Shown one piece after another: positions 1-49,128 of a DNA stretch of 49,128 bases; position 1 is the stretch's first letter, and each line of letters begins with the position of its first letter. Source of the stretch: a virus. The position numbers and the translations under genes were made by a program. The notes below the pieces were generated by a model. That model did not search any database, was not told where the DNA came from, and saw only the letters and a list, made by a program, of their open reading frames with translations. The stretch is taken from positions 1-49,128 of IMG/VR virus record IMGVR_UViG_3300027861_000044; one strand, 5' to 3'.

Positions 1-693
1 GTTGTGTCTGTGTATGGTTTTGCGGTGGTTAAGTCTGTGTATGGTTCTGCGGTGGTTGAGTCTGTGTCTGATTCTGCGGTGGTTGAGTCTGTGTCTGATT
101 CTGCGGTGGTTGAGTATGTGTATGGTTCTGCGGTGGTTAAGTCTGTGTATGGTTCTGCGGTGGTTGAGTCTGTGTCTGGTAATTCCATTGTGAAGGTATT
201 AAGTAGTCTTGTGAGAATTAATAATATAGGTGTAGAAAGCACTATAATATTACAAGATTGTAATATTGACATATTAAATATTCACGATAATGCAATAATA
301 GTAAAACACAAAAAAGCAAAATACTCTTTAAATGAATTTATAAAAAGGTTTAACATTAAAAAAACAAAAAACGGTATTATATTGTATAAAATAGTCAATG
401 ATGAATATAAAGATCACTACACGGGTACAGTTAATTATAAAACAAAATCCGATATAGTTGAATGCCCCGACTGGATTGAGGACAATACTATAGAATGCGG
501 TAACGGATTGCATTTAGCCCCCTCAATACACCTATGTAAACAATTTAACAAAACAGGTATAGCATTAAAGTGTGAAGTTTCTATATTAGATAAAAACGGT
601 AATCCTAACATTTTAGTACATGAAAATCCTAATTCACCACAAAAGGTTAGATGCAAAACAATAAAGGTTATAGATGATTTAGGTAAAATATAG
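1..693 (+). CDS. Beta-solenoid repeat protein, 5' partial
   Basis: The reading frame is open from the first base, so the start is probably upstream of the window; a GTG at base 4 is only the first possible start. The first ~65 residues are seven 9-residue units of the type S-V-Y-G-S-A-V-V-E, which should stack into a beta-solenoid. The remaining ~165 residues are non-repetitive and contain a Cys/His motif near E-C-G-N-G-L-H-L-A-P. From memory, phage proteins with A-x-V-x-A-type repeats often end in a domain with a similar G-L-H motif (DUF7666-like), but I cannot confirm that here. The next gene follows after 58 bp. Role unknown. Confidence 0.75.
   Translation, partial: VVSVYGFAVVKSVYGSAVVESVSDSAVVESVSDSAVVEYVYGSAVVKSVYGSAVVESVSGNSIVKVLSSLVRINNIGVESTIILQDCNIDILNIHDNAIIVKHKKAKYSLNEFIKRFNIKKTKNGIILYKIVNDEYKDHYTGTVNYKTKSDIVECPDWIEDNTIECGNGLHLAPSIHLCKQFNKTGIALKCEVSILDKNGNPNILVHENPNSPQKVRCKTIKVIDDLGKI
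7..195 (+). repeat. 27-bp in-frame tandem repeat, seven units
   Basis: Seven units of 27 bp (9 codons) start at 7, 34, 61, 88, 115, 142 and 169. Consensus residues are S-V-[YS]-[GD]-S-A-V-V-[EK]. The last unit is degenerate (S-V-S-G-N-S-I-V-K). The array probably continues left of the window. It is locally GC-richer than its surroundings. Confidence 0.95.
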
Positions 694-751
694 CTAAAAA
701 TCATAAAAAATGATATATTAGATTAATCAAGGAATATAGGAGAACAAAGCA

Positions 752-1357
752 ATGAAACATAATTACAATAGTACAGCAAATCAAAATGTTAAAGGTCAAT
801 TAGTAAGCAGAGACGTTTATTACTGCCAAACCTTTGTTGTTGAAAAATTACTTGAAAATAACCCCGATGAATTTTACGAATTAGAGAATTCTAGTTATTA
901 TGTTGCTGATTTAACAAATGAACATTTTGAAGGTAGTTACGATGAATTAGAAGATCTTAAACTTGAATTAGAAGAGAAAAGAGATAGATTTAACAATGCC
1001 CTTGACAAGATAGAAAACAAAATGTATGAGATAGAAGATATAGACAATGATTTATACGAAACAATTAATGATAAATTTTGTTATGTTGAACAGCTAATAA
1101 TTGACCTTGAAAGTGATATTGATAGTCTTGAACATGCATATACAGAATACGCTGAAATATATGAATGGTGGTTAGTATCAGACTGGTTAGCCAATAAACT
1201 AAAGGAATATGGGCAGGTAGTATATGAGGATTATGGTTCTAGTTGGTGGGGTAGGCAAGCCACTGGACAAGGTATACTCCTTGATCATGTAATCTCTATG
1301 ATTGCAGAAAGTATGGGTATACTTGAGGGGCAAGAAAATCATGAGTATTGGGTTTAA
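752..1357 (+). CDS. Hypothetical phage protein with coiled coil
   Basis: A 201-aa acidic protein preceded by a good ribosome site (AGGAGAAC). Residues ~60-135 are a Glu/Lys/Asp-rich heptad-like helical stretch, so a coiled coil is likely. The C-terminal part has a Trp-rich segment, E-W-W-L-V-S-D-W-L-A, followed by W-W-G-R-Q-A-T-G-Q and then L-L-D. I recall this W-G-R-x-x-T-G-Q signature from small conserved hypothetical proteins of many dsDNA phages; no function is known to me. It probably belongs to the rightward early block of small genes. Confidence 0.85.
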   Translation: MKHNYNSTANQNVKGQLVSRDVYYCQTFVVEKLLENNPDEFYELENSSYYVADLTNEHFEGSYDELEDLKLELEEKRDRFNNALDKIENKMYEIEDIDNDLYETINDKFCYVEQLIIDLESDIDSLEHAYTEYAEIYEWWLVSDWLANKLKEYGQVVYEDYGSSWWGRQATGQGILLDHVISMIAESMGILEGQENHEYWV

Positions 1358-1359
1358 TT

Positions 1360-1428
1360 ATGAATACATATATTATATTAGCATGTTTGGCAATAATCTT
1401 TTATTATATTAATTTTGTATCACCATAG
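1360..1428 (+). CDS. Tiny hydrophobic peptide (22 aa)
   Basis: A short ORF begins two bases after the preceding stop and encodes one predicted membrane span (I-I-L-A-C-L-A-I-I-F-Y-Y-I). No strong ribosome site is visible, so expression would depend on translational coupling. It fills the gap before the next AGGAGG site and resembles the other miniature membrane genes at 4111-5192, which supports it weakly. Confidence 0.4.
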   Translation: MNTYIILACLAIIFYYINFVSP

Positions 1429-1440
1429 GAGGATGAAGTA

Positions 1441-1881
1441 ATGGAAAAGAAAGATTTTAGGATAGGCATGGAAGTTATACAGGCTAACCCTTCAGCACCT
1501 TATCAAGGCGGGTTAAAGTATATTGTAACTAAAATAAATCAAAAAACAATATCCTGTATGCATTATACTGGCGAATTCCATATGAAAGGTGGAAAAGATA
1601 AGCCATTAATATTTAATTATGATAATGTCAAGATGAAAATATTATCACCACTGAAAACAGAAAACGCCGAATATGTTGGGTTTTTGAAATGTGACACTAT
1701 GAATGGTGTTTACCAGCTTGACTATCTTGATATTGATAAGGAAGAAAATAATATTGTAGATATAGAGTATTTTCTTGATGAATTACATTGTCTTGAAGAG
1801 GATGAATATTTAATATGTCATATATCATCTAAAGATCAAGATGTTTATAGAAAAATAGATAAGGAATACGGGGTGTATTAG
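1441..1881 (+). CDS. Hypothetical protein, 146 aa
   Basis: Starts after an AGGAGGATGAAGTA leader. The N-terminal ~75 residues (R-I-G-M-E-V-I then K-Y-I-V-T-K-I) look like a small beta-rich, SH3-like fold comparable to the barrel proteins at 5939-9398, but this is only an impression. The C-terminal half is acidic. The DNA at 1661-1674, coding N-A-E-Y, is identical over 14 nt to the core of the three direct repeats in the regulatory block at 5785-5874 (see findings). No function recognised. Confidence 0.8.
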   Translation: MEKKDFRIGMEVIQANPSAPYQGGLKYIVTKINQKTISCMHYTGEFHMKGGKDKPLIFNYDNVKMKILSPLKTENAEYVGFLKCDTMNGVYQLDYLDIDKEENNIVDIEYFLDELHCLEEDEYLICHISSKDQDVYRKIDKEYGVY

Positions 1882-1882
1882 T

Positions 1883-2203
1883 ATGAGATACTACAAAACA
1901 GGCAATGATTATTTAGACAACATAGGTGAAGGTACGGAGGGTTTAAGGGAAGTTGGGGCCGAATTAAATATGTTAAGTAGGGCTTTTTTTGTAACTGGCA
2001 ATGAAATTATGGGAGAATCCTTAATTGATCTAGCCCATGTTGTGAGTGAGTCAATTAAAACTATCAATGATGCAGTAGGGAGAGATATAGATAGAGAGTA
2101 TAAAAAATCACAAGAGCAGTTAGGCGAAACATTAGGGCTTGTGTTTGGAGCTATGAATAAAGATCTTGAAGATGCTATTAAAGAAATGGAAGATAAGGAG
2201 TAA
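1883..2203 (+). CDS. Hypothetical helical protein, 106 aa
   Basis: Its ATG lies one base after the preceding stop, indicating translational coupling. The protein is predicted to be almost entirely alpha-helical, with alternating Leu/Ile and Glu/Lys, and has no Cys or membrane segment. No family recognised. It sits in a run of small coupled genes. Confidence 0.8.
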   Translation: MRYYKTGNDYLDNIGEGTEGLREVGAELNMLSRAFFVTGNEIMGESLIDLAHVVSESIKTINDAVGRDIDREYKKSQEQLGETLGLVFGAMNKDLEDAIKEMEDKE

Positions 2204-2206
2204 GTT

Positions 2207-2392
2207 ATGTGTAATAAGGGATATGACAACACCATGAAGGGTGTAATAGTCAATAATCAGCCAGAAGAGTTGAAACACACGGGGTATTATGAGGTAGATT
2301 ATTGGGGGTGTCATTGGGAGTGTAAAGATATGTCTAATGGTAGTACTCAGTATATAGTGGGTGAATACCCGAATAATTATGGAGTGGAATAA
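2207..2392 (+). CDS. Small hypothetical protein, 61 aa
   Basis: Follows the preceding stop by three bases behind AAGGAGTAAGTT. It contains an aromatic and Cys-rich core (Y-Y-E-V-D-Y-W-G-C-H-W-E-C) suggestive of a compact beta-rich fold. The last base of its stop overlaps the ATG of the next gene. No function recognised. Confidence 0.75.
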   Translation: MCNKGYDNTMKGVIVNNQPEELKHTGYYEVDYWGCHWECKDMSNGSTQYIVGEYPNNYGVE

Positions 2393-2679
2393 TGGAAGAT
2401 AATTTATTGTATACACCTCATTTCAATAGATTTGATATATGTGAAGCGTATTATTGTTATGCTGTACAGTACCATAATGGACAATGGTCTGAAGAGTATG
2501 CCATGTTAGGTAGATTAATTAATCTAAAATTCAAACCTTCACCTATATTAGAAATTGAATTAGAGGATTCATTAAGTGAAAACGGTATGAAAATCTATTG
2601 TAATATATTAAGGAAACGTGAAAACATATACTTAACTGTGTTTTATGATGGATACAAATTTTGTTTAATGGAAGATTAA
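2392..2679 (+). CDS. Hypothetical protein, 95 aa
   Basis: The start codon overlaps the preceding stop (TAATG), so the pair is translationally coupled. Mixed composition with several Tyr and acidic residues and no membrane segment. No family recognised. Confidence 0.75.
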   Translation: MEDNLLYTPHFNRFDICEAYYCYAVQYHNGQWSEEYAMLGRLINLKFKPSPILEIELEDSLSENGMKIYCNILRKRENIYLTVFYDGYKFCLMED

Positions 2680-2705
2680 CCAAACAAATATAGGGGGATA
2701 TACCA

Positions 2706-2969
2706 ATGTTTATGAAGAAAATAAAAGAAATGAGAGAAAAACGCAATCATGATAAATTATGTAAAAGCGTAAAAAACTGTTTAAAGGGTTTTGAGAAACG
2801 TAAAAGTGAATGCCAATTAATGATACGTAAAGATGTTGATAAGGGTATGCATTCTCAATTAAAAGATGCAATCAATATCTACTTTTCAAATGAGATTAAT
2901 ACTCTTAACCATATTGAAGTCAAATTCAATGAATGGTTAGAACGGAATGAGGCTTACAATGCTCAATAG
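2706..2969 (+). CDS. Hypothetical basic helical protein, 87 aa
   Basis: Begins after a TAGGGGGATATACC leader. The N-terminal 40 residues are rich in Lys/Arg and predicted helical; the C-terminal half has the pattern Y-F-S-N-E-I-N-T-L-N-H-I-E. The end overlaps the start of the next gene. Basic charge could indicate nucleic-acid binding, but there is no recognisable motif. Confidence 0.75.
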   Translation: MFMKKIKEMREKRNHDKLCKSVKNCLKGFEKRKSECQLMIRKDVDKGMHSQLKDAINIYFSNEINTLNHIEVKFNEWLERNEAYNAQ

Positions 2970-3234
2970 AAAGCAAATAATGAGATTATGCAAAAACTAC
3001 TATACTTCATACAAAGGATACACGGAGGCATATAAAGATGATACAAGTGTCCAAAACTATCAGGATGCAGCCATGCAATTCCAACATAAATATAAAACAT
3101 GTGCTGAAATACTACAATTTGATCTTTGGAACAATTATCAAAAATCCCTATTTAATGCATGGTTAGAAGACAAAGACATTAAACAGGTAATAAGAGAATA
3201 TGAAGATTATATAGCCGATAATAAAGGATATTGA
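2947..3234 (+). CDS. Hypothetical protein, 95 aa (or 91 aa)
   Basis: Overlaps the preceding gene by 23 bp. A second in-frame ATG at 2959 has an AATGAGG element seven bases upstream and may be the true start, giving 91 aa. The protein is Tyr-, Gln- and Lys-rich and probably helical. It has a similar layout (N-x-W-N-x-Y-x-K-S-L-F-N-A-W-L) to the end of the gene before it (N-E-W-L-E), so the two may be distant paralogues. Function unknown. Confidence 0.7.
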   Translation: MRLTMLNRKQIMRLCKNYYTSYKGYTEAYKDDTSVQNYQDAAMQFQHKYKTCAEILQFDLWNNYQKSLFNAWLEDKDIKQVIREYEDYIADNKGY

Positions 3235-3244
3235 GGAGGATGTT

Positions 3245-3427
3245 ATGATAAGAAAAGAGGTATTTTTCACATGTAAACCTTTTAAAAACCAAGGGTACTG
3301 GTACACAAATTGGATTTTTAGAGAAGATTGTTATAATAATTCTCTAACTTTAGAAAAGGCACTTATAGAATACCCCATAGATGAGTGGGAATGGATATAT
3401 CGTGAACAATTAAAGGAGGAATGGTAA
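3245..3427 (+). CDS. Small hypothetical protein, 60 aa
   Basis: Preceded by GAGGAGGATGTT, a near-perfect ribosome site. Aromatic-rich (several Trp and Tyr), with W-E-W-I-Y-R-E near the C-terminus. No motif recognised. Its 3' end contains the ribosome site of the next gene. Confidence 0.7.
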   Translation: MIRKEVFFTCKPFKNQGYWYTNWIFREDCYNNSLTLEKALIEYPIDEWEWIYREQLKEEW

Positions 3428-3627
3428 TGAAATGCCCGAATTGCGAATATAAATATGGTCATATATGGGATGCTGATAAGTTAGATAGTGAAGAATTCCG
3501 TGGTGAATATGGTGAATTTTATAAATTACCTGTTAAACTGGAGAGAGATTATGATTATAGCCCAGGTATGGACCAAAGATCGGTTTATGGTTGTCCGTCA
3601 TGTAGAATTGTTTTTATGGTGAAATAA
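3427..3627 (+). CDS. Zinc-ribbon mini-protein, 66 aa
   Basis: A longer frame opens at ATG 3421, but AAGGAGG lies one base from that codon and seven from the ATG at 3427, so the later start is chosen. The protein begins M-K-C-P-N-C and ends with G-C-P-S-C-R, a two-knuckle CxxC...CxxC zinc ribbon. The middle is acidic and Tyr-rich. Small zinc ribbons are common in phage early regions. Partner and role unknown. Confidence 0.75.
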   Translation: MKCPNCEYKYGHIWDADKLDSEEFRGEYGEFYKLPVKLERDYDYSPGMDQRSVYGCPSCRIVFMVK

Positions 3628-3827
3628 TGAATAAATATAAAGAACCAACTCAAGATAAATATGAAATACACAAAAAGATAAACAGGTTTAAATATGCCCT
3701 ATATAAATTAAATACCCTACTGGAAGATAGAAGTGAATATAAAGATTTTTCTGGTGAAATTATTAATGATAAAATAAGGCATGTAGAAAGCATAATAGAT
3801 AGATTAGAAAAGGAAATTAATGAATAA
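3627..3827 (+). CDS. Small helical protein, 66 aa
   Basis: The ATG overlaps the preceding stop (TAATG). Charged and helical (K-I-N-R-F-K-Y-A-L-Y-K-L), probably a short coiled coil. It overlaps the next gene by 8 bp. No family recognised. Confidence 0.7.
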   Translation: MNKYKEPTQDKYEIHKKINRFKYALYKLNTLLEDRSEYKDFSGEIINDKIRHVESIIDRLEKEINE

Positions 3828-4107
3828 TAAAGACATATTATATCGTGGTATAAGGCAGGTCTTATCACTATCATACTTAGAATCTTATCAAAGGGGCTTA
3901 TTGAATAAAGAAAGTATCAATTACATAGTTGGATTCTGTGACTCCAATACAAAAACAGAAACAAAATTCAATAATAAATTGAAAATAAAAGAGTTCCATG
4001 TTATATATAGAGGTGAAAGGTATATATTCTCATATAACAGGTTTAAGGCAGAGAGAAGAAAGGTAATAGATAGTATAAGACAATTATCAGTATGTAAGGA
4101 GGAATGA
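3820..4107 (+). CDS. Hypothetical basic protein, 95 aa
   Basis: Starts inside the end of the previous gene behind AAGGAAATTA. Basic, with the hydrophobic stretch F-H-V-I-Y-R-G-E-R-Y-I-F-S-Y and a Lys/Arg-rich C-terminus. No known motif. Last non-membrane gene before the mini-membrane cluster. Confidence 0.7.
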   Translation: MNNKDILYRGIRQVLSLSYLESYQRGLLNKESINYIVGFCDSNTKTETKFNNKLKIKEFHVIYRGERYIFSYNRFKAERRKVIDSIRQLSVCKEE

Positions 4108-4110
4108 GTT

Positions 4111-4287
4111 ATGAAAAAGTTTTTTAAAAGCATGTTGGTGGCAGTTCCAGTAGTAATGTATTTATATTATTGTGTATATGCTATAACTGGCTATGAAATG
4201 AATTTCTGGGAATGGCTTATTTTGTATGTTCCTACGTCGTTATTTAGCGATATGCATTATGTTTATCATAGAAAACTATACAAATAA
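4111..4287 (+). CDS. Small membrane protein, 58 aa
   Basis: An ORF with a strong ribosome site (AAGGAGGAATGAGTT before ATG). It has a basic N-terminus (M-K-K-F-F-K), a hydrophobic span at residues ~8-27 and a second at ~32-46, and ends with basic residues. Two membrane passes are likely. First of a run of miniature membrane genes with near-identical leaders. Confidence 0.75.
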   Translation: MKKFFKSMLVAVPVVMYLYYCVYAITGYEMNFWEWLILYVPTSLFSDMHYVYHRKLYK

Positions 4288-4311
4288 GATTAATGTAAGG
4301 AGGAATAAAGT

Positions 4312-4572
4312 ATGGGAATAACAGAAGAGGAAGAAATGATATTGAAGAGCATTAACGCTATATTTTTAAATGATGAATGCTCCAGATCTATAATTTCTGG
4401 GTTTATAATAAGTCTTATTGGGGCTACCAGGACTGGTCATAGGAGAGAGTTTATATTGAAAATGGCAGAAATAGTAGAGTATATCTGTGATTTAGATAAT
4501 ATAGGCACTCCACCAACAATAAGGAGGAATGAGGTATGGAAACAATATGTAAATGTGATATGTGTAGAATAA
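4312..4572 (+). CDS. Hypothetical protein, 86 aa
   Basis: Preceded by AAGGAGGAATAAAGT. Probably helical, with a moderately hydrophobic middle (I-S-G-F-I-I-S-L-I-G) that is too polar for a confident membrane span. The last 37 bp overlap the next gene. No family recognised. Confidence 0.7.
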   Translation: MGITEEEEMILKSINAIFLNDECSRSIISGFIISLIGATRTGHRREFILKMAEIVEYICDLDNIGTPPTIRRNEVWKQYVNVICVE

Positions 4573-4736
4573 ATTATTCCGTAGAAGATTTAGTCAGATC
4601 TTTAGGGGATATATGGTGGAAACATAAATTCTGTTGCGCTCAATGCTATACTAAGTACATAGTAAGTTTGAATACTCAAGAAGTAAAGAAACTCAAAGAG
4701 GATTTAAATTCATTAGATCTTAATAAGGGGGAATAA
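4536..4736 (+). CDS. Cys-rich, likely zinc-binding protein, 66 aa
   Basis: Starts within the preceding gene behind AAGGAGGAATGAGGT. It has C-K-C-D-M-C near the N-terminus and C-C-A-Q-C at residues ~33-37, a plausible CxxC/CxxC zinc site, then a charged helix. The overlap and strong ribosome site suggest independent initiation. Confidence 0.7.
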   Translation: METICKCDMCRINYSVEDLVRSLGDIWWKHKFCCAQCYTKYIVSLNTQEVKKLKEDLNSLDLNKGE

Positions 4737-4739
4737 GTT

Positions 4740-4823
4740 ATGACAGATAAAATGGCAGTAGAAATATTATTATGGGTTAGTTTTTTTGGTGGAATTTGTG
4801 CAGGTTATATATTTTTTGGATAA
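4740..4823 (+). CDS. Single-span membrane peptide, 27 aa
   Basis: An ORF behind AAGGGGGAATAAGTT. After M-T-D-K it is almost wholly hydrophobic: one membrane helix with a Gly/Phe-rich end. Its leader and first four codons match those of the next gene, indicating a duplicated start cassette. Confidence 0.6.
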   Translation: MTDKMAVEILLWVSFFGGICAGYIFFG

Positions 4824-4839
4824 TAAGGAGAAATGAGTT

Positions 4840-4926
4840 ATGACAGATAAAGTTAATATTTTTATAGGTGGTTTTATATTAGGTGTAGTAGTTAATATGT
4901 TGTTGTATCTTTTTTTTATGGGATAA
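4840..4926 (+). CDS. Single-span membrane peptide, 28 aa
   Basis: Preceded by AAGGAGAAATGAGTT. Begins M-T-D-K like its upstream neighbour, then G-G-F-I-L-G-V-V-V and L-L-Y-L-F-F form one membrane span. Likely a paralogue or a duplicated start with a divergent body. Role unknown. Confidence 0.6.
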   Translation: MTDKVNIFIGGFILGVVVNMLLYLFFMG

Positions 4927-4936
4927 GGAGGATAGT

Positions 4937-5083
4937 ATGGAATTATTAGTTGATATATTGTGGAGTTTTTGGTTAGGTGGTTGTTTAGGATATTTAGGTG
5001 TAACTCCTAATCAATTAAGGTTTTGGGTAGTACTTGTCCCCACTATTCTTTTAGTAGGACTATCCAGGGCTTATCCGTTTTAA
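4937..5083 (+). CDS. Small membrane protein, 48 aa
   Basis: Has the leader TAAGGAGGATAGT. Two hydrophobic spans are predicted (residues ~3-21 and ~29-43) around a short polar loop (P-N-Q-L-R), with R-A-Y-P-F at the end. Its leader is identical to that of the next gene. Confidence 0.65.
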   Translation: MELLVDILWSFWLGGCLGYLGVTPNQLRFWVVLVPTILLVGLSRAYPF

Positions 5084-5093
5084 GGAGGATAGT

Positions 5094-5192
5094 ATGGAAT
5101 CATTATTAGTAGTTGTATTATGTATAGGGGTAACAGTATCAAAGGTGGTTATTTTTGTTAAGGTTGCGGGTAACTATTTAGGAGGTCGATAA
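5094..5192 (+). CDS. Single-span membrane peptide, 32 aa
   Basis: Same TAAGGAGGATAGT leader as the previous gene and the same M-E-[LS] start. One hydrophobic helix (L-L-V-V-V-L-C-I-G-V) and a C-terminus ending G-G-R. Last gene before the long non-coding block. Confidence 0.6.
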   Translation: MESLLVVVLCIGVTVSKVVIFVKVAGNYLGGR

Positions 5193-5254
5193 GTTATTAT
5201 TAAGCTGTATTTTCCTAAATATTAACTGCACCGCTACCGGAACATAGGTCAAGC

Positions 5255-5296
5255 AAGGCACATTATCAGGCAATAGTCTGGAGTGTGCCTTTCTTT
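5255..5296 (+). terminator. Terminator-like hairpin 1
   Basis: The 8-bp stem AAGGCACA/TGTGCCTT encloses a 21-nt loop and is followed by T-rich TTCTTTGTTT. The T tract is interrupted, so termination may be partial. The stem is identical to that of hairpin 2. Confidence 0.6.
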
Positions 5297-5458
5297 GTTT
5301 ATGAGCTAAAAACAATTCTCACAGGGCTTATATTTAAAAGCATAGTAGGGTTAGGGTTACACTAAGAAGATTGATTCTCGACTAGATAAGGCATTACAAT
5401 AGTACAATTTTCACTCTCATAAGGATTAAATTGCCACTACAAGGGCACAAAAGAGAAA

Positions 5459-5567
5459 AAGCATAGTAGGGGTAGGGTTAAGAAGTAAAGGCAATAGCAA
5501 GGTGTATCAGGGTGCAGATACACAAGGCACATGAAAGGGTTTAAATCCTATTGTGTGCCTTTTTTTA
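5459..5567 (+). ncRNA. Candidate structured small RNA
   Basis: Between the second AAAAGCATAGTAGGG element and the strong terminator lie a perfect hairpin GTGTATC-N8-GATACAC (5502-5523) and directly afterwards the terminator stem. Two adjacent hairpins ending in a T run, with no ORF, are the layout of a small RNA or a 3' UTR. No promoter was identified directly upstream, so it could simply be the 3' end of the mini-gene transcript. Not matched to any known RNA family. Confidence 0.35.
5524..5567 (+). terminator. Rho-independent terminator
   Basis: Stem AAGGCACA/TGTGCCTT (8 bp) with a 22-nt loop that can pair further (AGG/CCT), followed by a run of T. Strongest terminator candidate on this strand for the block at 1-5192. 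Confidence 0.75.
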
Positions 5568-5661
5568 TTGGCATAGAGGGTTAAGGAACAGAAAAGCGTA
5601 GTAAGGCAAGGGTTTTTAGAGTTAAGCGATTGTAGGGCAAATTAAAAACAATAGGAGTAAA

Positions 5662-5709
5662 ATGAACAGGAGATTAATAAAATTCAATGTATTCAGAAAT
5701 GTCTTGTGA
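5662..5709 (+). CDS. Possible 15-codon leader peptide
   Basis: ATG preceded by AATAGGAGTAAA, a good ribosome site at good spacing. Encodes a basic peptide M-N-R-R-L-I-K-F-N-V-F-R-N-V-L. Length and position ahead of the operator repeats are compatible with a leader peptide, but no attenuator structure is clear, and a 15-codon ORF can arise by chance. Confidence 0.25.
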   Translation: MNRRLIKFNVFRNVL

Positions 5710-5784
5710 AAAAAGTGATTAGCGACAAAAATGTCTTCATGTTCTGTTCATGACACTATAAGGGGCTGTGATTTTCCGTGAAAC

Positions 5785-5874
5785 TGAAAAACGCCGAATA
5801 TTTTTTGGGATTTTGAAAAACGCCGAATATTTTTTGAGATTCTGAGAAAGTGAAAAACGCCGAATATTTTTTGG
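5785..5874 (+). repeat. Three direct repeats upstream of promoter
   Basis: TGAAAAACGCCGAATATTTT followed by TTG occurs at 5785, 5814 and 5851, with start-to-start spacings of 29 and 37 bp. The third copy ends about 12 bp before the -35 box. The arrangement suggests operator or activator sites for the promoter at 5886. The same 14-nt core occurs once inside the gene at 1441-1881. Confidence 0.85.
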
Positions 5875-5885
5875 AGAATAAAAAC

Positions 5886-5913
5886 TTGACAACAATAATT
5901 AATCTGTTAAAAT
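5886..5913 (+). promoter_or_regulatory. Sigma70 promoter
   Basis: Perfect -35 TTGACA at 5886-5891, 16-bp spacer, -10 TAAAAT at 5908-5913, in an AT-rich context about 25 bp before the next ATG. It is positioned to drive the operon starting at 5939 and is flanked upstream by the three direct repeats. Confidence 0.75.
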
Positions 5914-5938
5914 AATAAAAAGATTAGAGGAAAACACT

Positions 5939-6556
5939 ATGGGATATTACGAAGATCATCAGAAAAGTGGGTTTAAGGTTGGGGACACTGTAAGAGTAAT
6001 AAGGGAAGCTTATCATGGTGAAGGTGGGTGGGTTGGTGATTGGATAGAGGAGATGGGGAATATAATAGGTAAAGAACATAAAATAACAACAGATAAAGGA
6101 AGCAGGTGTTATGGGTTCTCTATTGAATATAAAGGTAACCTATGGCATCTGCCTTGGTTTATATTGGAAAAAGCAAGCTGCTCTGATGATAAGCTCAAGG
6201 AAGGTGATGAGGTTGAGATTATAGCTAATGAGAGTGAGCTGGGCAGCATAGGTACTACGATAGAGCATGTCAAGCGAGCTTACCCTAAGATGAAAGGTGT
6301 TATAACAGGATGCTACTATGATATAGATAAATTTTTCCTTCGGGACGAAGTTGGAGTACCTGTGTGGTTTCGTGCCAGCCATCTACGTAAAATAGAAGGA
6401 ACCCCATCTCCTAAAGGGATTATATCATCTCTGGATGATCCTATCTCCTCCCCGAAGGTCAGAGGCTGCTCTACATGTAAAGACAATTCTTCTAGTGCTA
6501 TGGAGGGAGGATGTGGAGATTGTTATGGTGATTACAGTAATTACATTAAGGGGTAA
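5939..6556 (+). CDS. SH3-like barrel repeat protein with Cys-rich tail
   Basis: A 205-aa protein behind AGAGGAAAACACT. Residues ~4-80 form one barrel unit (S-G-F-K-V-G-D-T-V-R-V-I-R, then G-G-W, then W-H-L-P-W-F-I-L-E). Residues ~84-152 are a divergent second unit (K-E-G-D-E-V-E-I-I-A ... W-F-R-A-S-H-L-R-K-I). The C-terminus has C177, C180, C192, C195, a probable zinc knuckle. Paralogues follow at 6568 and 8463. I recall G-D-x-V-x-V-x-R units in phage hypothetical proteins; no function is established to my knowledge. First gene after the promoter. Confidence 0.85.
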   Translation: MGYYEDHQKSGFKVGDTVRVIREAYHGEGGWVGDWIEEMGNIIGKEHKITTDKGSRCYGFSIEYKGNLWHLPWFILEKASCSDDKLKEGDEVEIIANESELGSIGTTIEHVKRAYPKMKGVITGCYYDIDKFFLRDEVGVPVWFRASHLRKIEGTPSPKGIISSLDDPISSPKVRGCSTCKDNSSSAMEGGCGDCYGDYSNYIKG

Positions 6557-6567
6557 GGGAGGTTGTA

Positions 6568-6966
6568 ATGTACTATATTGAGAGGCAGAACAAGTGTGGC
6601 ATAAAAGAAGGAGACAAAGTACGTGTAATACGTAAGGTTTCCGATATGGCAGATGGGTGGCAGTGTACATGGGAGCCACGAATGGATGATTGTGTTGGTA
6701 AGGAGTTCATTGTTTTAAAGGATAGAGGTGAAGTTGGGTTTAGGTTAGACACATTAGAGATGTGCGAGTTTTTCTATGCTTTCCCCTATTTTGTCCTAGA
6801 ACTAGTCACTGAAACCGAATCTATAAAATCAGACATCATTCAAAGCATAATGGATGAGGAGAAATCGAACGTTATATCATGTTCATCATGTGCCCACGGC
6901 CACCTACCATCTTCAGACCCAATGTGTGCTGTGTATGGCGAATGTCCAAATTATCAAGAAAAATAA
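6568..6966 (+). CDS. SH3-like barrel protein with Cys-rich tail (paralogue)
   Basis: 132 aa, one barrel unit (residues ~4-83: K-E-G-D-K-V-R-V-I-R-K, D-G-W, F-P-Y-F-V-L-E-L-V) followed by a Cys tail with C105, C108, C120 and C126. It shares both modules with the gene before it, 11 bp upstream, so the pair is a clear duplication. Ribosome site GGGAGGTTGTA. Role unknown. Confidence 0.85.
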   Translation: MYYIERQNKCGIKEGDKVRVIRKVSDMADGWQCTWEPRMDDCVGKEFIVLKDRGEVGFRLDTLEMCEFFYAFPYFVLELVTETESIKSDIIQSIMDEEKSNVISCSSCAHGHLPSSDPMCAVYGECPNYQEK

Positions 6967-6978
6967 AGGAGAATAGCA

Positions 6979-7443
6979 ATGGAAGAAACAATAATACAAG
7001 AAACAGTGACATTAGCAGTATCAATGAGTGATAAGCTCCAGGGAGCAATAGCAGAACTAATAACTAAATCTTTAAACCTAGCTGAGGTGTCTGGTGAATT
7101 CCTAGCTAGTGAGATACCCGATGTTATATATCAGTTAATGCTTTGGCATGGGGTCAAGAGTGGCTTACAATGTTTAATGGGCATACTATTACCGGCGATA
7201 TTGTTATATGTTAACTATCGTCTTTATAAATGGATAGTGAGTGTTCCTGATCCTGAACACCCTAACTGTACTATATGGGATAACTTTAACGAAGGCCAAG
7301 AAGCTGGCAGTGTAATTTATATTGTAATGTCCACTCTTGCTTGTGTACCCATATCATGCATGAACATTAACATCGAATGGCTTCAAATATGGATAACACC
7401 TAAAGTATGGCTTTTAGAGTATGCTGGTAGTTTTATGAAATAA
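6979..7443 (+). CDS. Membrane protein, 154 aa
   Basis: The soluble N-terminal ~60 residues are amphipathic. Two hydrophobic spans follow: residues ~62-84 (L-M-G-I-L-L-P-A-I-L-L-Y-V) and ~110-130 (V-I-Y-I-V-M-S-T-L-A-C-V). Between them lies a polar loop with several Asn/Asp. Preceded by AAAGGAGAATAGCA. Proteins of this layout occur in many phages without a known role. It is far from the lysis cassette, so a holin role is possible but unsupported. Confidence 0.8.
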   Translation: MEETIIQETVTLAVSMSDKLQGAIAELITKSLNLAEVSGEFLASEIPDVIYQLMLWHGVKSGLQCLMGILLPAILLYVNYRLYKWIVSVPDPEHPNCTIWDNFNEGQEAGSVIYIVMSTLACVPISCMNINIEWLQIWITPKVWLLEYAGSFMK

Positions 7444-7446
7444 ACG

Positions 7447-7475
7447 TTGACAATACAAGGAGTATGTAGTATAAA
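7447..7475 (+). promoter_or_regulatory. Sigma70 promoter for the PKD gene
   Basis: TTGACA at 7447-7452, 17-bp spacer, TATAAA at 7470-7475, about 33 bp upstream of the next ATG. Near-consensus. Its presence inside an otherwise continuous gene row suggests separate control of the secreted protein and of genes after it. Confidence 0.8.
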
Positions 7476-7508
7476 CTGTAAATCTTAAACAAAAAAGGGA
7501 GAGGAATT

Positions 7509-8450
7509 ATGAAGAGAACATTAGGGATTATGGCAATTGTGTTGTTTGTATTTTTTATGCTTTACAGTGCGTGCAAGGTAGAGGCAAGGGAAGTCACCTT
7601 AGAGTGGGATGACCCAAGCAGTTTCGGGTCAGGATTGGATCATTATAATTTGTATTGGGGCACGGAATCAGAAAGTCTTAATAGACTAGTCCCAATTCCA
7701 CCATCAAATCAATATGTAATGATTTTCAATTCAGATTATGACAATGTTGATATATATTTTGGTATGTCCACTGTCGATACATCCGGTCTTGAGAGCTTGT
7801 TGTCTAATATAGTTTTAGCTGTTGACGACCAAGTAGTAATAGATCCACCACCAGTGGACATACCCGTCGTAGAAAGTGCGGCAACTGAACTTTTAACATT
7901 CCAACTAACAGTTACAGATGAAAGCGGTGCAACATCTACGGATATGGTAAACGTAACAGTTATGTATGTTAATATGGTATCAGTAGCCAATGCCGGAGAT
8001 GATCTAACTGTTTTAACCGGATCAGAGGTTAGCTTGGATGGATCTCTTAGCTCCGATGTAGATGGTGATGTAATGTCCTACCTATGGACTATAATCACAT
8101 TACCCGATGGCAGTGTTGCCGCCCTTGCAAATGAAACATCTGTTAACCCAACCTTTACACCTGATAGAGATGGAGTATACACATTCCAGCTAATAGTTAA
8201 TGACGGTACAGTAGACAGTGAACCAGATGTAGTGGATGTAATATCATTTACACCTAATAAGGTACCGGTAGCTAATGCTGGAGGTGATATGGTAGTGGAT
8301 GAGAATAGTGCTGTGTTGTTAGATGGGTCTGCATCATCAGATCCAGATGGGGATAGTATAACATTTTTATGGGAGCAGGTACAAGGCACGACAGTAGAAC
8401 TCGTTAATGCTGATACAATGTCGGCCACATTTGTAGCTCCTAATATATAG
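7509..8450 (+). CDS. Secreted PKD-domain protein
   Basis: 313 aa with a clear signal peptide: basic start, hydrophobic core, probable cleavage after V-E-A (residue 26). Cys22 sits in a poor lipobox (Y-S-A-C). Residues ~27-105 resemble fibronectin type III (L-D-H-Y-N-L-Y-W-G-T). Then comes the second half of a PKD domain (~120-153), one complete PKD domain (~156-245) and the first half of another (~252-313), ending at T-F-V-A-P-N-I. PKD domains mediate extracellular protein or glycan contacts. Export implies action at the host envelope. Has its own promoter and a GGGAGAGGAATT ribosome site. The half-domains suggest internal recombination. Confidence 0.85.
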   Translation: MKRTLGIMAIVLFVFFMLYSACKVEAREVTLEWDDPSSFGSGLDHYNLYWGTESESLNRLVPIPPSNQYVMIFNSDYDNVDIYFGMSTVDTSGLESLLSNIVLAVDDQVVIDPPPVDIPVVESAATELLTFQLTVTDESGATSTDMVNVTVMYVNMVSVANAGDDLTVLTGSEVSLDGSLSSDVDGDVMSYLWTIITLPDGSVAALANETSVNPTFTPDRDGVYTFQLIVNDGTVDSEPDVVDVISFTPNKVPVANAGGDMVVDENSAVLLDGSASSDPDGDSITFLWEQVQGTTVELVNADTMSATFVAPNI

Positions 8451-8462
8451 AAAGAGGTTAAC

Positions 8463-9398
8463 ATGGGTCAATATGCTTTAGATAATTCAATATGTAGTTC
8501 ATATTTAGATAGGCACAATAATAGTGGATTAAAGGTGGGTGATTATGTTAAGATAATAAGAGAGCCTAAATCTGGTGAACATGGATGGGGTCTTGAGTGG
8601 CCAAATTCTATATCTTCATGGGATGCAATATCTGAAAAAATTTTATATATCATGGAAGATAGGGGCCGTAAAGGATTTGGATTAGGTTATGATTTAGATA
8701 ACAATCAAACGGTAAGCTTGTGTACAGTTCCTTATTTTCTTTTAGAAAGGGTTAAAATACAAAAGGAAGAAGAGACATATTTAGAAAAACATAAAAACAG
8801 TGGTTTTAAAGTTGGGGATATTGTATGGATGACCACAGCACGTTACGAAGAGTACATAGATAGTGATGGGTGGGAGGGGGAATGGCCTTGGGATGATTTT
8901 AGAGATAGACCACTTGGTAGGGATCTTACTATTGTTGAGGATTACAATGAAAAAGGTTTCGGGGTTTATTATAATAATGGTGCTGGTGACAATAACGTTA
9001 AACTTCCATATTCTGTTTTGAAAAAGGTAGAAAACAAAGGAGATGATAATTTTGAAAGATTGAACAAACTCATTAATTACGATAGTCACGAAGATGTCCC
9101 TAATTCAGAAGAAAGTGTGGATAATAGTAATAACGATGAAGTAGACCACATAGCTAACAATGGGCCGTCACATGAAATTGATAACAACAAGAAGGAGGGT
9201 ATGAGAATTATGGGTAAGATAAAATTATTAGTGTTAAGTTTGATAGGATTGATATCTTTTTTTATACTACTTAAAACAACTAAAAATATAATGAAAAATT
9301 TAGACAACAAAAATATCTACAATAAATATATTGATATATTGAAAGATAAATACAAATATATCAAATCCAAAATAAAAGACATAATGGAGGTAAAGTAA
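8463..9398 (+). CDS. Membrane-anchored double SH3-like barrel protein
   Basis: 311 aa. Two barrel units at residues ~13-97 and ~105-190, each with [HK]-x-N-S-G-[LF]-K-V-G-D and later a G-F-G and P-Y-[FS]-[LV]-L motif, related to the genes at 5939 and 6568. An acidic Asn-rich linker leads to one membrane span (~253-272) and a Lys-rich tail. A strong AAGGAGG inside the gene (9192-9198) precedes in-frame ATGs at 9201 and 9210, so a short membrane-only product of 62-65 aa could also be made, though spacing to either ATG is not ideal. Function unknown. Confidence 0.8.
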   Translation: MGQYALDNSICSSYLDRHNNSGLKVGDYVKIIREPKSGEHGWGLEWPNSISSWDAISEKILYIMEDRGRKGFGLGYDLDNNQTVSLCTVPYFLLERVKIQKEEETYLEKHKNSGFKVGDIVWMTTARYEEYIDSDGWEGEWPWDDFRDRPLGRDLTIVEDYNEKGFGVYYNNGAGDNNVKLPYSVLKKVENKGDDNFERLNKLINYDSHEDVPNSEESVDNSNNDEVDHIANNGPSHEIDNNKKEGMRIMGKIKLLVLSLIGLISFFILLKTTKNIMKNLDNKNIYNKYIDILKDKYKYIKSKIKDIMEVK

Positions 9399-9399
9399 C

Positions 9400-9609
9400 A
9401 TGGCACAAAAAACTAGCTCAGTAATAAGGTTCATATTTATAGTTGTAATAATTCTATTGTATTGGTTTGGTTTTGATAATCTATCCAAAGACGGAGAATC
9501 TAAGGATTCCGAAGATAGGATCAAAGATATAGAGAGCGAAGTAGATAAGTTAAAGCGGCATGCGTTATTAATAATACCGGTTCTACAAACGTTATTCTTT
9601 AAAAAGTAA
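9400..9609 (+). CDS. Small membrane protein with coiled coil, 69 aa
   Basis: Begins right after the preceding stop behind GGAGGTAAAGTAAC. One N-terminal membrane span (residues ~8-25), then a charged heptad-like helix (~30-55), then a hydrophobic end. The layout resembles small inner-membrane spanin-like or XhlA-like proteins, but the lysis genes lie elsewhere, so no role is assigned. Confidence 0.7.
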   Translation: MAQKTSSVIRFIFIVVIILLYWFGFDNLSKDGESKDSEDRIKDIESEVDKLKRHALLIIPVLQTLFFKK

Positions 9610-9746
9610 TGGCCAATAGTCCTTGGGTGTGGTGTGATAAAAAGGGGTGTTGGTTGACATGGCTCATTTGTAGGAACAAGCAGGATGAGAAATACAACAG
9701 ATGTCCCAAAACTTGTAAATATAAGGTTAAAAAAAGGAGAGGATAG
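9609..9746 (+). CDS. Cys-rich mini-protein, 45 aa
   Basis: The ATG overlaps the preceding stop (TAATG). The product has six Cys in the order W-C-D-K-K-G-C, L-I-C, N-R-C-P-K-T-C, a plausible zinc-binding fold, and a very basic end (K-V-K-K-R-R-G). It overlaps the upstream part of the HTH gene in another frame. Cys density and start-stop coupling argue for it; short length argues against. Confidence 0.5.
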   Translation: MANSPWVWCDKKGCWLTWLICRNKQDEKYNRCPKTCKYKVKKRRG

Positions 9747-10110
9747 ATGCATAGTGGCAATTAACTGGCAACCTATAGCAGAACATTTAGGATTCGATTC
9801 TCCTTATCAGATGTTTGTAACTCTTTATAACGAGCATGGAACCAATAGCCTAGAAAAGATGGCAGAATATCTAGGGGTTTGTCCTAATTCTATAATTAGA
9901 CAATTAAAAAATTTAAAGATTAAGATTAAACCCGTAGGGCCTCCCCTTAAATCTAAAACAAACCTCTTAATTGAAAAGCGAGAAATATTGAAAGAACTAA
10001 CTGTAAATCAAATAGTAGAGCGTTTCGGGCTTAGTAACGGTAGGGCGTTCCGTGAACTCGCTAAACGTCATAATCTTGAATATAAGCGTGTAGGGAAATT
10101 ATATTCATAA
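9685..10110 (+). CDS. Helix-turn-helix DNA-binding protein
   Basis: The region around residues 53-80 (S-L-E-K-M-A-E-Y-L-G-V then S-I-I-R-Q-L-K) is a standard HTH of the type seen in phage regulators and homing-endonuclease DNA-binding tails. Residues ~105-135 (T-V-N-Q-I-V-E-R-F-G-L-S) read as a second HTH. The true start is unsure: ATG 9685 lies inside the 45-aa Cys-rich ORF with a weak ribosome site; an in-frame GTG at 9754 is an alternative. No nuclease motif is visible. Likely a transcriptional regulator, possibly of this region's promoters. Confidence 0.7.
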   Translation: MRNTTDVPKLVNIRLKKGEDRCIVAINWQPIAEHLGFDSPYQMFVTLYNEHGTNSLEKMAEYLGVCPNSIIRQLKNLKIKIKPVGPPLKSKTNLLIEKREILKELTVNQIVERFGLSNGRAFRELAKRHNLEYKRVGKLYS

Positions 10111-10149
10111 AATAAACATTATTGTGAAGATTGTAGGGGAGAGTTTGGA

Positions 10150-11010
10150 ATGAAATATACAAATAAGTACAACCTACCTAAGCCATTATTTGATGCTTTG
10201 GTTCGTAATTCATATCACCATGAAGGTGACATATCAGCTACTGGTATAATAAAATCTGTCAGAGAGTTCCAACTATGCAAACGGCATGACGATGAGATGG
10301 AAAAGGATGCCACAGATATGATATGGTCATTGATGGGTTCTATAGGGCATAGTATTATAGAAAGGGAGAGGGTTGGGGAGGGGTTAAAAGAAGAGCGTTT
10401 TTATATAGACGTTAACGGATGGAAGCTGGGAGGTAAGCCAGATTTATGGCTCGCCCCAGATAGTCTTCATGACTATAAATTTACGTCAGTATGGGTTTAT
10501 ATAATGGACCGAGCAAAGATAGAATGGGAGCAACAACTTAATATATACGCATACATGATGGTGGATGCCGGTTTCCCTGTTAATCATCTGTATACAAATG
10601 CTATTTTTAGAGACTGGATTAAAAGTAAGGCTAAACGTGAAAAGGGGTATCCTCAAGTGGGATTTAAGCAATATGAGATGGATCTATGGCCTTGGGCAAA
10701 ACAGAAGGGGTACATAGAGGAGAGGGTTAAGCTACACCAGTCTTTCGAACTAACACACGATGATTCATTACCTGAGTGTACGCCAGAGCAAAGATGGGAA
10801 TCTGATACAGTATACGCAGTTATGAAGAAAGGAAATAAGAGATCTACAAAAAACTGTAAAGATATAACAACGGCAGAAAGGTATATATCAGGTCACAAGG
10901 ATGGGAATAAGATGTTTGTGGATACTAGAATAGGTGAATCCAGGAAGTGTGTAGATTATTGTGATGCTGCACCATTTTGTAATCAATGGAAGGAGATATG
11001 TGATAAGTAA
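10150..11010 (+). CDS. Cas4/RecB-like PD-(D/E)XK nuclease with Fe-S Cys
   Basis: 286 aa. Catalytic signature of the PD-(D/E)XK fold: H67, then G-G-K-P-D-L-W with D98, then H-D-Y-K with D108 and K110, then a conserved Gln in Q-Q-L-N-I-Y-A-Y. Cys43 and a C-terminal cluster (C267, C271, C277, C284) match the split 4Fe-4S arrangement of Cas4 and AddB-like exonucleases. Together with the annealing protein 0.4 kb downstream it forms a phage recombination pair: the nuclease resects ends and the partner anneals the exposed strands. No other CRISPR genes are present, so a CRISPR role is unlikely. Confidence 0.8.
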   Translation: MKYTNKYNLPKPLFDALVRNSYHHEGDISATGIIKSVREFQLCKRHDDEMEKDATDMIWSLMGSIGHSIIERERVGEGLKEERFYIDVNGWKLGGKPDLWLAPDSLHDYKFTSVWVYIMDRAKIEWEQQLNIYAYMMVDAGFPVNHLYTNAIFRDWIKSKAKREKGYPQVGFKQYEMDLWPWAKQKGYIEERVKLHQSFELTHDDSLPECTPEQRWESDTVYAVMKKGNKRSTKNCKDITTAERYISGHKDGNKMFVDTRIGESRKCVDYCDAAPFCNQWKEICDK

Positions 11011-11179
11011 ATTTGATAAATTTATAAAGAAATTCAAAATATTAGGATATAATGTGATAGCCCTTTTGTGGGGTGCAATAGGAATAGCTTCTCCATCTGG
11101 ATCTATAGAAAAGACAATCTTTTTAATGGCAGCAGTAATAGTTTTCATATGTTTAGACATACTAAATAAAGAGGAGTAA
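11000..11179 (+). CDS. Small membrane protein, 59 aa, GTG start
   Basis: The frame extends back to ATG 10961, but AAGGAG lies 5 bases before GTG 11000, and the protein then begins at once with an amphipathic basic helix (F-D-K-F-I-K-K-F-K). Two hydrophobic spans follow (~17-31 and ~35-52). Overlaps the nuclease end by 11 bp. Role unknown; holin-like size and layout. Confidence 0.65.
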   Translation: MISKFDKFIKKFKILGYNVIALLWGAIGIASPSGSIEKTIFLMAAVIVFICLDILNKEE

Positions 11180-11180
11180 T

Positions 11181-11444
11181 ATGTCAGATAAAGAGGAATC
11201 TGGGACAACTAATAGCGAATATCATAAATTAGTTGGCAGATGCGAAATATGTGAACATAAAACCCAAGACTATATGCTCTTATACTTATGTAAAGCAAAT
11301 ATTGATAGATATGGGGAACGTCAACATATAAATTTAGATGGCTGCTGTGAGGGTTTCGAATTTGATGTATATGAATTTAATAAAATTAAGAAACAAAGAG
11401 AGTTTATAGAAAAATACAAAAAGAAAACGGAGGATATATGGTAG
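11181..11444 (+). CDS. Cys-rich small protein, 87 aa
   Basis: Starts one base after the previous stop with GAGGAGTAAT upstream. The N-terminal half holds C-E-I-C, a single Cys before K-A-N, and G-C-C-E-G-F, the same CxxC...C...C-x-x-F layout seen in the small proteins at 28817 and 29053 and in the tails of the barrel proteins. Probably zinc-binding. The end overlaps the annealing protein gene by 7 bp, suggesting coupling. Confidence 0.75.
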   Translation: MSDKEESGTTNSEYHKLVGRCEICEHKTQDYMLLYLCKANIDRYGERQHINLDGCCEGFEFDVYEFNKIKKQREFIEKYKKKTEDIW

Positions 11445-12286
11445 ATAAGAAAGATACCACAAAAGATAACAACAAAATGGGCTTATGGGATCAGGTATGT
11501 AGAACTAACCCAGATCATACTAAGAAAATGACCCATGGCGCAAAGCTTACGGCTATCAACGCTCAAGCGCAGCGCAAAATGGCAACCAAAATGTTTGGTC
11601 CTTATGGTATTGGTTGGGGTGTCAAAAACCAATCATACACCGTTATAGGTACAATAGAGGAGCTTAAAAAGGGTATAATATTATATAAAGCTGATTTCTT
11701 TTATCATTGGGAGGGTGTGAGTGGTGAATTCCCAATAAGTAGTAGCATCACTATGGTATCTGAAGCTGGACCAAGTAATAATAGATACACCACACTAGAT
11801 GATGAATGTATTAAAAAGGTCACAACAGATGCACTTACAAAAGGTTTGAGTTTCTTGGGATTCAATTCAGACATCCACGAAGGGTTATGGGATGATAATA
11901 GATATGTAGCTGAATTAAAAGAGGAATTTGGATGCAATGATAAAAAGAAACAGCAGTCTAAATCTAAGCCCAAGCAACAACCAAAGCCTAAGCCAAAACA
12001 AGCTAAAGTAGAATCTATAGGCTTTACTAAAAGAGCAGGAGCTATCAAGAAAGAAATAGGCAATGTGGAATTTATGGCCGTACTAGGTTCGATGGGATTT
12101 ACTGTTTTAGATGAAATGACTTCTGAAGTTGATCAGAAAAAGTTCATGAAACATTTAGCTAATCAAGATTTAAAATGTGATACTACTGGAGATGTTAAGC
12201 TCTTGTATTGCTTCACTAAATGTGGACATTATAGCGGTGAGACTGGATTTTGCAACAGGTGGGGGAATAAAATGAATAAGGGTTAA
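11438..12286 (+). CDS. Single-strand annealing protein (Rad52/Sak-like)
   Basis: 282 aa. Residues ~35-165 contain the pattern I recall from phage annealing proteins of the Sak/Sak3 (DUF1071-like) group: H-G-A-K-L-T-A-I-N-A-Q, M-F-G-P-Y-G-I-G-W-G, then D-D-E-C-I-K-K-V-T-T-D-A-L-T-K with L-G-F-N-S-D. A Lys/Gln/Pro linker (~172-190) leads to a C-terminal region ending in a possible zinc motif (C-D, Y-C-F-T-K-C-G-H-Y-S-G, F-C). Pairs with the nuclease at 10150. The family name is from memory; the annealing role is well supported by motif and context. Confidence 0.75.
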   Translation: MVDKKDTTKDNNKMGLWDQVCRTNPDHTKKMTHGAKLTAINAQAQRKMATKMFGPYGIGWGVKNQSYTVIGTIEELKKGIILYKADFFYHWEGVSGEFPISSSITMVSEAGPSNNRYTTLDDECIKKVTTDALTKGLSFLGFNSDIHEGLWDDNRYVAELKEEFGCNDKKKQQSKSKPKQQPKPKPKQAKVESIGFTKRAGAIKKEIGNVEFMAVLGSMGFTVLDEMTSEVDQKKFMKHLANQDLKCDTTGDVKLLYCFTKCGHYSGETGFCNRWGNKMNKG

Positions 12287-12290
12287 GTAG

Positions 12291-12315
12291 ATGGGGCTAT
12301 ATCTAATAGCCCCAT
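12291..12315. terminator. Bidirectional terminator at convergent junction
   Basis: ATGGGGCTA and TAGCCCCAT form a 9-bp perfect stem with a 7-nt loop (TATCTAA), sited between the ends of the rightward and leftward operons. There is no long T run on either side, so efficiency is uncertain, but position and stem strength fit. Confidence 0.65.
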
Positions 12316-12320
12316 ATCAA

Positions 12321-12608
12321 CTACGACTCATCTTTATATTCTTTTATTTCTATGATGAGTTCTTTGTTCGAGTGTTTACTAACACGCATATCTAACATAT
12401 ATAATACGCTCCACAACATTCTAATTGCGGCATCCCAATCTTCATCATCACGAAAATACTCACTATACTCTATGGGTTGTTTCCTTATGCAGAAACCATC
12501 ACCGTCCATGTATTCTTCGAATGTAGTCAATAGAAAACCAGCCGCACCTTCATTGTGAGCCTTCTCTATTATAACAGTATTCTCAGGATCGTTTATCTCT
12601 ACTTTCAT
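12321..12608 (-). CDS. Hypothetical acidic protein, 95 aa
   Basis: Last gene of the leftward operon, starting one base after the metallophosphatase stop with a GGGGG run as ribosome site. Acidic (E-E-Y-M-D-G-D-G, F-R-D-D-E-D-W-D), no Cys motif or membrane segment. No family recognised. Confidence 0.8.
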   Translation of the reverse strand: MKVEINDPENTVIIEKAHNEGAAGFLLTTFEEYMDGDGFCIRKQPIEYSEYFRDDEDWDAAIRMLWSVLYMLDMRVSKHSNKELIIEIKEYKDES

Positions 12609-12609
12609 A

Positions 12610-13377
12610 TCATTCCCCCACGAAATCGTATCTAACCTTCTTATTACATTGCTTACCTGAGTTATTGTAAGATAATGCTAGAACGCTAGATCCCTTCGGC
12701 TTTGGATTTAATTTTATATCTTGAGCATAAGACTCATCCCATGTTATATAATGGCCTGTGACACAGAAATGGGCCGTATATTGACGTACTGAGCCACGTT
12801 TCCTATCTATATAATGGAATGTCTCGATGAAATAATCAGGAGAATGCGTGTGACCTTCCAAATATATATCAGCACACGGTATGATGGAGCTAAATTCGTA
12901 TAGGTTATTGGCCTTACTACCTCTTTTCTTACCACCACCAACTCCATGATGCATGGCTATATAATATACACTTCTTCCGCATGCTATAGCTATCATGCCA
13001 AGGCTACCTAGAAATGGTATGCCTAGATCTTTACACATTATCCTATCTAACGACATACCTGTTTCTTTATCAAATCGTCTATGATGGTTAGAAGTAACAA
13101 GCCCAAGGCATTTATCAGCGATGGGCTTTAGTTCTTTCTCAGTTAGTATGTCATATTCTTCTTGTAATGTTTTGGATTTATATACAGATGATACTGAAGT
13201 TTTAAGTGCAACATTACACAAATCTCCAGTGGATACCCATCTGGCATGTGGATCTTCTAAGATCTGATTAATAACATATTTAAATAATTTATTATCGTGG
13301 CAATTATCTCCCCTATGTACATCACCTAAATTATAAAGATTTATTGGATGCTCGAAATCGTATCTTTTAAGTTCCAT
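12610..13377 (-). CDS. Calcineurin-like metallophosphatase
   Basis: 255 aa with all five metal-binding motifs in order: G-D-V-H (D19, H21), G-D-L (D52), S-N-H-H (N97, H98), M-H-H-G (H143/H144) and G-H-T-H (H176, H178). Length and spacing fit single-domain phosphoesterases of the calcineurin/Mre11 superfamily. No SbcC-like partner is adjacent, so a DNA-repair nuclease is less likely than a stand-alone phosphodiesterase or phosphatase. Its place beside the lysis genes is unusual; substrate unknown. Confidence 0.85.
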   Translation of the reverse strand: MELKRYDFEHPINLYNLGDVHRGDNCHDNKLFKYVINQILEDPHARWVSTGDLCNVALKTSVSSVYKSKTLQEEYDILTEKELKPIADKCLGLVTSNHHRRFDKETGMSLDRIMCKDLGIPFLGSLGMIAIACGRSVYYIAMHHGVGGGKKRGSKANNLYEFSSIIPCADIYLEGHTHSPDYFIETFHYIDRKRGSVRQYTAHFCVTGHYITWDESYAQDIKLNPKPKGSSVLALSYNNSGKQCNKKVRYDFVGE

Positions 13378-13378
13378 G

Positions 13379-13723
13379 TTATTTCCCCTTCCCTTTTATA
13401 TATTGATAAACGGCATTGCCTCCACCCATTAGTAAGACCATCGGGCCAGTTACATCTTTATCGTGATAAACGAGAAACACTACAGCAAAAATAGTTATCA
13501 AGTTTAATAATTGTCTACCCATCTTATGGATAGAGTCTACCCAAGGAACTGTCTTAGTATCTAATTCCCTTAAGTACACATCCTTCTCTATGCCATCGCT
13601 TATCTCACCCAATTTACCAAGGATGACATTACGTGCATCAACATCAGGAACAACTTCCTTTACCACACCTATTGCGTCTTCAAACAATTTACCAATAAAT
13701 GGTAGTTTTTCTAAGATACTCAT
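13379..13723 (-). CDS. Holin, 3TM (GTA-type) family candidate
   Basis: 114 aa. An amphipathic N-terminal half ends in Y-L-R-E-L-D-T-K-T-V-P-W-V-D, typical of the GTA-like 3TM holins, then hydrophobic spans at ~71-84 and ~91-106 and a basic tail. It overlaps the endopeptidase gene by 4 bp (ATGA). Expected to form membrane lesions that release or activate the endolysin. Confidence 0.75.
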   Translation of the reverse strand: MSILEKLPFIGKLFEDAIGVVKEVVPDVDARNVILGKLGEISDGIEKDVYLRELDTKTVPWVDSIHKMGRQLLNLITIFAVVFLVYHDKDVTGPMVLLMGGGNAVYQYIKGKGK

Positions 13724-14118
13724 GTTTTATCCCACCTCGCTTTGTTCTTACGAACATCTATATGGGTTCTATCTCTATACCTACCTATACCGTACTTATC
13801 TGAGTATTTAGTAGTCAAATAAGACCATATCAATTCAGAATCAATCTGGCTGGGGCAATATGTTTTTATACAAAAAACTTTGATATCAGCAGCTTGGGCT
13901 AATAAGTGTTTTGAACCATCTTCACCTTCTTCATCTAAATTATGCTGCCAACATCTATTGGGTCCTGTTATTTCTATCTTTATTTCCTTGTAAATTATTT
14001 CAAAGTTTTCGTATAAATCTTCCAAAACATCAACCAATTCTATATCAACAGTGTTAAATCCGCATCCGCATCTACATGTGAACTCCCACCTTGAAAAATG
14101 ATCGCTAATATCACCCAC
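13720..14118 (-). CDS. Endolysin, M15-family D-Ala peptidase
   Basis: 132 aa. The N-terminal F-T-C-R-C-G-C-G is the typical Cys-rich start of the Peptidase_M15_3 group. Zinc ligands and catalytic residues: S-K-H71-L-L-A-Q-A-A-D78 and T-H119-I-D. Cleaves peptide cross-links in peptidoglycan. No signal peptide, so it needs the holin overlapped downstream. Upstream it overlaps the 91-aa gene by 8 bp. Confidence 0.85.
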   Translation of the reverse strand: MGDISDHFSRWEFTCRCGCGFNTVDIELVDVLEDLYENFEIIYKEIKIEITGPNRCWQHNLDEEGEDGSKHLLAQAADIKVFCIKTYCPSQIDSELIWSYLTTKYSDKYGIGRYRDRTHIDVRKNKARWDKT

Positions 14119-14386
14119 TTGAAGACCTCTTAGATTCTATGTCTTGAGTATTTCTGTATTTTCGGATATAATTTAATCCTATAACTATACCCTTGGTTCT
14201 ATGTTTTATTCTATTCAAATCGCGTAAAGCTTTCTCTAAAACATCATCTATGTTAGTAGAATCAGAAACGCTCCTGTCTAAGTTCTTTAACAATCCTTTG
14301 ACAGCTAGGAGGTAATTCCGCACATGGTGATTTATCTCTTGTTTAGGGAATTCAGATTCCAATTTTTCCAAATCTTCATAAGGCAT
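14111..14386 (-). CDS. Hypothetical helical protein in lysis operon, 91 aa
   Basis: Charged, predicted helical throughout (L-L-A-V-K-G-L-L-K-N-L, I-K-H-R-T-K-G-I-V-I-G-L), basic C-terminus, no signal or clear membrane span. Overlaps the endolysin start by 8 bp and lies 8 bp after the XhlA-like gene, so it is co-expressed with the lysis genes. Not recognised. Confidence 0.75.
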   Translation of the reverse strand: MPYEDLEKLESEFPKQEINHHVRNYLLAVKGLLKNLDRSVSDSTNIDDVLEKALRDLNRIKHRTKGIVIGLNYIRKYRNTQDIESKRSSSG

Positions 14387-14394
14387 TTTAGCTC

Positions 14395-14637
14395 CTATTG
14401 TAGAAAAGCTTTTAGTAAAAGCAACACCAATGGTGCTCCTATGATAGTATTAATCCAATATAACCTCCTGATAGCTGACTTGTGAACCACGGTTTGTGTC
14501 ACAACGCCATCTTTACCTCCTAGAATCTCTCCTATATTATCGACACCCTCTACTATTCTATTGATATTGTTTTCTAACAATGCTATCTTAGTATCATGAT
14601 CATGAACAGTAGCTTCTAACTCATCTTTTGTAGTCAT
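14395..14637 (-). CDS. XhlA-like coiled-coil membrane protein
   Basis: 80 aa: a heptad-like N-terminal half (H-D-H-D-T-K-I-A-L-L-E-N-N-I) followed by one C-terminal membrane span (I-I-G-A-P-L-V-L-L-L-L-K-A-F-L). This is the layout of haemolysin XhlA-type phage proteins, which assist holins. First gene behind its own strong promoter. Confidence 0.7.
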   Translation of the reverse strand: MTTKDELEATVHDHDTKIALLENNINRIVEGVDNIGEILGGKDGVVTQTVVHKSAIRRLYWINTIIGAPLVLLLLKAFLQ

Positions 14638-14653
14638 TTTTACATATCCTGCA

Positions 14654-14682
14654 AGTATACTGTATTGTTATATGATTGTCAA
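14654..14682 (-). promoter_or_regulatory. Sigma70 promoter of the lysis cassette
   Basis: On the minus strand: TTGACA (14677-14682), 17-bp spacer, TATACT (14654-14659). Near-perfect consensus. The predicted start is only about 10 nt before the ATG at 14637, giving a very short leader. It lies in the 46-bp gap after the fibre gene and should drive the lysis genes, metallophosphatase and 12321 gene. Confidence 0.85.
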
Positions 14683-14683
14683 G

Positions 14684-15097
14684 CTATATTACTACCATTA
14701 ATACTCCACTAGTTTGCCAAATTAAACCAGTAGTGCCAGCACCTGATATCTCAGATGATCCAACATTGAGCCTAACCCTGCTGCTACCATATATAGTGCC
14801 TCTGACATCTAATGTGTATTGTGGATCTGTTGTGCCTATACCCACCATATGATTGGCACTAAGGAAGTTGCCCATCAGTTTCCATCGTTTATCGGTATTA
14901 TTGAAATCGGGAGTAATTCTCTCAGGTAGGCTTTCAGATTCTGTACTATCAGCTAATTGGTAAAAGGCCATCCTGTAGTTAGTAGAATAAACTATACATA
15001 GATCCCCATAATTAAGGCTGTTACCATCTATATTGTCAATAGCAGCAGTAGAGCCACCATTCAATAAAGTTCTAGTATATACTATTTGTGTTGTCAT
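14684..15097 (-). CDS. Short tail-fibre-like protein, 137 aa
   Basis: The middle has V-G-I-G-T-T-D-P-Q-Y-T-L-D-V-R-G, the trimeric fibre motif (G-I-G-T-x-x-P-x-x-x-L-D-V-x-G) that usually precedes a C-terminal chaperone or tip domain. Here only ~35 residues follow, so the tip is absent and the protein may be a truncated fibre or an adaptor. The N-terminus (T-L-L-N-G-G-S-T-A-A-I-D) resembles a head-binding region of fibres. Last structural gene before the lysis promoter. Confidence 0.75.
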   Translation of the reverse strand: MTTQIVYTRTLLNGGSTAAIDNIDGNSLNYGDLCIVYSTNYRMAFYQLADSTESESLPERITPDFNNTDKRWKLMGNFLSANHMVGIGTTDPQYTLDVRGTIYGSSRVRLNVGSSEISGAGTTGLIWQTSGVLMVVI

Positions 15098-15098
15098 A

Positions 15099-15524
15099 TT
15101 AATCCCTATCTATCATTTTTATTATTCCCAAAACGACTTTAGATAACTGCTTTAAATAGTCCTTAGCCTCTTCAAAACTAACCACATTATTGTCTATGTA
15201 GGCATCTATTTGATTAAATTTTAAATCTGCTAATTTTTGTCTAAATTTTATAGCTTCCCTATATTCTTCATTGGTTATTTTCTTTATTTCTGTTTTTTCT
15301 TGGGTTTCATTAACTTGGTCTACAGTTTTATCCCAACTTATTTGCTTGCCATCTTCATCGTTAATTGGATTAACTATATCATTAGTCCATTTGACTGCCC
15401 AATGTATAGGCTTAACACCATATAATTTGCAATTTAGACCTATGAAATCCCTATCCTTATTGATGCAATCTTCGAGGAAGTACTTTATTTTATTAGATCC
15501 GTGTTGATATATTATACAATTCAT
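15099..15524 (-). CDS. Hypothetical tail-associated protein, 141 aa
   Basis: Starts within the stop of the large tail-tip gene, so it is coupled to it. The N-terminal half is compact and Cys-containing; residues ~75-141 are helical and charged. Position between tip and fibre genes suggests a fibre-assembly or tip accessory role; no family match can be named. Confidence 0.75.
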   Translation of the reverse strand: MNCIIYQHGSNKIKYFLEDCINKDRDFIGLNCKLYGVKPIHWAVKWTNDIVNPINDEDGKQISWDKTVDQVNETQEKTEIKKITNEEYREAIKFRQKLADLKFNQIDAYIDNNVVSFEEAKDYLKQLSKVVLGIIKMIDRD

Positions 15525-18500
15525 TATACATCCTTAGCTGTAACAAAATTAGTTGAAAGATCAACTACAGATGTGCCTACATTATATGTTATGTTGTCTG
15601 AGCCTTGATTGTTATCGGAATTAGCGGTGAACCATATACCATCATCTAGTGCGTCATTATTAACTAAATCAATATTGTTTGAGCTTATTATGCTTCTATT
15701 GGAAGTATCTATATAAATACCTATGGTCTGAGATACCCTTACAGACTCAGTGAGGTCAATTCTAATATTATTACCGGTTATTGATCCATCATCAGCTTGG
15801 TCACAAAAAATACCAAGTATACGTTGTGCAACTCCCAAGTCATCACTCACCTTTGATTTTATTTCAATTGTGTTATTAGCTGCTGTATGTTTCTCAGAAT
15901 CCTGAGCTAACCTTATTCCGTATATACTAGTATCTGTTGAAGTACTACGTAAATTTATAGTATTCCCCACTACACTACCATTTTTATTATCGAGGATTAT
16001 ACCTAAAAGTGAGTAAGCTTTATATGGAGAAGTAGTATTCTCTATATTGTTACCACTAACAACAGTAGCAGCCTTAGCAGAGTCAATTCCTATACCGGTT
16101 CTTTTGAATTTGGTTATATTGTTCCCTTGAATAATGCCCACACCACTCTTACTATCAATATTTATTGGTCTTAACATTAAATCCATATTACAATTAGTTA
16201 TACCATAACTCTTACAGCCCGCAGTGTAAACAGCAGTTAGGCCCTTATTAAAATTACAATCAGTGACTCTTAGAGTGCCACTACTAGCAGACATATACAC
16301 ACCATAATCGCCTAAATCCTGAGTATTGTGGTTTTTTAAATTCATATTAACATTGTTAATATTTACAAGTGGCTTACCAGTAGAAGCCCAAATCATAGAC
16401 ACCCTACTAGAATAATTAGCAGATATGCTATTTATTGTAAAATTTTCAAAAGTATAAACATTTGTTGACCCGTCCTGTATTTTAAATAATTTAAAAGCTA
16501 CACCAAGATCATCCCATTTAGAAGAGCTTCTTATAAAAACACCGCCCCTACTTTCACCTAACATATGGATATCTTTTTTAGGTAGCCAAACTGGTCCAGT
16601 AGTATAATATGTACCGTTTTTTATAAATATACCACTCTGCTTTCTGTCATTTAAGGCATTCAATGCGCTCTGTATGGAAGTGTATCTACCTTCATTCGTA
16701 GATGGGCCAACCACTACCCATGGTAAACCCCAGGCATCAAAAGCTTTCCTACCTAAATCTTGAGCTGAGAGTGGCCCTGCAACTGGCGGTGTCCACATAT
16801 CCTCAGTATCATCTGGAAATACTGTTATAGCATCAGGAGAAAGATCACCCCAATCATCTAATGCTACACTATATTTAATACATTTGAAATCTATAGAAGC
16901 ATCCGTATTAATCCTCATACTATCTACTAAAGCTGTATAATTACCACCGTAATCAGCATGATCAATAGTTATAACATCTTCAGGTTCCAAACCCAAAAGA
17001 CTACCCTTACCCTTGAAGGATACGTTTGCTTGTTTTTTAAATTTCCTTTGGTAATACAATGTACCTAAAACTTGCACATGTTGATTATCCTGTACAAATG
17101 GAAGGGGTAAAACTTCTTCGCCTATGATAGTTTTAGCCGATCCTTTAGCTGGAACTAGTATTTTTAAAAATTTATCCTGTGATTCACCGGTACTATTCCA
17201 TGCAACATAAGCTGAATCAGATTCATAGTCAATCATTATATCGTTATATTTGAAACTCCCTTCACCAACATCTTGTGTACGTATCACTTCAGCTTTAGTT
17301 ATAGTTTTTTTGCTAGTTTTACTTTTTACTTTTAATTCCAAACGTTCATTAGATACTATATAACTATGGCACATGTTTAAGTACTTACTTAACACCTTGC
17401 CTCTTGGCTCTTTAAACCAGTGAGCACCATTCCATAATAATTTCCAACTATCATGTATTGTAGATGCGGCAGCTAGTGCTGTTTCATCTATTTGAGTTGC
17501 TGGTACCCCTATGTCCTTTAAGAAGAAATCTATAACTGCCCCAGGGTTAGTTATACCTGTGGTGTCAGATCTAGTTATCTCTGCTGGCATATCTAGAAAT
17601 CTATCGCCTTGTTTCCATAGACCTGCGCTATCTGCTGTGCCATCAAAATCAGCATCCGCTATAATAGGTTGCAATACCCAGTATGCGCTACTATCTGGAT
17701 TTATTTTGATAGCCTGAGTGAAGATGTAATCACCACTCAACCATTCACTCTTAAGCCCCCATTCTCTAGGAGAGCGCACTTTATTGATGGTAAAAGTATT
17801 ATTAGTAGATCCTAAAGCATAATATCTTTGGCCCTGTTTCAATGTGGCACTAGAAGCTGCTACTTCTGATGTGAATCCTGTTAGTTCAGAGAATTCGAGT
17901 GTATTGCTGCTCGCTGATAAACAAGAGAATGTACCATTATTGGCTGTGGATACATCAAATCCGGTTGTGGTAATGAATCTATTTTTACCAAAAGATCCCA
18001 AACCACTAGCACTATCAACTATCTTGCATCTTTTACCATCACTAGACCCAATAACATTCATTGTTGTGCTACTGTATGTTATGGCATTACCTATATAAAC
18101 GGATCTCAATGGTATATAAGCTTTGCCGAAAGGAACAGGTAAACACACGTTATCATCTACATCAATATCATCACCAAAGAAAATGTCTTTTACGAATCTA
18201 GTATTGGGGTATGTACCGGTTAAATACTGCTGTATGTAATCTTCACAAGTCAATGCGAATTTCTGATAAGAAGGTTCAGTCTTCTTAACATTAAATTTCC
18301 ACGTTCTAATAATATATTTGTCTTCTCCGTCAGATATCAAAAGTTCAACCTTAACAGTTCCATTCAAGAAATCTGTATGAGCCAAAGTATTATCTTTATT
18401 GATAACGTTAAACTTTAGAGTGTTTGGTGCCTGTACTCCAAATTCAGATTTAGACCTTTGGGTTGATATTCCACTGAAGCCAGTTATCTTGAAATCATAT

Positions 18501-18643
18501 GCGGTACTCTTCATGCCAACAGTTTTAGTATTACTCCAATTGTGAACATTATCACTAGTATCAGTTACCGTAAATATCCATGATACTTTCTTATAGTTAG
18601 AGTCAACTATATTCTGCTGTGTAGTATTGAATGTAACTGACAT
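15524..18643 (-). CDS. Tail-tip protein with C-terminal beta-helix
   Basis: 1039 aa. Residues 1-~620 look like a tail hub or tip protein: an N-terminal domain (V-S-W-I-F-T-V-T-D) followed by C-E-D-Y-I-Q-Q-Y-L and a closing region with P-E-D-V-I-T-I-D-H-A-D-Y. From ~645 (G-R-Y-T-S-I-Q-S-A-L-N-A-L) a right-handed parallel beta-helix runs to ~1010, with repeated S-G-N-N-I and T-G-N-N-I rungs, as in pectate-lyase-like tailspikes. A fused hub and receptor-binding or depolymerase spike is therefore likely. It follows the 137-aa minor tail gene by 3 bp. No catalytic residues can be assigned. Confidence 0.8.
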   Translation of the reverse strand: MSVTFNTTQQNIVDSNYKKVSWIFTVTDTSDNVHNWSNTKTVGMKSTAYDFKITGFSGISTQRSKSEFGVQAPNTLKFNVINKDNTLAHTDFLNGTVKVELLISDGEDKYIIRTWKFNVKKTEPSYQKFALTCEDYIQQYLTGTYPNTRFVKDIFFGDDIDVDDNVCLPVPFGKAYIPLRSVYIGNAITYSSTTMNVIGSSDGKRCKIVDSASGLGSFGKNRFITTTGFDVSTANNGTFSCLSASSNTLEFSELTGFTSEVAASSATLKQGQRYYALGSTNNTFTINKVRSPREWGLKSEWLSGDYIFTQAIKINPDSSAYWVLQPIIADADFDGTADSAGLWKQGDRFLDMPAEITRSDTTGITNPGAVIDFFLKDIGVPATQIDETALAAASTIHDSWKLLWNGAHWFKEPRGKVLSKYLNMCHSYIVSNERLELKVKSKTSKKTITKAEVIRTQDVGEGSFKYNDIMIDYESDSAYVAWNSTGESQDKFLKILVPAKGSAKTIIGEEVLPLPFVQDNQHVQVLGTLYYQRKFKKQANVSFKGKGSLLGLEPEDVITIDHADYGGNYTALVDSMRINTDASIDFKCIKYSVALDDWGDLSPDAITVFPDDTEDMWTPPVAGPLSAQDLGRKAFDAWGLPWVVVGPSTNEGRYTSIQSALNALNDRKQSGIFIKNGTYYTTGPVWLPKKDIHMLGESRGGVFIRSSSKWDDLGVAFKLFKIQDGSTNVYTFENFTINSISANYSSRVSMIWASTGKPLVNINNVNMNLKNHNTQDLGDYGVYMSASSGTLRVTDCNFNKGLTAVYTAGCKSYGITNCNMDLMLRPINIDSKSGVGIIQGNNITKFKRTGIGIDSAKAATVVSGNNIENTTSPYKAYSLLGIILDNKNGSVVGNTINLRSTSTDTSIYGIRLAQDSEKHTAANNTIEIKSKVSDDLGVAQRILGIFCDQADDGSITGNNIRIDLTESVRVSQTIGIYIDTSNRSIISSNNIDLVNNDALDDGIWFTANSDNNQGSDNITYNVGTSVVDLSTNFVTAKDV

Positions 18644-18646
18644 ATA

Positions 18647-19060
18647 TTAACCCGTAGCTTGCCCTAATATTTTAAATGTTACTTGAGAAATACCATATAT
18701 AGACGCTGGAGATATACTCCTATCTAGTTGGCCATCAAACCTAACTGTGTATTTATGGCCATCCGTTGGATGTTGCCATCTAAATGACCTACTCAAGCCA
18801 TTAGCTAATGCGGTGCTATGAAAGAATTTAAAAATGGTACCACTATCAGCCTCATTCAATACATCCCATTGTAGGCTAACCTTAAAGACGGTAGTGGAAT
18901 TGAAGGTTATCCTCTCCTCACTACCGTCATCACCTAAGTGTATTATTTGATTCTTATTGCCCATCTCATTTAATACACGTTGTGGTTCTATATTAAGCAT
19001 TGTGCTAGGATAATCCGCTGCTGCTGTACTTAGAAAATCCCACATTTCAAAAGCTGGCAT
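18647..19060 (-). CDS. Minor tail / distal tail protein candidate
   Basis: 137 aa, coupled to the tape-measure stop (shared A of TAATG). Beta-rich, with F-R-W-Q-H-P-T-D-G-H-K-Y-T-V-R-F, typical of small minor tail proteins coded right after the tape measure. By position it is the likely connector between tail tube and the 1039-aa tip. Confidence 0.7.
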   Translation of the reverse strand: MPAFEMWDFLSTAAADYPSTMLNIEPQRVLNEMGNKNQIIHLGDDGSEERITFNSTTVFKVSLQWDVLNEADSGTIFKFFHSTALANGLSRSFRWQHPTDGHKYTVRFDGQLDRSISPASIYGISQVTFKILGQATG

Positions 19061-22000
19061 TATTCAGTACCTCCAAATATTAAGGCTAATTCTGGGTTAG
19101 TAGCAGCTAGATCTACTAAGACTTTCGCAAATTCTTGACCATCTATATTGAGAGTTAGCTGTTGTATTTGTTGCATAGCTCCACTAAAGACATCCTGATA
19201 TCCATATGACAAATCGCTACTTGCATAACCCTGAAAGAATGGTAGAAATTGGCCGCTCGTGAAATTTAAGAGATTTTGGAACGCTCCCTCTTCTCCAGCA
19301 GCAGCTTTCCCAGCAAGATGCTGGAATGTTGCTCCATACATTTCAGCACTTTGTACTGGTACCAAATCTAGTATGCCGGTTAGGAATTGTTCGAATGCGC
19401 TTTGAATTGGATCTATATAGTTGTCAATTATACTCTGTGATTGTAATGCGAAAGCTTCATCTAACATACTCAAAGCACTAGCAAACTCACCTTCACTTAA
19501 AACACCAGCCAAAGAATCTATGGCTGTCATTTGCGTATCATACCAATCTGCTAATTGTTTTAAGCTGTAATCCTTATCGGATAACGAATATTTATCTATG
19601 ACATCTTGCAATGGAGAGAGGAAATCTTCCACTAAAAAATCCCTATAGGCTGTAACTTCTGGTAGTATATCTGAATATTCAGTTTCTTTCAACACTTCCA
19701 TAGCTGTGCCTAAAATTTCCAAAGTATTTCTTAAATCAATAACTGATTGTTCTAAATACAGATCTCCAGCATCAGTTTTAAATATTTTCAATGCGTCATA
19801 AATAGATCCACTAAATTCTTGTAATTGTGCGTAAAGCCCACCTTCTCCGGTTAATTCTTCGTTCCATTCGCCTATCTGGCCATTAGCTATTGCCATTATA
19901 TTACTAATAGATTCAAGTGTTAATTCTATACCAGTTACATTTTCATAAGTATTTTTTAATATATCATATTGTTCTGCAATTAATTCTCCATAATACGCAT
20001 AACCAATACCAGATAATACTCCTCCAGTAGACCCAGTACCTGCTGTGTATTCTTCTAATTCAGTTTCCAGTCTATTAATTTCACTACGAACCTGATTTCT
20101 TTTTTGCTTCAATTTGGTTAATTTACCTTCCAATGTTGTTAACTGACCGCTGATACCTTCTTGACCACCTATTAATTCAGGTAAACCACCTAGCCATGCA
20201 GTAAAATCAGATGCTGTTACATCACCAGTTGGTAAAAATAGACCACTCAACGCAGCTCTATATGATTTATTAACCATATCAACACTTACACCCAACTGTC
20301 GTGCTCTAACCACTTGTTCTCCATATCCATCATTCAATTGCTTAACTGATAATGACAATTCATCCATAGTTTCAGCATCTATTGTATATTGTAATTCCTT
20401 TAAGAAATTACTTGTAGCATTAAAAATATCATTAGCTCTTTGTATGTCATTATCCTTTATAGCTCCAAAAATTAAGCCCTTAGTTGCGTCACCCTCTAAG
20501 CCTTTCATTTTTTTTAACGCCACACTGAAAGAAGCCCTCATAACATCTCTTATGCTTCTTTCCCATCGTTTTGAAATAGCTTCTGAAAATTTTCCAACTA
20601 AATGCCCCATTCCCTTTTTACTAACCTGACTAAAACCTAATTGCAATGTTGTTGATTCTAGTGCGGAAGCTGCTGAAAGATATATTTGTGAAGGTAGGGA
20701 ATAAAGCATATCAACAGTTTGTTCACCTAGCTGCTCTATGATTTTTTTTACCTGTGGAGGAGCATTATACCCAGTGAATCCGGTTGTTGCATCAAAACCC
20801 GCTACACCAGAAACACTCAAAAGTTGCCTTTTATCCTTTTTTTTCTTTGCAAATGCCCCAACAACTACTGCGGCTGCTGCTAACCAAGGTATAGCAGTAG
20901 CCGCAGCACCACCAGCAGAGGCTCCAGCAGAAGCACCAGTAGCACTAGCACCACCAGCACCAGCTATAGCATCGGCAGCAGTAGCACCACCCAAAGCACT
21001 ACTAAAAGCACTAGTAAACCCAGCAGGTATTACCTCAGCGACTATACTGGATATAAATTTTTCAGCTGCTATATTGGCCAACATTTGTAAGAATATAGCT
21101 TTCATTCTATCAGTGAAATCTTCCCATGTGTTCAATGTGCCATTAAACATATCATAGAATATAGATGAAGTTTCGCTCTGTATAGCCTTTAAAAATTTAT
21201 CATAATTAGCCCATTTTTTCCTTATAACTTCCACGAAAGCATTATATTCTTCATCATGTTGCTTTTCTCTTATTTTTTTGAGATCTTCGTTTAATTCCTT
21301 TTCTCTAGCAATTCTTAAGACAAATAATTCTGCGAATACTTCTTTATATTTCGATTGAGTATCACTAAGGGCACTTTCATCAAATCCGAACATACCTGCA
21401 CGACTTTTTTCTAATGCAGCATTGGTTTCTTCTATAATTTTCTTATTTTCCCTATTAAGTAAATTTATAGACCAAGATACATTTTTAATTTGTTCCTGTA
21501 ATCCAAGCTGTTCTTTTTCTAATAATTTTATTTCTAGAGCAGTGTCTGCATATTTCTTTTTCTCATATGTATGTAATTCTATACCTCTTTTTATTCTATT
21601 TGTTCTACCTTCTTGATTTTTATATAATTTTTCTAATTTTTGATCTATTGCTATTATTCTATCTTCAGCATCCATTATTTTTTGTATATGAGCACCGAAT
21701 TCAGTTTGTGGACCAGCTCCAAGCCATACGAAAAAGTCGTGTATAAATTTAAATCCTTTGACAATCCACATTAATCCCTTAGTCCATTCAGAAAGTATAT
21801 CACTTATTGATCTGGCTAATGTATCTAATCCACCTTCTTCAGTCAATTCTCTAACTGTTTTCAGAAGCTCTTTCATTAAATCCTTAAAATTTTCGAATGC
21901 ACCCAGTTCCATAATCTCCATTCTAAAGAACATCCACTCATCTTTAAGCATAGACATTATTCCAGTCCAAGTGTCAGCCATAGCAGCAGACGCACCTCTG

Positions 22001-22635
22001 AATTTACTACCTGTTTTCTCCCATTCAGCTATTATGGTTTTCCTGGTTTCCTCAACGCTAGTTCTGGAACCCATTTGAAATCCAAGCATAGCTGTTACCG
22101 CCCTTTCTCTAAACATGTCAGCAGCAGCAGCTCCACTAGCATACATCCTTATTATCTGACTAGTGGTTTCTTGTATTGGTATATTAAAAACAGTAGCTAT
22201 ATCTGTTATTATTGGCATCCATTTCATTATCTCTGGGACACCACCCTTCATAACAGCAGCTAACATACCAGCAGCATTCGCCAAATCTCTATACTCAAAA
22301 GCTACAGTTTTGGCAAACGTTTTTATCTCCTTAAACATTTTAACAGATTCTTTTTGGCTACCAAGGAGAAATCTAAATTTAAGTTGAACGGTTTCCATTT
22401 CTACAGCAGCATCAATTAAAGAGCTAGTGAATTTAGCTGTCACAGCTATTAGTGATGCCATTGCAGCAGTTGCAAGTACTATTTGTTTCTTCATTAACTT
22501 TAATCTTTTATTATTTTCTATGGTAGCTTTATCTAATTTCTCACCAGCTTTAGCAGCTTTTTGCATACCTGTAACGAATTGTGTGGTATCCATTCCTAAT
22601 TTTACTATTAAATCTGCTAAACTCTTTCCTGCCAT
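19060..22635 (-). CDS. Tail tape measure protein
   Basis: 1191 aa. The N-terminus (K-L-G-M-D-T-T-Q-F-V-T-G-M) is the classic start of phage tape measures, followed by a basic helical stretch and hydrophobic segments near 53-75 and ~580-600 (A-A-A-A-V-V-V-G-A-F-A-K-K-K-K). The rest is long helix with a Gly/Ala/Ser-rich patch at ~550-580. At the usual ~0.15 nm per residue the tail would be roughly 180 nm long. Its ATG overlaps the stop of the GT extension. An extended C-terminal domain begins near residue 600. Confidence 0.9.
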   Translation of the reverse strand: MAGKSLADLIVKLGMDTTQFVTGMQKAAKAGEKLDKATIENNKRLKLMKKQIVLATAAMASLIAVTAKFTSSLIDAAVEMETVQLKFRFLLGSQKESVKMFKEIKTFAKTVAFEYRDLANAAGMLAAVMKGGVPEIMKWMPIITDIATVFNIPIQETTSQIIRMYASGAAAADMFRERAVTAMLGFQMGSRTSVEETRKTIIAEWEKTGSKFRGASAAMADTWTGIMSMLKDEWMFFRMEIMELGAFENFKDLMKELLKTVRELTEEGGLDTLARSISDILSEWTKGLMWIVKGFKFIHDFFVWLGAGPQTEFGAHIQKIMDAEDRIIAIDQKLEKLYKNQEGRTNRIKRGIELHTYEKKKYADTALEIKLLEKEQLGLQEQIKNVSWSINLLNRENKKIIEETNAALEKSRAGMFGFDESALSDTQSKYKEVFAELFVLRIAREKELNEDLKKIREKQHDEEYNAFVEVIRKKWANYDKFLKAIQSETSSIFYDMFNGTLNTWEDFTDRMKAIFLQMLANIAAEKFISSIVAEVIPAGFTSAFSSALGGATAADAIAGAGGASATGASAGASAGGAAATAIPWLAAAAVVVGAFAKKKKDKRQLLSVSGVAGFDATTGFTGYNAPPQVKKIIEQLGEQTVDMLYSLPSQIYLSAASALESTTLQLGFSQVSKKGMGHLVGKFSEAISKRWERSIRDVMRASFSVALKKMKGLEGDATKGLIFGAIKDNDIQRANDIFNATSNFLKELQYTIDAETMDELSLSVKQLNDGYGEQVVRARQLGVSVDMVNKSYRAALSGLFLPTGDVTASDFTAWLGGLPELIGGQEGISGQLTTLEGKLTKLKQKRNQVRSEINRLETELEEYTAGTGSTGGVLSGIGYAYYGELIAEQYDILKNTYENVTGIELTLESISNIMAIANGQIGEWNEELTGEGGLYAQLQEFSGSIYDALKIFKTDAGDLYLEQSVIDLRNTLEILGTAMEVLKETEYSDILPEVTAYRDFLVEDFLSPLQDVIDKYSLSDKDYSLKQLADWYDTQMTAIDSLAGVLSEGEFASALSMLDEAFALQSQSIIDNYIDPIQSAFEQFLTGILDLVPVQSAEMYGATFQHLAGKAAAGEEGAFQNLLNFTSGQFLPFFQGYASSDLSYGYQDVFSGAMQQIQQLTLNIDGQEFAKVLVDLAATNPELALIFGGTE

Positions 22636-23191
22636 TAGAATCCACCTCTTGATGCTTTTTTAGCTTGCACTTCTTGTTTACGCCGCTGATCTTTCTGGTT
22701 TCTCTCATACTCTTGTATATTAAAAAATGCTATCCATTCAGTTATCTCTTTACTCGGTACTGAATTGAGGAATTGATTTACGGTCATCCCAAGTTCTTTC
22801 GCTATAAAGAAATAAACTCTCCTCTCAGGATGACCTTTTATTAGTTTCCCTCTGCTTCTTCTATGGAGTCATTAGATAAACCATTAATCTTCAATGATAC
22901 TTCAACTACTCTTTCTATGACTTTGACATTCTTATCCATAAGAGCATCATAATCTTCTTCCGTGAAAATCAATGAGTTGTCTTCTGGGTCTCTTACTGTC
23001 ATTGCTAATATTTTAGAGTAAAAATCAGCTAAATCTTGCCCCTTAGCTTCGCCCTCTTTCGCTTTGTCCAGCAAATCAGCCCTTTGCTTACCTGTCATAC
23101 TACATACGTTAATAGTCACATCCCATTCTGGTATTACCATTACCTCTTTTACTAAATCATCTGAATTTAAAATAGTTTCTCTTAAGTTCAT
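22635..23191 (-). CDS. Tail assembly chaperone GT fusion by -1 frameshift
   Basis: A slip on GGGAAAC at 22844-22850 moves ribosomes into the -1 frame just before the G stop. The extension reads L-I-K-G-H-P-E-R-R and continues for 69 residues, including A-K-E-L-G-M-T-V-N-Q-F and I-T-E-W-I-A-F-F, typical of lambda gpT-like extensions, then ends in TAA overlapping the tape-measure ATG. Product about 185 aa. In lambda, G and GT chaperone the tape measure; the lambda slippery site is GGGAAAG. The extension has no credible start of its own, which supports frameshifting. Confidence 0.88.
22841..23191 (-). CDS. Tail assembly chaperone G-like protein
   Basis: 116 aa, acidic, predicted helical, with the layout of lambda gpG-like chaperones (M-T-G-K-Q-R-A-D-L-L-D, T-E-E-D-Y-D-A-L). 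Ends ...A-E-G-N at a TAA immediately after the slippery heptamer. Preceded by AAGGAGGGCACC. Coats the tape measure during assembly. Sits directly downstream of a terminator that probably lowers its level relative to the tube protein. Confidence 0.85.
   Translation of the reverse strand: MNLRETILNSDDLVKEVMVIPEWDVTINVCSMTGKQRADLLDKAKEGEAKGQDLADFYSKILAMTVRDPEDNSLIFTEEDYDALMDKNVKVIERVVEVSLKINGLSNDSIEEAEGN
22844..22850 (-). other. -1 programmed frameshift site (GGGAAAC)
   Basis: On the minus strand the heptamer is in the correct X-XXY-YYZ phase (G GGA AAC) and is followed directly by the 0-frame TAA. The -1 frame stays open to the tape-measure start. Confidence 0.88.
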
Positions 23192-23215
23192 GGTGCCCTC
23201 CTTTTAATAGTTAAT

Positions 23216-23248
23216 AAAAAACCCCTACCACCGTTAAGATGATAGGGG
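23216..23248 (-). terminator. Rho-independent terminator after tail-tube gene
   Basis: On the minus strand an 11-bp stem (CCCCUAUCAUC with GGUGGUAGGGG, two G-U pairs), loop UUAAC, then six U. The G-U pairs only work in the minus-strand RNA. It lies between the tube gene and the G gene, as in phages that need far more tube subunits than chaperone. Confidence 0.88.
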
Positions 23249-23272
23249 CTGGTTCGTTGTTATGTTAATTAG

Positions 23273-23698
23273 CTAGGCAGTAGCACTTGATCTTGTAAAA
23301 TCTCCATCTGCTTGGAATGAGCAAGTATGTGTTGCCAAATCACCTACACCACCACTCATTGGAGACCAACCTTCTGAAAGGAATCTGCCAAAAAAACGTG
23401 GACTTGTAGAAGATGTTGGTTTTAACTGAATCCAACAATTGCTAGATTCTGTACCGACTAAATTAAAAAAGAATTTCTCAGCATCCGTAGATGCATAGTT
23501 ATGATTAAACTCTAAAGAAACATTAGCATCCTTCAGCCCATTAACCCTACGCCTAGAGTTATTGCCCATAGCTGTCTTATCAACTAACTCAGCACTATAA
23601 TTAATAGTAGCTGATCTAAGATATTGTGTTAATGTAGTTGTTGGGGCATCGCTTGTCCCAATCTTAACCCTTGCTTGTGTAAAGACTATCTCAGCCAT
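23273..23698 (-). CDS. Tail tube protein 1
   Basis: 141 aa, beta-rich, with L-V-D-K-T-A-M-G-N-N-S-R-R-R and G-L-K-D-A-N-V-S-L-E-F, the loop-strand pattern of HK97/TP901-type tube proteins. Preceded by AATGGAGGTCATAT and followed by a strong terminator. Shares the R-R-R / G-L-K-D block with the next upstream gene, so the two are paralogues. Confidence 0.82.
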   Translation of the reverse strand: MAEIVFTQARVKIGTSDAPTTTLTQYLRSATINYSAELVDKTAMGNNSRRRVNGLKDANVSLEFNHNYASTDAEKFFFNLVGTESSNCWIQLKPTSSTSPRFFGRFLSEGWSPMSGGVGDLATHTCSFQADGDFTRSSATA

Positions 23699-23710
23699 AT
23701 ATGACCTCCA

Positions 23711-24451
23711 TTAGTTATTGCGCCCTATTGACGCAACACAGAATAATTTTCTGTCTTGTGAACTATTTTGAATTACCGTTGCTCTGTAATATAAGTGTGC
23801 AGTAGACGGTGTGTTTGTTGATGTGTATATTGCGTTTCCAACATTAGCACTTGTTATATTGACACTAAAAAGAGTAGAAGGTGAGCCGCCAAATAAAACA
23901 TCTGTACTAGCTGACACTTCTATGTTTATATTAGCACCAGTGCTGGTTCCATTGTTAATAACATGAATCGCTAAATGATCTTTGATCCCAGATTCAACTA
24001 CACCTAAATTCAATATCGTGCTAGGTGAAGCTGTACTTAATGCAGCATTTTTAAAAACTAAACCTCTAGCCAATTCACCCTGCCCGTTACCGGCAAAAGT
24101 GAATCCATATAAATCACCTATGCTGCCAGAAGGTGAATATTCTCCGTTAATATTGGCAGTAAAAAAGGATAAACTATTTATTGCACCACCGTCAGGTGTT
24201 GGCATTATAGAAACAACACCAGTTGAACCTATATCATCGTACATCTCCTTATCTGTATTAGTGCTATCCCAGAACCCAGATAAAGAAACAGATACATCCT
24301 TTAACCCTGGCTTTCTTCTTCTTGATGTGTGACTTAATGCCGTCCTATCTAGGAGATCGACACTTTGGTCAAGTGTGACACTGTTAGTTTGGCCACTTAT
24401 ATCAAAGCCATCAAGATAAACTTTGGCATCTTTATAAACTGTTTCAGACAT
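23711..24451 (-). CDS. Tail tube protein 2 with extra C-terminal domain
   Basis: 246 aa. The first ~130 residues match the tube fold of the neighbouring gene (L-L-D-R-T-A-L-S-H-T-S-R-R-R, G-L-K-D-V-S-V-S-L). Residues ~135-246 form an added beta-rich domain (N-I-N-I-E-V-S-A-S) that may decorate the tail surface. It is 12 bp from the paralogue. Either both build the tube or one is a decorated minor form. Confidence 0.8.
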   Translation of the reverse strand: MSETVYKDAKVYLDGFDISGQTNSVTLDQSVDLLDRTALSHTSRRRKPGLKDVSVSLSGFWDSTNTDKEMYDDIGSTGVVSIMPTPDGGAINSLSFFTANINGEYSPSGSIGDLYGFTFAGNGQGELARGLVFKNAALSTASPSTILNLGVVESGIKDHLAIHVINNGTSTGANINIEVSASTDVLFGGSPSTLFSVNITSANVGNAIYTSTNTPSTAHLYYRATVIQNSSQDRKLFCVASIGRNN

Positions 24452-24461
24452 ATATAATCTC

Positions 24462-24863
24462 CTATGTGCTCCACCAGATTTCGTAATCTTGTATTATGTG
24501 AAATGTTACATTATCTCCGTTCTCATCGTATGTTTCAAATTCGAACTCATTTTCAAAAAAAGCTCTCTGTATAATTACTCCACCAGTTGAGCCTGAATAA
24601 TCTTGCAATGCCTGTCTAGTATACTTCGCAACGTTGTAGCATTGATCGTAACCTGTTGATAATATTGTTAATTGATATCTAGGATAAGCCAATCCTGGGT
24701 CTCTTATCATAGCTTTCACCCTTTGCCCAGATATTTGTTGATAAGCCACCGCTGGTAATTTAGCACCTTGTGGAACGGTTAGGGGATAAACCCTATCTTC
24801 TATTATGTTGCTTAAATCAGCAGAAGCTGTTAATCTATTGTATATAGTTATGCCTACACTCAT
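24462..24863 (-). CDS. Tail terminator / completion protein (DUF3168-like)
   Basis: 133 aa with D-R-V-Y-P-L-T-V-P-Q-G-A-K-L-P-A and V-A-Y-Q-Q-I-S, the hallmark of DUF3168 tail completion proteins. Caps the tail tube for joining to the head. Overlaps the upstream gp10-like gene by 4 bp. Position between gp10-like and tube genes is canonical. Confidence 0.82.
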   Translation of the reverse strand: MSVGITIYNRLTASADLSNIIEDRVYPLTVPQGAKLPAVAYQQISGQRVKAMIRDPGLAYPRYQLTILSTGYDQCYNVAKYTRQALQDYSGSTGGVIIQRAFFENEFEFETYDENGDNVTFHIIQDYEIWWST

Positions 24864-25405
24864 TTTTTAGCTTTCCTCTTTTCTATTTCTATTCTTTTGA
24901 ATAATATTTTTTGTGCAGCTTGGTAAATTTGTTTCTCAACTTTTGCTTTTTGCGCTTTCCATGTATCTGAAAAAAATGGGTCAGGCTCCACTCTATCGAC
25001 AATTTCGCCATCTTTTTCTTTTCTTATATAATGACCGTATTCAATCAAGTGTGCGTGAGGGGCTATGCTATATTGGACCTTAACGTAAGATATTTGCCTA
25101 CCCTTTCTTGCTCTTTTGGGTAATTTAGCGACTATACTTTCTTTAAGGCTTCCAGGTTGAGTCCAATCCCAAGACATAGCTCCAGATCTTCCAACATTAG
25201 CATCACTTATATTTTTCTTCCAATGACCCTTAGTGGCTATAGGTGCTCTGCCGCTCACTTTACCAGACAGTTCTTCTGCTATTTTAAGCAGCTCTTTTTT
25301 AAACATTTTCTTGTCGTATGTAGTGGCTATGGCTTTAAACATATCATTCAATTCTTCTAGGCCAACCAATTCAGCAAAATGTTTATGTCCAACTGGGATA
25401 CCCAC
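24860..25405 (-). CDS. HK97 gp10-like head-tail protein
   Basis: 181 aa with a helical N-terminus, R-A-P-I-A-T-K-G-H-W-K-K-N-I, then A-P-H-A-H-L-I-E-Y-G-H, the (H-x-x-x-x-E-x-G) motif typical of the HK97 gp10 family, and a basic C-terminus. Start shares a base with the upstream stop. Assists joining of head and tail. Confidence 0.82.
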   Translation of the reverse strand: MGIPVGHKHFAELVGLEELNDMFKAIATTYDKKMFKKELLKIAEELSGKVSGRAPIATKGHWKKNISDANVGRSGAMSWDWTQPGSLKESIVAKLPKRARKGRQISYVKVQYSIAPHAHLIEYGHYIRKEKDGEIVDRVEPDPFFSDTWKAQKAKVEKQIYQAAQKILFKRIEIEKRKAKK

Positions 25406-25740
25406 TATACACTCTCCCTACACATTAAGAGTAATTTTATATTGCGCTCATCTACGTTGATTACATTCTCTATAGTAAATATTCTATCGTTCCAGTTTAA
25501 CCTGCAATACCCTGGAGATATCTTTGTAGAGGCAGAGAGTGTGGTGTATCTTATCTCTATATTGTGTGTAACATTGGCTCTTATTTGCTCGGATTGGTAA
25601 TATTCGTTACCACGTAATGGTTTTATAGAAGCCCAAGCTGGAGTATCAGTAGTCCAAATTACAATTTCAGCACCGGTGGGACTCCTCTCTTTATATTTCT
25701 TCTCTATCATTATTTTGTGTCTTAGTATCCCAGCTTTCAT
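25405..25740 (-). CDS. Head-tail joining protein (HK97 gp7-like)
   Basis: 111 aa: a short beta-barrel opening G-I-L-R-H-K-I-M-I-E-K, then W-A-S-I-K-P-L-R-G-N-E and a closing strand pattern, as in the Phage_H_T_join family. In related phages it follows the gp6-like gene; here the gp6-like gene is 14.7 kb upstream, with the island between. The upstream neighbour ends only 3 bp away. Confidence 0.8.
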   Translation of the reverse strand: MKAGILRHKIMIEKKYKERSPTGAEIVIWTTDTPAWASIKPLRGNEYYQSEQIRANVTHNIEIRYTTLSASTKISPGYCRLNWNDRIFTIENVINVDERNIKLLLMCRESV

Positions 25741-25743
25741 ATT

Positions 25744-27357
25744 CTATATCCCAAATAATATTTTAAATGATTCTTTAAGTATGTCTTGGTTATTATCAAG
25801 GTAATTACTTACAGCAGTGTTCATTAAAGCTTCGTGTGTCTTCATCTCTTTTTGGAACAATGATTCCTTTTTGATATCGGAACCTACAATGATAGACTTT
25901 ATCTCATCTACGCTAGATTTTAAAGTTAGTCTATAATTATCTAATGCTATAGTTAACCTACTATCATTATATATCTCTTCTGCATTATTGATTTTGTAAT
26001 TTAGCTCATCTATATCATTAGTATACTCAAGTAAGCTTAGGTCTTTAAGATATCTACTTTTTATTGGAGTAGTAATATTGAGCCATGGTACACCACGCCT
26101 CATCATATCGTATACGGGGCCACTTGCATCTAGGTAAGTATAAGAGAAATTCATCAGAAGGTATAAATTGTTACCCTTGAATAACTCATTTATCTCATCA
26201 TTGTTTAGTGAGCCTCTATAGAGATCAGGACAAATTGTTTTGAATCCTTCATCACCATAAACATGAAACGGTTTATCGGTTTCTACATTCTCTATGATTT
26301 TATATTTCAGCCAATTAGCAAACGTGTAAAAGAATCCATGTAGAGAGCTATTCATATGAAATCTGTTAGTCTCAGAAAACCTTTCATCGGATAGTATTAT
26401 GGCTCTCATTGCCATGTACCAATTAATCAGATCCTCAAATATAGTTTCGGGAGGTAGAACACCTAGCATTTTATTTATTGTGCCCTGGAATTGCTCTACA
26501 TTGCTCAATCTACTGTTAGTCAATACAATTACATTGTAATCTTTCTTAAATTTCTTTACTTTCTTCTTCCTATAATCTTGCGGGATAGCGTTGTAAGTTA
26601 TATTCTTCAACTCATAAAACTCATCCAGATCATAGTTTAAACATTTCAAATTACAGAAATGGTTTCTCTTGTTGTTGTGCTGTATTACTTTTCTATAGAA
26701 CCCTTCTGCATTTAAATCATAGGGGTCATTATCTATTACTATGAACTCTACTCCCATATAACTAAGTAAAGTAGCAAGGTGTATATTATATGTCATCATG
26801 TAATAGTTTAAAAAATATTCGTTAACTGAAACTATCTTCTTAATATTGTTCTCTATTATAAACTTTTGAAGGTCTGATATGGATATCGGCTCAGGTCTTT
26901 CTTTCTCCCATTGCCTAGTTTTCCTATTGAATCCTAGATCCATATTAAGGTAGTGTACATCAACTTTCTTATTGTCTTTTAAAACATCATAAAATGACTT
27001 GTATCTTAAATCCTCTGAAACATTCACATATAAAACATTCTCATTATCTTCAGCTATATTATGATTATGCTCCAACGTTTTTATTGATTCATTGGTTTGC
27101 ATTAATACGCTATTGCAGTAATTTAGTGGTTTCTCTATATATGGATAGATATCTTCAGAACACGCAAATCCAAATTCTAATGGCATTAAATCAAAAAAAA
27201 CAGTACACTTGGAAAGTAACCAACATGCTACAAAAAACCAATTTTTCTCTATATCTTTCAGTGTTATGTTGGTTTCATGTTGAATTGCTTCCTCATCTGT
27301 TTTTATAATACATATCAGATTATTGTTGTCGTAAGCTATCTGTATTAAATTTTCCAT
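25744..27357 (-). CDS. Glycosyltransferase candidate (CgeB-like, GT-B)
   Basis: 537 aa. The C-terminal half follows the CgeB / GT4-like pattern: H-V-Y-G-D-E-G-F at ~380, Y-R-G-S-L-N-N-D-E-I-N-E-L-F at ~393, then Y-L-D-A-S-G-P-V-Y-D-M-M-R-R-G-V-P-W, where nucleotide-sugar binding and the S-G-x-x-x-D-x-M-x-x-G-x-P turn are expected. The N-terminal half would be the acceptor Rossmann-like domain. Preceded by a GGGGG ribosome site and by a terminator after the radical SAM gene. Could glycosylate virion proteins or host glycans. Donor unknown. Confidence 0.65.
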   Translation of the reverse strand: MENLIQIAYDNNNLICIIKTDEEAIQHETNITLKDIEKNWFFVACWLLSKCTVFFDLMPLEFGFACSEDIYPYIEKPLNYCNSVLMQTNESIKTLEHNHNIAEDNENVLYVNVSEDLRYKSFYDVLKDNKKVDVHYLNMDLGFNRKTRQWEKERPEPISISDLQKFIIENNIKKIVSVNEYFLNYYMMTYNIHLATLLSYMGVEFIVIDNDPYDLNAEGFYRKVIQHNNKRNHFCNLKCLNYDLDEFYELKNITYNAIPQDYRKKKVKKFKKDYNVIVLTNSRLSNVEQFQGTINKMLGVLPPETIFEDLINWYMAMRAIILSDERFSETNRFHMNSSLHGFFYTFANWLKYKIIENVETDKPFHVYGDEGFKTICPDLYRGSLNNDEINELFKGNNLYLLMNFSYTYLDASGPVYDMMRRGVPWLNITTPIKSRYLKDLSLLEYTNDIDELNYKINNAEEIYNDSRLTIALDNYRLTLKSSVDEIKSIIVGSDIKKESLFQKEMKTHEALMNTAVSNYLDNNQDILKESFKILFGI

Positions 27358-27388
27358 ATTCCCCCACCCTTTTAAGAAATTTTAAAAT

Positions 27389-27420
27389 AAAAAACCCCGC
27401 CAGCATTTGTTCTGACGAGG
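27389..27420 (-). terminator. Terminator after radical SAM gene 1
   Basis: Minus-strand stem CCUCGUCAG/CUGGCGGGG (two G-U pairs), 8-nt loop, then six U and more A/U. It separates the radical SAM gene from the glycosyltransferase gene and may limit read-through from the island into the tail genes. Confidence 0.8.
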
Positions 27421-27471
27421 CCTTGGTTATATCTTTAAATAAGGTCTACCCCTTATGTGTTGCATACTCCC

Positions 27472-28575
27472 TTATATGAAATTAACGTGCTCTGGTATAT
27501 CTGACTCCCTATGTGGCCATTCCATTGTTCCACCCTCTCTCATGTCCCACAAGTATTCATTGCATTTATGTTGTAAACATAATGTGCCGCACATTGTTCT
27601 AGCGTCAAACTTGTCTGATGCTATTAGACCCATTACCTCCCAGTATCTATCTGATTCCCACATTTCTTTAAAAGACTGTTCCGCTATATTTCCTATGTGA
27701 TACTTCTTATACTTTTCAGCAAATAGCATACCACATGGAGCTACTAGTCCAGATCCGCTAAACTGAGCTATGAGGGGAGGGCCATAACATCTACTGTATC
27801 GCCTCTTCCCCTCGCTCATTATTTTCGACCACTTAGCTGAAACTTGATAATCTTCCGTACTGAAACCCTCAGCATATTTCAATGTGTCAGTCAATGCTTC
27901 GTATTTTGAATAGTCTACGCCCAAGCTACCGTCTTCATCATCAGAACAATGCTTTATAACTAAATAATCAACTCCAAGGTGTCTTCCTAGTGCAGTCAAT
28001 GGTAGTACCTGATCCCCATATTGAGGCATCATGACCATTTGTAGGCCTATTGTGACCGGTAGCCCCATTTTCTTCTTTAATGCTACTGACGACCGTATAT
28101 TAGCTATTACACGTTTAAATTCAACGTCACCTACGCCATGGATTTCCTTGTATCTGTCAAGATGTCCGGCAGATATGTTGAATCTCAAGTATGTCAGCTT
28201 GGGCATTATGATTTCAAGCTGTTCCGGAGTAAGGAGATACCCATTCGTGCCCAATGCCATGTCTATTCCGTTTGACTTGCCCCTTAAGATAGCGTTTGTG
28301 AGGTGTGGAGAGCATGTCGATTCTCCATCACTTACAAAGCTTATGCCTTTAACTCCTATTTCAGCAGAGTCATCTAGGAAGCGATATATAACATCTTGTG
28401 TTATTTTTTGGGCATCGTTATCCTGGAGCGTAGCATAACAAAATTGGCAATTAAAACTACAGGATCTAGTTAAAGCGCAATCTATAGTGATTGGTGCTAC
28501 TCTCTCGCCAGCCAACCAAGCATCTACCCTATCTTTGTGCCATGCTAATTTATGGCCATCAAGTATTAATGTCAT
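27472..28575 (-). CDS. Radical SAM enzyme 1 with SPASM-like tail
   Basis: 367 aa. The radical SAM cluster C-S-F-N-C-Q-F-C (CX3CX2C) is at ~38-45; then S-D-G-E-S (the G-G-E equivalent) and G-T-N-G-Y. The C-terminal region has the SPASM pattern: A-P-C-G-M-L, G-N-I, W, then T-M-C-G-T-L-C-L-Q-H-K-C, room for a second Fe-S cluster. N-terminal H-K-L-A-W-H-K-D-R-V and the last residues H-V-N-F-I are shared with the enzyme at 31189. The ATG overlaps the preceding stop (ATGA). SPASM enzymes modify peptides or small molecules; substrate unknown. Confidence 0.85.
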   Translation of the reverse strand: MTLILDGHKLAWHKDRVDAWLAGERVAPITIDCALTRSCSFNCQFCYATLQDNDAQKITQDVIYRFLDDSAEIGVKGISFVSDGESTCSPHLTNAILRGKSNGIDMALGTNGYLLTPEQLEIIMPKLTYLRFNISAGHLDRYKEIHGVGDVEFKRVIANIRSSVALKKKMGLPVTIGLQMVMMPQYGDQVLPLTALGRHLGVDYLVIKHCSDDEDGSLGVDYSKYEALTDTLKYAEGFSTEDYQVSAKWSKIMSEGKRRYSRCYGPPLIAQFSGSGLVAPCGMLFAEKYKKYHIGNIAEQSFKEMWESDRYWEVMGLIASDKFDARTMCGTLCLQHKCNEYLWDMREGGTMEWPHRESDIPEHVNFI

Positions 28576-28817
28576 AATTCCATTATCCCCTCATAACCAT
28601 CTGGTACTTCAGTCGGTATTTTTAATGGACCCATCCAGTGAGAGAAAAAGTCTACTTCAAATTCATTCCCAGGATGAAATCTAGTGAATAATTTGGGGGT
28701 TCCATCGAATCTAACTAAGAATAGATCTGCCTCTCCAGGTTCCAAATTCTCAATAGCCCAATACCAACCTTTTTCAGTTGGGACTTCAGTAGTCCAATCT
28801 TCTTTACGATAGCACAT
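28572..28817 (-). CDS. Small W-rich protein, 81 aa
   Basis: Contains P-T-E-K-G-W-Y-W-A and F-S-H-W-M-G-P-L. The G-W-Y-W-A segment is frequent in small phage and host proteins (DUF551-like). Overlaps the radical SAM start by 4 bp and the previous stop by one base, so it is tightly coupled in the island operon. Function unknown. Confidence 0.75.
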   Translation of the reverse strand: MCYRKEDWTTEVPTEKGWYWAIENLEPGEADLFLVRFDGTPKLFTRFHPGNEFEVDFFSHWMGPLKIPTEVPDGYEGIMEL

Positions 28818-29053
28818 TATCCCCTCCTAGCTTTTTCTATCTCTTCTTTAGTGACCTCAATTGAATGATCCCATGTATATCTGAAATAAATACAATTACC
28901 AACATTTAAATCACATGGTTGGTTTGTAAAAAAAGTTGTTACTGGTGAATGCCAACATTTTTTTGTAACTATATTAGATGGATGCCAACATGCTACATTT
29001 GAATTAATATCATGGCCAAAAAATTTACACTCACTGCAAAATGTATCAGACAT
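28817..29053 (-). CDS. Cys-rich mini-protein A, 78 aa
   Basis: C-S-E-C near the N-terminus, then A-C-W-H-P-S-N, K-C-W-H and, near the end, N-C-I-Y-F. The CxxC...C...C...C-x-x-F layout matches the 29053 gene and the 11181 gene. Probable zinc or Fe-S binding. AGGAGGGG before the next gene and stop-start overlaps indicate coupling. Confidence 0.8.
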   Translation of the reverse strand: MSDTFCSECKFFGHDINSNVACWHPSNIVTKKCWHSPVTTFFTNQPCDLNVGNCIYFRYTWDHSIEVTKEEIEKARRG

Positions 29054-29307
29054 TATCCCCTAACTCCCCCTCTTTTCTCAAAGCTTGGTCTGAAGTGTGA
29101 GCAATCATTATGTTTGTTTATTTCAAATGCTTCGTTCATGCAATGAACGTTGGTACCCTTCTTTAACCATGTATCAGGTCTTTGGGTTATTTTCATATTG
29201 GATTTATGAACACACGCTGATTTGACTCCCTTACTTTGGCCTCTATACCAAAAACAACCAGCACAATACACCTTACCTCTAAAAAAATTCTTTATTCTAT
29301 CAAACAT
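29053..29307 (-). CDS. Cys-rich mini-protein B, 84 aa
   Basis: The frame can begin at 29334, but a GAGGGGG run five bases before ATG 29307 makes that start (M-F-D-R-I-K-N-F-F) more likely. Pattern: C-A-G-C-F-W-Y, A-C-V-H-K-S-N, H-C-M-N-E, D-C-S-H-F-R-P. Paralogue of mini-protein A, end to end with it. Its basic amphipathic N-terminus may touch membranes. Function unknown. Confidence 0.8.
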   Translation of the reverse strand: MFDRIKNFFRGKVYCAGCFWYRGQSKGVKSACVHKSNMKITQRPDTWLKKGTNVHCMNEAFEINKHNDCSHFRPSFEKRGGVRG

Positions 29308-29722
29308 TATTACCCCCTCTCTTTGATATAGCATTTTCTAATTTAGAAAGAAGATTGACAACAGACTCATCTCCAACTGGAACTAGGTCTATCTCGCCAC
29401 CAGACACCTTCTGCACTGGTATGCCTAGCAAAGTGTCATGCCGTGTCTTGAGTAGGCTCGCTTGCCACATATATCTATAATTATCTCCAAATGTGCGAAA
29501 CTGACGCATTGCGCAATAGATATTCTCGCCTACTTGAAAAACATATTCTTTATCCATATAACTTTTTTTAGTAACGTAATCCATATATAAATTTAAGACA
29601 TTCTCCCTTTCTTTCTTGTATGCCCAATTAGACATCTCCCTTTCAATGTTTGATTTTAGATACCTAATCTCATCATATAAATCGCTGAATATGTTAAACA
29701 CGTATATACCCCGCCTTTTCAC
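29300..29722 (-). CDS. Hypothetical protein, 140 aa
   Basis: Begins inside the end of the transketolase C-half gene (29-bp overlap). A GTG a few codons later (V-F-N-I-F) is an alternative start. Helical N-terminal half, then R-Q-F-R-T-F-G-D-N-Y-R-Y-M-W and I-D-L-V-P-V-G. No family recognised. Its coupling to the transketolase genes suggests a shared pathway. Confidence 0.75.
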   Translation of the reverse strand: MKRRGIYVFNIFSDLYDEIRYLKSNIEREMSNWAYKKERENVLNLYMDYVTKKSYMDKEYVFQVGENIYCAMRQFRTFGDNYRYMWQASLLKTRHDTLLGIPVQKVSGGEIDLVPVGDESVVNLLSKLENAISKRGGNNV

Positions 29723-30287
29723 TCATCATGAAATCATTAACTAGTTTTACCCACCTATCTTCTTTATCCGCATCTGACTCTTCAAAATCTTCAATATCTA
29801 TATGCCACATGGTGTCCATGTCCATTAGGATGTTATTCTTTAGACAAAATTTATCGAATAGCTCGTATTTAGTTGGATTAACGTACGGATCAGATACATC
29901 TAATCCTATTATGTCAAAGATCTTTTTATCATCCTTGTCACATGTGTGTGATGGGCCTAGGAAATCGAAATAGTTTTCTGCGCCAGTGCCTATGAATTTA
30001 ACATTTAGGCCATGAAGGAGTACATCGTTTCTAATTTGCTCTAAAGCTCGGAAGCAAAGAAAGTTCCCTATGGTGTATATTATGGGGATCTTACCGGTCA
30101 TAGCCGCTCCTGCGCCAATACCGACTATCCCTTGCTCCATTATACCGCCATTCGTGAAACGATCAGGGAACATGCTAATAAATTCATCTATAGCCCCAAA
30201 CCCCATATCACAACAAATGAGATGATACCTATCGTCTGTTTCAAAATATGGAATCAATTCGTTGATTATTTCCTTTCTATAATCCAC
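29694..30287 (-). CDS. Transketolase C-half (pyrimidine-binding domain only)
   Basis: 197 aa, GTG start. The pyrimidine-domain motifs are present: G-G-I-M-E-Q (catalytic Glu for TPP activation), N-F-L-C-F-R-A-L-E-Q-I-R-N-D, and F-L-G-P-S-H-T. The usual C-terminal transketolase domain (~110 residues) is missing; after ~160 residues the protein ends. It should pair with the N-half at 30445 to form a TPP enzyme moving two-carbon units between sugars, or a related synthase. The GTG overlaps the stop of the 53-aa gene by one base. Confidence 0.88.
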   Translation of the reverse strand: MDYRKEIINELIPYFETDDRYHLICCDMGFGAIDEFISMFPDRFTNGGIMEQGIVGIGAGAAMTGKIPIIYTIGNFLCFRALEQIRNDVLLHGLNVKFIGTGAENYFDFLGPSHTCDKDDKKIFDIIGLDVSDPYVNPTKYELFDKFCLKNNILMDMDTMWHIDIEDFEESDADKEDRWVKLVNDFMMSEKAGYIRV

Positions 30288-30448
30288 TACTTCCCCCTCT
30301 TCTTGATCTGCTCTCGTTTTAATCTTATCCTGGATTGCACATCTTTATCCGGTCCACGTCCACATTTTTCACACAAAACATAAACTACCTTATTATCGGA
30401 ATGATCAGCGCATGTGGCATCTCTTGTCTCGCATATAAAGCATTTCAT
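30287..30448 (-). CDS. Zinc-finger mini-protein between transketolase halves, 53 aa
   Basis: Starts at ATG overlapping the N-half stop (ATGA) and ends overlapping the C-half GTG by one base. Contains C-F-I-C, T-C-A-D-H and C-E-K-C-G-R-G, a four-Cys zinc finger with additional Cys/His, and a strongly basic C-terminus (R-L-K-R-E-Q-I-K-K-R). The double overlap is good evidence that it is a real gene. Confidence 0.75.
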   Translation of the reverse strand: MKCFICETRDATCADHSDNKVVYVLCEKCGRGPDKDVQSRIRLKREQIKKRGK

Positions 30449-31179
30449 TGTAGCTTCAACTCTTCTTCTGTTGGTAAACGATAATGGAAATAAGCTTTAC
30501 CTTCTGCACATTTAAGCCCCTTTCCTTTTATAGTGTCGAAATTTAAAACAAGTGGTTCATCATCAACACCATAAGATAATACTTCCTTAATTTTATTTAA
30601 ATTATGTCCATCTAGATCATCAATAGCATCAAGCATCTCTATATGATCATAATCCATAATATTAGATGTTTTATCCATAGCTTGTAATTTATTGTCATCT
30701 ATTATAACAACCAAATTATTTAATTTATGAGTTAGAGAAAATTGAATAGCCTCCCATGTTGAACCTTCCTGGCATTCCCCATCTCCCAAAAGGCAAAAAA
30801 CCCTTCCCTCTTTCCCTTGTAACTTTAATCCCCATGATATACCCACAGCTATCGGCAACCCATGCCCTAGAGATCCACATCCTGCTTCTATAATAGGCTT
30901 ACCATCCTTATCTACCATCCTCTCTGAGCATCCGGACAGGTTGAAGTTCTCCCAATCATCTTTAGGTATTAAACCTTTATCAGCTAATATAGCATAAAGA
31001 CCATAACATCCATGAGATTTAGATAGTATAAAGTGATCTTCAGGTTTCATGACATCGTAGTATAAGGCAGTTAGTATGTCCACACATGAGAGTGATGGAG
31101 CTATGTGGCCAGCTTTGTTTTTAACTGCAACCCTTATTACGTCCTCTCTTATCTGGTCAGCTTTCTTTTGTAGATCCAT
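30445..31179 (-). CDS. Transketolase N-half (TPP-binding domain)
   Basis: 244 aa. Substrate and cofactor motifs: A-G-H-I-A-P-S-L-S (His for phosphate/substrate), S-K-S-H-G-C, G-S-L-G-H-G-L-P, and the TPP/Mg motif G-D-G-E-C-Q-E-G-S-T-W-E-A ... I-D-D-N. Length fits stand-alone N-half subunits. Behind a GGGGGGG run. With the C-half it forms a split transketolase, as in some secondary-metabolite and sugar clusters. Both halves appear intact at their active sites. Confidence 0.9.
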   Translation of the reverse strand: MDLQKKADQIREDVIRVAVKNKAGHIAPSLSCVDILTALYYDVMKPEDHFILSKSHGCYGLYAILADKGLIPKDDWENFNLSGCSERMVDKDGKPIIEAGCGSLGHGLPIAVGISWGLKLQGKEGRVFCLLGDGECQEGSTWEAIQFSLTHKLNNLVVIIDDNKLQAMDKTSNIMDYDHIEMLDAIDDLDGHNLNKIKEVLSYGVDDEPLVLNFDTIKGKGLKCAEGKAYFHYRLPTEEELKLQ

Positions 31180-31188
31180 ACTCCCCCC

Positions 31189-32268
31189 CTAAATAAAGTT
31201 AACATGATCATTTGGGTTCCTTAACTCCCAAAGATATCTGTTGCACTCATCCATCCTGCAATTTACACGACACTTACCGCAATTCATAGTGTTCTCTACC
31301 CACTTGAGGTTCTTAGCTCTTTTCTCTCCGTTCCATATATCTTCAAAGCATTCTTCGTATATATTGCCATAGTTGAAGTTAAATGTCTCCCTGCCTAGAT
31401 GAGCAGAGCATCCCCAGACATTACCACCAGCATCCATGTAAGACCAAAATGGAAGACCAAAGCATTTACTATATTCTCTTTGTTTTTTATTCCACTTGTT
31501 AATGGTGTGCGATCTGTAGATAACCTCGAAATCATCATCATTTAAATCCGAATCGAGAAGAATAGATCTCAAATTTCTAAGATCAGTGTATTTTATTTTC
31601 TCATATTTGTTAGTTTTACTCATTGTATGTTGTGAATATGGTTTTATAACAAAATAATCGGCACCGCACTCTTTCACTGTCTCAGCTAATAGGAGCATTT
31701 CATGTTCGTTTTCGGGCAAAAGGATAGATTGAACACCTATGGCACAATCCAAACCTTCCTCCTTTCTAAGTTTACATGCATGCTCTATATTGAATATAAC
31801 CTTATCAAAATCAGCAGGGCTTGTTTTATGTATATCCTTGTATAGCCCATTTGAACCAGCATTAACGCTGAATTTTACCCATTTTAAATGTGGGAGCACT
31901 AATCTAGACATCATTTTACCAAATTCAACACCGTTAGATGTCATGGCAACGTCTATTCCTCTATTTTTAGTGTGTTGAATTATATCAGCTATATATGGAT
32001 GAAGTAGGGGTTCACCTTCTCCGGCATACATTATACTTTTAACTCCAAGTGTCGCCAATTCGGAGACAGTTACTTTCAGTTGAGCAGTATCCAAGAATCT
32101 CTTCTCGTACTCCATGTAATCTAAAGCGCAGAATGTGCATCTATGATTGCATTGCCCAGACGGTGATATTTCCATGTAGATTGGGTATACCGTTTCACCA
32201 TTAAGCCAAGGCTGAACTCTGTCTGGATGATACATTAGCTTGTGACTATCTATATGATATTTGTCCAT
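31189..32268 (-). CDS. Radical SAM enzyme 2 with SPASM-like tail
   Basis: 359 aa. C-N-H-R-C-T-F-C (CX3CX2C) at ~40-47, G-E-G-E-P, T-S-N-G-V. The C-terminus has W-G-C-S-A-H, Y-G-N-I, I-W-N-G and then N-C-G-K-C-R-V-N-C-R-M-D-E-C, the SPASM-type second cluster. N-terminal H-K-L-M-Y-H-P-D-R-V-Q-P-W-L and the end D-H-V-N-F-I are shared with radical SAM 1. GGGGG ribosome site. Ends 10 bp before the transketolase N-half start, suggesting a joint pathway. Confidence 0.88.
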   Translation of the reverse strand: MDKYHIDSHKLMYHPDRVQPWLNGETVYPIYMEISPSGQCNHRCTFCALDYMEYEKRFLDTAQLKVTVSELATLGVKSIMYAGEGEPLLHPYIADIIQHTKNRGIDVAMTSNGVEFGKMMSRLVLPHLKWVKFSVNAGSNGLYKDIHKTSPADFDKVIFNIEHACKLRKEEGLDCAIGVQSILLPENEHEMLLLAETVKECGADYFVIKPYSQHTMSKTNKYEKIKYTDLRNLRSILLDSDLNDDDFEVIYRSHTINKWNKKQREYSKCFGLPFWSYMDAGGNVWGCSAHLGRETFNFNYGNIYEECFEDIWNGEKRAKNLKWVENTMNCGKCRVNCRMDECNRYLWELRNPNDHVNFI

Positions 32269-32279
32269 TTATCCCCCTT

Positions 32280-32483
32280 TCATTGAACTGTTCTAATCCA
32301 TATCTTTAAATCCTCAATAGGATTCTCACATCTGTAAGACCATTTTGCATGATCTTCCTTTATCTTAGATATTATATTTTCTATCCCATCATTCTTGGTA
32401 ACATATACATTACTTTCAACGCCGCACATACTACACTCGTACTCTATCAAATACAATTGACCCCCTCTATTTCCACGCTGCAA
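32280..32483 (-). CDS. Zinc-finger mini-protein, up to 67 aa
   Basis: Contains Y-E-C-S-M-C-G-V-E near the start and Y-R-C-E-N-P later. It overlaps the end of radical SAM 3 by 37 bp when begun at ATG 32483, but an alternative TTG start about eight codons on lies five bases from a GGGGG run at the overlapping stop and may be the real one (~59 aa). Function unknown. Confidence 0.6.
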   Translation of the reverse strand: MQRGNRGGQLYLIEYECSMCGVESNVYVTKNDGIENIISKIKEDHAKWSYRCENPIEDLKIWIRTVQ

Positions 32484-33301
32484 GTTCCGAATTCTTCAAA
32501 TCTATCGTTCTTAATTTTAATATCACAGGGGTTGCAATGGCCATACTCACTACATGTTCTAAAGCAAAAATGTATATCGGGCTTTTCATCAGTGATATGC
32601 GCTACTGGATTAATACAGCCATACAGATCAGAATGGCACCTATGTATATACCCACTAGGACTTATCAGCAACTCTGTGGTTTTACAATAAACGTCTTCCG
32701 TTTCTTTCTTGAAAAGTCCATCATATTTATAATGCCCCCACAAGACATCCTGGTACACACCCAGAAACTCTTTAGTCCTAAAATCTATATCGTATTTTTG
32801 GCAATAATCAATTATAGGTTGAATAGTTATAGATGGGTGCTCTACAGTGAAAAGGCCTATATCAAACCCAGCATCTTGTAAATACTTCACTTTATTAACT
32901 ACGCTTACAAGGTTATTCTGCTCAGGATGATAAGAAACTCTTATACTAGCATAAGGAACGTCTCTTGTCAACCTATTTGGATCAACTCTCTCAGCAAACT
33001 CTTTTACGTCAAAATCTAGATTGGTTAGAATGTCAATATAGAAGTCATCTTTTAAGCCGTTTATCACATCTATGAATCCGCTATACTTAGAAGGCTCACC
33101 ACCCTGAAGAGTGATGGGCACCTTCTTGTCTTTACTGAGCTGTAGTCTATTAATCCCTTCTATCCATTCCTCTGCTGACATCTCTTTCCTGCGCTTAAAG
33201 TCTCCGCACCTATTGATACAATATGAACAATTATATCCACATCTAAAGCTCAAGAAAACCGCAAAATAAGTTAATTCGTCAGGCAACACAAATGATTTCA
33301 T
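32447..33301 (-). CDS. Radical SAM enzyme 3
   Basis: 284 aa. C-G-Y-N-C-S-Y-C at ~21-28, Q-G-G-E-P-S (the G-G-E motif), L-T-N-L-D. The C-terminal region has many Cys: H-R-C-H-S-D, F-C-F-R-T-C-S-E-Y-G-H-C-N-P-C-D, probably binding extra Fe-S. Shorter than the other two and lacks their N-terminal H-K-L motif, but ends G-V-N-C-I, close to their V-N-F-I. Preceded by a run of nine G. Substrate unknown. Confidence 0.85.
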   Translation of the reverse strand: MKSFVLPDELTYFAVFLSFRCGYNCSYCINRCGDFKRRKEMSAEEWIEGINRLQLSKDKKVPITLQGGEPSKYSGFIDVINGLKDDFYIDILTNLDFDVKEFAERVDPNRLTRDVPYASIRVSYHPEQNNLVSVVNKVKYLQDAGFDIGLFTVEHPSITIQPIIDYCQKYDIDFRTKEFLGVYQDVLWGHYKYDGLFKKETEDVYCKTTELLISPSGYIHRCHSDLYGCINPVAHITDEKPDIHFCFRTCSEYGHCNPCDIKIKNDRFEEFGTCSVEIEGVNCI

Positions 33302-33313
33302 AATTCCCCCCCC

Positions 33314-36300
33314 CTATCTAAATCTAAAATTGAATGGAGCTGGCGGTGCTGTATCTTTTTCAAAAGCACCTATATCATATACGCCACCTTGTGGCCTACC
33401 AACTTCATCATGACCTAATCTTATATCTATACCATACAGGCTTTGAAACAGCCCATAGGTGAAATGTGAATCATTTTCATTTATTGCTGGAGATCCAGTT
33501 TGAAGCACAAAGTTTGTAGTCCCTAAAAACAACGGATCTGCTGGAGAGGGGCAATTTGTACATTCATTAGTGGCAACCTTCCATTCTGAATAAGATGAAT
33601 AGCGTGTGCCATTCCAAAAGAAATCTTCATCTCCATTAGAAAACAACATATAATCAATATTTAAATTGTCAGAATCGTAATCACTTATATACGCATTGTT
33701 AGTTCTAGTTTTAAGATCACCGCATATGTTACCACTTAATTCAACGGATCTATCTGTTCCAGAATCGTTACCATAGAATTGTACCATATCATCCATGGTA
33801 TTGTCAATAACATATAAATTACCGTAATCAGCAGCAGCATAGAACACTATACCGGTTCCTTGGTCAGAAGGCTCACCAGTAAATGCATTATCATTATCTT
33901 CTATATCCCAGATCTTGTTACCCATCAAGTAAGTATTGTATCCATCTGCACCAGATAATGTAGCTGATTGTCTGTAAAAGAAATTACAGTCATAAACTGT
34001 GTTAAATATTATCCACAATCTATCAGCACCATATTGCATTCCGAACGCATCACCTAATCCAGAATTGCCATGTTTTCTCATGTTATAGATAGTGTTTTGT
34101 GAAAATATTACATCCTGGCACACTTTGGCCCATAGTCCAGCCTGTCTACCTTGTGATATATTATTCCTACCAGCATAAATATGATTACAATATTGTTTAT
34201 ATTGAGGATCTTCTACCGCTGTGACCTGCATAGCATTGCCAGATATTCGCGTAAACGTGTTATCTAATACCCATACATTGTATGTTTCTAAGGAATTTTG
34301 CCATTCGCCTCTAGGCTGTATGCCATGAAAATCTTCATCTTCTGTGGTTTGCCAATCACCGAGAGAATCAAATATGTTGTTATAGATCACTATATCATGA
34401 GTGTAGCCTTCACCAGTACCTAGATCAGCGTCTATACCTATGCCTGAAGCATTGTGCGCCCAATCGTAATTTCTTATCCAAGAATTTCTGATGGAAATAA
34501 ATGAACAACCACCTTCTATTTTAAGTGCGCCCTCAGTATAGGTCGAGTTACCATTGAAGTCTATCTCTTCCATATAGACATAATCACAATCTCTTAATTC
34601 GTAATCACCTCTTATTATCGGCTCACTACCATCAATGCCTACTATCCATACCGGCTCTCCAGCCGTACCCTTCCAATCAGTGAATGTTCTTCCAGCCGAT
34701 GTATCGGTACCATGAAGCTCTACATAACTACCATCATCTAAGGTGTTAGGTATCGTGGCCCTTGGATTTGATGGGGTACCATAGGTGTTGCCAGTATCAT
34801 TACCAGTTTCAAAATTTATATAATAAAAATCTACCTGTTCTGTTGTCCATGGATCTAGCCTATCAGGTGTGACTGTATCTATTGGGTCTATGGTCCAAAC
34901 TAATCCTGGATCTGGGATACCTATTGGAGCTTCAAAGTCTCCCTCTGGTATTATATCCTTATCGAATGTATAGGCAGTTGACCCAACTATTCCCTTGTTG
35001 CTTGCTAGGTCATATGATACGGCATTTAATATTATAGTCTGGCCATTATCACCATCTATTAGTACAGATCCACCAAAGTATTGGATATCTGTACTGTCTG
35101 GCTGGCTACCATTAGTCGTATAGTAAGTAGTATTAGCATCAGATGCTTCATTTATTACAACATTTTGAGCTATAGCATATGTTCCAGTGCTAGGTGTAAA
35201 TGTTGGAGCATCTGGACCAACCGTATCCATAATAAAGGTGTATATTGCTATACCAATGGCTCCAAACCCAACATGCTCTCGGAAGGATATAGCTTTTAAT
35301 GTTACTACCTCACCGTCAGTACCAGATATTGGGATAGTTCCTCCATAATATATAGTATCAGAACTACCAGGATCAGTTCCATCAGTAGTGTACCATGTAA
35401 TTTGAGCATCAACATCTGGAATTATAGTTACATTTTGGGCAGATGTATAATTGCCTCCTACTGGATCAAAGGTGGGAGCATCTGGTACTTCTGGTGCATC
35501 ATAAAAAGAATATGTTGCAGCTCCAGTTATACCTTTACCATATTCATTGTATGAAACAGCTTTAAGCGTAACGAATTCGCCATCTGTACCGTTAACAGCT
35601 ATAGTTCCACTAATATATTCAGCATCAGCATTATTAGGATCAGTTCCATCTGTAGTATAGTAAGTGTTATCTGCATCAATATCTGGAATTATTGTAACAT
35701 CTTGTTGCCCAGTGTAACTTCCAGTATCAGGACTGAATGTAGGTGCATCTGGTGTGAGAATAGGAAGATCAAATGTATATATAGCAGACCCAACAACCCC
35801 TTTGCCTAGCTCATTATAAGATACAGCTCTGAGAGTTATGGTTTGACCATCAGTTCCACTTATAGATATAGTACCACCAATATATTCAGTATCAGTATTA
35901 TCTGGTTGACTTCCATCAGTAGTGTAATAAGTATTATCCGCACTAGCTGCTGGAGTTATTAAAACATCCTGCGCCTCATTGTAAGTTCCAGTCCCAGGAG
36001 AAAAAGTTGGTGCTGATGGTGCTGTATCAGTAACACCGGTGTATTCAAATGCACCCATATCCCAATTAGCACCTTGATATCTACTGACTTCGTTGAAGTC
36101 AACCCTTATATCAATGCCGTACCGATCATAAAAAGTTTGATAAACATCATGTTCTATATTAGCATCTATAGCAGGAGATAATTCCTGTAATGTAAAATCA
36201 TCAGAATCAATATCAGTAAAAAGTGGATCTGCATCAATACAATCATCGCAATTATTAGTAGCAGCAAAGAAAGAACCTAAGTCATTATATATCGACCCGC

Positions 36301-39300
36301 CCCAACTAACTCTCATACCATGTGTTTCATCATAAAGTACGTTGTAATTAGCTAAACTTCTAGAAGCTAAATCGCCTGGAATATGAAATTGATAATCATT
36401 GTCTCTGATTTCAGATATAATGTTACCTTTTATTATATATGCACCAGCACCAGGATTACTAGCTATACCTCTATTAACATTATATATAGTATTATCTATT
36501 ATATATTTAGTCATATTGTCAGAAGTACAAGCAAATCCGCAACCAGGGCTATAATCTTCACTTTGGTTATAAGTAGAATTATATTCCAAACAATCATATA
36601 TTTTATTACCTATAATATAAGCGTCCCAAGCATTGGCTCCGGCATTTGTGCTAGACTGCCTTATGCCGTACTGGTTATCATATGTTTTATTATATAAAAA
36701 CCACAATCTATTAGTGCCGTATTGCCAGCCTAAACCAGTTCCAGGTTGTGGCCCGTGTGTTCTTCCTCCAAATGCCGTATTTTGACTAAAGATAACATCG
36801 GTCGAAGATTTCGCCCAAAAAGATGCTTGCCTGTTATAGCTACCTATATTATTACCAACATAAACATTATGACAGAATGGAGCGTCTGCGGGTTGAGTTC
36901 TTCCAGTTACCTGAACACCATTCCCGCTTATATGATAGAACGTACTATTTAATACCCATATATTATAAGTATAACAAGATTCTGATGGGTTGCCTCCAGG
37001 TTGAAATCCATGAAAATCTGGGTCATCTGATCCCGTATAATCCCACTCACCTAATTCTTCAAAATTACAATTATAAAGTATTATATCGTGACAATCATTA
37101 TTATCAGAATATATAGCTTTAGGACTTATACCCATTCCAGATGCGTTACCCGCATATAAATAATTTCTAAAATTAGAATTTCTGACACAGATATAGTCTG
37201 CCCCTTGAATGACAATCCCACCCTTAGTGAACGTATTGTTGCCATTGAAATCTATATTTTCTATTATAACATAATCGGCATTCCTTATTACAGTGTTGCC
37301 TCTTATTACTCCTTTATTGTCAGAGGATTGTCCTCTTATCCAAATAGGATTATCGGCAGTTCCGCTCCAACCACCCATATATCTTTCGACTGATCCGTCA
37401 TCAATGCCATGAACTTCAACGTATGCTCCAGCGGATAGGGTTCCTGGAATTGTAGCTCTAGGTGCTGATGGTGTTCCGTATGTTCTGCCTGTATCAGTAC
37501 CACTAGTAAAATCTATATAATAATAGCCAGCCTGTTCTGTAGTCCAAGGATTAGGCCTTGCTGGAGCATCACTGGTGATAGGATGTGTAGTTCCCCATAA
37601 ACCTGGGTCCGGAATACCTATTGGTGGAGTGTAATCCGTAACTGGTGGATCTGTTTTGTCAAATGTATACACAACAGATCCTATATCACCTTTATTGCCA
37701 GCAGTGTCATAAGATACAGCTCTCACTGTGATAACTTCCGTATCACTCCCATCCACTGTAAAAGCACCGGTATATAATGTATTAGTATTGTCTGGATCTG
37801 TCCCATTGGAAGTATAATATGTAGCTGATGCATCTACCGGTTCGTTCACAACAACGCTCTGGGCAGTATTGTAAGTGCCAGTGCTAGGTGTAAATGTTGG
37901 AGCATCTGGACCAGTTAAATCGAAAGTGTATAAAGCTGATCCAACACTTCCTCTACCAACTTCATTATATGACACAGCTTTTAGTGCCACCATTATGCCA
38001 TCTCCACCACTTATACCTATAGTTCCACCAATATATTCAGTATCAGTATTATCAGGCTCAGATCCGTCTGTAGTATAGTATGTGTTATCAGCACCACTAT
38101 CCAATGTTAATTGAACATTCTGTGGTAAATTATATTCTCCAGTATCTGGATTAAATGTTGGTACTATTGGAGTTGTTGGTTCAGGTGATCCAGTAAAGAA
38201 TTCATTAATATATTCTTCAAGATTCACATACCCATCCCCATTTCTATCTGTAAATGCGTCTGATGAATCATTGGGATTTAGGCTTCTGGCTGTCTCCCAA
38301 CTATCTGGCATACCATCATTATCCGTATCATTTGGGTAGGTGCCGGAAGCTATAGTTGGATACCCACCCACTGAAGCTGGATCACTGATATGTGCTCCTG
38401 TACCGTTTTGAACATCCAAAACGACCCTTAAATCAACAGAATCTCTAGACGGTACTATGGCACCAGAACTACCAAGAATTATACTTAAAATATCATCGGA
38501 AGAATCGGTGCTAATTCCAGATGGAGTAAATTGCATAGATGAACTAAAATTAGGCGTATAGTCAACTCTAAATGCTGCTATCTCTGGATATGATGAATCT
38601 GGCCTACCATAACCTATGTTATCTAACCCGTAAACCCTTGATGCAGGAAGTACATCGTGTCCCGATCTTAATCCATTAGCGTTCTGTATATATAATGGGG
38701 TATTGGTACCGTTTATTTGATAATTACCAATAGCATGAGAGAATTGGGGTTGATCATTGGAGTTTTGCCCATGGCCAGAGTATCTTATAGCGAACCACCC
38801 TGGGTTATACATTACATTGTTAATGACTTCTGTTGGAGATGCAGCATTTAAGTATGTTTGTATATTGTTACCACCACCTATGAGTGGATTTCTATCATCA
38901 TTATGAGCAAATAAGTTATGATGACAGCTAATATAAGAGTTGCCTGGACCAAACAATACTGACATACCATGTGGCAATAATGCTTCGCTAAATATATTCC
39001 ATGAATATGTTATATTATTGGCTGCAAACCAAATAGTGGAAGTTTCGTCTCTAGACCAACTCATGGAATTATGATCAAGTATTATATTGTAAGGTTCATT
39101 CGAGCTACTTTCTATGCCTAAACAATCATTATTGCCATTGTTTACATTATTTAAACCTATACGTATACGTAAACCACGTATTATTACATTATTAGTTCTG
39201 ACTCTGATGCCATAATCTCTTATTAATATACCACCGCCTGGGGCTGTTTGACCAGCTATGGTTACATATGGATTATTTATTGATATTTCAGAATCCAAAT

Positions 39301-39547
39301 CTATAGTACCACCAGTTTTGAACACTATTATTCTATTACCACCAGAACAAGCTTCCCTTAAACTGCCAGATCCACTATTATTAGTATTAGTGACAAATAC
39401 TACATTGCCACTATTACGACCACCTATAGTATCAGATCCCCAACCCTCCGCTCCTGGAAACGCAGGAAGGGCATTGACTGATATAGGTGCAAACAAGCAA
39501 CTAAAAAATATAATAATAAATATCAAAATTGTCTGGATTTGTTTCAT
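33314..39547 (-). CDS. Giant secreted pectate-lyase / chitobiase-repeat protein
   Basis: 2077 aa. Signal peptide ending near V-N-A (residue ~26). Residues ~27-400: PL1-type pectate lyase beta-helix (F-P-G-A-E-G-W-G, I-A-G-Q-T-A-P-G-G-G). ~403-450: Ca-binding T-D-N-D-G-M-P-D-S-W and R-N-G-D-G-Y. Two chitobiase C-terminal-like repeats (~460-630; Y-Y-T-T-D-G-S-E-P-D-N), a second beta-helix (~640-1165), four more repeats (~1170-1535), and a third beta-helix (~1540-2060) duplicating the second. Ends F-N-F-R-F-R. Likely exported to the cell surface, or a depolymerase; an exported protein in a virion operon is odd. No transmembrane anchor seen. Confidence 0.88.
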   Translation of the reverse strand: MKQIQTILIFIIIFFSCLFAPISVNALPAFPGAEGWGSDTIGGRNSGNVVFVTNTNNSGSGSLREACSGGNRIIVFKTGGTIDLDSEISINNPYVTIAGQTAPGGGILIRDYGIRVRTNNVIIRGLRIRIGLNNVNNGNNDCLGIESSSNEPYNIILDHNSMSWSRDETSTIWFAANNITYSWNIFSEALLPHGMSVLFGPGNSYISCHHNLFAHNDDRNPLIGGGNNIQTYLNAASPTEVINNVMYNPGWFAIRYSGHGQNSNDQPQFSHAIGNYQINGTNTPLYIQNANGLRSGHDVLPASRVYGLDNIGYGRPDSSYPEIAAFRVDYTPNFSSSMQFTPSGISTDSSDDILSIILGSSGAIVPSRDSVDLRVVLDVQNGTGAHISDPASVGGYPTIASGTYPNDTDNDGMPDSWETARSLNPNDSSDAFTDRNGDGYVNLEEYINEFFTGSPEPTTPIVPTFNPDTGEYNLPQNVQLTLDSGADNTYYTTDGSEPDNTDTEYIGGTIGISGGDGIMVALKAVSYNEVGRGSVGSALYTFDLTGPDAPTFTPSTGTYNTAQSVVVNEPVDASATYYTSNGTDPDNTNTLYTGAFTVDGSDTEVITVRAVSYDTAGNKGDIGSVVYTFDKTDPPVTDYTPPIGIPDPGLWGTTHPITSDAPARPNPWTTEQAGYYYIDFTSGTDTGRTYGTPSAPRATIPGTLSAGAYVEVHGIDDGSVERYMGGWSGTADNPIWIRGQSSDNKGVIRGNTVIRNADYVIIENIDFNGNNTFTKGGIVIQGADYICVRNSNFRNYLYAGNASGMGISPKAIYSDNNDCHDIILYNCNFEELGEWDYTGSDDPDFHGFQPGGNPSESCYTYNIWVLNSTFYHISGNGVQVTGRTQPADAPFCHNVYVGNNIGSYNRQASFWAKSSTDVIFSQNTAFGGRTHGPQPGTGLGWQYGTNRLWFLYNKTYDNQYGIRQSSTNAGANAWDAYIIGNKIYDCLEYNSTYNQSEDYSPGCGFACTSDNMTKYIIDNTIYNVNRGIASNPGAGAYIIKGNIISEIRDNDYQFHIPGDLASRSLANYNVLYDETHGMRVSWGGSIYNDLGSFFAATNNCDDCIDADPLFTDIDSDDFTLQELSPAIDANIEHDVYQTFYDRYGIDIRVDFNEVSRYQGANWDMGAFEYTGVTDTAPSAPTFSPGTGTYNEAQDVLITPAASADNTYYTTDGSQPDNTDTEYIGGTISISGTDGQTITLRAVSYNELGKGVVGSAIYTFDLPILTPDAPTFSPDTGSYTGQQDVTIIPDIDADNTYYTTDGTDPNNADAEYISGTIAVNGTDGEFVTLKAVSYNEYGKGITGAATYSFYDAPEVPDAPTFDPVGGNYTSAQNVTIIPDVDAQITWYTTDGTDPGSSDTIYYGGTIPISGTDGEVVTLKAISFREHVGFGAIGIAIYTFIMDTVGPDAPTFTPSTGTYAIAQNVVINEASDANTTYYTTNGSQPDSTDIQYFGGSVLIDGDNGQTIILNAVSYDLASNKGIVGSTAYTFDKDIIPEGDFEAPIGIPDPGLVWTIDPIDTVTPDRLDPWTTEQVDFYYINFETGNDTGNTYGTPSNPRATIPNTLDDGSYVELHGTDTSAGRTFTDWKGTAGEPVWIVGIDGSEPIIRGDYELRDCDYVYMEEIDFNGNSTYTEGALKIEGGCSFISIRNSWIRNYDWAHNASGIGIDADLGTGEGYTHDIVIYNNIFDSLGDWQTTEDEDFHGIQPRGEWQNSLETYNVWVLDNTFTRISGNAMQVTAVEDPQYKQYCNHIYAGRNNISQGRQAGLWAKVCQDVIFSQNTIYNMRKHGNSGLGDAFGMQYGADRLWIIFNTVYDCNFFYRQSATLSGADGYNTYLMGNKIWDIEDNDNAFTGEPSDQGTGIVFYAAADYGNLYVIDNTMDDMVQFYGNDSGTDRSVELSGNICGDLKTRTNNAYISDYDSDNLNIDYMLFSNGDEDFFWNGTRYSSYSEWKVATNECTNCPSPADPLFLGTTNFVLQTGSPAINENDSHFTYGLFQSLYGIDIRLGHDEVGRPQGGVYDIGAFEKDTAPPAPFNFRFR

Positions 39548-39552
39548 ATTTT

Positions 39553-40476
39553 CTACTTATCTAATATAGATTCCACAGTTTCAAAAACCAATTTAGGTTC
39601 TATGGTGTTCATGCACGACTGCTCTTTACAACATTCAGTATATAAACAAGGTACACAGTCGCTTTCAGCTATCAACATTTTACTATTGCCATACATATAA
39701 ACTTCAGTATTAGATGTGGGGCCAAATAAGCCTACTGCATCGACTCCGTATCCCATAGCAAGGTGTAGCCCTAAGCTATCACATGTAACTATCAACTCGC
39801 ATCTATTTATCCATTCAATGTATTCATTTAAATCTTTTGCCCCTTGCTGAACTCCAATGGAATATCCGTTTTTAACTAATAGCCCACCAAGTGTCTTCCA
39901 ATGTGATTTAGGCCAAGACTTATTATTCCATTTACCACCTACTTTAAAGTTAATGCCTACATCGTATTTTTTTCTAATATTACCTATAGGAGGTACAATG
40001 TAACGTTCTCCAGCCCAAGACATGCCTATTATTTCAAAGAGCACATCCTGCCATGTTCGGTCAGCTTCTCTTTTTCTATCTAAGCTATTATACACATAAT
40101 ACGCTTCATGATTGTTTTTATATGGCTTAACTGTTCCATCTTTTGAATCAAATCTAAATCCATATTTACTCCATGCATTTATCTGATCTGCCAAAGCACA
40201 TATACCAGGAACTTTTTCCAAATTGATAACAATATCATACTGTTCTTGCTGTAGTTGCAATATAGAATTTATATTATATATAAGTATCCTATCTAAATAA
40301 TTTATCCCATGAAGCAAGGGATATGCTTTCTCATCAGTTAACCATGTAACATGATCATTAGAAAAACAATGTAATATTGGTGTTGTCCTTACTATATCCC
40401 CCAAACTACACTCATCGCTGATTCCAGGATCTAATGTTTCAGAATGACCAGTTTTGATTATTAAAATTTTTGACAT
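39553..40476 (-). CDS. Heptosyltransferase-like glycosyltransferase (GT9)
   Basis: 307 aa from ATG 40476 (M-S-K-I-L-I-I-K), which lies behind GGAGGGGG; the ATG at 40488 is in the ribosome site itself. N-terminal S-L-G-D-I-V-R-T-T-P-I is the GT9 signature. The C-terminal half has N-N-K-S-W-P-K-S-H-W, C-D-S-L-G-L-H-L-A-M-G-Y-G and V-G-L-F-G-P-T-S, the GT9 donor-binding pattern, then a Cys-rich end. GT9 enzymes transfer heptose or similar to LPS core. Acts here either on host surface glycan or on a virion glycan. Last gene of the island, 7 bp from the connector gene. Confidence 0.85.
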   Translation of the reverse strand: MSKILIIKTGHSETLDPGISDECSLGDIVRTTPILHCFSNDHVTWLTDEKAYPLLHGINYLDRILIYNINSILQLQQEQYDIVINLEKVPGICALADQINAWSKYGFRFDSKDGTVKPYKNNHEAYYVYNSLDRKREADRTWQDVLFEIIGMSWAGERYIVPPIGNIRKKYDVGINFKVGGKWNNKSWPKSHWKTLGGLLVKNGYSIGVQQGAKDLNEYIEWINRCELIVTCDSLGLHLAMGYGVDAVGLFGPTSNTEVYMYGNSKMLIAESDCVPCLYTECCKEQSCMNTIEPKLVFETVESILDK

Positions 40477-40495
40477 ATCCCCCTCCATGTTTATA

Positions 40496-41101
40496 TTAAA
40501 ATCTATTATCGAACACCTTATATGGAGACAATAAGAATTCTGAACCCTGTGGTATTTTCAACAAACCACCGGACTGGAATGTTGTTATAGTATCTTCTCT
40601 ATTTTCATACCAATGCCCAATCATCAACACCATAGCGTGTCTAATTGGAGCAGGTACACTTGTAGAGTTGTCACCATACCCAGCAACATATTCTATTCTT
40701 ATTGGATTAACGTTATGTAATGTTTCTGAGGGCCATTGCTCGTTGTAATCAATGTAAATTCTAGGTGTAGCACTAGCTGAATCAGTCTTGAAAATAGTTG
40801 ACCCTATCGTAATAGAGCTGCTATCGGTATCTTTATAGGTTATAATAGGAGCAGTGCCAGTAGAAAGAGGTGAATTGGATAGTTGAAAATGTTCACATGG
40901 CCAATTGTCGTAATATTCATACCATGTTTGATTGACAAATCTTCTTCCTGTTATATTCTCAGCTTGTAATGTGGCAGCATCAATAAGACTATCGAAAAGA
41001 AGATCTTCATCAGTATTCCCAACATCAAGTCTTAGTTGACGCTTCACATCTTCTTTATTTAAAGGCTTGAATAAAGAAGATGTTTTTAATTGTCTTTTCA
41101 T
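40496..41101 (-). CDS. Head-tail connector (HK97 gp6-like)
   Basis: 201 aa. N-terminal V-K-R-Q-L-R-L-D with D-E-D-L-L-F-D-S-L-I-D-A-A-T, helical core of the gp6/QLRG connector family; later R-I-E-Y-V-A-G-Y-G and P-A-P-I-R-H-A-M-V-L-M-I-G-H-W-Y-E-N-R-E, both hallmarks. It adapts the portal to the tail. Normally followed by the gp7-like gene, here displaced by the island. The upstream gene ends right beside its start. Confidence 0.85.
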   Translation of the reverse strand: MKRQLKTSSLFKPLNKEDVKRQLRLDVGNTDEDLLFDSLIDAATLQAENITGRRFVNQTWYEYYDNWPCEHFQLSNSPLSTGTAPIITYKDTDSSSITIGSTIFKTDSASATPRIYIDYNEQWPSETLHNVNPIRIEYVAGYGDNSTSVPAPIRHAMVLMIGHWYENREDTITTFQSGGLLKIPQGSEFLLSPYKVFDNRF

Positions 41102-41479
41102 TTATTTATCCCTTATTTCAACCCTATTAAAATCTATCTCAGTATACATTGGATTAGCTGTTGAGTGGTTGACTGAAGCAACTACAACAAACGTTAAGTG
41201 ATAGAGCGCATTCATAGTCATAGCTGTACTATAGCCCAATCTTGCTATCATAGTATTAGCATCTCTATTAGTGCTTATCACTAAATCACTTGAACCATGA
41301 GCGGTGGAGCCATCAAAACGATGGGCTGTTACCGAGAAGGTACGCATACTACTACCCCAAGGCAATTGCCCATCATTTTTTTCGCTGGATGAAGCTACAG
41401 TTATCTTAAACCTATACGGTACATCTGAAGATTTAGGCTGAATTGTTATTTTATCTGATCCCTGAAAGGTATCACCCAT
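41102..41479 (-). CDS. Hypothetical structural protein, 125 aa
   Basis: Beta-rich, Ser/Thr-rich, with F-S-V-T-A-H-R-F-D-G and Y-H-L-T-F-V-V-V-A-S-V. Directly before the gp6-like gene and 12 bp after the 131-aa gene, so probably a head decoration or completion protein. No family recognised. Confidence 0.7.
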   Translation of the reverse strand: MGDTFQGSDKITIQPKSSDVPYRFKITVASSSEKNDGQLPWGSSMRTFSVTAHRFDGSTAHGSSDLVISTNRDANTMIARLGYSTAMTMNALYHLTFVVVASVNHSTANPMYTEIDFNRVEIRDK

Positions 41480-41491
41480 TGCAAACTCCTA

Positions 41492-41887
41492 TTAAGTTGA
41501 GCTAGATGGATCTAATATATGTATAGCCCAAGAACTAATGGTTACTGTATCATTTGTTGTTAGTGATCTTGTTGTACATTGCGTAACATAAATAAGCGTA
41601 GTACCACTGATTATACTTATATGTCTAGCTACTCCTGCTGATGTACCAGAACTTCCTTTAGGTGTTATGTCAGTAGTTTTAGCTATTGGAAGTTTTCTTC
41701 CAGATAGTGTACTATTTGCTATAGCTGCAAAATCCAAATCTGTGCTTATAGCCATCAAGTTACCAGTACTTGTAGCTTCAGCTTTAGTTTGTGGTTGGTA
41801 TGAGGTATTTATTATTATTTTATGACCCGTTGTACTTAACCAATCAAAGCCTTTTTGTGCCAACACGTCGTTCATCCAAAGTCCCAT
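41492..41887 (-). CDS. Hypothetical structural protein, 131 aa
   Basis: Beta-rich, Thr/Ser-rich, with A-Q-K-G-F-D-W-L, a helix that may dock to the head, then T-L-I-Y-V-T-Q-C-T-T. Preceded by AGGGAGAACAAT. Small Thr-rich proteins of this kind are often coded between capsid and connector genes. Function is by position only. Confidence 0.7.
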   Translation of the reverse strand: MGLWMNDVLAQKGFDWLSTTGHKIIINTSYQPQTKAEATSTGNLMAISTDLDFAAIANSTLSGRKLPIAKTTDITPKGSSGTSAGVARHISIISGTTLIYVTQCTTRSLTTNDTVTISSWAIHILDPSSST

Positions 41888-41980
41888 ATTGTTCTCCCTG
41901 ATTAATATTGTGTTTTCTTCAGCCCTAGAACTGAATCTTTTGTGTTTAATATCATATTGCCACCTTTATCGTATTGTGGC

Positions 41981-44900
41981 TTATTTCTTAGTCTTAAAAA
42001 AGTTGATATTACGAATTGTTTTAAAAAAGTAAGAAGTCTTTTTAGCAACATAATTACTCACCTCTGATTTAGTTATAAATTCTTTTACCCCAAACGGTAT
42101 AATTCTCTTAACGTATACTATTTGAGATACAATCTTATGTATACTTCTACTAGCAAATAATGTTATTTTTAAAAATAAAGGGAACCTAAATTTAGCTATT
42201 GTTTTATGTATAGAGTCTTTTACAAATTGTTTAATTTTAAGCAAAAGTGCGAAATTCGCTTCAGGTATTGTTTTTTGTATTACACGCATAGCTTTAAGTG
42301 TAAATCTTATTCCTAATACAAGAACAGTAGATGAAGTTCTATTAAAAGCATCGTGTGAAGCTAGTATCAAATCAATAACAAAACTTCCAATACTAGATAC
42401 TTGCTTATGTACAATGTCTTTTGTTGATAAAATAAATTTCCTAGACAAATTATATGGCTGGAAAACACCTATCTTATGTAATGGATCTATAATGAATTGT
42501 TTTATTTTTATATAGAAAAAAGATCTAGCACTAATTATTTGGCTTATTGCTGTCTTAGTTGTTAATGTAAACTTTAAAAGCAACGCAGAAATTTTAGATA
42601 CTTGCTCATGAATGGCACTTTTTATATTCAATGCCAATATATTGTGGTTTAATTTTATCTCTGATATTTGTTTATTAAAAGCATCGTGGCCTCTAAGAAA
42701 TAGATCTAAAAATAAACGTAATGGTTTAGCTATCACATGTTGATGAATAGGTTTAAATGGAAATAACGTTAATGAATTGAATATGAATTCTTTAATTTCT
42801 GTTACTTGCAAAATAATAGTATTCTTGACCCATAAAGTTAATACCGCAGATAACCCTATAGGTTTAGATATTATCTGGCTACTCAATGCGTCATTGACTA
42901 TCTGTTTTATTCTTAATACTAATCTTCTTTTTTGAGCAATTTGCTTATGAATAGTTCTCTTCGAAATTATTGGAGATCTGTTAATGATGCCCTTAATTTC
43001 TATTATTTGTTGGTGTAATGCATGTTTAGAAAATATCTCAAGCAGATTTATAATGACAGCTTTTATTACTGTTATTTGCCTATGAATAACATCTTTAGAT
43101 AGTATCAAAAAGCTTAACAATATTTCAAACGGCCTAGTAGGAACATGCTGATGTATAGCATCGTTAACTGTTTGCTTGATTCTCAACAATAAGTCTAAAT
43201 TGGTTTTTACACCCTTCCTATTGTGCCCCCACTTAATACCGCTAACCCATCCAGCATCGTTTTCCCACACTGAACCACCAAAAGTGTCTATTCGTTCATC
43301 TGATGGTATATTCTTATGTAACAAAGTTTTGATCAATAGAATTACTAAACTCAATACTTCGGTCATTGTTGGCAATTGCTTAATAATTGTATCTTTACAA
43401 AAAACAATGATCTTATTAGCATTTAGCTTTATCTCTGATATCTGTTTATTAAAAGCATCAATGGAATTTAATACAATGCCAATAAGAAAACCCAATGGCT
43501 TAGATACTAATTGCCCCTGAAAGCTATCCCTTATTGATAAAAATAGTTCAGTCAGAAATAAGCTAGATTTTTTAACTACATGCTCATGTAGCGCATGATA
43601 CGTTTGTATCAATATGTTATACGCACTCAATGAAAAAGGAGTAACTATCTGCTTGTGTATAGAGCTTTTAGTAAAATTAATTAGATTTAAGAATAACCTT
43701 AAATTGGACCTCAATGACCCGTCACCGGCAGTAGTTGTTTTACTTAATTCATCCGATGCATCAGATTCAAAATCATTAGTATCATACGCTTTAACTACTA
43801 TATACCAAGTTTGCCCATCGTTTGGGAGAGTTATCTCGTATGTTAAAACATCACCAAGGTCACCACTGTCGTTTGGATAGGGGCCACCCAATGTTGTCCC
43901 CCAAAAAACTTTATAATATTCTAAATCTGGATCTAGGACAGCATCCCAATCTAAATTAAAGGTATTAACGCCTTCATGTTTCTCTACAGTCATTACTCTA
44001 TGTAGGGCATTTCTAATAAATAAAATAGCACCTTCATAAACATCCATAACCTCTGATATCTGCTTGTTAAAGGTATCCCTTACAAACAGAATATACCCAT
44101 CAACAACACTAGTTATCTTAGATATGTGTTGATGTATCGCCACCTTGGTACTTAATATATATGTAGCTATTACGCTTTTAATATTTGTTATTTGGTTATG
44201 AATAGTGTTAATAACGCTTAACAATATAGTATCCAGCAATAGATTCTGTATATTGGTTATCTGATTATGTATTATACTTTTTATAGCTAGAGATATTCTT
44301 CCCAATAAGCCATTAATTTGAGTCATTTGTTGATGTATCGTATTCTTTACATTCACATATGCATTTAGAAAAAGATTCTTCAATGACGTAACTTGGCTAT
44401 GTATGGCGTTTACAATTCTGAGCTTAACCTTCCCATACAAAGATGGTTGGTTATAAATACCCAATTCGGGGATTACTGTATCTATCTCTAATTCCTGATC
44501 ATTTACAATGCCACCACCAGGAATTATATATGATATTATTTTATCTAATATTGGCTTTATCAAGGCCACTATGTTAGTTATATTTTTATGTATCGAGCTT
44601 TTAGCATTCAGCAGCAGACTATAGAAAATTGATTTACCAGGAGAAAAATGCTTATGAATAGTATTTTTTATAGCGAATGTGTAATTATTCAATATTGCTT
44701 TCCATACTTCACCAATATTCAGATGGATGGCATTTAAAATCAACAATACAACTTGTTGTACAACACCCCTTATAGATGATATATGTTGATGTATGGTGCT
44801 TTTTGATGCTAATATGAATTCGTTCAGAAACGCTTTAACATCAACCATGTGTTGATGTAGCGAATCCTTGGATGATAATGCAAATTCATTTAAAAACGCC

Positions 44901-46480
44901 TTTACATTAACTATATGTTGATGCAATGAATCATTTAGATCCAATATTATTACATTAAATAATTTGCTTATTTTCGATATTTGTTGGTGTATAGTATCTC
45001 TTATAAAAAGAGAAGTAAATACTGTTAAATTTAATACATTAGCTACGTGCTGGTGTATTGTATCTTTAAGATTTAATGCTAATGATACGGCTTTTTTTAT
45101 TTTCGGAATAATATGTTGATGAATTGTATTTCTAATTACTAAAGATAAAAAACTACCAGAATATCTCTGAGCATACACACCCGAATCTGGGATCACCATT
45201 TCTGTGCGTATTGAATCATCATTAATAATACCAACACCAGGAACAATATATTGATGTTTAGTAAAGAGTCTAACTAACGGAAATTTATTAACTATGTGTT
45301 GATGTATAGTACTTTTTATTGATAAATTAAATTTATTTAAAAAAGATTTAACATTTGTTACTTGTTGATGAATAGCATCTTTACTTGATACTATGGATAG
45401 TACTATTAGATTTAGTATATTGACTACTTGTTGATGTATCGTATCTTTGAGTAATAATATTACAAACGCTATAACGGGGAAAAAATTAGTTATACTTTGA
45501 TGTATTGCATCATATGAATCTAATGTGACTAGGGGATCTATATATTCATATACCCCTATATCCCATGTGGAAGTTCTTGTTTTTTCTGTTATATCGTCTA
45601 AATATATTCCACTACTAGGATTATCCGTACCACCACCTACTAAATTACCTCCAGATTTTAATGTAAAATCATCATTTGGGTAATCTGTAAATTCGTTATC
45701 CCAGTCACCGCCAGATGGAGTCTGATCATTACTACCCTCTCCACTATCAGTAGCGCAATAATCAATTGTAATTGAGCCATCAAAATCATCATTGCATCCA
45801 AAAACCACACAATTTTTAGCATTATGGGTTCCACTACCACCTTCTTCTATCCCAGTCCTACAATTATGAACAGTGCAATTGAAAAAATCAGTATTATCAG
45901 CTCTTGATTCAATGCCTTTGAATTCTGAGTCTGTTCCACTCACAAAATCATATACTAAGCAATTATATATATAAGCATTGCTTATTTCCGTATCATCTAT
46001 GTATATTCCCCTAGCACCACCAGTGCCACTACATACTCCTTTAACTATACATCTCTCGACTCTAATGTCTGTAGTTGTTTGAGATCCGAAATCATTAGCA
46101 TTGATTCCATAACGAGAACCATTAGTAGCTGTTACTAAAACCTGTAGCTTATTAACCCTGCAATAAGCCTCCTCTATATTAATTCCATATGTAGTATCGT
46201 CATCTAAATGTAATACATACTTCGATGCATCCCATTTTCCATCTGATGGGAAATCACTGCCCTCTATTAATATGTAATTATTTGATCCAGTAGTCCAGTT
46301 TCTAAACTGTACTTGAGCAGTATCAGCAGTGCCAGTTGTAGCTTGACAATAAAAAGTTATAGTATTACCATCACTAACTAAATCATCATAGGTAGCCACT
46401 TCACCTGCTTCAGCAAGTGCTAATGATGAATAATCACCAGAAACACCATCAGTATCTACGGTCGTGGTGATGCTTGCCAT
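41981..46480 (-). CDS. Giant 22-aa-repeat protein with beta-helix head
   Basis: 1499 aa. Residues ~1-315 form a right-handed beta-helix (I-R-V-E-R-C-I-V-K, N-A-Y-I-Y-N-C-L-V, ending W-D-I-G-V-Y-E-Y). Then about 42 copies of a 22-residue repeat centred on [DNS]-[TAS]-I-H-Q-[HQ]-[IV], separated by hydrophobic L/I/F stretches, broken by an Fn3-like domain at ~833-917 (L-D-P-D-L-E-Y-Y-K-V-F-W-G-T) and by inserts P-G-[VG]-G-I-[IV]-N-D (two copies). Strongly hydrophobic yet with no signal peptide. Probably a fibre or head-decoration protein. The last residues are basic. Confidence 0.85.
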   Translation of the reverse strand: MASITTTVDTDGVSGDYSSLALAEAGEVATYDDLVSDGNTITFYCQATTGTADTAQVQFRNWTTGSNNYILIEGSDFPSDGKWDASKYVLHLDDDTTYGINIEEAYCRVNKLQVLVTATNGSRYGINANDFGSQTTTDIRVERCIVKGVCSGTGGARGIYIDDTEISNAYIYNCLVYDFVSGTDSEFKGIESRADNTDFFNCTVHNCRTGIEEGGSGTHNAKNCVVFGCNDDFDGSITIDYCATDSGEGSNDQTPSGGDWDNEFTDYPNDDFTLKSGGNLVGGGTDNPSSGIYLDDITEKTRTSTWDIGVYEYIDPLVTLDSYDAIHQSITNFFPVIAFVILLLKDTIHQQVVNILNLIVLSIVSSKDAIHQQVTNVKSFLNKFNLSIKSTIHQHIVNKFPLVRLFTKHQYIVPGVGIINDDSIRTEMVIPDSGVYAQRYSGSFLSLVIRNTIHQHIIPKIKKAVSLALNLKDTIHQHVANVLNLTVFTSLFIRDTIHQQISKISKLFNVIILDLNDSLHQHIVNVKAFLNEFALSSKDSLHQHMVDVKAFLNEFILASKSTIHQHISSIRGVVQQVVLLILNAIHLNIGEVWKAILNNYTFAIKNTIHKHFSPGKSIFYSLLLNAKSSIHKNITNIVALIKPILDKIISYIIPGGGIVNDQELEIDTVIPELGIYNQPSLYGKVKLRIVNAIHSQVTSLKNLFLNAYVNVKNTIHQQMTQINGLLGRISLAIKSIIHNQITNIQNLLLDTILLSVINTIHNQITNIKSVIATYILSTKVAIHQHISKITSVVDGYILFVRDTFNKQISEVMDVYEGAILFIRNALHRVMTVEKHEGVNTFNLDWDAVLDPDLEYYKVFWGTTLGGPYPNDSGDLGDVLTYEITLPNDGQTWYIVVKAYDTNDFESDASDELSKTTTAGDGSLRSNLRLFLNLINFTKSSIHKQIVTPFSLSAYNILIQTYHALHEHVVKKSSLFLTELFLSIRDSFQGQLVSKPLGFLIGIVLNSIDAFNKQISEIKLNANKIIVFCKDTIIKQLPTMTEVLSLVILLIKTLLHKNIPSDERIDTFGGSVWENDAGWVSGIKWGHNRKGVKTNLDLLLRIKQTVNDAIHQHVPTRPFEILLSFLILSKDVIHRQITVIKAVIINLLEIFSKHALHQQIIEIKGIINRSPIISKRTIHKQIAQKRRLVLRIKQIVNDALSSQIISKPIGLSAVLTLWVKNTIILQVTEIKEFIFNSLTLFPFKPIHQHVIAKPLRLFLDLFLRGHDAFNKQISEIKLNHNILALNIKSAIHEQVSKISALLLKFTLTTKTAISQIISARSFFYIKIKQFIIDPLHKIGVFQPYNLSRKFILSTKDIVHKQVSSIGSFVIDLILASHDAFNRTSSTVLVLGIRFTLKAMRVIQKTIPEANFALLLKIKQFVKDSIHKTIAKFRFPLFLKITLFASRSIHKIVSQIVYVKRIIPFGVKEFITKSEVSNYVAKKTSYFFKTIRNINFFKTKK
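42040..45530 (-). repeat. 22-aa (66-bp) I-H-Q-H repeat array
   Basis: About 42 units with period 22 residues, clearest where neighbouring units read D-T-I-H-Q-H-V, D-T-I-H-Q-Q-I, D-S-L-H-Q-H-I, D-S-L-H-Q-H-M. Units drift toward the C-terminus, where H and Q are often replaced by K/S (H-K-Q-I, F-N-K-Q-I-S-E-I-K). Confidence 0.9.
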
Positions 46481-46487
46481 GAATTAC

Positions 46488-46871
46488 CTACTTGATTATA
46501 GTGTGAGCTGTTTTAACTATATTGTTTTCTGGGTACTTACTAAAGTTTTCTTCTACTTCTTTAGTCTGATGATTATATCTAATAATGTATTTGGGCATTT
46601 TTTCTATTTTGCTCAATTTTTTATCTTCAGGATTTTCCCATACCCTTATCTCCTCGGCTTCTTTAGATTCTCTTATTTTAATTATCTGTGGTATTTTTTT
46701 CTTCATATCATTCCTAGTACCAGGAATGATTATTATATCAAATAGATCAATTTCTTTTGATGTGAATATGTGATCATCCTCAAAAAAACCTACAATATCA
46801 TCTATATCGTTAAGACCTTCCATATGTGTCTTATTCTCTTTAATAAGTGCTAATTTCACAATATTCTCCAA
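46488..46871 (-). CDS. Hypothetical protein, 127 aa
   Basis: Charged, Lys/Glu-rich, with E-D-D-H-I-F-T-S-K-E-I and Y-I-I-R-Y-N-H-Q-T-K-E-V. No signal peptide, Cys or membrane segment. Sits between two giant repeat proteins, so it may be their chaperone or an assembly factor; no evidence beyond context. Confidence 0.75.
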   Translation of the reverse strand: MENIVKLALIKENKTHMEGLNDIDDIVGFFEDDHIFTSKEIDLFDIIIIPGTRNDMKKKIPQIIKIRESKEAEEIRVWENPEDKKLSKIEKMPKYIIRYNHQTKEVEENFSKYPENNIVKTAHTIIK

Positions 46872-46873
46872 TA

Positions 46874-49128
46874 TTAAAAACTCTTAGTCACCTTTGGATC
46901 TACATAGACTGGTATAGTAGTTCCAGCTACACAAGCCCAAACAGTATGTACTCCTGCCTGACCATTTGTTGTGCTAACAGCTACTTTCATTTTTTGATCA
47001 TCTATACCTACACCATCAGTCCATGTTAAACCACTAGCAGTTAACGTAGATGCCGCCACCAATATATCCGATGATCTACTAGTCCTATCTACATTACCTT
47101 TTGCACCTAGAGCGGATGTTGGATGCTCTATTTCTAACCAAAATTGATTATTTTTAAGCTCTACATCATCTGTGATTAATTCAACTGTTAATGTTGGGTT
47201 TGCAGCAGTGGAGTACAAATCAGCTAATTTAAATCTTAATGGCCTAGACCATACAGTAGTTCGTGGCGATGCTGTCATTTTGACACTGTAACCGTTTGTG
47301 CCATTATATGTAGCATCTGCATATACATCAGTATTAGTTTCAACAGTACCAGAAAAACTCTGTTCTTTTAATTGATAAATTATATTTGAACCAGAGCAAG
47401 AATGGGTTTCTATAAAGACATTGCCATTTGAAATAGTTCCATTATATAATGACGGTTCAGACCCATTTTGTAATTTACATCTCTTTAATAGTACCTGGGA
47501 GTTATATTCAGTTCCACCAAAGAAATAATCCCCACTATCCATATCTGACAAATCTAAATCTTCACAAACTACATGGCCACCTCTAGTATCGGCAGTAAAT
47601 AAATTCCCATTAGCTAAATTAGAAGCACCAGTAAATTGACCACTCCTCCAAAACAACTGCCCCTTGTCTATAGATATACTTCCCGCTGTTATTTGATTAT
47701 AGTCAACATTTTCCCATATATAAACATGGTCAGAATTTGCTCCACCAAATGTGCAATTATCATCTACATCCAACTTGCAATCTCTTAGGATTATAGTTCC
47801 AGCTCCGTTATGCCATAAGTTATCACTGGCATCAAAATAAATACCGGTATATATAGTGTTAGCATCCAATATTAAATTGTTAGCTCCACTTGTACCTATT
47901 CTACCACCCCCAGAAGCCATAGTTTCGTAAACTTGTGGTATCGTACTGGCGGCAGCTCCTATGGAGAATTTAGTATAAGACTCAACTCCTAAATCATCAT
48001 TGGCTGCGAAAAAGAATGAACTACCTGCTGAGATTCCGAGGTAAACTTCACCCCTATCAGTAGAATCTAGAAGTGTTAATTTACCAGTAGACCCAACAGA
48101 GAAAACTGATATGCCTCCAAAATTGTTAGCAGTATATAGAAACCCATTATCATCCACAGTTACATCAACAACTAAACCACCTGGATCTACAGTATCTATA
48201 TATGTTAAAGCTCCAGTTGAACCTACTGAATAGGACAACACACCTTGGTCATAATTAGCTAGAAACACAAAAGATGAGCCTACAGCCACGCCTCTAGCAT
48301 TACCACCTTGGTCGTCTGCATCTATATAAGTAAGATCACCAACTCCATCTACTGACAATGATCTTAGCCCACCATTATCACTTGCATAGAATACAAAAGA
48401 AGATCCAACAGCTACTCCAAAACCAGAACTTCCAGCGTTATCGTAAGTATCTATGTATGTTAAAGCTCCAGCCCCATTAACCGAATACGATAAAAGTCCT
48501 TGACTGCCATTAGCTAAGAATAGGAAAGATGACCCCACTGCAACTCCTTTAGCTGAACCACCTTGATCGTCTGAATCTATATATGTAATATCGCCAGCTC
48601 CGTCTACAGAGTAGGAGTTTAGGCCATCTGAACCTTCTGCTACAAATACAAAAGAAGTCCCTACAGCAACATCGTTAGGGCCTCCCCCTTGATCGTCAGC
48701 GTCTAAAAGGGTTAATGACCCGTCACCGGCTACAGAAAATGACATTAAACCTGAACTATTATCAATAACATACATAAAAGAAGATCCTACTGCTACACCC
48801 CTCATATCATTTGCTGCTAAATTAGTATCCTTATAATCTAGATATGTGGTACCAGCAGTACCATTACCACCAGCGTTAGGTTTTCCTATTTGGTTGTATG
48901 TATCCAAACCACCCACACCATTAGCAACTAATACAAATTTCTCGTTACCGCTAATACCTAATGCTGTAGATGATGCCCTATCAGTAGAGTCTACTAAAGT
49001 CAAATTTCCATTACCAGCTACAGAATAGACTGATATTCCTCCAATGGAATTGGCAAGGTATACATAATCACCATCAACCGAAACACAAATGGCTGTAGAT
49101 CCACCTTGAATATCGCTATCTATAAATG
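46874..49128 (-). CDS. Beta-propeller repeat protein, N-terminus outside window
   Basis: The frame stays open to the right edge; a TTG at 49003 is not a credible start because the repeat continues past it (S-I-G-G-I-S-V-Y-S-V-A-G). About 750 residues are visible. The first ~390 are at least nine ~42-aa blades with consensus G-V-A-V-G-S-S-F-V-F-L-A-N and L-L-S-Y-S-V-x-G-x-G-x-L-T-Y-I-D, close to LVIVD-type propellers. The rest is a Thr/Ser-rich beta-structured region ending T-K-S-F, likely a virion attachment domain. Cell-surface binding is plausible. Confidence 0.82.
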   Translation of the reverse strand, partial: FIDSDIQGGSTAICVSVDGDYVYLANSIGGISVYSVAGNGNLTLVDSTDRASSTALGISGNEKFVLVANGVGGLDTYNQIGKPNAGGNGTAGTTYLDYKDTNLAANDMRGVAVGSSFMYVIDNSSGLMSFSVAGDGSLTLLDADDQGGGPNDVAVGTSFVFVAEGSDGLNSYSVDGAGDITYIDSDDQGGSAKGVAVGSSFLFLANGSQGLLSYSVNGAGALTYIDTYDNAGSSGFGVAVGSSFVFYASDNGGLRSLSVDGVGDLTYIDADDQGGNARGVAVGSSFVFLANYDQGVLSYSVGSTGALTYIDTVDPGGLVVDVTVDDNGFLYTANNFGGISVFSVGSTGKLTLLDSTDRGEVYLGISAGSSFFFAANDDLGVESYTKFSIGAAASTIPQVYETMASGGGRIGTSGANNLILDANTIYTGIYFDASDNLWHNGAGTIILRDCKLDVDDNCTFGGANSDHVYIWENVDYNQITAGSISIDKGQLFWRSGQFTGASNLANGNLFTADTRGGHVVCEDLDLSDMDSGDYFFGGTEYNSQVLLKRCKLQNGSEPSLYNGTISNGNVFIETHSCSGSNIIYQLKEQSFSGTVETNTDVYADATYNGTNGYSVKMTASPRTTVWSRPLRFKLADLYSTAANPTLTVELITDDVELKNNQFWLEIEHPTSALGAKGNVDRTSRSSDILVAASTLTASGLTWTDGVGIDDQKMKVAVSTTNGQAGVHTVWACVAGTTIPVYVDPKVTKSF
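47965..49128 (-). repeat. ~42-aa beta-propeller blade repeats, nine or more
   Basis: Tandem ~126-bp coding units, several sharing long blocks such as G-V-A-V-G-S-S-F-V-F-L-A-N and S-V-D-G-x-G-D-[LI]-T-Y-I-D. The two units nearest the right edge are more divergent. The array runs past the window. Confidence 0.9.

Follow-up and report, generated by a model that had tools for sequence, protein, structure and literature searches.

A putative sugar biosynthesis-and-transfer module with radical SAM and split transketolase-type enzymes between the gp6-like and gp7-like genes of a phage

Organization of the island

The window, i.e., the whole stretch of DNA analyzed here, comprises the entire linear but incomplete IMG/VR record IMGVR_UViG_3300027861_000044 with a length of 49,128 b. 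Fourteen open reading frames at positions 25744-40488, all on the minus strand, are located between a gp6-like head-tail adaptor gene on the right (40496..41101, minus strand; PF05135 over the cut-off with 2.3e-7, phrog_442 with 4e-19) and a gene for an Hc1/gp7-like head completion protein on the left (25405..25740, minus strand; PF05521 with 6e-20, phrog_25). The reading frames mostly overlap, with spacings of -37 to +12 nt and a single exception, a gap of 114 nt between the genes of rSAM3 and of a 537-aa protein. The whole set is embedded within a run of neck and tail genes: the Hc1/gp7-like gene is followed by genes for a gp10-like protein, the tail terminator and the major tail protein (23711..25405, minus strand; Pfam and PHROG profile matches) in the same order as in HK97. 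In HK97 gp6 and gp7 overlap by 1 bp and the same neck and tail genes come next. Gene set and gene order are hence those of an HK97-type neck cluster in which the adjacency of gp6 and gp7 is interrupted by the island. The original prediction had named both border genes, their adjacency in HK97 and the 14 genes on one strand between them, and all of this agrees with the profile matches and the gene spacing.

No gene for a terminase, portal or major capsid protein was recognized on the incomplete contig, and the reading frames scanned upstream of gp6 (125, 131, 127, 1499, and 750+ aa) gave no match to head genes. An Rfam search returned no match and no tRNA was found.

A predicted intrinsic terminator (27391..27424, minus strand) lies in this 114-nt gap and is conserved in L004, a contig from another metagenome. 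It occupies the same place there; in two of its base pairs both partners have changed, in others only one. Because of the identical position and the two compensatory base pairs we take the terminator as probably real, in which case the biosynthetic block would end at this site, and the gene of the 537-aa protein would group with Hc1 and the tail genes, being transcribed by read-through or from a promoter of its own.

Enzymes encoded by the island

Three radical SAM enzymes had been predicted and are confirmed by Radical_SAM profile matches over the cut-off. These are rSAM1 (359 aa, 31189..32268, minus strand; PF04055 and PF13186 over the cut-off), which is 42-48% identical to its cellular orthologues, rSAM2 (284 aa, 32447..33301, minus strand; PF04055 over the cut-off), which is 44% identical to a protein from Nanoarchaeota, and rSAM3 (367 aa, 27472..28575, minus strand; profile matches), which shares 60-66% identity with its relatives from phages or cells. 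The CxxxCxxC motif is intact in all three proteins and its cysteines are invariant in the alignments. A SPASM domain (PF13186 over the cut-off) is present in rSAM1 and rSAM3, and none was detected in rSAM2 by the Pfam scan. rSAM1 and rSAM3 are paralogues with 27% identity and share the C-terminal sequence HVNFI. Among PDB profiles rSAM1 matches BlsE best. For rSAM3 a structure model (pLDDT 87.8) was compared with known folds; the first six matches are to the radical SAM sugar ammonia-lyase DesII (PDB 8hzv), followed by peptide-modifying enzymes (maturases). The similarity to DesII is distant, with 18% identity and a TM of about 0.64-0.71. We take the matches to BlsE and to DesII as hints, not as proof, of the substrates of rSAM1 and rSAM3.

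Two further genes encode the subunits of a transketolase-type TPP enzyme. TKN (244 aa, 30445..31179, minus strand; PF00456 and PF13292 over the cut-off) is the TPP-binding (PP) subunit with an intact GDG...N motif. TKC (197 aa, 29694..30287, minus strand; PF02779 over the cut-off, alignment) is a PYR-only subunit and contains the motif of the catalytic Glu (GIMEQ). The C-terminal domain of transketolase is absent from TKC and, in the alignment, likewise from its counterparts in L010, L038, L087, and L042. Thus the prediction that both halves of a transketolase are encoded is correct for the PP and PYR subunits, but the small subunit consists of PYR only and one of the three domains is missing. 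The best PDB match of TKC is the split transketolase of Carboxydothermus hydrogenoformans (PDB 6yaj/6yak), in which PP and PYR are likewise distributed over two chains; its C-terminal chain, however, has 341 aa in contrast to the 197 aa of the phage protein. TPP enzymes hold the cofactor between the PP and PYR domains. Subunits without the C-terminal domain could therefore still be able to transfer a C2 unit.

At the gp6 end of the island a GT9 heptosyltransferase-like enzyme is encoded (311 aa, 39553..40488, minus strand), as predicted, with a Glyco_transf_9 match over the cut-off (PF01075, 1.9e-15) and a PDB match to 3tov. Next to it lies the gene of a 2077-aa beta-helix protein (33314..39547, minus strand) which had been described as secreted and glycan-active. 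It has a Sec signal peptide, recognized by eye, and a PelZ/pectate-lyase-like N-domain; the profile matches further comprise CHB_HEX_C_1/Fn3_assoc repeats and choice-of-anchor Q. The PelZ-like N-domain also occurs in isolated Cellulophaga phages.

At the opposite end the 537-aa protein (25744..27357, minus strand) is 86% identical to its relative in L004 and 37% to that in L010, and L004 was the only match when it was used as single query in a viral scan. It had been proposed to be a CgeB-like glycosyltransferase. This label finds no support, since no Pfam, NCBIfam, or PHROG profile matched and the structure model was too poor for a fold test (pLDDT 47). The remaining reading frames of the island are small. 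One of 67 aa (32280..32483, minus strand) is not conserved in relatives, one of 53 aa is Cys-rich (30287..30448, minus strand), and four further ones of 140, 93, 78, and 81 aa (28572..29722, minus strand), two of them Cys-rich, are without relatives in the loci compared.

Integrity and selection

The tail-side border of the island recurs in two independent phage contigs. In L004 we find the same junction, rSAM3-537 aa-Hc1-gp10-tail terminator-major tail protein, and in the more distant phage L010, which also stems from another metagenome, TKN-TKC-(397 aa, methyltransferase-like)-rSAM3-523 aa directly precede gp10, the tail terminator, the major tail protein, and TMP. A misassembly, raised together with the original prediction as a possible objection, is therefore ruled out on the tail side. 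The junction between gp6 and GT9 has no independent witness, as the gp6-like protein, used as a query against viral contigs, returned no relative.

Codon comparison of the window with L004 yielded an omega of 0.05 for rSAM3 and of ~0.03 for the 537-aa protein, the latter with dS near saturation. Both values are comparably low to that of the major tail protein (0.033). Purifying selection with an omega of 0.03-0.05 and the compensatory changes in the terminator show that the island genes are maintained and not decaying.

Related gene sets in other phages

Scans of viral sequences with profiles detected rSAM3 on 24 contigs and rSAM1 on 15 contigs; the search with rSAM1 as a single protein had found nothing, so that profiles were needed. 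After merging duplicates and adding the window, L009, L010, MW202801.1, and LR756501.1, we obtained 36 phage or phage-like loci. A two-subunit TPP enzyme is encoded nearby in 21 of them, being of the transketolase type in 7, of the E1 type in 13 and of both types in one. HldE-like genes were counted in 18 loci, epimerase genes in 16, GmhA-like genes in 11, and DegT genes in 9, with homology being assigned by HMMs built from few seeds. Neighboring genes in the relatives were often read by eye, and those which we rely on were mostly checked by hmmscan or by few-seed HMMs. Terminase matches are present on 17/26 contigs, about 12 of them strong, and most of these contigs are therefore phages.

The set is found next to virion genes in several of these genomes. 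It adjoins the terminase gene in L118, L119, and L147, the latter having the order rSAM1-rSAM2-GT9 with a GT9 of the same family as in the window, and follows the capsid gene in the complete phage genome MW202801.1. In L011 a sugar island with a split transketolase and without these radical SAM genes lies between the capsid gene and a gp10-like gene; islands of this kind also occur close to genes for sheath, protease, or terminase in L014, L017, and L012, and in G004 a capsid gene of the SU10 type is followed by a NeuB/NeuA set. Sugar islands beside virion genes are also seen in MW202801.1, L005/L011, L014, L017, L118/L119, and G004. A search of the related contigs with PF05521 and phrog_40 found the Hc1 of L004 only; an Hc1 in G004, called by eye, was not confirmed by Pfam.

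A different neighborhood is found in L123/L124, where rSAM1-rSAM3-rSAM2 and the TPP pair adjoin DNA polymerase and other replication genes. L121 and L130 have a similar set, which in L130 is likewise beside replication genes. GT2 and GT9 had no match on the replication-linked contigs L123/L124/L130 and none on G018, G019, and G023.

Related gene sets in bacteria and archaea

The closest cellular match is L038, a contig of a Nitrospira MAG, with the gene order DegT-epimerase-DegT-TKN-TKC (PYR only)-rSAM3-HldE-like. L087 has the order HldE-like-rSAM1-TKN-TKC (PYR only)-rSAM-GT2-rSAM3, and the succession rSAM1-TKN-TKC (PYR only)-rSAM3 is present in both polysaccharide loci L087 and L084. In the nanoarchaeal locus L042, TKN-TKC-rSAM1 is accompanied by an E1-type TPP pair and rSAM2. 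Contigs of Chlorobium and Rhodospirillaceae contain similar loci, some of them with a GmhA-like SIS protein, and a plasmid of the cultured Azospirillum oryzae encodes an rSAM3 with 61.6% identity in a locus whose annotation also lists SDR, PfkB, SIS, E1 alpha/beta, and DegT genes. On Solidesulfovibrio pDCAR1 the radical SAM genes are found with pseC and an MptE-like protein. Genes for sugar kinases/nucleotidyltransferases, isomerases, epimerases, and glycosyltransferases are present in the cellular loci as well. A genome scan with rSAM1 alone as a query found nothing.

The search for the island proteins as a group, suggested along with the original prediction, has thus found rSAM1 or rSAM3 on more than 30 phage contigs, in most cases with a two-subunit TPP enzyme nearby, and rSAM1, rSAM3, and the split transketolase together and in the same order in cellular polysaccharide loci. 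In the rSAM3 tree phage and cellular sequences are interspersed, which forces at least three changes. The association of a PYR-only TKC with the radical SAM genes in cellular loci (11/25 versus 0/37) has a Fisher p of 9e-6, a value which ignores relatedness. As the loci are not independent by ancestry, we do not take it as proof; among tree-based pairs only 2 supported ones are independent, and the sign test has no power.

Discussion

Judging from the gene content, the role of the enzyme set is very probably to synthesize and attach an unusual sugar, and we consider it highly likely that the island is a sugar biosynthesis-and-transfer module, whatever its target. We propose that the module was captured from cells and is kept inside the late head-neck-tail operon of the phage, with the virion as target; to this reading as a whole we assign a probability of roughly 0.38. 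TKN and TKC would move a two-carbon unit to give a ketose phosphate or a C2-extended or branched sugar, which would be tailored by the radical SAM enzymes, rSAM3 being nearest in fold to an enzyme acting on sugars. In the relatives the GmhA-like and HldE-like enzymes would isomerize and activate the product along a heptose-type route, whereas here these functions would have to come from the host or from the missing part of the genome. The product would be transferred in the cytoplasm, probably by GT9 and perhaps also by the 537-aa protein. The co-location with epimerase, DegT, GmhA-like, HldE-like, and GT9 genes suggests that a phosphorylated sugar is isomerized, activated, and transferred, and since the orthologues often accompany GmhA-like and HldE-like enzymes this may be a heptose-type sugar. 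The few-seed HMMs detected no GmhA-like or HldE-like gene on the incomplete contig, which counts against the proposed reading. Of the proposed phage-borne pathway to an unusual sugar, the core is strengthened by the cellular orthologue loci and the other phages; the CgeB-like assignment of the 537-aa protein stays unproven, and one domain is missing from the transketolase. More tentatively, and with slightly less than even odds, rSAM1, rSAM2, and rSAM3 together with the two-subunit TPP enzyme would constitute a distinct mobile pathway for a new sugar (C2-extended or branched, with heptose-like activation) which is common to phages, bacteria, and DPANN archaea. Transketolase-type and E1-type pairs would be interchangeable in this pathway, and phages would use it to decorate virions or other phage components.

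As the target of the sugar we would place a virion protein of the same operon first, though at less than even odds, a glycan of the host surface second and somewhat behind, and the secreted 2077-aa protein and DNA or another target last, both about equally and considerably less likely. The location inside the assembly operon speaks for late expression and for the virion as target. The lack of a Pfam match in the island to a serotype-conversion gtr cassette (GtrA, GtrB, membrane Gtr) or to a membrane flippase points in the same direction. Three observations weaken a virion target. In L123/L124/L130 the sets are beside replication genes, so that a late position linked to virion genes is not the general rule; an apparent signal peptide, in contrast to virion proteins, is present in the 2077-aa protein; and the terminator lies between the biosynthetic block on one side and the 537-aa and tail genes on the other.

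The sugar of the same module could instead be added to LPS or another envelope glycan on the host surface, where it would block superinfection or the re-adsorption of progeny to debris and where the 2077-aa protein would act. This possibility, which is rather unlikely but the strongest of the alternatives, is suggested by the seemingly secreted protein together with enzyme families of the LPS type, GT9 being the LPS heptosyltransferase family. Moreover, the cellular orthologues occupy surface-polysaccharide loci, and cassettes of rfaE, glycosyltransferase, and radical SAM genes in pelagimyophages were read by their authors as serving host O-chain modification (PMC7029224). However, besides a flippase or gtr gene the island also lacks a polymerase and a ligase as judged by Pfam, and expression from an assembly operon would presumably be late for superinfection exclusion.

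Clearly less probable is that GT9 glycosylates the 2077-aa beta-helix protein of its own operon in the manner of TibC/Aah, with the rest of the island making the donor. The GT9 gene lies directly upstream at a distance of 5 nt, and with TibC there is a precedent for the cytoplasmic modification of such proteins by a family of heptosyltransferases (PMC4358343), but no autotransporter barrel is among the Pfam matches and the GT9 of L147 has no such neighbor. DNA was kept as a candidate target because related sets adjoin replication genes, as in L123/L124, and glycosyltransferases of viruses hypermodifying DNA are reported (Pyle et al. 2024, cited in PMC12619734). A base hypermodification of the phage DNA nevertheless appears still more doubtful, as the cellular orthologues are located in polysaccharide loci without DNA-modification genes, the set of the window is in the neck-tail region, and no base-modification family was seen on the incomplete contig.

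We regard it as very improbable that the small Cys-rich peptides of the island are precursors which the radical SAM/SPASM enzymes process in a RiPP-like fashion, with the sugar genes being incidental. Peptides are frequent substrates of SPASM enzymes and several small Cys-rich reading frames lie between TKN and rSAM3, but these have no relatives in any other rSAM1/rSAM3 locus, whereas the TPP, HldE-like, and epimerase genes do recur across these loci. Least probable of all is an artificial fusion of two sequences, for which the single-witness gp6 side would be the only room, while the tail-side junction is reproduced in L004 and L010 and spanned by coding selection.

If the proposed virion-directed sugar module is real, phages, bacteria, and archaea hold a common radical SAM/TPP sugar pathway without a known product, which in one phage lineage has become part of the assembly operon and has been retained there under purifying selection. 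Enzymology in which radical SAM and thiamine chemistry act on a single sugar would be new, and with the related plasmid locus of the cultured A. oryzae part of the pathway would be testable now. The island would also be a concrete case for asking why, in uncultivated phages, sugar genes are so often neighbors of head and tail genes.

Among the known systems, the glycosyltransferases of the mycobacteriophages Che8 and Rita are thought or have been shown to decorate capsid and tail proteins (Freeman et al. 2023, cited in PMC11256854, PMC12619734). The island resembles them in its putative phage-encoded glycosyltransferases. In Maravista, however, the glycosyltransferase genes are near the 3′ end of the genome and not in a biosynthetic island between gp6 and gp7, and the excerpts of these articles mention no radical SAM or TPP enzymes, unlike the island. 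The LPS/rfaE/radical SAM cassettes of pelagimyophages are likewise phage-borne sets of sugar activation, glycosyltransferase, and radical SAM genes, but they are located in hypervariable tail-fiber regions of T4-like phages and a set of rSAM1/2/3 with TPP enzymes is not described for them (PMC7029224). With the ADP-heptose route (GmhA, HldE, GT9) the island shares GT9, and the modules of its relatives adjoin GmhA-like and HldE-like genes; that route lacks radical SAM, two-subunit TPP, and DegT enzymes, and its GmhA and HldE were the part not found on this contig. The TibC and Aah pairs have in common with the island a heptosyltransferase gene directly upstream of that for a secreted beta-helix protein (PMC4358343), but the acceptors in TibC-TibA and Aah-AIDA-I are autotransporters, whereas the 2077-aa protein has no autotransporter profile. 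We found no description of the rSAM-TPP module or of a placement between gp6 and gp7 in the literature searched, which covered few subscription journals. Phage glycosylation islands and sugar cassettes as such are already known.

Radical SAM and TPP enzyme genes in other loci

Four of the loci compared with the window (L121, L123, L124 and L130) each carry genes for the radical SAM proteins rSAM1, rSAM3 and rSAM2 together with a two-subunit TPP enzyme, and in all four this set is accompanied by a conserved protein of 127-145 aa ('GDLIDKLSIL..KI'). In the phage loci L123 and L124 the set is adjoined by a DNA polymerase gene and other replication genes.

The 735-kb uncultured phage record LR756501.1 (L008) contains consecutive PYR-TPP, rSAM1-like and PP-TPP genes at about 7436-9654, surrounded by glycosyltransferase and methyltransferase genes. 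Two separate sugar-gene clusters are present on the 61 kb phage contig G004 (L018-L020): a NeuB/NeuA-type nonulosonic acid set following an SU10-type major capsid gene and, ~20-30 kb from it, an rSAM1-TKN-TKC-HldE-like cluster (TKN and TKC being the PP and PYR-only subunits of the split transketolase-type enzyme), which is accompanied by a beta-helix lipoprotein called by eye.

Other features of the window

The gene at 7509-8450 (+), on the opposite strand, encodes a 313-aa protein made of PKD-type domains. The gp6-like gene has, close to its 5′ end, a palindrome of 17 pairs (41046-41083), terminator-like on the + strand.

Upstream of the gp6-like gene, a 1499-aa repeat protein is encoded (41981-46480, −). 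Its beta-helix-like N-terminus precedes ~30 copies of an [IL]HQ[HQ][IV]-type motif, most spaced by exactly 22 residues. Zero matches were obtained with Pfam, and with PHROG only a weak tape-measure match.

The gene at 46874-49126 (−), truncated by the contig end, encodes a partial protein of 750+ aa that matches a 7-bladed beta-propeller profile (Lactonase); it occupies the place in which capsid or portal genes would be expected in HK97-like phages.

Follow-up and report, generated by a model that had tools for sequence, protein, structure and literature searches.

Positions 1 to 49,128 of the IMG/VR virus record IMGVR_UViG_3300027861_000044, the whole stretch of DNA analysed here (49,128 nucleotides, hereafter the window), encode a protein with a long array of 22-residue repeats. 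Judging by sequence comparison, we count it as shown that this array is homologous to a phage repeat family with the unit signature D-A-x-H-x-H, of which it is a divergent, unusually hydrophobic and extreme variant. On balance, the most likely role of the protein in our view is that of a shaft in a virion fibre or appendage whose genes neighbour those for the head-tail adaptor. The shaft would be put together with the 131-residue product of the gene at 41492-41887 (the partner gene), and its units are probably turns of a beta-solenoid.

Layout and repeat unit of the window protein

The protein is encoded in a single open frame (Table 1). An iterated position-specific unit profile found 42 clean units and one overlapping pseudo-hit between residues 314 and 1456, in line with the approximately 42 copies claimed in a preliminary description of this DNA. 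Unit scores were 17-40 bits, compared to a maximum of 8.4 bits in 20 shuffles, and the autocorrelation of the protein at lag 22 had a z of 19. Units are spaced by 22 residues (n = 24) or 23 residues (n = 13), and four longer gaps hold inserts. Block 5 contains many units of 23 residues, several of which end in K-P.

The beta-helix that was previously suspected ahead of the array is supported by two homologues with 36-37% identity (tblastn) and, weakly, by phmmer similarity to the fucoidan lyase 7xze (E 1.7e-4). At the sequence level, the first 313 residues resemble right-handed beta-helix proteins. The Fn3-like insert could be placed in the array by reading the sequence, but Pfam gave no Fn3 match for it.

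Table 1. Features of the repeat protein and of its neighbouring genes in the window.
Feature	Position	Strand	Basis
Repeat protein ORF, 1499 aa	41981..46480	-	open frame, ATG start
N-terminal beta-helix-like domain, aa 1-313	45542..46480	-	tblastn L001, L002; weak phmmer match 7xze
Repeat block 1, aa 314-401, 4 units	45278..45541	-	unit profile
Insert 1, aa 402-440 (IVPGVGIINDD...VIPDSGVY), insert 2-like	45161..45277	-	read from sequence
Repeat block 2, aa 441-639, 9 units	44564..45160	-	unit profile
Insert 2, aa 640-680 (IIPGGGIVNDQ...VIPELGIY)	44441..44563	-	read from sequence
Repeat block 3, aa 681-835, 7 units	43976..44440	-	unit profile
Fn3-like insert, aa 836-928	43697..43975	-	read from sequence; Pfam without match
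Repeat block 4, aa 929-1063, 6 units, often 23 residues	43292..43696	-	unit profile
Insert 4, aa 1064-1096 (WENDAGWVSGIKWGH)	43193..43291	-	read from sequence
Repeat block 5, aa 1097-1456, 16 units	42113..43192	-	unit profile
C-terminal basic tail, aa 1457-1499, repeat-free	41984..42112	-	read from sequence
Partner gene, 131 aa, small virion-protein family	41492..41887	-	phmmer and synteny
Head-tail adaptor gene, module landmark	40496..41101	-	phrog_442, E 4.2e-19

The motif [DNS]-x-I-H-Q-x-[IV] was described as near-invariant in the preliminary description. A loose form of it is indeed present, but near-invariance is an overstatement, with strict matches in 9 copies. The most frequent residues within the motif are I/V17 (34/42), D/N/S11 (33/42, with D alone in 19/42), H14 (32/42), I13 (28/42) and Q15 (16/42), and L7 is the best-conserved hydrophobic position (29/42). 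At position 16 Gln is found in 20 of the 42 units and His in 11, and both His are kept in 11 units.

Kinship to the D-A-x-H-x-H family

The family was collected by scanning IMG/VR contigs for a DNA pattern that encodes two D-A-x-H-x-H motifs 22 codons apart. In this one scan the exact pattern matched 101 stretches on approximately 100 uncultivated phage contigs, which yielded 96 distinct ORFs with 958 units; 778 of the unit spacings were exactly 22. H14 is present in 98% of the family units and H16 in 87%, with Gln at position 16 in 8%. Among 50,697 isolate phage records, the family queries matched only that of Microcystis phage Mae-JY22, whose protein XAI95683 consists of 22-residue D-A-x-H-x-H units; the window protein itself matches these repeats by tblastn at E 6e-5. 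We regard the D-A-x-H-x-H repeat as a real, unnamed family that is common in uncultivated phages. It is nameless in Pfam and NCBIfam, profile searches gave no Pfam, NCBIfam or PHROG model that covers the window repeat, and we found no description of the repeat in the literature. A known Pfam repeat covering the array, which the preliminary description had allowed for, was thus looked for and not found. A match to the apolipoprotein family PF01442 (15.9 bits, gathering cut-off 90) was judged an artefact of the 22-residue period, and tblastn matches to Ruminococcus and Coprococcus tape-measure proteins (E ~1e-3), which have helical 11-mer repeats, were set aside.

The preliminary description also pointed to phage proteins with a D-A-x-H-x-H repeat of about the same period and proposed a repeat-aware profile search. 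Register, profile HMM and BLASTP comparisons confirm this kinship, and gene neighbourhood backs it. Firstly, when all 22 registers were compared, register 0 alone fitted the family unit profile, with a mean of -23 versus -50 to -60 at the other offsets. The correlation between the profiles was 0.305 with own-composition background, a value equalled by 2 of 2000 permuted profiles when the best of 22 registers was taken. The reversed profile attains an equal correlation (0.305), because the unit is palindromic. Secondly, alignment of the window with the family by hhalign gave an E of 3.8e-4 and a probability of 36, and the BLASTP result with the Mae-JY22 protein includes an in-register ungapped alignment of 143 residues.

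Intermediate sequences also tie the window to the family. One AT-rich array, L163, contains units such as NDTIHLQTTEN and DTLHQHLTDD and was found via loci fetched with the partner gene alone; its BLASTP match to the window had an E of 1.7e-14, versus 0.003 for the reversed sequence. An HMM of L163 and other hydrophobic, AT-rich members, a set chosen partly by resemblance to the window, gave the window array a score of 59.5 bits (E 3.6e-18). None of 200 shuffled and 200 column-permuted control arrays exceeded 15 bits, and the reversed array fell below threshold. The window was not reported by an HMM of the full, mostly GC-rich family set. With a strict-consensus HMM the window and the reversed window score alike, a control that is uninformative because D-A-x-H-x-H-x-A-D is palindromic. 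Exact DNA patterns gave no [IL]-H-Q-[HQ]-[IV] pairs in IMG/VR contigs and zero matches for a K-D-x-I-H pair. A looser form of the former pattern returned one chance match beside a reverse-transcriptase-like gene and 14 genome contigs with best repeat scores at background level; these were rejected.

The window array shows the features expected of a member: tandem 22-residue units, L7, D11 and H14 in register, and the partner gene adjacent. It further shares I/V9, A/T12 and H/Q16 in the same register, as well as prolines toward the unit end. Block 2 is nearest to the family (HMM domains of 7-21 bits at residues 467-591), and H-x-Q units occur in other members too (L071, L163). It departs from the family in its Ile at positions 13, 17 and 20 and its Lys at 10, in having Gln where relatives carry the second His, and in its many units of 23 residues. 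Four inserted domains and a helix-like hydrophobic periodicity likewise set it apart.

Conflicting signals on the fold of the unit

Structure prediction, which had been proposed for consecutive repeats, was run on eight units and gave opposite answers for the window and a relative. Eight units of the family member L027, with 25 aligned family members, were modelled by AF2 as a regular beta-solenoid (pLDDT 59, pTM 0.53) with strands at positions 5-12 and 15-19 in every unit. A fold search with this model found nothing in the PDB at E <= 0.001 and one uncharacterised podovirus protein in BFVD. Eight window units, with six alignment rows, were instead modelled as one long helix with a pTM of 0.28. 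For the helical ladder suggested in the preliminary description, the predictions thus speak both ways, with a helix for the window fragment and a beta-solenoid for the relative. We moderately favour the solenoid over the helix for the window array, although models and sequence signals conflict.

The array could be alpha-helical, since 22 residues correspond to six helical turns, and would then form an amphipathic helix or coiled-coil rod that either descends from D-A-x-H-x-H units with a changed fold or resembles them by mere convergence. The AF2 helix reached a pLDDT of 70-80 over its first 50 residues. The hydrophobicity of the window peaks at 95-100 degrees in every block (hydrophobic moment z ~8), as it does in the tape-measure protein of the same phage but not in L163 and L071, and the window is without the 130-degree peak of its relatives. 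In addition, correlations along the array are positive at lag 4 and lag 11 and negative at lag 2, and there is the weak likeness to tape-measure proteins with 11-mer repeats. However, this prediction has a low pTM and a shallow alignment, and the other four AF2 models had a pLDDT of 37-45. A continuous helix would hardly tolerate the 23rd residues (13 units), the 14 prolines at positions 18-22 and the four inserts, which all share one site of the unit, and this site is coil in the solenoid model of the relative. The conserved L7 would fall on the polar face of a helix. Moreover, the amino acid make-up, which matches that of L163, is rich in Ile and Val (22% together) with Ala and Glu scarce, and an equally weak apolipoprotein match recurs in one D-A-x-H-x-H protein, of a family predicted to be beta. 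We therefore consider a helical array possible but rather unlikely. The more specific proposal that the window units kept period, register and signature residues while their fold switched from beta-solenoid to amphipathic alpha-helix seems unlikely to us.

In the solenoid that we prefer, each 22-residue unit would be one turn, with a first strand at approximately 5-12, a corner, a second strand at approximately 15-19 and a loop from 20 to 3. Extra residues and prolines would be housed in this loop, and so would entire inserts such as the Fn3-like domain, which may decorate the shaft. The His and Gln positions would then stack into a ladder with a structural role and would not constitute an enzyme or metal site.

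The suggestion in the preliminary description that paired His bind metal along a fibre finds little support, and we consider it very doubtful. The relatives do carry H14 and H16 in most of their units, as metal binding would predict, but in the window the second His is usually Gln. Furthermore, a probable relative in the same gene slot, gp11 of Octadecabacter DB virus 2 (annotated as ribonuclease E), has a 22-residue repeat near the partner family that keeps P21, Q3, H5 and L7 but differs in having Ser/Ala in place of both His 14 and His 16. The kinship of gp11 to the family rests on BLASTP matches to members, which HMM controls do not confirm. The repeat pattern can be explained without paired-His metal binding, which is not needed.

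A probable fibre module near the head-tail junction

The partner gene is the next gene after the repeat ORF, and it is linked to D-A-x-H-x-H genes in general. Its product matched 61 ORFs in the fetched loci (phmmer), 58 of which share their locus with an annotated D-A-x-H-x-H ORF, and these loci had been selected for the D-A-x-H-x-H pattern alone. Where a locus had at least 5 units and a 1.5 kb flank on both sides, the partner family was present in 29 of 30 cases, always on the same strand. Conversely, D-A-x-H-x-H ORFs were found in 59 of the 80 loci fetched by the partner family alone, a set of contigs that partly overlaps with the repeat-fetched one. Among 52 partner proteins, 10 matched the virion structural protein phrog_3758; the partner-family profile had no match in the PDB.

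Three isolate phage records contain the partner: Mae-JY22, CRP-6 and Octadecabacter DB virus 2. Mae-JY22, the sole isolate phage found with the repeat, thus carries both genes (products XAI95683 and XAI95681). The partner of CRP-6 lies between the portal gene and two 'putative tail fiber' genes. That of DB virus 2 is flanked by 'tail tubular' and 'tailspike' genes, after which comes gp11. One of the CRP-6 fibre genes, gp60, is collagen-like; it too is repeat-built and takes the corresponding slot next to the partner family, but its G-x-y repeat is unrelated in sequence. In the window a head-tail adaptor gene lies two genes downstream, and genes for head-tail adaptor, portal, major head and terminase proteins are among the neighbours at other family loci. 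The conserved partner gene marks the repeat family as a probable component of a head-tail junction fibre module.

From this neighbourhood and the repeat architecture we infer that the window protein belongs to a putative virion neck or tail fibre, probably sited near the neck and with a presumed solenoid fold. The repeat array would be the shaft, one rung per unit, and the N-terminal beta-helix and inserted domains may act as contact modules. The shaft would be assembled with the partner protein near the head-tail junction. Anabaena phage A-1(L) (PMC10966104), with its neck fibres, and podophage GP4, with its fibre I (Pfam PF23140), offer precedents for fibres attached to the neck or adaptor, and one of the 52 partner proteins weakly matches PF23140 (E 0.013). 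No sequence kinship of either to the window repeat was found, and these precedents are leads only. That the repeat protein is instead a second tape-measure-like or scaffold protein is highly improbable: it has weak PHROG tape-measure matches (E 4e-4 and 0.012), but the phage's own tape measure is encoded at 19060-22635 and the repeat protein begins with a beta-helix domain, contains domain inserts and is encoded next to the partner gene, upstream of the head-tail adaptor.

The window protein exposes a widespread unnamed repeat family, present on approximately 100 IMG/VR contigs against one of 50,697 isolate phage records. The module seems to be a slot that exchanges unrelated fibrous repeats, such as 22-mers, collagen-like repeats and repeats of other periods, and it offers an entry point to the annotation of host-contact proteins of uncultivated phages. 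The window member in addition poses a question of fold, as the same repeat gives opposite secondary-structure signals. The main interest of the finding lies in this module and this fold puzzle.

Repeat array and neighbouring window genes

In block 5 of the repeat gene, units with an IKQ strand reappear at intervals of 4–6 units, a recurrence in the sequence hinting that larger duplications may have occurred inside the array. The propeller gene lies upstream of the repeat gene and extends past the window end. The 2077-aa protein carries repeated CHB_HEX_C_1 and Fn3_assoc domains. Within the structural module, the glycosyltransferase gene comes directly after the head-tail adaptor on its downstream side. 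The three radical SAM-matching genes lie between this adaptor on one side and neck and tail genes on the other.

Features in the window and in compared phage loci
Feature	Record	Position	Strand
Block 5	window	42113-43192	minus
Lactonase-type seven-bladed propeller, tandem blades	window	46874-49126	minus
2077-aa protein, pectate-lyase-like N-terminus	window	33314-39547	minus
Glycosyltransferase family 9 (heptosyltransferase)	window	39553-40488	minus
Phage radical SAM family match 1	window	27472-28575	minus
Phage radical SAM family match 2	window	31189-32268	minus
Phage radical SAM family match 3	window	32447-33301	minus
MW805364.1 gp11, annotated ribonuclease E	Octadecabacter DB virus 2 (L200)	7065-8591	
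MK613348.1 gp60, collagen-like, G-x-y repeats	CRP-6 (L199)	8287-9753	
Long neighbour, repeat LAGSIAAQSALSGDLKVTRK	partner-family locus L129	9845-14278	

The fibre slot in other phages

In CRP-6, the collagen-like gp60 adjoins the partner family and occupies the fibre slot. Despite its annotation, gp11 of Octadecabacter DB virus 2 is a 22-aa tandem repeat protein, similar to the D-A-x-H-x-H family but without its two His residues. The long neighbour in L129 has a 23-aa repeat of a different type from the 22-aa D-A-x-H-x-H repeat, and this suggests that repeat types are swapped in the slot beside the partner family.
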